In this document: piece by piece, positions 1-20,081 of the stretch
Layout: every line of letters starts with the position of its first letter
How positions within the stretch are numbered: the stretch's first letter is position 1
Assembly: GCA_905197385.1 (NCBI GenBank)
Contig: CAJJYO010000005.1
Location: forward strand, 1 to 20,081
DNA: 20,081 bases
Direction of reading: 5' to 3'
Origin: an uncultured Collinsella sp.
Lineage (GTDB): Bacteria > Actinomycetota > Coriobacteriia > Coriobacteriales > Coriobacteriaceae
Notes under the pieces: model-generated
Seen by the model: the letters and a program-made list of their open reading frames with translations, nothing else
Database searches by the model: none
Told to the model about the DNA's origin: nothing
Program-made: the position numbers and the translations under genes

Positions 1-890
1 GGGAGCCGTTCTTTAAGATTTACAACGGTCCGTGTACGGAAGATGCCGTTGTCGAAATGGCCAAGGAAGCCCGGGCCGAGTATTGCGACATGGTGGTGGG
101 CATTGGCGGCGGCAAGATGCTCGATATCGCCAAGGCCGTTGCGTTTTATGCCGAGTTGCCGTTGTGTGTATGTCCCACGGCGGCGTCGATGGACGGTCCG
201 TGCAGCGCGATTTCGGTGCTGTATCACGAGGATGGGTCGTTCGACCGCTACCTGATGCTCGAGAAGAATCCAGACTTGGTCGTGGTCGATACCAACGTGG
301 TCGCGGCGGCCCCGCTGCGTATGACGGTCGCTGGTATGGGCGATGCGCTGGCAACGTATTTCGAGGCGCGTTCGTGCGCCGCGGCGCACGGCGCCAACGA
401 GCACGGTGGCGCGCCGGGACACTTGGCCTTGGTTGCGGCTCGTGCCTGCTATGACACACTCATGGAGTGCGGCGTCGCTGCCAAGCGCGATCTCAAAAAG
501 GGCCGTACATCGCCAGCGGTTGAGCGCCTGATCGAGTGCAATATTCTGCTCTCGGGTGTTGGCTTTGAGAGTGGTGGCTTAGCGCTTGCCCATGCCATAG
601 CCAACGGCCTGACGATTCTGCCCGAGTGCAAGGCCATGCATGGTGAGGCCGTGGCATTTGGCCTGGTGGTGCAGCTGCGCCTGGAGCGTGCGCCCGAGCT
701 TGATCAGGTGCTCGAGTTTTGCCAGCGCGTTGGTCTACCGACGACGCTCGCGGAGCTGGGACTTGGCGAGATTTCCGATACCGACCTGATGAGCGTTGCG
801 GATGCGGTCTTTAGAAACGAGCGCAATATGGCCAACGAGCAGGCCAAGGTGACCAGACAAAAGCTCGTGCAGCTCATGTGCGAGGCATAG
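1..890 (+). CDS. Glycerol dehydrogenase-family protein (5' end cut by window)
   Basis: Iron/zinc-containing alcohol dehydrogenase of the glycerol dehydrogenase (GldA) type, which oxidises glycerol or a related polyol with NAD+ in the cytoplasm. The frame is open from base 3, so the gene starts outside the window; about 295 of roughly 360 residues are present. Visible features are the dinucleotide-binding GGGKMLDIAK stretch (bases 105-134), the GMGDALATYFEA segment carrying the family's metal-binding Asp, and two downstream His residues in LALAHAIANGL and KAMHGEAVAFG that match the remaining metal ligands. Cofactor and substrate cannot be fixed from sequence; glycerol-1-phosphate or other polyol dehydrogenases of the same fold are alternatives. 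The gene stands apart from the next one by about 150 bases. Confidence 0.85.
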   Translation, partial: EPFFKIYNGPCTEDAVVEMAKEARAEYCDMVVGIGGGKMLDIAKAVAFYAELPLCVCPTAASMDGPCSAISVLYHEDGSFDRYLMLEKNPDLVVVDTNVVAAAPLRMTVAGMGDALATYFEARSCAAAHGANEHGGAPGHLALVAARACYDTLMECGVAAKRDLKKGRTSPAVERLIECNILLSGVGFESGGLALAHAIANGLTILPECKAMHGEAVAFGLVVQLRLERAPELDQVLEFCQRVGLPTTLAELGLGEISDTDLMSVADAVFRNERNMANEQAKVTRQKLVQLMCEA

Positions 891-921
891 CTTGGCACTT
901 GATTGACCTTGTGCAATCGAG

Positions 922-950
922 GCGGCGATAGGCCATGGGCTATTTGCCGC
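922..950. other. Hairpin after the dehydrogenase gene
   Basis: GCGGC (922-926) can pair with GCCGC (946-950), with an inner ATAG/CTAT pairing. It sits 30 bases after the dehydrogenase stop. There is no T-run after it, so it is at best a weak or factor-assisted terminator. Confidence 0.25.
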
Positions 951-1041
951 AAAGATGCTCCGCGTGTAATTTGCCCGAGGCGTGGGCCGATAGCGTATCA
1001 TTATCTCTTGCTTGTTTGCACTGCTCAGGGAGGGGCCGCGC

Positions 1042-2295
1042 ATGGCGCAGGAACACGATCTGTTTGATGACATTATCGAGATCAGCAAGGGTTTCGACTT
1101 TCTTAAAAACCCGCTTGGCGGCGTGACCGATGCACTCGATCCATCGGCGCCGCAGTGGAATCCTGCCGACTACAAGGAGCGCCCGCGCGGCAACACCATT
1201 CCGTGCTTGACCTGCAAAAACGAAAAGAGCGGCTGCACCGCGTGCATGGACGTGTGCCCGGTCAACGCTATCGAGGTCGAGGAAGACTCCATCGAGATCC
1301 TCGACTCCTGTCGCAAGTGCGGCCTGTGCGCCGCTACTTGCCCGACGGAGGCGATCATCTCTCCGCGCCTTGCACCCAAAAACGTCTACGACGACATTGT
1401 CTCGGCGGCTACGAGCCACGAGACCGCCTACGTTACCTGCACGCGTGCCCTTAAGCGCATGCCGCGCGAAAACGAAGTCGTCGTTGCCTGCGTGGGCGAT
1501 ATTACGGCGGAGACCTGGTTCTCGGTACTGGCCGACTATCCCAACGTGAGTGTGTACCTGCCGTTGGGCGTGTGCGATAAATGCCGCAACACCGGCGGTG
1601 AGGACATTCTTGGCGAGGCGATTGCGAAGGCCGAAGAGTGGTCTGGCACGGGTATGGGCCTAGAGGTCGACCCCAAGAGCCTCAAGTGCCATAAGCGCCG
1701 CGAGTACGAGCGCAAGGAGTACATGGAAAAGATTGCCCGCACCACGGGCCTAACGGTGACCAAGCTCAATCCGGCGACGGCGGCGCTGGCCTCGGTGACG
1801 CAAAAGCTCAAGGCTCATCGCCATCAGATTACCCAGCTCGAGCGTACGCTCAACACCATGTGCGGCACCACGACGACCAAGCGTCGCCGTTCGCTCACGC
1901 ACGGGCGGCAGCTGGTGCTCTCGACGCTGCAGAACCACCCCGAGCTTGCCCAGAATATGCAGGTGAGCACACCGGAATGCGATTTTGACAAGTGCACGTC
2001 ATGCGGCGAGTGCGTCAACGTGTGCCCCACGTTTGCCTGCGATTTGGTGGGAAGCGGTCGCTTTGCACTGGAGTCCACGTATTGCCTAGGTTGCGGAGCC
2101 TGCGTCAAGGTGTGCCCCGAGCATGCGCTCAAGCTGGTCGAGCACGATGCGTCCAATCTGGTCGTTGTCGACCCCGAGGCCGAGGAAAAGGCCGCTCAGA
2201 AGGCCAAGGCCCACGAAGAGGCCCAGAAGGTCAAGGCCGAGGCAAAGGCCAAGCTGGACAAGATGCTCGACCAGGTGGAGAAGCTCGCGGACTAG
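1042..2295 (+). CDS. 4Fe-4S dicluster ferredoxin-like protein, two cluster regions
   Basis: A 417-aa cytoplasmic iron-sulfur protein, presumably an electron carrier or subunit of a redox complex; the exact partner is not recognisable. The N-terminal part has Cys at 55, 58, 65, 68, 72 and then CRKCGLCAATCP (90-101), a two-cluster ferredoxin fold with an altered first motif. Near residues 320-365 a second pair, CTSCGECVNVCP and CLGCGACVKVCP, makes a canonical 2[4Fe-4S] domain. The middle has further Cys (VCDKCRN) and basic stretches; the last 45 residues are an Ala/Lys/Glu-rich helix, probably a coiled coil. ATG 1042 is chosen because CAGGGAGGGG lies just upstream; a TTG at 1012 would place that site inside the gene. 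No oxidoreductase partner lies beside it. Confidence 0.8.
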   Translation: MAQEHDLFDDIIEISKGFDFLKNPLGGVTDALDPSAPQWNPADYKERPRGNTIPCLTCKNEKSGCTACMDVCPVNAIEVEEDSIEILDSCRKCGLCAATCPTEAIISPRLAPKNVYDDIVSAATSHETAYVTCTRALKRMPRENEVVVACVGDITAETWFSVLADYPNVSVYLPLGVCDKCRNTGGEDILGEAIAKAEEWSGTGMGLEVDPKSLKCHKRREYERKEYMEKIARTTGLTVTKLNPATAALASVTQKLKAHRHQITQLERTLNTMCGTTTTKRRRSLTHGRQLVLSTLQNHPELAQNMQVSTPECDFDKCTSCGECVNVCPTFACDLVGSGRFALESTYCLGCGACVKVCPEHALKLVEHDASNLVVVDPEAEEKAAQKAKAHEEAQKVKAEAKAKLDKMLDQVEKLAD

Positions 2296-2322
2296 TCAGC
2301 GAGCTCTATCTCTGCTTCATTT

Positions 2323-2366
2323 GCGCCGCCGCGGTGTCCGGATTCGCCCGGATGCTGCGGCGGCGC
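2323..2366. terminator. Strong GC hairpin between ferredoxin gene and ychF
   Basis: Perfect 10-bp arms GCGCCGCCGC (2323-2332) and GCGGCGGCGC (2357-2366), with a nested TCCGG/CCGGA stem (2337-2341/2348-2352). No U-tract follows; instead comes TATACT (2367-2372), a possible -10 box for ychF. It may end transcription of the upstream gene or be a structured ychF leader or promoter element; terminator is a working label only. Confidence 0.4.
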
Positions 2367-2409
2367 TATACTTATACGGTTTGAAGTACCTGTACCAAAA
2401 GGAGCTGTC

Positions 2410-3486
2410 GTGTCCCTTTCCATCGGTATCGTGGGCCTGCCCAACGTGGGCAAGTCGACGCTGTTCACCGCGCTTACCAAAAAGACCGGCCTTGCCGCCA
2501 ACTACCCGTTTGCCACGATCGACCCCAACGTGGGTATCGTCGACGTGCCCGATAGCCGCTTGCAAAAGCTTGCCGACATCGTTAACCCGGGTCGCATTGT
2601 GCCGGCGACGGTCGAGTTCGTCGACATCGCAGGTCTGGTGAAGGGCGCTAACGAGGGCGAGGGCCTGGGCAACCAGTTCCTGGCCAACATTCGCGAGACC
2701 GACGCCATCTGCGAGGTCGTGCGCTACTTTAAGGACCCCAACGTCATGCGTGAGGTGGGCCGCACGGGCGAGTTCGTCGATCCCGCCGGCGATGCCGACA
2801 CCATCATGACCGAGCTCATCCTGGCCGACATGGGCACGCTCGAGAAGCAGCTGCCTAAGCTCGAGAAGGAGGCCAAGCGCGACAAGGAGCTCATGCCCAA
2901 GTTCGAGGTTGCCAAGCGCCTGCTTGCCTGGCTCAACGAGGGCAAGCGCGCCGCATCCATGGAGATGACCGACGAGGAGCGTGCCGCCGCCAAGGGGCTG
3001 TTCCTGCTCACCATGAAGCCCATCCTGTATGTGGCCAACGTGGACGAGGATATGCTCAACGACGATCTGGCGCCCATCGACGGCGTCAAGCCGCTGCCGA
3101 TCTGCGCCAAGATCGAGGCCGAGCTTTCCGAGCTCGATCCCGAGGACGCCGCCGACTACCTGGAAAGCCTGGGCCTGGAACAGCCCGGTCTGGACGTGCT
3201 CGCGCAGGCGGCCTATAAGCTGCTCGGTCTGCAGTCGTTCTTTACGGCCGGCGAGATGGAGGTCAAGGCCTGGACGGTTCGTCAGGGCGCGACCGCTCCG
3301 CAGGCCGCCGGTGTTATCCATACCGACTTTGAGCGCGGCTTTATTAAGGCCGAGGTCATTGGCTACGACGACTACATCGAGCTCGGCGGCGAGCAGGGCG
3401 CCAAGGCCGCCGGCAAGCTGCGTATTGAGGGCAAGGACTATGTCATGGCCGATGGCGACGTCGTGCACTTCCGCTTTAACGTGTAA
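2410..3486 (+). CDS. ychF: Redox-regulated ribosome-binding ATPase YchF
   Basis: YchF/OLA1, an Obg-related P-loop protein that binds ribosomes and prefers ATP to GTP; in other bacteria it is linked to the oxidative stress response. At 358 aa it matches the family length. It has the P-loop GLPNVGKST (residues 9-17), the family signature [12 protein letters not shown], the G3-like DIAGLVKGA with [10 protein letters not shown] after it, and an altered G4 site (NVDE rather than NKxD) as expected for YchF. A helical insert follows, then a C-terminal TGS domain from about residue 275 to the end. The start is GTG 2410, preceded by AAAAGGAG; no other start fits as well. It is probably transcribed alone or with the small membrane protein 11 bases downstream. 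Confidence 0.96.
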
Positions 3487-3497
3487 GGGCGACGCAT

Positions 3498-3881
3498 ATG
3501 TTTAAATACGGCAAAAAAGCTGGGTACATGGGTATTGCGCTGCTCGTACTTGCGGTGATCCCGCTGGTGGTTGCAGCGTGTGTTATCCCCAACATTGGCC
3601 CCGAGGTGGCAACGAAGTTTAACGCCGCCGGCGAGGTGACGCGCTGGGGCAAGAGCTACGAGCTGTTGGCGCTGCCGGTACTCAATCTGCTGCTGAGCGT
3701 GGCGACGTACTTTACGGCGGGACGCCAGGCAAAAAATAATGATGACTCCGCCGCCATGGCGCGCATCGTGTGCGAGCGCTACCTGCGCAACGGTTGCATC
3801 ACGGGTGTGTTCCTCAACGTGATCAACGTTTACTTTATGTACTCGGCGATTACTGGAACGGGCTTTGGCTTTGGTTTCTAG
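3498..3881 (+). CDS. Small membrane protein, DUF1648-like
   Basis: A 127-aa protein with three hydrophobic segments, at about residues 11-31, 53-70 and 95-120, so a polytopic membrane protein. Between the first two is PNIGPEVATKFNAAGEVTRWGKS, which resembles the DUF1648 motif of SdpI-type immunity/transport proteins (P-x-H/K-F-N-x-x-G-x-x-x-RWG); the match is by eye. Function is unknown. It starts 11 bases after the ychF stop with a weak AAGGG site within the gap, suggesting read-through or coupling with ychF. It converges on the gene at 3891. Confidence 0.7.
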   Translation: MFKYGKKAGYMGIALLVLAVIPLVVAACVIPNIGPEVATKFNAAGEVTRWGKSYELLALPVLNLLLSVATYFTAGRQAKNNDDSAAMARIVCERYLRNGCITGVFLNVINVYFMYSAITGTGFGFGF

Positions 3882-3890
3882 CTTGTCCTT

Positions 3891-4280
3891 TTAGGCAACG
3901 AGCCTGCACGCATATTCAATGGCTGCTGCGAGGCCGCCGCTCGATCGTGGTTTAAAGACCATGTCGGCGGCGGCCTCGTTTTCGTATCCGGCGCCGCGAA
4001 GGGCGAGTGCGATACCGGCTTCCAGGAGAAGGGGCAGACCGCGTTGGCTGGTTGCGATCACGGCAGCCTGATTGAGCGAGCAGCTGTGCGCTTGGCATTG
4101 GATGGCAAGTTCACCTTGCGCCGGGCAAGGGACCAGAATGGCGGCGACGCGACTTGATAGCAATGCAAATGCCGTGCGCTCATCGGGCGAAAGGGCTTCT
4201 GCTTCAACGACGACGAGCTTGGGCGGTGCGCTGTTTGTGCGAAGCGTGGCTCGGTACATGCGGACCGAAGAACCCGACAT
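3891..4280 (-). CDS. Protein of unknown function, divergent from XRE regulator
   Basis: A 129-aa protein I do not recognise. It is Ala/Leu-rich with no obvious signal peptide. The middle carries PCPAQGELAIQCQAHSC with three Cys and a His, and the C-terminal half (LLLEAGIALALRGAG, GGLAAAIEYACRLVA) is likely helical. ATG 4280 is chosen because ACAGGAG lies 7 bases upstream of it; an upstream TTG at 4304 would begin inside the palindrome and lacks a ribosome-binding site. It diverges from the HTH gene at 4357 and the two share a short region with a perfect palindrome, so it is probably under that regulator's control. The good start signals argue it is a real gene rather than a chance frame. Confidence 0.6.
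   Translation of the reverse strand: MSGSSVRMYRATLRTNSAPPKLVVVEAEALSPDERTAFALLSSRVAAILVPCPAQGELAIQCQAHSCSLNQAAVIATSQRGLPLLLEAGIALALRGAGYENEAAADMVFKPRSSGGLAAAIEYACRLVA
3930..3983 (+). terminator. Candidate terminator embedded in the convergent gene
   Basis: GAGGCCGCCGC (3930-3940) pairs perfectly with GCGGCGGCCTC (3967-3977), followed by GTTTTC on the + strand. It would end transcription of the membrane-protein gene about 90 bases past its stop, yet lies inside the coding sequence of the opposing gene, where it encodes the AAADMVFKPRSSGGLAA region. The 26-base loop is long, which lowers confidence. Confidence 0.4.
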
Positions 4281-4303
4281 AGAAAACTCCTGTGTATTCG
4301 GCA

Positions 4304-4327
4304 AAACGTAAACTATAGTTTACGTTT
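4304..4327. promoter_or_regulatory. 24-bp perfect palindrome, likely operator over divergent promoters
   Basis: Each half reads AAACGTAAACTA inwards to the centre between 4315 and 4316. The middle contains TATAGT on both strands (4314-4319 on +, 4312-4317 on -), a plausible -10 for each direction, so a bound dimer would block both genes. The leftward gene's ribosome-binding site starts just after the expected start point. The likely binder is the XRE protein encoded next door. Confidence 0.65.
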
Positions 4328-4356
4328 ATGTTCGGCTCCATTTCAAACTCGGCTGC

Positions 4357-4575
4357 ATGGACGAACGTGCGAAACAGATTCTTGGCAGGCGGGTCGAAGA
4401 GACACGCAGGGACCTTGGTATCTCCAAGGTTGATTTTTGTGTGGCGACAGGAATCAGCCGACCCTACCTCGACCGAATCGAAGATGGGACGGCAAATTTC
4501 ACGCTCAAGGTTCTATTTAAGATCGCGCCCGCACTCGGCATGACGGTGTCAGAGCTTCTCGAGGGCATCGAATAG
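4357..4575 (+). CDS. XRE-family HTH transcriptional regulator (72 aa)
   Basis: A single-domain Cro/CI-type DNA-binding protein. LGRRVEETRRDLGISKVDFCVATGISRPYLDRIEDGTANFTLKVLFKIAPALGMTVSELL (in parts) shows the five-helix XRE pattern, with the HTH around residues 20-42 (SKVDFCVATGI, SRPYLDRIE). There is no effector domain, so it probably acts as an autoregulated repressor or activator. ATG 4357 is the only in-frame start before the fold and has no visible Shine-Dalgarno sequence. It diverges from the 129-aa unknown gene across the palindrome and converges on the asparaginase pseudogene with 22 bases between stops. Confidence 0.85.
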   Translation: MDERAKQILGRRVEETRRDLGISKVDFCVATGISRPYLDRIEDGTANFTLKVLFKIAPALGMTVSELLEGIE

Positions 4576-4597
4576 GGGATACCCGTCGACAACTGAA

Positions 4598-5607
4598 TTA
4601 CGCCATCGGGATACGGTCGTGGTTGACTTGGCTGTAGAACAGGCGCTGGATCTCGGCGGCATCGCGTGACTGGCCGAGCGCCCACATGGTTTTGGCCACG
4701 AGCGTCTCGGTGGTCATATCGTCGCCGCGCAAAATACCCGGATGATCGGCGTAAGCTCGGCCGACCTCATAAACACCCAGGTCAAGGCCCTCCTCGGGGA
4801 CCTGCGTGGTCATAACGACGGTGCGACCCGAATCGACCCAGCGGAAAATTGCCTCTTGGAACGAATCGCCGGACTCGCCAAACTCGGGAATACCGCCAAT
4901 GCCAAAGGTCTCAAGAATTACAGCATCGTAGCTATCGGCTAGGGCGTCCAGGATACCCGGGTTCACGCCGGGCGTCAGCTTAAGGACAAATACGCGCGGA
5001 TTGATACTGTCGTAGAAACGCACCGGGCTCTCATTCTGATGAGTGCCGTGAAGCCCGTTGCGCACAATGCGGTCGTTGCGGATGTAGGCAATGGGCGGAT
5101 AGTTGACGCTAATGAACGCGTTAAAGCTCATGGTGCGCTGCTTGCGGGCGCGCGTGCCAGCAATGGCGACGCCGCCAAACACGATCGAAACGTCGTGCGA
5201 ATGCTCGTCGAGCGCATAGAGCAGGCTCTGGTACAGGTTGAGCTTGGCGTCGGTAAGGGGATTCCCGAGGGGTTTTGGCGAGCCGGTGAGCACGATAGGC
5301 TTAGGGCTGTCCTGAATCAGATAGGAAAGCGCCGCCGCGGTGTAGCTCATGGTGTCGGTGCCGTGTAGAATCACGAATCCGTCGTGGTCGGCATAGCCCT
5401 TGACGATGACGTCGCGGATACACATCCAGTCGCTGGGGCGCATGTTGGTGCTGTCGATGTTCATGGGCTGCACGACGTCGAGCTCGCAGAGGAGATCTCG
5501 GGGACGCTCTGGGCGAGCTCCTCACCGGTCAGGGCGGGGGAGAGGCCGTTGCCGTCCTCGGTCGATGCGATGGTGCCGCCCGTGGCGATGAGAAGGATGC
5601 GCTTCAT
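4598..5607 (-). pseudogene. ansA: Type I L-asparaginase with a one-base frameshift
   Basis: Cytoplasmic asparaginase (asparagine to aspartate plus ammonia), about 336 residues if repaired, the usual type I length. From ATG 5607 (AGGA upstream) the first frame reads MKRILLIATGGTIAST, with the nucleophile Thr12, up to SVPEI. It then runs out of frame to a stop near 5461. The rest, from CELDVVQPMNIDSTNM, continues in another frame to the stop at 4598 and holds the second catalytic set, HGTDTM, and the RARKQR Lys. The break lies near 5491-5493 (gag atc tc / ctc tgc gag), equivalent to loss of one base. No classical slippery heptamer is seen. The choices are a true null allele, phase or ribosomal frameshifting, or a sequencing error. 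Family is clear; functional state is not. Confidence 0.85.
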
Positions 5608-5681
5608 GCTGGTATTCCTATCGTATTTGCCGCCGCAGAGGCGGAGTCGTTCGGCAGTATTGTGGCACAGGGCGTCCAATG

Positions 5682-5714
5682 TTCAAACGTATTACATCAT
5701 CTGTAACGTTTGAA
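5682..5714. promoter_or_regulatory. Inverted repeat upstream of asparaginase gene
   Basis: TTCAAACGT (5682-5690) and ACGTTTGAA (5706-5714) form perfect 9-bp arms around a 15-base spacer; TAC/GTA can extend the pairing with one bulge. It lies 75 bases upstream of the asparaginase start in the divergent ansA/guaA spacer, where an operator is expected. Its AAACGT core resembles the 4304-4327 palindrome. Confidence 0.45.
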
Positions 5715-5874
5715 AACACTTCAATTGCCGTCAAACAGGGGCCCAGGTCGTGCGTTTGCCGTGCGCTGATGGCTGCGAGGGGCGAGAAACCCCATATAAC
5801 GTGTACACTATGAAGGCTATTTTCGTTCATTCACGCGGGTGGGCACCGGCTCCCCGCCAACAAGAGGGGGAACC

Positions 5875-7473
5875 ATGGATCAAAAGGCTTCCGCAAAGGT
5901 CCTCGTACTCGACTTTGGTGCGCAGTACGGTCAGCTCATTGCCCGTCGCGTCCGCGACCTCAACGTGTATTCCGAGATTGTCCCCTGCGACATCTCGGCC
6001 GACGAGATTCGCGAGATGAACGCCTCTGCGCTCATCCTTTCCGGCGGTCCGGCTTCCGTGTATGCCGAGGACGCTCCGTCTATAGATCCCGCCATCTTTG
6101 ACCTGGGCCTTCCCGTCCTGGGCTTCTGCTACGGCCATCAGATCACGGCCGTGACGCTCGGCGGCAAGGTCGGCCACTCCGAGGTGGGCGAGTACGGCCG
6201 CGCCACCATCACGCGCACGGCCGGCGCCAAGCTCTTTAACTCCACGCCCATGGAGCAGACCGTGTGGATGAGCCACCGCGACGCCGTTTCCGAGGTGCCC
6301 GAGGGCTTTACCGTTACCGCCAGCACTGACGTGTGCCCGGTTGCCGCCATGGAGTGCGTCGAGCGCAAGATTTTCACCACGCAGTTCCACCCCGAGGTCA
6401 AGCACTCCGAGTATGGTCAGCAGCTGCTGAGCAACTTCCTGTTTGAGATCTGCGGCCTGGAGCCCAACTGGAGCATGGACAACCTGGTCGAGACCATGAC
6501 GGCCGAGTTCCGCGAGAAGGTCGGCGACGACCGCGTGATTCTGGCCCTGTCCGGTGGCGTCGACTCCTCCGTCGTGGCTGCGCTGGGTGCTCGCGCCGTG
6601 GGCAAGCAGATGACCTGCGTGTTCATCAACCACGGCCTGCTGCGCAAGGGCGAGCCTGAGCAGGTGGAGGAGGTCTTCACCAAGCAGTTTGACGTCGACT
6701 TTATCCACGTCCACGCCGAGGACCGTTATGCCGAGCTTCTGGCCGGTGTGACCGAGCCCGAGGAGAAGCGCCGCATCATCGGTACGCAGTTCTGGAAAGA
6801 GTTCTTCGCCGTGGCGCAGCAGCTCGAGACCGATGGCAAGCCGGTCAAGTACCTGGCTCAGGGCACCATCTACCCCGACATCATCGAGTCCGGCGCTCGC
6901 AAGACGGGCGGCAAGACGGCCACCATCAAGAGCCATCACAACCTGATCCCGTTCCCCGAGGGCGTGCACTTCGACCTCATCGAGCCGCTCGACCACTTCT
7001 TTAAGGACGAGGTCCGCGCGCTTGGTCTGGCACTGGGCCTGCCGGGTCACATCGTGTTCCGCCAGCCTTTCCCGGGCCCGGGTCTTGCCATCCGCATCAT
7101 CGGTGCGGTCGACAAGGAGAAACTCGAGATCCTCAAGAACGCCGACGCTATCGTGCGCGAGGAGCTGGATGCCTACAACCAGCGCCTGTTTGAGCAGACC
7201 GGCGAGCGCAACTCCGAGCACAGCTGCTGGCAGTATTTCGCGGTTCTGCCCGACATTAAGTCCGTCGGCGTTATGGGCGACGAGCGCTCCTACCAGCGTC
7301 CGATCATCCTGCGTGCCGTCGAGTCCAGCGATGCCATGACCGCCGACTGGGCCAAACTGCCTTACGACGTCCTGGCCCGCATCTCCGGCCGCATCGTTGC
7401 TGAGGTCCCCGGCGCCAACCGCGTGTGCTACGACATCACGTCTAAGCCGCCCGCGACGATCGAGTGGGAGTAA
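5875..7473 (+). CDS. guaA: GMP synthase (glutamine-hydrolysing)
   Basis: Converts XMP to GMP with ATP and glutamine in purine synthesis. At 532 aa it is standard length. The class I glutamine amidotransferase domain carries the nucleophile Cys85 in GFCYGHQ with His172/Glu174 in FHPEV. The ATP pyrophosphatase domain has the P-loop SGGVDSS from residue 226. The C-terminal dimerisation domain ends in the family-typical KPPATIEWE. ATG 5875 follows AGAGGGGG; a GTG at 5839 is less likely. The leader can fold GCGGG (5835-5839) with CCCGC (5853-5857). I looked for a purine riboswitch upstream and saw none. Its last eight bases, GGGAGTAA, recur downstream, consistent with the 3' end being an integration target. 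Confidence 0.97.
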   Translation: MDQKASAKVLVLDFGAQYGQLIARRVRDLNVYSEIVPCDISADEIREMNASALILSGGPASVYAEDAPSIDPAIFDLGLPVLGFCYGHQITAVTLGGKVGHSEVGEYGRATITRTAGAKLFNSTPMEQTVWMSHRDAVSEVPEGFTVTASTDVCPVAAMECVERKIFTTQFHPEVKHSEYGQQLLSNFLFEICGLEPNWSMDNLVETMTAEFREKVGDDRVILALSGGVDSSVVAALGARAVGKQMTCVFINHGLLRKGEPEQVEEVFTKQFDVDFIHVHAEDRYAELLAGVTEPEEKRRIIGTQFWKEFFAVAQQLETDGKPVKYLAQGTIYPDIIESGARKTGGKTATIKSHHNLIPFPEGVHFDLIEPLDHFFKDEVRALGLALGLPGHIVFRQPFPGPGLAIRIIGAVDKEKLEILKNADAIVREELDAYNQRLFEQTGERNSEHSCWQYFAVLPDIKSVGVMGDERSYQRPIILRAVESSDAMTADWAKLPYDVLARISGRIVAEVPGANRVCYDITSKPPATIEWE

Positions 7474-7587
7474 GCCGATAGGGCTTTGACCTGCACTTTT
7501 GAGTGCCACACTGTGCCGTTGAGTTTCGTTTCGTACGAGAGTCATGGCAAAGCCGCCAGCGACGGCGGTGAGTAAATACGATAATCT

Positions 7588-7626
7588 AGCCTCCGTTCCA
7601 GTGCTGGGACGGAGGCTTTTTCTTTG
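7588..7626 (+). terminator. Rho-independent terminator downstream of guaA
   Basis: A 14-bp stem (7588-7601 with 7604-7617, one G-U pair) formed by AGCCTCCGTTCCAG and CTGGGACGGAGGCT, with a 2-base loop region, followed by TTTTTCTTT. It lies 115 bases after the guaA stop. Confidence 0.85.
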
Positions 7627-7631
7627 CTGTT

Positions 7632-7719
7632 TTACTCCCTTTCACCTGCGATTTCGCCATTTATTCCCCGTGCTTCAAGACAGCAAGGCACGGGGCGGTA
7701 TTCGGAGGAATGGGAGTAA
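7632..7719. repeat. Nested inverted repeat in the noncoding region
   Basis: TTACTCCC (7632-7639) pairs with GGGAGTAA (7712-7719); inside it CCCCGTGC (7666-7673) pairs with GCACGGGG (7688-7695). The result is a two-level hairpin or cruciform. Confidence 0.5.
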
Positions 7720-7764
7720 GGATTTATCCCAAGTGAGTAGACGCGCGGTTTTTGTCCCCGAGGG

Positions 7765-7782
7765 CGAAACGGCGCCGTTTCG
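7765..7782. repeat. 18-bp perfect palindrome
   Basis: CGAAACGGCGCCGTTTCG is its own reverse complement. It is flanked by GGG and CCC that could extend a hairpin with a two-base bulge. It could be a protein-binding site or RNA hairpin; no T-run follows. Confidence 0.5.
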
Positions 7783-7953
7783 GGCCCCGCGAAACTCAAA
7801 TCGAACTCAATAGGCTTTTAGGCGGTCTTCGCATAGCGTTTCCCCAGGTGGTTAATGGGGAGTAAAGAATCTCGCCATCTCAATGAAAACGGGAGTAATC
7901 AGGGGAAATGCCGCGGCGTACTGCCGTGTGCCGCCATGTAAGCCACCGCGTCA

Positions 7954-8003
7954 TTTACTCCCCGGACATGCCGGAAATGCCTCCGCGTGCAACGGGGAGT
8001 AAA
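7954..8003. repeat. 10-bp inverted repeat at the island-proximal end of the array
   Basis: TTTACTCCCC (7954-7963) and GGGGAGTAAA (7994-8003) are perfect inverted arms around 30 bases. This is the longest paired form of the guaA-end motif and the one closest to the integration genes. Confidence 0.5.
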
Positions 8004-8090
8004 AACTCAGCATACGCAGGAGCGAGCGGCGCTCACCGCCTAACCTGGCGTTCTGATTTGGTTGCGTTGATTGCAAATAGCTAGGAGTCG

Positions 8091-8504
8091 CTACAGCGAG
8101 GCTTTCCAGTCCTCGTACTCGCTGTCGTCGATCTCGCCGTTCTCGAGCTGCGCGCGCTTCTCTGCCCACAGCTTGATGGTCATCGCGGCTTTGGGTGCGT
8201 GCGGAGCCTTGGGGTTCAGGGGGAGCCCCGAGCCGTCGGCTGCGGGCACGATGCCGAAGGAGTCCTCCAGCCGCACGAGCAGCGACATGAGGTCGCCTGC
8301 GGTCTCGACGCCGTAATCCTTGAGGGCGTTGACGGACACGCCGAGCGCTGCGGCGATGGATTCGAGCAGCTCGGGCTTCACGGCGCGGATGCCGCTCTCG
8401 TAGTGGCGCACGGCCCCTTCGGTCAGGCCGACCGCCTCGGCGAGCTGCGCCTGCGTCATGCCGCGCAACTTGCGGTACCGCCTTATGTTCTCGCCTACGG
8501 ACAT
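8091..8504 (-). CDS. XRE-family repressor of the integration module
   Basis: A 137-aa regulator with an N-terminal Cro/CI HTH: MSVGENIRRYRKLRGMTQ, then AQLAEAVGLTEGAVRHYESG as the helix-turn-helix (about residues 17-38). A C-terminal acidic, charged tail follows, ending near KLWAEKRAQLENGEIDDSEYEDW. ATG 8504 is chosen because AGGAGGAGG lies just upstream; the frame is open further to 8564 but that would run through the operator region. It is divergent from the excisionase-like gene and the two share a 140-bp region with repeated GTACG boxes, as in phage-type lysogeny switches. It probably represses both itself and the xis-int genes. No LexA-like self-cleavage domain is seen. Confidence 0.85.
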   Translation of the reverse strand: MSVGENIRRYRKLRGMTQAQLAEAVGLTEGAVRHYESGIRAVKPELLESIAAALGVSVNALKDYGVETAGDLMSLLVRLEDSFGIVPAADGSGLPLNPKAPHAPKAAMTIKLWAEKRAQLENGEIDDSEYEDWKASL

Positions 8505-8544
8505 GCGCCCTCCTCCTGGAATTACGTACCAACATATCTTATCA

Positions 8545-8627
8545 GCGTACGCAAATGTACGCAATTCTATTGACAGTACAGATATGTACGTTTACTCTGA
8601 ATCTGTAAACCGTACGTATGCGTACGC
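8545..8627. promoter_or_regulatory. Operators with paired GTACG boxes flanking the divergent promoters
   Basis: GTACG occurs at 8547-8551, 8557-8561, 8586-8590, 8612-8616 and 8622-8626. The outer boxes form two pairs exactly 10 bp apart, and GCGTACGC (8545-8552, 8620-8627) is the palindromic end of each pair. The pairs are mirror images around the rightward promoter. A possible leftward promoter (TTGCGT, 17 bp, TAAGAT) overlaps the left pair. The XRE protein at 8091 is the likely binder. Confidence 0.6.
8570..8598 (+). promoter_or_regulatory. Sigma-70-type promoter for the xis-int genes
   Basis: TTGACA (8570-8575), a 17-bp spacer, then TACTCT (8593-8598). The expected start is near 8605, about 40 bases before the excisionase-like ATG. 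The central GTACG box lies within the spacer. Confidence 0.65.
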
Positions 8628-8644
8628 TGTTGATAGGAGGAACC

Positions 8645-8848
8645 ATGGACGAGAGGGTGGCGAAGACGCCGAGGCCGCACATGCTGGACGCCGACGAGGT
8701 CGCGGAGCTGCTGAGGATCAAGAAAGGCAGCGCCTACGAGGTGATCAGGAAGATAAACGCCGAGCAGGAGGCGCGCGGGCGCGTGGTGATCCGCGGGCGC
8801 GTCCGGAGCGACGTCTTCGACGCCTTGTACTTCCCGGAGGTGGACTGA
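8645..8848 (+). CDS. Excisionase-like helix-turn-helix protein (67 aa)
   Basis: A small DNA-binding protein of the excisionase/MerR-like winged-HTH type: MLDADEVAELLRIKKGSAYEVIRKINAEQEARG spans the domain. Proteins like this usually sit just before integrase genes and act as recombination directionality factors or regulators. ATG 8645 has AGGAGG 4 bases upstream; the frame is open to 8618 but those codons lie inside the operator. Its stop is one base before the integrase ATG, so the two are co-transcribed and probably coupled. Confidence 0.8.
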   Translation: MDERVAKTPRPHMLDADEVAELLRIKKGSAYEVIRKINAEQEARGRVVIRGRVRSDVFDALYFPEVD

Positions 8849-8849
8849 C

Positions 8850-9920
8850 ATGCCCGTGTATAAGGACGACAACAACGGCACGTTCTACGTGCAGTGCTAC
8901 TACCGCGACGCCCGCGGCTCGAAGCGCCACAAGACGAAGCGCGGCTTCTCCTCCGAGGTGGAGGCCGCCGTGTGGGAAGGCCAGTTCAAGAGCCTTAACG
9001 GCGGGGCCATGGATATGACGTTCTCCGAGTTCGTCGAGGTGTACGCCTCCGAGGTGAAGCCTCGCATACGCGAGCACACGTGGATCACCAAGGAGTACAT
9101 CATCAACGACAAGCTCGTGCCGTTCTTCGGTGACATGCGCATGTGCGACGTGAGGCCGATCGACGTCATCAGGTGGCAAAACGAGCTCACCGAGCACCGG
9201 GACGCCGAGGGGAAGTCCTGGGCGCCGACCTACCTGCGCACGGTAAATAACCAACTGAACGCCATCTTCAACCATGCCGAGCGCTACTACGGCCTCACCG
9301 ACAACCCGGTGCGCAGGGTCGACAAGATAGGCTCGAAGAAGGGCGGCGAGATGCAGTTCTGGACCAAGGACGAGTACCTGAGGTTCAGCGAGGCCGTCAT
9401 GGACAAGCCGCTCTCGTTCCATGCCTTCGAGCTGCTCTACTGGACGGGCATACGCTGCGGCGAGCTTCTGGCGCTCACGCCGTCCGACTTCATGCTGGAG
9501 AGCTCCCGGCTTCGCATCAACAAGTCGTACCAGAGCCTCCACGGCGTGGACACCGTGACCGACCCCAAGACGCCCAAGTCGGTGCGCACGATTGTCATGC
9601 CCGCCTTCCTGCGCGACGAGATGGCGGACTTCATCGAGCTGCGCGACGACGTTGCGCCCGACGAGCGCCTGTTCGCCGTGACCAAGCACTTCCTGGCCCA
9701 CGAGATGGAGCGCGGGTGCAAGGCGTCTGGAGTGAAGCGCATCCGCGTACACGACATACGCCACAGCCATGTGAGCCTGCTGATCGAGATGGGCTTCTCC
9801 GCGCTGGCCATCGCCGAGCGCATGGGCCACGAGGCGGTGGACATCACCTACCGCTACGCGCACCTGTTCCCCACGAAGCAGGACGAGATGGCCGCCGCGC
9901 TCGACGGAGCGAGGGGGTAA
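8850..9920 (+). CDS. Tyrosine site-specific integrase of the mobile element
   Basis: A 356-aa phage/Tn916-type integrase that would insert and excise the element. The N-terminal 60 residues (YKDDNNGTFYVQCYYRDARGSKRHKTKRGF) look like an arm-binding beta-sheet domain, followed by a SAM-like core-binding domain. The catalytic domain has Arg202 in WTGIRCGELL, His301/Arg304 in HDIRHSH, His327 in MGHEAV and nucleophile Tyr336 in YRYAHL, so it appears intact. ATG 8850 has GGAGG upstream inside the excisionase-like gene. The gene points away from guaA and lies about 1.4 kb from it, with the repeat array between, which fits a guaA 3'-end integrase. It is distinct from the recombinase at 14806. Confidence 0.93.
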   Translation: MPVYKDDNNGTFYVQCYYRDARGSKRHKTKRGFSSEVEAAVWEGQFKSLNGGAMDMTFSEFVEVYASEVKPRIREHTWITKEYIINDKLVPFFGDMRMCDVRPIDVIRWQNELTEHRDAEGKSWAPTYLRTVNNQLNAIFNHAERYYGLTDNPVRRVDKIGSKKGGEMQFWTKDEYLRFSEAVMDKPLSFHAFELLYWTGIRCGELLALTPSDFMLESSRLRINKSYQSLHGVDTVTDPKTPKSVRTIVMPAFLRDEMADFIELRDDVAPDERLFAVTKHFLAHEMERGCKASGVKRIRVHDIRHSHVSLLIEMGFSALAIAERMGHEAVDITYRYAHLFPTKQDEMAAALDGARG

Positions 9921-9925
9921 GAAGG

Positions 9926-10330
9926 ATGCCGTGCGAGAACAGCGCCCGCAAGCGCAGCAAGACGATGGCGTTTCGCTGCACGCCCGAAGAGCACAAGCTC
10001 ATATGCGAGATGGCTGCCTGGAGCGGCATGAGCAGGCAGGACTACATCATCGCCAAGCTCACCGATACCCAAGTTGAGGTGAGGCCCTCTGTGAGCGTTC
10101 AGAAGGCGCTGAAGGGCTCGATGGCGGCGTTGGCCAAGGAGGTCCGGCTGGCGGCATCCTACGGCGAGTTGAGCGATTCTCTGCAGATGAGGCTCTTCCT
10201 GGCGCTCAGCGAGCCGATAGACGCACCAGCGGAAGAGGAACCGCAAACGAAGGCGCCCTCGGCTGTGCCGAAGACGCCTGAAGCTGGCGCCGATGGCGAC
10301 ATGAGTATCTTCGGGATGGGGCGCGGGTAG
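9926..10330 (+). CDS. MobC-like relaxosome accessory protein
   Basis: A 134-aa protein with an N-terminal ribbon-helix-helix-like segment, KTMAFRCTPEEHKLI, followed by MSRQDYIIAKL, the pattern seen in MobC-type plasmid mobilisation proteins that help a relaxase nick the transfer origin. The C-terminal third is an acidic, Pro/Ala-rich tail. ATG 9926 has GAGGGGG 8 bases before it, in the end of the integrase gene. It follows the integrase by 5 bases, so it is part of the same operon. No relaxase is visible in the window; either it lies elsewhere in the element or this is a stand-alone RHH regulator. Confidence 0.65.
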   Translation: MPCENSARKRSKTMAFRCTPEEHKLICEMAAWSGMSRQDYIIAKLTDTQVEVRPSVSVQKALKGSMAALAKEVRLAASYGELSDSLQMRLFLALSEPIDAPAEEEPQTKAPSAVPKTPEAGADGDMSIFGMGRG

Positions 10331-10413
10331 CGTAATATCCGAAGCTATCCTTGAAGAGTGGACGCGAAATTGGTTCTTGATCCATGTGCGCAAAAGCAGA
10401 AGATGGGACCCAT

Positions 10414-10434
10414 ACGCTGATGAAGGGTGATGAG
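10414..10434 (-). repeat. Repeat B, copy 1 (LITLHQR end of left cassette)
   Basis: ACGCTGATGAAGGGTGATGAG, read on the + strand in two parts as ACGCTGATGAAG and GGTGATGAG; it encodes the LITLHQR end on the - strand. Confidence 0.75.
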
Positions 10435-10882
10435 GGTGTCAATGCGTCCCAAACAAGCTGAAATCACCCGTTGCTCTTCGAGATTTACTGGCATTGTGAC
10501 TTCGATATCCGCGAATCTGTTGTATTTCAGAGTCTGGGTATCTTTCGAGTTTCCCTGCGAATCGCACAGATATTTATATAACATCTCAGGCCGCTTCAGA
10601 AGATAGCCAAAGCATGTTGAGTCTAGCTCGATGACAGGTCTAGCAACTACGTAAGCTGGGCTAACAATACCATCGTAATCACTTGACCCAACAGCGCCCT
10701 GCCACATTCGCATGCTGTTGTAGACAACGTCACCCTTGTGAACCACTTTGTAATTCGCGAGGCTCGCACCCGGATTTGTATCCCTGTTCGATTCCGATGC
10801 GGGATATATTCCTTTAGCCACACTGACAGATAGGATCTCCATTGACGATGAGCGCTCATTGCTTTCGAAGAATAATCCCCCC

Positions 10883-10899
10883 AACTTACGCTGTTCCCA
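10883..10899 (-). repeat. Repeat A, copy 1 (WEQRKL end of left cassette)
   Basis: AACTTACGCTGTTCCCA, the reverse complement of the A sites at 14257 and 16297. It stands 20 bases from the possible hsdR -10 box. Confidence 0.8.
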
Positions 10900-10918
10900 G
10901 GTAGATGTACCTATGTCT

Positions 10919-10924
10919 TATAAT
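10919..10924 (+). promoter_or_regulatory. Possible -10 box for hsdR
   Basis: A consensus TATAAT lies 54 bases before the hsdR ATG in AT-rich sequence. No convincing -35 is found at the right distance, so this is tentative. Confidence 0.35.
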
Positions 10925-10977
10925 GATTGCCAATAGTTAAGTGCATAACTTTTTGCAGTTCGTAGATAGGTTTCGCC

Positions 10978-13900
10978 ATGGTTTTCGATAAAGAGGCCGC
11001 GTTCGAGGAAGCGGTCATCACCGTGCTGAAGCAGCACGGCTGGGACGACGCGGGGGGCGTGCTTCGCTATCCCACCGAGCAGGACCTCATCAACAACTGG
11101 GCGAAGATTCTATTCCAGAACAACGCCGACATAGACCGCCTGAACGGCTGCCCTCTCACCCAGGGCGAGATGGCGCAGGTCATCGAACAAATCGAAACGC
11201 TCAAGACCCCGCTCGCGCTCAACGGGTTCATCAACGGAAAGACTGTCGCCATCACGCGCGACAACCCAGACGATGCACTTCATCTGGGCAAGGAGGTGAG
11301 CCTGAAAATCTATGATCGTCAGGAGATTGCAGCCGGCCAGAGCCGCTACCAGATCGCTCAGCAGCCTGTCTATCCTGCGAAGAGCAAGATCTTGAACGAC
11401 CGTCGCGGAGACTTGTGCCTGCTCATCAACGGCATGCCGGTCATCCATATCGAACTCAAGCGCAGCGGCATCCCCGTCAGCCAGGCCACCGGTCAGATCG
11501 AGAAGTATGCCCACGAGGGCGTGTTCACCGGGCTCTTCCGCCTGACGCAGATCTTCGTGGGGATGACCCCCGACGAGGCGCGCTATTTCGCCAACCCCGG
11601 CACGGGCGCGTTCAACCCGAACTTCTTCTTCCACTGGGAGGACTTCAACAACGAGCCCGTCTGCGCGGGCGACAAACCCGGAACAGACGAATGGAAGCGC
11701 TTCACCTCCACGCTGCTCTCCATCCCTATGGCACACCAGCTCATCGGCTTCTATACCGTGGCGGATAGCTCGGACGGCTGTTTGAAGGTCATGCGGAGCT
11801 ACCAGTACTACGCGGCTTCTGCCATATCCGACAAGGTGCGCAGATGCAAGTGGGACGAGAGGCCCAAGAGCAGCGCCCCGGGGCGTCCTGGCGGCTATAT
11901 ATGGCATACCACCGGCTCCGGCAAGACCATGACGAGCTTCAAGTCGGCCCAGCTCATAGCCGACTCACACGACGCCGACAAGGTGGTCTTCCTCATGGAC
12001 CGCATCGAGCTGGGCACGCAGTCGCTCTCCGAGTACCGCGCATTCGCCGATGACGCCGATGACGTGCAGGGGACCGAGAACACGCAGGTGCTGAAGTCGA
12101 AGCTCGCGAGCGACGACCCCAAGAACCGCCTCATCGTGACCTCTATCCAGAAGATGAGCAACGTGAAGGCCGGCGAGGGCAGGATCACCCAGGCGGAACT
12201 CGACCGCCTGGGTGCCAAGCGGATTGTGTTCGTTATAGACGAGTGCCACCGCTCAACCTTCGGCGACATGCTCCAGGACATACGCCGGGCTTTCCCAAAC
12301 GCGCTGTTCTTCGGTTTCACGGGCACGCCGATCCTCGACGAGAACCAGAAGAAAGGCTCCACCACCGCCATGGTGTTCGGCGAGTGCCTGCACCGCTACA
12401 GCATCGCCGACGGCATCCGTGACGGCAATGTGCTGGGCTTCGACCCGTACATGGTGACGACCTTCGACGACCACGACGTACGCGAGGCCGTGGCCCTCGA
12501 GCAGGCTAAGGCCTCGAGCGTCGGCGAGGCCATCTCCGACGAGCGCAAGAGCAAGGTCTTCTATCACTACATGGACCAGGCGAAGGTCCCCATGGGTCCC
12601 ATGGTTGACGGCGCCGGCAACCACATCAAGGGCATCGAGGACTTCCTGACCCGCGCCCAGTACTGGCCCGATACGCCGCACCACGGCAAGGTCGTCGAGG
12701 ACGTGCTGCGGCGCTTCCCTGTGCTTTCCCACGGTGGCAAGTTCCACGCAATTCTGGCGACGAGCTCCATCCCCGAGGCCATTGATTACTACCGCGCCTT
12801 CAAGAGGGAGGCGCCGCAGATGAAGGTGACGGCGCTCTTCGACCCGAGCATCGACAACGATGCCGGCTCCACTGTGAAGGAGGACGCCCTGGTCGAGCTT
12901 ATCGAGGACTACAACAAAGCGTATGGCCAGGAGTTCACCATTCCCACCTGGCCCGCCATGAAGAAGGACATCTCAGCGCGCCTTTCTCATAAGAAGCCCT
13001 ACGTCAACGTCGACGCCAACCGCGAGAGCCGCATCGACCTGCTCATCGTGGTGGACCAGATGCTCACGGGCTTCGACTCCAAGTGGCTCAACACGCTCTA
13101 TCTCGACAAGGTCATCGACTACGAGAGCATCATCCAGGCCTTCAGCCGCACCAACCGCCTGTTCGGCCCTGACAAACCCTTCGGCACCATCCGCTATTAC
13201 CGCCGTCCCCATACTATGAAGGGCTACATCGAGGCCGCGGTGAAGCTGTACTCGGGCGACCGCCCGCTCGACATGTTCGTGCAGAAGCTCCCGGACAATA
13301 TCGCGCTGATGGACGCGCGCCTTCAGGAGATACTCATGGTCTTCGAGGCAGCTGGCGTAGGAGACCTCTCCAAGCTCCCCGCATCGCAGGAAGCCAGGCG
13401 TAAGTTCGCCAAGGAGTTCGTCGAGCTCAACGAGTTCCTCGAGGCCGCGAAGGTGCAGGGCTTCACATGGGAGCAGGACACCTATGAATTCGAGGAGGAG
13501 CCGGAAGAAGGCGAGCTGAGCGGCAAATCCTTCTTCGTGCAGCCGGTCATCGACGAGCGGACCTATCTCATCCTCGTGCAGCGCTACAAGGAGCTGTTCG
13601 CAGGAGGGGGCGGCCCTGGCGACGCGCCTGAAGCGCCCTACGAGCTTGATGGTCATATAACTGAGATCGACACGGGGCTCATAGACAGCGACTACATGAA
13701 CGCGAACTTCGAGAAGTGGCTGAAATGCCTTGAGCAGGACGACGAGGGGCTCGCCGCCGCGCGCGAGGAGCTCCACCGATCGTTCGCGTCCCTGAGCCAG
13801 GATGACCAGCGCTTCGCCGAGCTGTTCCTTCACGACGTCGAACGAGGGGACGCCGCCCTGGAAGACGGCATGACGCTGAGGGATTACATCACGACCTATG

Positions 13901-14178
13901 CACGCAGGGCGAAAAACGCTCAGGTCGAGCGAGTCGTTGAGGCGCTCGGCATAGATGGCGATCTTCTTGCCACTATGGCTGCGCTCGACCTTGCGGAATC
14001 GAACATTAACGAGTTCGGGCGCTTCGACGATTTGAAGGACTCGGTGGACAAAGCACGCGCCAAGGCCTTCTTTGAGCAGAAGGAGGGCAAGACGCTTCCC
14101 CTGTTCAAGGTGAACACCCGTGCGGCGGCGCTGTTGAAGAAGTTCATCCTGGAAGGCGGCTTCGACATCGACGAATGA
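10978..14178 (+). CDS. hsdR: Type I restriction endonuclease subunit R
   Basis: The motor and nuclease subunit of a type I restriction system, 1066 aa, close to the EcoR124 type. The PD-(D/E)xK nuclease is Asp145 in RRGDLCL with Glu159-Leu-Lys161 in IELK. The helicase part has Walker A TTGSGKT (311-317), DECH (421-424), FTGT (447-450), MLTGFDS near 695 and QAFSRTNR near 720. The C-terminal third is the helical region that contacts the methyltransferase. All motifs look intact. ATG 10978 has only a modest AGATAGG-type site. Its stop overlaps the next start (ATGA at 14175-14178), coupling it to a half hsdS. It is unusual in being apart from, and opposite to, hsdM/hsdS, and in lying between inverted A repeats. 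Confidence 0.96.
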   Translation: MVFDKEAAFEEAVITVLKQHGWDDAGGVLRYPTEQDLINNWAKILFQNNADIDRLNGCPLTQGEMAQVIEQIETLKTPLALNGFINGKTVAITRDNPDDALHLGKEVSLKIYDRQEIAAGQSRYQIAQQPVYPAKSKILNDRRGDLCLLINGMPVIHIELKRSGIPVSQATGQIEKYAHEGVFTGLFRLTQIFVGMTPDEARYFANPGTGAFNPNFFFHWEDFNNEPVCAGDKPGTDEWKRFTSTLLSIPMAHQLIGFYTVADSSDGCLKVMRSYQYYAASAISDKVRRCKWDERPKSSAPGRPGGYIWHTTGSGKTMTSFKSAQLIADSHDADKVVFLMDRIELGTQSLSEYRAFADDADDVQGTENTQVLKSKLASDDPKNRLIVTSIQKMSNVKAGEGRITQAELDRLGAKRIVFVIDECHRSTFGDMLQDIRRAFPNALFFGFTGTPILDENQKKGSTTAMVFGECLHRYSIADGIRDGNVLGFDPYMVTTFDDHDVREAVALEQAKASSVGEAISDERKSKVFYHYMDQAKVPMGPMVDGAGNHIKGIEDFLTRAQYWPDTPHHGKVVEDVLRRFPVLSHGGKFHAILATSSIPEAIDYYRAFKREAPQMKVTALFDPSIDNDAGSTVKEDALVELIEDYNKAYGQEFTIPTWPAMKKDISARLSHKKPYVNVDANRESRIDLLIVVDQMLTGFDSKWLNTLYLDKVIDYESIIQAFSRTNRLFGPDKPFGTIRYYRRPHTMKGYIEAAVKLYSGDRPLDMFVQKLPDNIALMDARLQEILMVFEAAGVGDLSKLPASQEARRKFAKEFVELNEFLEAAKVQGFTWEQDTYEFEEEPEEGELSGKSFFVQPVIDERTYLILVQRYKELFAGGGGPGDAPEAPYELDGHITEIDTGLIDSDYMNANFEKWLKCLEQDDEGLAAAREELHRSFASLSQDDQRFAELFLHDVERGDAALEDGMTLRDYITTYARRAKNAQVERVVEALGIDGDLLATMAALDLAESNINEFGRFDDLKDSVDKARAKAFFEQKEGKTLPLFKVNTRAAALLKKFILEGGFDIDE

Positions 14179-14825
14179 GCGGCGATTTTGAACAGGCGAA
14201 ATCGAGAGTTTGTCAATCCGAGGGGGCGTATGTGAGCGTGCGTCCCCTCGCTTCATCTTGGGAACAGCGTAAGTTGGGCAACTGTGGGACAACCTATGGC
14301 GGTCTGAGCGGTAAAACCAAGGAAGATTTCGGTCATGGCAACGCTAGGTTCGTTCCGTATACCAATGTCTTCGACAATCCCCTGACGGACACAAAGCGGC
14401 TCGAGACAGTCGAAATAGATTCAAGCCAAAACAAAGTTGCGTACGGTGACACGTTCTTCACTGTGTCTTCTGAAACGCCAGATGAAGTTGGCATGTCCTC
14501 AGTTTGGCTCTCTGACCAGGATGATGTTTACCTCAACAGCTTCTGTTTTGGATACAGACAAGATTCAACGTTTGACCCGCATTACCTAGCCTACATGCTC
14601 AGGTCAAGTTCGATTCGTTCCGATCTCACTCTGCTGGCTCAGGGAATCTCTAGATTCAACATCTCCAAGAACAAGGTGATGGAGTTGAGTGTTCCCGTTC
14701 CGTCTGCGGCAGAGCAGAAGCAAATTGGTCAATACTTCGCCCGCCTCGACAGCCTCATCACCCTTCATCAGCGTGAGCCGCCTCACACGATGAAGGAGGG
14801 TAAAAATGTCGATCAGCATCAATGA
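14175..14825 (+). CDS. Half-length HsdS with a single target-recognition domain
   Basis: A 216-aa specificity-subunit half: a 28-residue leader, WEQRKLGNCGTTYGG at repeat A, one TRD, then AAEQKQIGQYFARLDSLITLHQRE at repeat B and a tail encoded by the recombinase leader. A normal HsdS has two TRDs (about 400 aa). The ATG overlaps the hsdR stop; an in-frame GTG at 14232 after GAGGGGG is an alternative start. Its stop lies 20 bases inside the recombinase gene. As it has a start and a promoter-bearing operon, it is probably expressed. Half HsdS proteins of other systems can dimerise to give a palindromic-site enzyme, so it may be functional with the HsdM encoded at the right end. Confidence 0.85.
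   Translation: MSGDFEQAKSRVCQSEGAYVSVRPLASSWEQRKLGNCGTTYGGLSGKTKEDFGHGNARFVPYTNVFDNPLTDTKRLETVEIDSSQNKVAYGDTFFTVSSETPDEVGMSSVWLSDQDDVYLNSFCFGYRQDSTFDPHYLAYMLRSSSIRSDLTLLAQGISRFNISKNKVMELSVPVPSAAEQKQIGQYFARLDSLITLHQREPPHTMKEGKNVDQHQ
14257..14278 (+). repeat. Repeat A, copy 2 (in half hsdS)
   Basis: CTTGGGAACAGCGTAAGTT followed by GGG, encoding WEQRKLG. This + copy faces copy 1 across hsdR and copy 3 across the recombinase gene. Confidence 0.85.
14753..14779 (+). repeat. Repeat B, copy 2; left arm of a 27-bp inverted repeat
   Basis: It encodes the LITLHQRE end of the half HsdS. All 27 bases are repeated inverted at 15751-15777, including the CGTGAGCC variant not found in the other B copies. 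Confidence 0.9.
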
Positions 14826-15732
14826 AGAATCGCTTTTCTGCGATTACTACTCGGAATGGATTAGCGTTTACAAAGAAGGGGCCATCCGTGAGGTCACCAT
14901 GGGAAAGTACCGGCTCACGCAGTCTTGGCTTGCCAAGCTGATTCCAGACCTCAAGATAAAAGATCTCGACCGCACTTCGTACCAGCAGCTCATCAATGGT
15001 TACGCAGAGCACCACGAGCGCCAGACAACCATGGACTTTCACCATCAGCTTAAAGGGGCGATCCTTGACGCGGTTGACGAAGGACTCATCCCCCGCGATC
15101 CTACGCGCAAGGCTATCATCAAAGGAAAACAGCCGCGTGCGAAAAAGATCAAGTATCTCAACCAGTTTGAGCTTCATGCCATGCTCGGCGACCTTGACTT
15201 ATCAGGCGGGCCGAGTTGGGATTGGCTTATTCTCATAGTCGCTAAAACGGGCCTGCGCTTTTCCGAGGCCCTTGGGCTTACTCCCGAAGACTTCGACTTT
15301 GCTCATCAAACGCTCTCGGTAAACAAGACCTGGGATTACAAGACCGGCGGCGGATTCGTTCCCACGAAAAACGCCTCATCAGTGCGGAAGGTTCAACTCG
15401 ACTGGCAACTCATCATGCAACTTTCTGGGCTGCTCAAAAACCTTCCGCCGACCGAGCCCATATTTGCGAAGGGAAAGGTCTATAACTCGACAGCTAACTG
15501 CGTTTTGGCGCGCCACTGCAAGAATGTTGGCGTGCCTGTCATATCCGTCCACGGACTGCGGCATACGCATGCGTCACTTTTGCTGTTCGCCGGTGTCTCT
15601 ATCGCCAGCGTATCCCGAAGGCTCGGCCATGCAAGTATGACCACCACTCAGGAAACCTATCTGCACGTCATTCAAGAGCTCGAGAACAAGGACATTGACA
15701 TCGTCATGAGGGCTCTTTCGACTCTAATTTAA
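14806..15732 (+). CDS. Tyrosine recombinase, probable hsdS invertase
   Basis: A 308-aa integrase-fold recombinase. An N-terminal SAM-like core-binding domain (about 1-110) precedes a catalytic domain with Arg151 in TGLRFSEALG, His249/Arg252 in HGLRHTH, His275 in LGH and nucleophile Tyr285 in QETYLHV; it appears intact. It is shorter than the element integrase and lacks that protein's N-terminal arm-binding part. ATG 14806 follows AAGGAGGG and lies inside the 3' end of the half hsdS, so hsdR, half hsdS and recombinase form one overlapping operon. Recombinases in this position in other type I loci invert hsdS segments. The gene lies between the two arms of a perfect 27-bp inverted repeat, so it may flip itself. 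Confidence 0.92.
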   Translation: MSISINEESLFCDYYSEWISVYKEGAIREVTMGKYRLTQSWLAKLIPDLKIKDLDRTSYQQLINGYAEHHERQTTMDFHHQLKGAILDAVDEGLIPRDPTRKAIIKGKQPRAKKIKYLNQFELHAMLGDLDLSGGPSWDWLILIVAKTGLRFSEALGLTPEDFDFAHQTLSVNKTWDYKTGGGFVPTKNASSVRKVQLDWQLIMQLSGLLKNLPPTEPIFAKGKVYNSTANCVLARHCKNVGVPVISVHGLRHTHASLLLFAGVSIASVSRRLGHASMTTTQETYLHVIQELENKDIDIVMRALSTLI

Positions 15733-15750
15733 CCTGTATCAGCAAACCGT

Positions 15751-15777
15751 GGCTCACGCTGATGAAGGGTGATGAGG
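15751..15777 (-). repeat. Repeat B, copy 3; right arm of the 27-bp inverted repeat
   Basis: Exact reverse complement of 14753-14779, placed just after the recombinase stop. Confidence 0.9.
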
Positions 15778-16251
15778 TCGTCCAATTGAGAGAAATAAGA
15801 CGCGATAACTTCTTGCTCCTTGATTCCGGGAAAAGTTACCGCACCTTTTAGTGCATTCTCAGCTGACACCTTCATATCGTTTTTGGCGCCCTTGCTGACT
15901 AATGGAGCCATGTAATTATTCATACGCGCATTCTGCTCAAAATATACCTGCACGAAGTCGGGATGAGTCTTCTCTGTCGGGTGGTAAACGGCATAGAGAG
16001 TCGAAACAATACCGTCATTTCCCCTGTTCGTTTTAATAATCCCGTATGGATTGATCCTCAATGGCGATTTGGTATATACGACATCGCCCTTATGGACAAC
16101 GCCATAATTTGCAACGGATGTGCCAGCGTACGATCTGCCCTGAAATTCAATCTGGTTAACGATCCCATAGTCGCCCGAGACTGAAAGAACATCGTCCTTG
16201 CCAAAATGACAAGACTCATTCTTCTCTCTTGAGGTTTCAAGATATTCATTT

Positions 16252-16270
16252 AACTTACGCTGTTCCCAAG
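16252..16270 (-). repeat. Repeat A, copy 3
   Basis: AACTTACGCTGTTCCCAAG; it forms a perfect 19-bp inverted repeat with copy 4, only 26 bases away. Confidence 0.9.
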
Positions 16271-16289
16271 ATGGAGTCGTTCAATCTGG

Positions 16290-17315
16290 ATGACCGCTTG
16301 GGAACAGCGTAAGTTGGGAGACTGTTTCGAGTTCTTGAAGAACAACACTCTTTCACGCGCTGGTTTGAATGGCGAGAATGGCACTGCTCGCAATGTTCAT
16401 TACGGAGATATTCTTATTAAGTTCGGTGATTGCCTCGATGGTGAACGAAGCGATTTACCGTTCATTACCGACGATACAGTGCTTCCCAAATTCACTGGGT
16501 CGATACTTCGCGAAGGTGATGTCATTTTCGCCGACACAGCAGAAGACGAAGCGGCTGGCAAGTGTGTTGAACTGCGGAAACTACCCAAAGAGCCAACTAT
16601 CTCGGGGTTGCATACGATACCGGCGCGACCTCGGTTCCCCTTTGGGACGGGCTACCTGGGGCACTACCTTAACTCCGATGCATACCACAGACAGCTTCTT
16701 CCCTTAATGCAGGGGATCAAGGTGATTTCCGTTTCAAAGGCCTCACTGCAAGATACACAAGTAAGATTTCCTGGCTTGTCGGAGCAAACTGCCATAGGCG
16801 CGGCGTTGAGTGAGATCGACGCCCTCATTACCCTTCATCAGCGTAAGTGCCAATACCGTAGCTTATACGGGTATCTTTCTTGGGAACAGCGTAAGTTCTC
16901 GGAAATCGTCGATGTCTGCAGCGGGCGTGATTACAAGCATCTTAACGAAGGACCCATTCCGGTTTATGGAACCGGTGGATACATGACCAGCGTTTGCGAA
17001 GCGCTGTCGCATAATCGGGACGCCGTCGGTATCGGCAGAAAAGGGACCATTGATAAACCCTATCTTTTAAAAGCCCCGTTTTGGACGGTTGACACGCTGT
17101 TTTATGCAATCCCGAAGCCGGATATCAACCTTGAGTTTGCCCTCTGTTCCTTTTTGAATGTAGATTGGAAATCTAAAGATGAATCAACGGGGTTGCCGAG
17201 TCTATCGAAAGAAGCAATTAACGAAACAGTTCTGCGCGTCCCAAATGCAGTTGAGCAAAATCACCTTGGCAGCTTTTTCACCGACATTGATTCCCTCATC
17301 ACCCTTCATCAGTGA
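16290..17315 (+). CDS. Two-TRD hsdS storage cassette, probably silent
   Basis: A 341-aa frame with two complete TRDs: WEQRKLGDCFEFL to LITLHQRK (repeats A4, B4), then a 12-residue linker and WEQRKFSEIVDV to LITLHQ (A5, B5), stopping at once. Compared with the hsdS at 17433, the linker is about 20 residues shorter and the conserved C-terminal helix is missing, and the leader is only ATG-Thr-Ala. No Shine-Dalgarno sequence or promoter is visible in the 26 bases between the A3 and A4 repeats. This fits a cassette that gains proper ends only after inversion with the - strand hsdS. It could still yield a short HsdS if transcribed by read-through. Confidence 0.75.
   Translation: MTAWEQRKLGDCFEFLKNNTLSRAGLNGENGTARNVHYGDILIKFGDCLDGERSDLPFITDDTVLPKFTGSILREGDVIFADTAEDEAAGKCVELRKLPKEPTISGLHTIPARPRFPFGTGYLGHYLNSDAYHRQLLPLMQGIKVISVSKASLQDTQVRFPGLSEQTAIGAALSEIDALITLHQRKCQYRSLYGYLSWEQRKFSEIVDVCSGRDYKHLNEGPIPVYGTGGYMTSVCEALSHNRDAVGIGRKGTIDKPYLLKAPFWTVDTLFYAIPKPDINLEFALCSFLNVDWKSKDESTGLPSLSKEAINETVLRVPNAVEQNHLGSFFTDIDSLITLHQ
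16297..16315 (+). repeat. Repeat A, copy 4
   Basis: CTTGGGAACAGCGTAAGTT, the N-side boundary of the first TRD of the two-TRD cassette. Confidence 0.9.
16824..16847 (+). repeat. Repeat B, copy 4
   Basis: CTCATTACCCTTCATCAGCG followed by TAAG; one base (T for C) differs from most B copies. Confidence 0.8.
16879..16897 (+). repeat. Repeat A, copy 5
   Basis: CTTGGGAACAGCGTAAGTT, the N-side boundary of the second TRD of the cassette; identity with other copies ends right after it (TCTCGG rather than GGG). Confidence 0.85.
17295..17312 (+). repeat. Repeat B, copy 5, cut off after CATCAG
   Basis: CTCATCACCCTTCATCAG is followed by TGA instead of CGTAAG, so the reading frame stops exactly at the break in repeat identity. 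Confidence 0.8.
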
Positions 17316-17360
17316 CAGTCCAATGGCAAGGCGCACAACATTATTATCCTCAGTAGAACG

Positions 17361-17398
17361 AAAAACCGCCAACTCGACATAGCGAAATCGGCGGTTCT
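17361..17398 (-). terminator. Rho-independent terminator of the hsdM-hsdS operon
   Basis: AACCGCC (17364-17370) pairs with GGCGGTT (17390-17396). Read on the - strand, the stem is followed by a run of five T (17365-17361). It lies 35 bases beyond the hsdS stop. On the + strand there is no T-run. Confidence 0.65.
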
Positions 17399-17432
17399 AG
17401 GGCTCGAAACTATAAGCGACTCACGAAAGTTA

Positions 17433-18653
17433 TTAAACGAACATCCTATCCAACAGCGATTTCTTGATATTCCTTAACAGCTCAAGCTTACGCTGATGAA
17501 GGGTGATGAGGTTATCGAGATAGAGGAAAACCAATCCGACAGCCTCCTGTTCGCGCATGGAGGGCATCAAGAGAGCAACATCGGCTAGGGTATCCTGCGA
17601 CACATTTATATGTTGAGCACCCTGAGCTCTGTGAGTAATTTGCTCGCGAATAAAAGGGGAACTAAGAAGATATTTAATGAAAATAGGGTTATACTCACCG
17701 ACTTTTTTGCCTCTTATCACGAATCCTCCGAAAGCGGATGAAACATGCTGGTCAAGATACACGTTCGACGTTCCGGCATCCTCCTGATTTTCCGAGCTGC
17801 GCTGAAACAGTACATCACCGTACTCAACACAATAGCGGCTAGCTTCTTCGCAATTCAGGCGAGCTTTGCCCCTTACTGTCTCGTGCGTAATGAATTTATC
17901 ATCAAGAACATCCATGACACTGATAAGCGGAATCCCGCTTCCAAATGACTCGCTGGAGCCATTAAAACCATTTTGAAAAAGAAGCAGCTCGCCCAACTTA
18001 CGCTGTTCCCAAGGGTCAGTGAAACCCTCGAAGCGGATTTCGGGCTCAGTCTCGCCGGGTTTCGGAAACATCTTGTCGAGCATCGATTTCTTCACCGTGC
18101 ACAGCTTGTCGTACTTACGCTGATGAAGGGTGATGAAGGAATCGAGGCTATTGTAAAAGCCGCCTATCGCTCTCTGCTCGTTAACTGTGGTCCATGGGAT
18201 GGGAATTGTTTTCATTCCGTCGATATCAATACTTCGGCCATCGCGAATTCCGTAAACATGAGGTTTTAGGTCTGTATCGATGAATCGCTTTGACCTGAAA
18301 TAGAGATAGTAGAAATCGGAGTCTATGCCATCGCCATGGAAGGTATGGTATGCGGGACTGATCAAACCACAATATGTTGCCTTCTCCAGCCCTCCTTCGA
18401 ATGAGCGAAGATGAACGATGAAATCATCGGGATTGACAGCCTTGTAGTTTGAGAGACTGTTCTTATCAAATTGAAGGTTTCGGTTTGACTCATCACGGTA
18501 GACGGTTCCGCCGCCTTGAATGATGGTAAGAGGTGGTAGGTCTGCCCTGTTCTTTTCGGAATACTCTTCAAAGATCTCACCCAACTTACGCTGTTCCCAA
18601 GGGTCAGTGAAACCTTCGAAGCGGATTTCTGGGATATTTTGTTTTTCTGCCAT
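17433..18653 (-). CDS. hsdS: Type I restriction-modification specificity subunit S (expressed copy)
   Basis: The DNA-recognition subunit, which with HsdM forms the methyltransferase and with HsdR the nuclease. At 406 aa it is full length. The leader is MAEKQNIPEIRFEGFTDP, then WEQRKLGE begins TRD1 (from residue 19), which ends at FITLHQRK near 173. A 35-residue spacer repeats EIRFEGFTDP, then WEQRKLGE (about 214) begins TRD2, ending at LITLHQRK and the conserved helix KLELLRNIKKSLLDRMF. ATG 18653 comes one base after the hsdM stop, so the genes are coupled. It carries repeats B6, A6, B7 and A7 in the opposite orientation to the two-TRD cassette next to it, so inversion can exchange one or both TRDs. 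Confidence 0.95.
   Translation of the reverse strand: MAEKQNIPEIRFEGFTDPWEQRKLGEIFEEYSEKNRADLPPLTIIQGGGTVYRDESNRNLQFDKNSLSNYKAVNPDDFIVHLRSFEGGLEKATYCGLISPAYHTFHGDGIDSDFYYLYFRSKRFIDTDLKPHVYGIRDGRSIDIDGMKTIPIPWTTVNEQRAIGGFYNSLDSFITLHQRKYDKLCTVKKSMLDKMFPKPGETEPEIRFEGFTDPWEQRKLGELLLFQNGFNGSSESFGSGIPLISVMDVLDDKFITHETVRGKARLNCEEASRYCVEYGDVLFQRSSENQEDAGTSNVYLDQHVSSAFGGFVIRGKKVGEYNPIFIKYLLSSPFIREQITHRAQGAQHINVSQDTLADVALLMPSMREQEAVGLVFLYLDNLITLHQRKLELLRNIKKSLLDRMFV
17487..17510 (-). repeat. Repeat B, copy 6 (end of hsdS TRD2)
   Basis: CTTACGCTGATGAAGGGTGA followed by TGAG. It lies 174 bases from the opposed copy 5. Confidence 0.85.
17992..18041 (-). repeat. Repeat A, copy 6, within a 50-bp direct repeat
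   Basis: The A site is 17992-18013. The whole 50 bases match 18580-18629 with one mismatch (C/T), covering the EIRFEGFTDPWEQRKLG codons before TRD2. Confidence 0.9.
18114..18136 (-). repeat. Repeat B, copy 7 (end of hsdS TRD1)
   Basis: CTTACGCTGATGAAGGGTGA followed by TGA, encoding the FITLHQRK end of TRD1. Confidence 0.85.
18580..18629 (-). repeat. Repeat A, copy 7, within a 50-bp direct repeat
   Basis: The A site is 18580-18601, at the start of hsdS TRD1. It pairs in direct orientation with 17992-18041; recombination between them would delete TRD1 and the spacer in frame (588 bases). Confidence 0.9.
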
Positions 18654-18654
18654 G

Positions 18655-20081
18655 CTACTCACCGCCCAACAGCTTGCGCAGCTCGGCGATGCCCGCCATA
18701 TCGTACTCGTTGCCCCTAAGCTGCCCCAGCATGTCTGCCAGCTGGCTTTCTGCATCATCTATCTGGTTGCACACGTCCGAGTAGGTTGTCGCGTATTTGG
18801 CGTTGAGCGCAGAAACCTTCGCGATGAAGTCGCTCAAAATGGCTTCGGGAAGGGCCAGGAGTTCAACCTGCAGCGGCTCTATCCACTTGGCGGTCAGCAG
18901 ATCATCGCACTGGGCGTCGGTCAGGCCCTCGATGACCTCCTTGGTCGTCTCATCAAGTGCCATTCTCGCTTCCTTGTTCGCCTTCTTGAGGCTTTTCTCC
19001 TCATCGAGCAGCGCCTGCGCACGAACCAGACCTTGCTCGAAATCGTTTTCAGGGTGCTTTCCGATAGCCTTCACAGCCTTCTTGAGCTCAGCCGCCACAA
19101 ACGAACCTTCGTCGTTGACAGCAGCAGAGGATCCCTTGTCCTCCTCGTCGAAGCTCTCGAGAATCTCGTCTACTTCCTGCGATATCTCGCCTAGGCGGGA
19201 ATCACGGGAAGCAATCTTCTTGACGTCTTCGGCAAGCAGGTGCTCTTGCACAAGCGCAAACGGCAGGATGCGGCCAGCCCAGCCGTCCTGCACCTCGACG
19301 TCTTTGCCGTTCTTCTTCTTGACCACCATATTCGGGTCCACCTTGCGCACAGCGCCTTTCCCCTCGGTCTGGATGACCTCCAGGTCGCCGGAAATTCCCA
19401 CCCAGGCATCGTCGAGCGCCTGGTAGGCGTCGTAGCCGTCGATCAGGGCTGTGCCCGCCAGCGCGTCTTTCAAAAGCGCTGCGATGGCCTCTTCCTCCGC
19501 CACGGTATCGACTTCATCGACAGCGTCCACCAAACGGCTTCGCAGCGTGGCCGGTAAATGGCTTGTCGCATCACGATAGCCGCCCAAGAAGGCGCGGACG
19601 TCGGCGTTTTCCTTCACCACTTGCGCGACGTCGTCGGTCGCGGGCGCAAGGCACGAACCATCGGCGTCGCGGTAGAGTTGCCCTTTGAGGCTCGGCCATA
19701 CCTTCCAGTAGCGTTCGAGCGCGTCGACCTCGTCCTTCGGCACGCCGCCGAACATGGTGGCGTACACGTCCCAGCTTTCGGCTGCCGCGCTCGAGTCCAC
19801 GTAGCGCGGGATGTTGAGGTTGTAGTCGTTGGCACGGATCTCGTCGATGGGAACCAGGCGGCTGAACTTGTTGACGGTCGCGTTCGTTGTCACGGCGTCG
19901 ACGACACGCTTGATGTCACTTGCCCGCAGCTTGTTGTTCTTGCCTTCTTTCACGAAGTGCTTGGAGGCGTCCACCACCAATACGTCGCTCGTCTCGCGCT
20001 GCTTGCGCAGCACCATGATGATGGTGGGGATGCCCGTGCCAAAAAAGATATTGGCAGGAAGCCCGATGATTGCCTGAATAT
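18655..20081 (-). CDS. hsdM: Type I DNA methyltransferase subunit M (5' end beyond window)
   Basis: The C-terminal 475 residues of HsdM, the adenine methyltransferase subunit. The part nearest the right edge reads GLPANIFFGTGIPTIIMVLRK and TSDVLVVDASKHF, the conserved block that follows the NPPF/NPPY catalytic motif in this family; the catalytic motif and AdoMet-binding site lie outside the window. The frame stays open to the last base, so an ATG at 20016 is internal. After the catalytic region comes a long, charged, helical tail (roughly the last 250 residues, rich in Glu/Lys/Ala/Leu), probably coiled coil, ending in LRKLLGGE. It is one base upstream of hsdS in the same operon and opposite in direction to hsdR. 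Confidence 0.93.
   Translation of the reverse strand, partial: IQAIIGLPANIFFGTGIPTIIMVLRKQRETSDVLVVDASKHFVKEGKNNKLRASDIKRVVDAVTTNATVNKFSRLVPIDEIRANDYNLNIPRYVDSSAAAESWDVYATMFGGVPKDEVDALERYWKVWPSLKGQLYRDADGSCLAPATDDVAQVVKENADVRAFLGGYRDATSHLPATLRSRLVDAVDEVDTVAEEEAIAALLKDALAGTALIDGYDAYQALDDAWVGISGDLEVIQTEGKGAVRKVDPNMVVKKKNGKDVEVQDGWAGRILPFALVQEHLLAEDVKKIASRDSRLGEISQEVDEILESFDEEDKGSSAAVNDEGSFVAAELKKAVKAIGKHPENDFEQGLVRAQALLDEEKSLKKANKEARMALDETTKEVIEGLTDAQCDDLLTAKWIEPLQVELLALPEAILSDFIAKVSALNAKYATTYSDVCNQIDDAESQLADMLGQLRGNEYDMAGIAELRKLLGGE

Follow-up and report, generated by a model that had tools for sequence, protein, structure and literature searches.

The 20,081 nucleotides of uncultured Collinsella sp. 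DNA analysed here (the window; contig CAJJYO010000005.1, positions 1 to 20,081) carry a locus in which a resident tyrosine recombinase very probably shuffles seven target-recognition domains (TRDs), by inversion between copies of a short repeat A or of a short repeat B, into the HsdS encoded beside hsdM. To judge by its sequence, the locus is a phase-variable Type I system of a known kind and, although large, it lies inside that kind. Four things are evident at the sequence level: the anatomy of the cassettes, the constraint on A and B as DNA, the relocation of TRDs among relatives and the presence of alternative junctions in the public proteins.

The genes and cassettes follow the order c1(-), hsdR(+), c2(+), recombinase(+), c3(-), c4(+), c5(+), c6(-), c7(-), hsdM(-) (Table 1). 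The Type I gene set of hsdR, hsdM and hsdS is thus together in one locus, with hsdM cut by the window end (its frame is 853 aa in L033, L111 and L112). In a profile search HsdR matched TIGR00348 above cut-off; the HsdM part matched N6_Mtase and PADLOC MTase_I, with TIGR00497 under its cut-off on this partial hsdM, and HsdS matched PADLOC Specificity_I. Several variable TRDs, A and B sites in both orientations and a locus-encoded recombinase are present, as in inverting Type I systems, and alternative arrangements were found between strains, among relatives and public proteins. The earlier note had described a large set of TRDs on both sides of hsdR, and this description holds: c1 lies to the left of hsdR, and seven TRDs stand at the top of the range among the loci compared, where four is the commonest number (18 of 31). 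A search of the window for tRNAs found none, and plasmid records searched with 14200-18660 gave no near-identity match. One island-end comparison, of window 7001-9000 with L112 (from 15201), yielded no exact match longer than 13 bp.

Table 1. Features of the locus, in window coordinates
Feature	Position	Strand	Remarks
c1	10415..10899	-	B 10415-10434, A 10883-10899; single-TRD slot 1, left of hsdR
hsdR	10978..14178	+	1066 aa; SWI2/SNF2 ATPase, EcoR124_C and HSDR_N domains
c2	14259..14773	+	A 14259-14275, B 14754-14773; slot 2, frame 14175-14825
tyrosine recombinase	14806..15732	+	308 aa; Phage_integrase
c3	15757..16268	-	B 15757-15776, A 16252-16268; slot 3
spacer s34, 30 bp	16269..16298		between inverted A sites
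c4	16299..16843	+	A 16299-16315, B 16824-16843; slot 4
c5	16881..17314	+	A 16881-16897, B 17295-17314; slot 5; Methylase_S match
hsdS, expressed position (c7+c6)	17433..18653	-	406 aa; start adjoins hsdM stop
c6	17491..18011	-	B 17491-17510, A 17995-18011; slot 6, second TRD of hsdM-side HsdS
s67	18012..18117	-	central conserved linker of hsdM-side HsdS
c7	18118..18599	-	B 18118-18137, A 18583-18599; slot 7, first TRD of hsdM-side HsdS
hsdM, C-terminal part	18655..20081	-	runs off window end

The seven cassettes, each running from A to B, measure 434-545 bp and are distinct in body (top identity over long alignments about 34%). All seven are open, with no internal stop, which bears out an earlier description of the bodies as intact. 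A full HsdS with two TRDs is encoded by c7 and c6 alone, immediately following hsdM, and from this position we infer that theirs is the expressed copy. Together, c4 and c5 make a two-TRD frame that lacks the usual HsdS head, the c5 frame having a stop directly after LHQ, and c1, c2 and c3 each have a frame with one TRD; for c1 and c3 the listed frame begins only at a start codon within the cassette.

All seven copies of A (17 bp) are exact, as are four of the seven copies of B (20 bp), the other three having one mismatch; the sites span 10415 to 18599, and no further A or B site was found at up to three mismatches. In shuffled sequences (n=100) the means were 0.04 A and 0.00 B, and seven were reached in 0/100. 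The earlier claim of seven TRDs, each between A and B, in both orientations around a tyrosine recombinase gene, is confirmed. Each site combines a shared half with a differing half, A being CTTGGGAA-CAGCGTAAG and B being ATCACCCTTCAT-CAGCGTAAG. The common 9-bp end, CAGCGTAAG, was absent from the earlier note. The B copy of c5 has diverged and ends CAGTGA, a stop.

When A and B sites were picked by protein motif alone (163 A, 125 B), their codons proved to be near-frozen: GAA 163/163, CAG 163/163, CGT 155/163 and AAG 160/163 in A, and CTT 125/125 and CGT 122/125 in B. As a control, a commonest-codon share of at least 0.95 was found in 0/80 conserved recombinase columns, and A and B are thus constrained as DNA; furthermore, conservation drops at the ends of both sites. 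Exact A sites occur in 7/7 genomes with the recombinase versus 1/51 without it (Fisher p 2.7e-8, a value that ignores the kinship of the genomes), and exact B sites were not found in 2/7 of the recombinase genomes. The near-frozen codons and this co-occurrence together support site-specific recombination. The recombinase itself is 67-99% identical in seven relatives (94-99% in four of them), and its translation contains what we take to be the R, HxxR, H and Y catalytic motifs.

An identical cassette order in relatives had been named in advance as evidence against switching, and the order seen in the window was found in none of the six close loci compared (L111, L112, L113, L114, L033 and L034). 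Instead, shared TRDs occupy other slots, at 96.7-99.8% DNA identity and with breakpoints at A and B. For example, a 99.8% identical copy of c2 lies in slot 1 of L111 (genome G014), inverted and on the other side of hsdR, and slot 2 of the same locus holds a cassette 96.7% identical to c4. Similarly, cassettes identical to c1 (98.1%) and c7 (97.1%) lie in L033, the former in slot 2 and the latter in the second-TRD slot, c7 being the first TRD in the window, and a 97.5% identical cassette to c3 lies in L051. The spacer s34 occurs in both orientations, as in the window in L113 and reversed in L033. TRDs in other slots were also seen in isolate assemblies of C. aerofaciens (G001) and C. stercoris, G014 probably being an isolate as well, and in Bifidobacterium relatives (isolates) blocks that contain the recombinase and hsdM lie inverted, bounded by or close to A/B sites. 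TRD loss also occurs, since G014 has three TRDs only and no two-TRD HsdS adjoining hsdM; its slots 4-7 are absent and the slot-3 A is joined to the hsdM side, an arrangement that a deletion between direct A copies would produce. In L114 and L034, slot 2 has no recognisable TRD.

Such differences could also be produced by slow exchange of TRDs between strains, through ordinary homologous recombination and gene transfer, with the order fixed within each strain and the recombinase not the cause. For H. pylori, movement of TRDs at flanking repeats is reported, with its machinery left open (PMC3077401). The moved TRDs resemble the backbone in identity (95.7-99.1% between the window and G014), and may therefore have moved long ago; TRDs are also shared beyond the genus, as with c1 in L033. 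Furthermore, the relative orientation of hsdR and recombinase is constant in 6/6 close loci, and that of the pair to hsdM in the five that reach hsdM. We nevertheless consider slow exchange unlikely, as the breakpoint sites, at about 17-22 bp, are short for homologous recombination, are near-frozen as DNA with conservation dropping at their edges, and in the case of A track the recombinase gene, and as the public proteins include junctions that can arise only with hsdR or the recombinase inverted.

A search of public proteins with the slot-2 head gave 331 passing proteins, and the counts here cover the 120 of these that were listed, with TRDs assigned at 85% identity or more. The first TRD after the head is c1 in 26, c2 in 13, c3 in 4, c4 in 4, c5 in 1, c6 in 2, c7 in 1 and another TRD in 69, and the downstream ends are those of slot-2 (73), s45 (14), slot-1 (7), slot-3 (6), slot-6 (4) and s56-left (1), with bare LHQ in 5 and 10 unclassified. 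Behind this one head, the 120 of 331 therefore show every one of the seven window TRDs and downstream ends of six kinds, and some of these junctions require an inverted hsdR or recombinase. A fixed linker frame was dropped from consideration, as slot-2 heads carry other ends. Behind the head of the expressed hsdS, the window TRD pairs are c1+c6, c2+c6, c3+c6, c4+c6, c6+c2, c6+c4, c7+c2 and c6+c6, so that c4 and c2 each occur with c6 in either position; P0085 has the slot-1 tail, and the tail of slot 3 is found on P0062 and P0079. In 240 proteins, the residues after A (LG 315, FS 29, LS 6, LN 6, FG 4, FA 3 and four others) are almost always TRD-like, whereas those after B are mostly other, linker-like ones, and products of A x B recombination are thus at most rare.

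Junctions with flipped hsdR or recombinase were confined to the public proteins; many of these come from short contigs, in which assembly chimeras may form at repeats of 17-25 bp. It is very improbable, in our judgement, that the mixed junctions as a whole are assembly chimeras formed at the repeats: relocated TRDs are also present in the isolate assemblies, and inverted blocks in Bifidobacterium isolates, even though many of the listed proteins come from short contigs and contig ends lie within 60 bp of A/B in 18/73, versus 2.2% of positions (29 intact loci). This clustering, at repeats shorter than usual assembly words, could itself reflect mixed junctions, but as a sign of mixed reads it is only suggestive, because two B-starting G019 contigs share no more than their first 25 bp, where a short-word assembler would also break.

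The array might, alternatively, be a frozen reservoir, shuffled once, with the recombinase now silent or the slots locked and c7+c6 the sole pair in use. The divergence of some B copies, such as that of c5, and the losses in G014, L114 and L034 fit such a history. A recombinase of full length, with recognisable catalytic residues and close conservation in four relatives, does not, and neither do seven exact A sites and seven open cassettes; we doubt that the array is frozen.

In the recombinase-driven inversion that we favour, the resident enzyme would join A to A and B to B, and inversion between opposed copies would swap TRD bodies across the seven slots. A full HsdS would come only from the two hsdM-side TRDs, now c7 then c6, linked by s67, and the remaining five TRDs would be stored as silent or half frames; because all TRDs have the same A and B ends, any of them may fill either HsdS position. 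The resident recombinase is presumably the shuffling agent and active now in the strain, and methylation and restriction targets would change with the shuffling. Switching had at first been proposed from layout, and the TRDs relocated at A/B in relatives and the alternative public-protein junctions now support it. In simulation, every one of the 42 ordered pairs of TRDs (21 if order is ignored) was reached within four inversions. Seven TRDs in two positions give these numbers of pairs of different TRDs, not 49 independent specificities. No two-TRD HsdS was present at hsdM in 68% of simulated states, and free inversion led to a 50:50 orientation of hsdR, in contrast to its constancy in the close loci.

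More tentatively, one recombinase may operate in two exchange registers, with TRDs interchangeable in either position; since the non-shared halves differ, A would join only A and B only B. If true, the TRD pool would be common to gut actinobacteria and others, somewhat integron-like for DNA specificity, and the common two-site rule would allow specificity parts to cross genera as cassettes. If switching occurs in culture, one commensal strain could have up to 21 distinct TRD pairs, and its phage defence and uptake of genes, and perhaps also its gene expression, could vary within a gut population. Metagenome reads that already exist would lend themselves to junction tests of the locus.

Literature searches on Coriobacteri- with phase variation, or shufflon with TRDs, found nothing within a scope that excluded most subscription journals. 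Papers with 'Collinsella' and 'hsds' mostly concern bile acids, hormones and similar topics, where, judged by titles, the term probably means hydroxysteroid dehydrogenases.

Among known systems, the pneumococcal Type I locus SpnIII/cod (ivr) with PsrA resembles the window in having one expressed hsdS, silent hsdS genes, a neighbouring tyrosine recombinase and repeat inversion that changes TRDs (PMC4948785, PMC7096588). PsrA action, earlier found for IR1 only (PMC4948785), extends to all three repeat classes (PMC7096588), although the role of the locus recombinase in pneumococcus is disputed for some repeats (PMC4948785, PMC6620402). In SpnIII/cod, three repeat pairs (15, 298 and 85 bp) are each tied to particular gene pairs, whereas in the window two short sites bound all seven TRDs, so all-with-all exchange in both positions is possible in principle. 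In tvr/SpnIV, likewise pneumococcal, TvrR, also a tyrosine recombinase, shuffles Type I TRDs at short repeats, and the shortened locus after excision is a further likeness (PMC6265443). That system works by excision and reintegration at direct repeats, typically with four TRDs and four arrangements (PMC6265443), and the window differs in having both orientations and seven TRDs. In DOMO (domain movement in HsdS), TRDs move between the first and the second position, as each is bounded by identical x and y repeats (PMC3077401); similarly, c7 has the same A and B ends as c6, and TRDs are seen in either position. DOMO was described by allele comparison, with its machinery unknown (PMC3077401), whereas the x/y-like sites of the window have a recombinase next to them and bound the stored single-TRD cassettes as well. 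Type I loci that combine hsdM, hsdR, several hsdS genes and a recombinase are likewise present in Bifidobacterium longum (PMC4618763) and Enterococcus faecalis (PMC7394358), but three hsdS genes are listed for B. longum NCIMB 8809 (PMC4618763), as against seven TRDs, one of them placed beyond hsdR, in the window. A record filed under Enterococcus (L116) has HsdS-like and HsdM-like frames, a 64.6% identical recombinase, a similar B site and CAGCGTAAG, with a different A-like site, TGGGAACTGTGTAAGTT. Finally, the pneumococcal system has six specificities (PMC7394358), and the potential of the window, at up to 21 TRD pairs if it switches in culture, would exceed this number.

We read the locus as a phase-variable Type I system, in which the resident tyrosine recombinase would join A sites with A sites and B sites with B sites, inverting the intervening DNA and exchanging target-recognition domains (TRDs). 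The earlier note had described seven TRDs bounded by two short repeats, and each of the cassettes c1 to c7 (numbered by slot) does have an A site at one end and a B site at the other. The A site is a 17-mer, exact in all seven copies; of the copies of B, a 20-mer, four are exact and three carry one mismatch. At up to three mismatches the window holds seven A and seven B sites and no more, a number reached in 0 of 100 shuffles. All seven cassette bodies are open, and their mutual likeness is weak, as in TRDs (about 22–34% identity over long alignments). The Methylase_S (Pfam) score for c1 falls slightly under the cut-off and the 110-aa short frame of c3 has no match to this family; the full c3 body is 34% identical to c1 over 172 positions. 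The only complete two-TRD hsdS of the window, presumably the expressed one, is c7 followed by c6, abutting hsdM.

Features of the hsd locus and its left flank
Feature	Position in the window	Domains and remarks
Helix-turn-helix regulator	8091-8564	HTH_3
Small protein	8618-8848	no Pfam match
Second tyrosine recombinase	8850-9920	
NikA-like mobilisation protein	within 8091-10330	
hsdR	between slot 1 and slot 2	HSDR_N, SWI2/SNF2, EcoR124_C; TIGR00348 above cut-off
Recombinase	between slots 2 and 3	Phage_integrase family
hsdM	truncated by window end	adjoins hsdS c7 then c6

To compare these sites more widely, we gathered them by protein motif alone (WEQRK for A; xxLHQRK for B) from 82 recombinase-bearing loci, whose record titles span several phyla. 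Among 163 A sites, the codons GAA (163; 79 expected from local codon use), CAG (163; 106), CGT (155; 31) and AAG (160; 99) were nearly invariant, as were CTT (125; 29 expected) and CGT (122; 23) among 125 B sites. As a control we took the recombinases of these 82 loci: in their 80 columns with at least 95% conservation, the share of the commonest codon never exceeded 0.80, and none of the 80 reached 0.95. Taken together with their flanks, 160 A sites and 122 B sites are conserved over CTTGGGAACAGCGTAAG and ATCACCCTTCATCAGCGTAAG, and conservation drops at the next base to 0.64 and 0.47, respectively; some A-site bases further out are still conserved, like the protein there. Because codons are nearly frozen relative to the recombinase control and conservation falls at the site ends, these comparisons indicate that the constraint on A and B acts at the DNA level. 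Both sites contain CAGCGTAAG, a 9-mer found 10 times in the window (0.07 expected).

The A site also travels with the recombinase. Among 58 relatives of the same genus and order, the recombinase (at least 67% identity) occurs in seven, in one of them truncated where the contig stops. All seven have an exact A site, as does one of the 51 others (Fisher p 2.7e-8, kinship ignored). Exact B sites occur in six of the 58, namely five of the seven recombinase genomes and G037; the exact form is absent from recombinase genomes G014 and G042. G037 (contigs C124 and C19, loci L118 and L119) is thus the sole relative with exact A and B sites and no detected close recombinase, a gene that may be missing from its assembly because the latter is fragmented.

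The earlier note proposed searching related genomes for the same TRDs in other orders, and such rearrangements were found, with c2, c4, c1 and c7 among those moved. In G014 (locus L111), whose backbone closely matches the window (left flank 95.7%, hsdR 99.1%, recombinase 96.0%), c2 lies inverted in slot 1 (99.8%) and c4 in slot 2 (96.7%); all that lies between slot 3 and hsdM is missing, such that the slot-3 A site adjoins hsdM and three TRDs remain. In an Eggerthellaceae MAG (L033), slot 2 is occupied by c1 (98.1%) and the second-TRD slot by c7 (97.1%), C. aerofaciens BSD2780120875b (G001, L112) has relatives of c2 in slot 5 (88.6%) and c7 in slot 4 (89.2%), and slot 2 of C. stercoris (L113) holds a c4 relative (92.7%). 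Collinsella An307 (L051), with a different gene order, carries c3 (97.5%) and c2 (95.4%). No close DNA match to c5 (at most 72%) or c6 (no match spanning 70% of its length) was present among the fetched loci; close matches to these two came only from protein lists. Slots 3 and 4 are separated, at their inverted A sites, by a 30-bp spacer that has the window orientation in L113, is reversed in L033, with 29 of its 30 bases identical, and, by eye, appears reversed in L112 and in two further loci, L114 and L034. The relative orientation of hsdR and recombinase is constant in all six loci (L111–L114, L033, L034). Among Bifidobacterium relatives, blocks with recombinase and hsdM are inverted in L044 versus L045 and L041 and, for hsdM alone, versus L043 and L039, with alignment edges at or near A/B sites.

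Public proteins display further junctions. A query of just 42 residues, the start of the slot-2 frame, retrieved 331 passing proteins; 114 of the best 120 gave a cuttable TRD, and 76 of these 114 share an identical 28-residue head. Clustered at 80% identity, the 114 TRDs form 38 groups. All seven window TRDs are represented among the best 120 proteins (c1 26, c2 13, c3 4, c4 4, c6 2, c5 1, c7 1, other 69), the top match of each being 97.8–100% identical. Their downstream ends are those of slot 2 (73), the s45 linker (14), slot 1 (7), slot 3 (6), slot 6 (4) and s56-left (1), with five bare LHQ and 10 unclassified; slot-1 and slot-3 ends on this head are those expected from an inverted hsdR or recombinase. 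Searching with c7+c6, we found an expressed-hsdS-like head in 56 of the best 120 of 7970 proteins, followed by a slot-6-like tail in 47, a slot-1 or slot-3 tail in three and other tails in six. Window-TRD pairs at 85% identity or more in proteins with this head were c7+c6, c7+c2, c1+c6, c2+c6, c3+c6, c4+c6, c6+c2, c6+c4 and c6+c6, from a query with which pairs lacking both c6 and c7 could hardly show up. Two proteins, P0002 (c6+c6) and P0012 (c7+c7), carry an exact duplicate of one TRD; symmetric targets are predicted for both. Inversions by themselves cannot duplicate a TRD, so these two would require sister-copy exchange, or else excision with later reintegration. Separately, the assemblies of relatives break disproportionately often at A/B sites, with 11 of the 73 contig ends lying within 20 bp of one against a null of 0.8%.

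What could inversion yield? We modelled the locus as blocks in which two A sites, or two B sites, of opposite orientation could recombine and invert the DNA between them. The present state allows 24 single inversions, three of which bring c2, c4 or c5 to the second position with the central linker of the c7+c6 HsdS (s67) retained, and all 42 ordered pairs with s67 are reachable in at most four. A random walk gave a two-TRD HsdS with s67 in 16% of states, with the short s45 linker in 16% and neither in 68%; many states should therefore lack a complete HsdS, having half of one or none at all, unless complete forms are favoured by selection or regulation. If a TRD keeps its half-site irrespective of the HsdS position it occupies, reversing the order of a pair leaves the bipartite target unchanged except for its strand. 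On that premise 21 pair targets is a fairer count of specificities than the 42 ordered pairs reached in the model. TRD1 and TRD2 are described as reading one half of the target each (PMC3077401).

The genes at 8091-10330 separate the hsd locus from a guaA-like gene, identified as such by eye. Because this left flank is common to the window, L111 and L112 and not found in L113, L033 or L034, the hsd locus may be riding on or beside a genomic island. Integrases of Listeria phages, including B025 (L115), are 48–50% identical to the window recombinase, which suggests, by sequence likeness, that phage integrases are linked to HsdS shuffling enzymes; the 5.9-kb B025 piece has no A or B site. L116 (OR846613.1, filed as Enterococcus phage) has a recombinase 64.6% identical, two HsdS-like frames and an HsdM-like frame (by eye), and an A-like site, TGGGAACTGTGTAAGTT, that differs from that of the window.

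Seven TRDs is, as first supposed, a large number. We counted TRDs in the 31 loci whose recombinase has 9 kb or more of sequence on each side: four was the commonest number (18 loci), ahead of three (five loci), one (four loci), five (two loci) and two (two loci). Because site detection was tuned to the window's sites, TRDs of divergent loci may be undercounted. The window and G001 (seven each) and C. stercoris (six) lie too near a locus edge and stand outside the 31. In the literature searched, which covers few subscription journals, we found no hsdS switching in Collinsella or Coriobacteriia. Inverting Type I systems are already well described, in a REBASE survey (PMC7394358), in pneumococcal PsrA (PMC4948785, PMC7096588) and in tvr (PMC6265443). 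Other accounts report inversion signs in 13 species (PMC5903667), a B. longum Type I system (PMC4618763), an inverton group that spans phyla and is associated with HsdS, a tyrosine recombinase and MobC (PMC11892184), and the movement of TRDs between positions, termed DOMO (PMC3077401). The named repeat pairs of the pneumococcus each link specific pairs of genes; in the window, two short sites flank every TRD.
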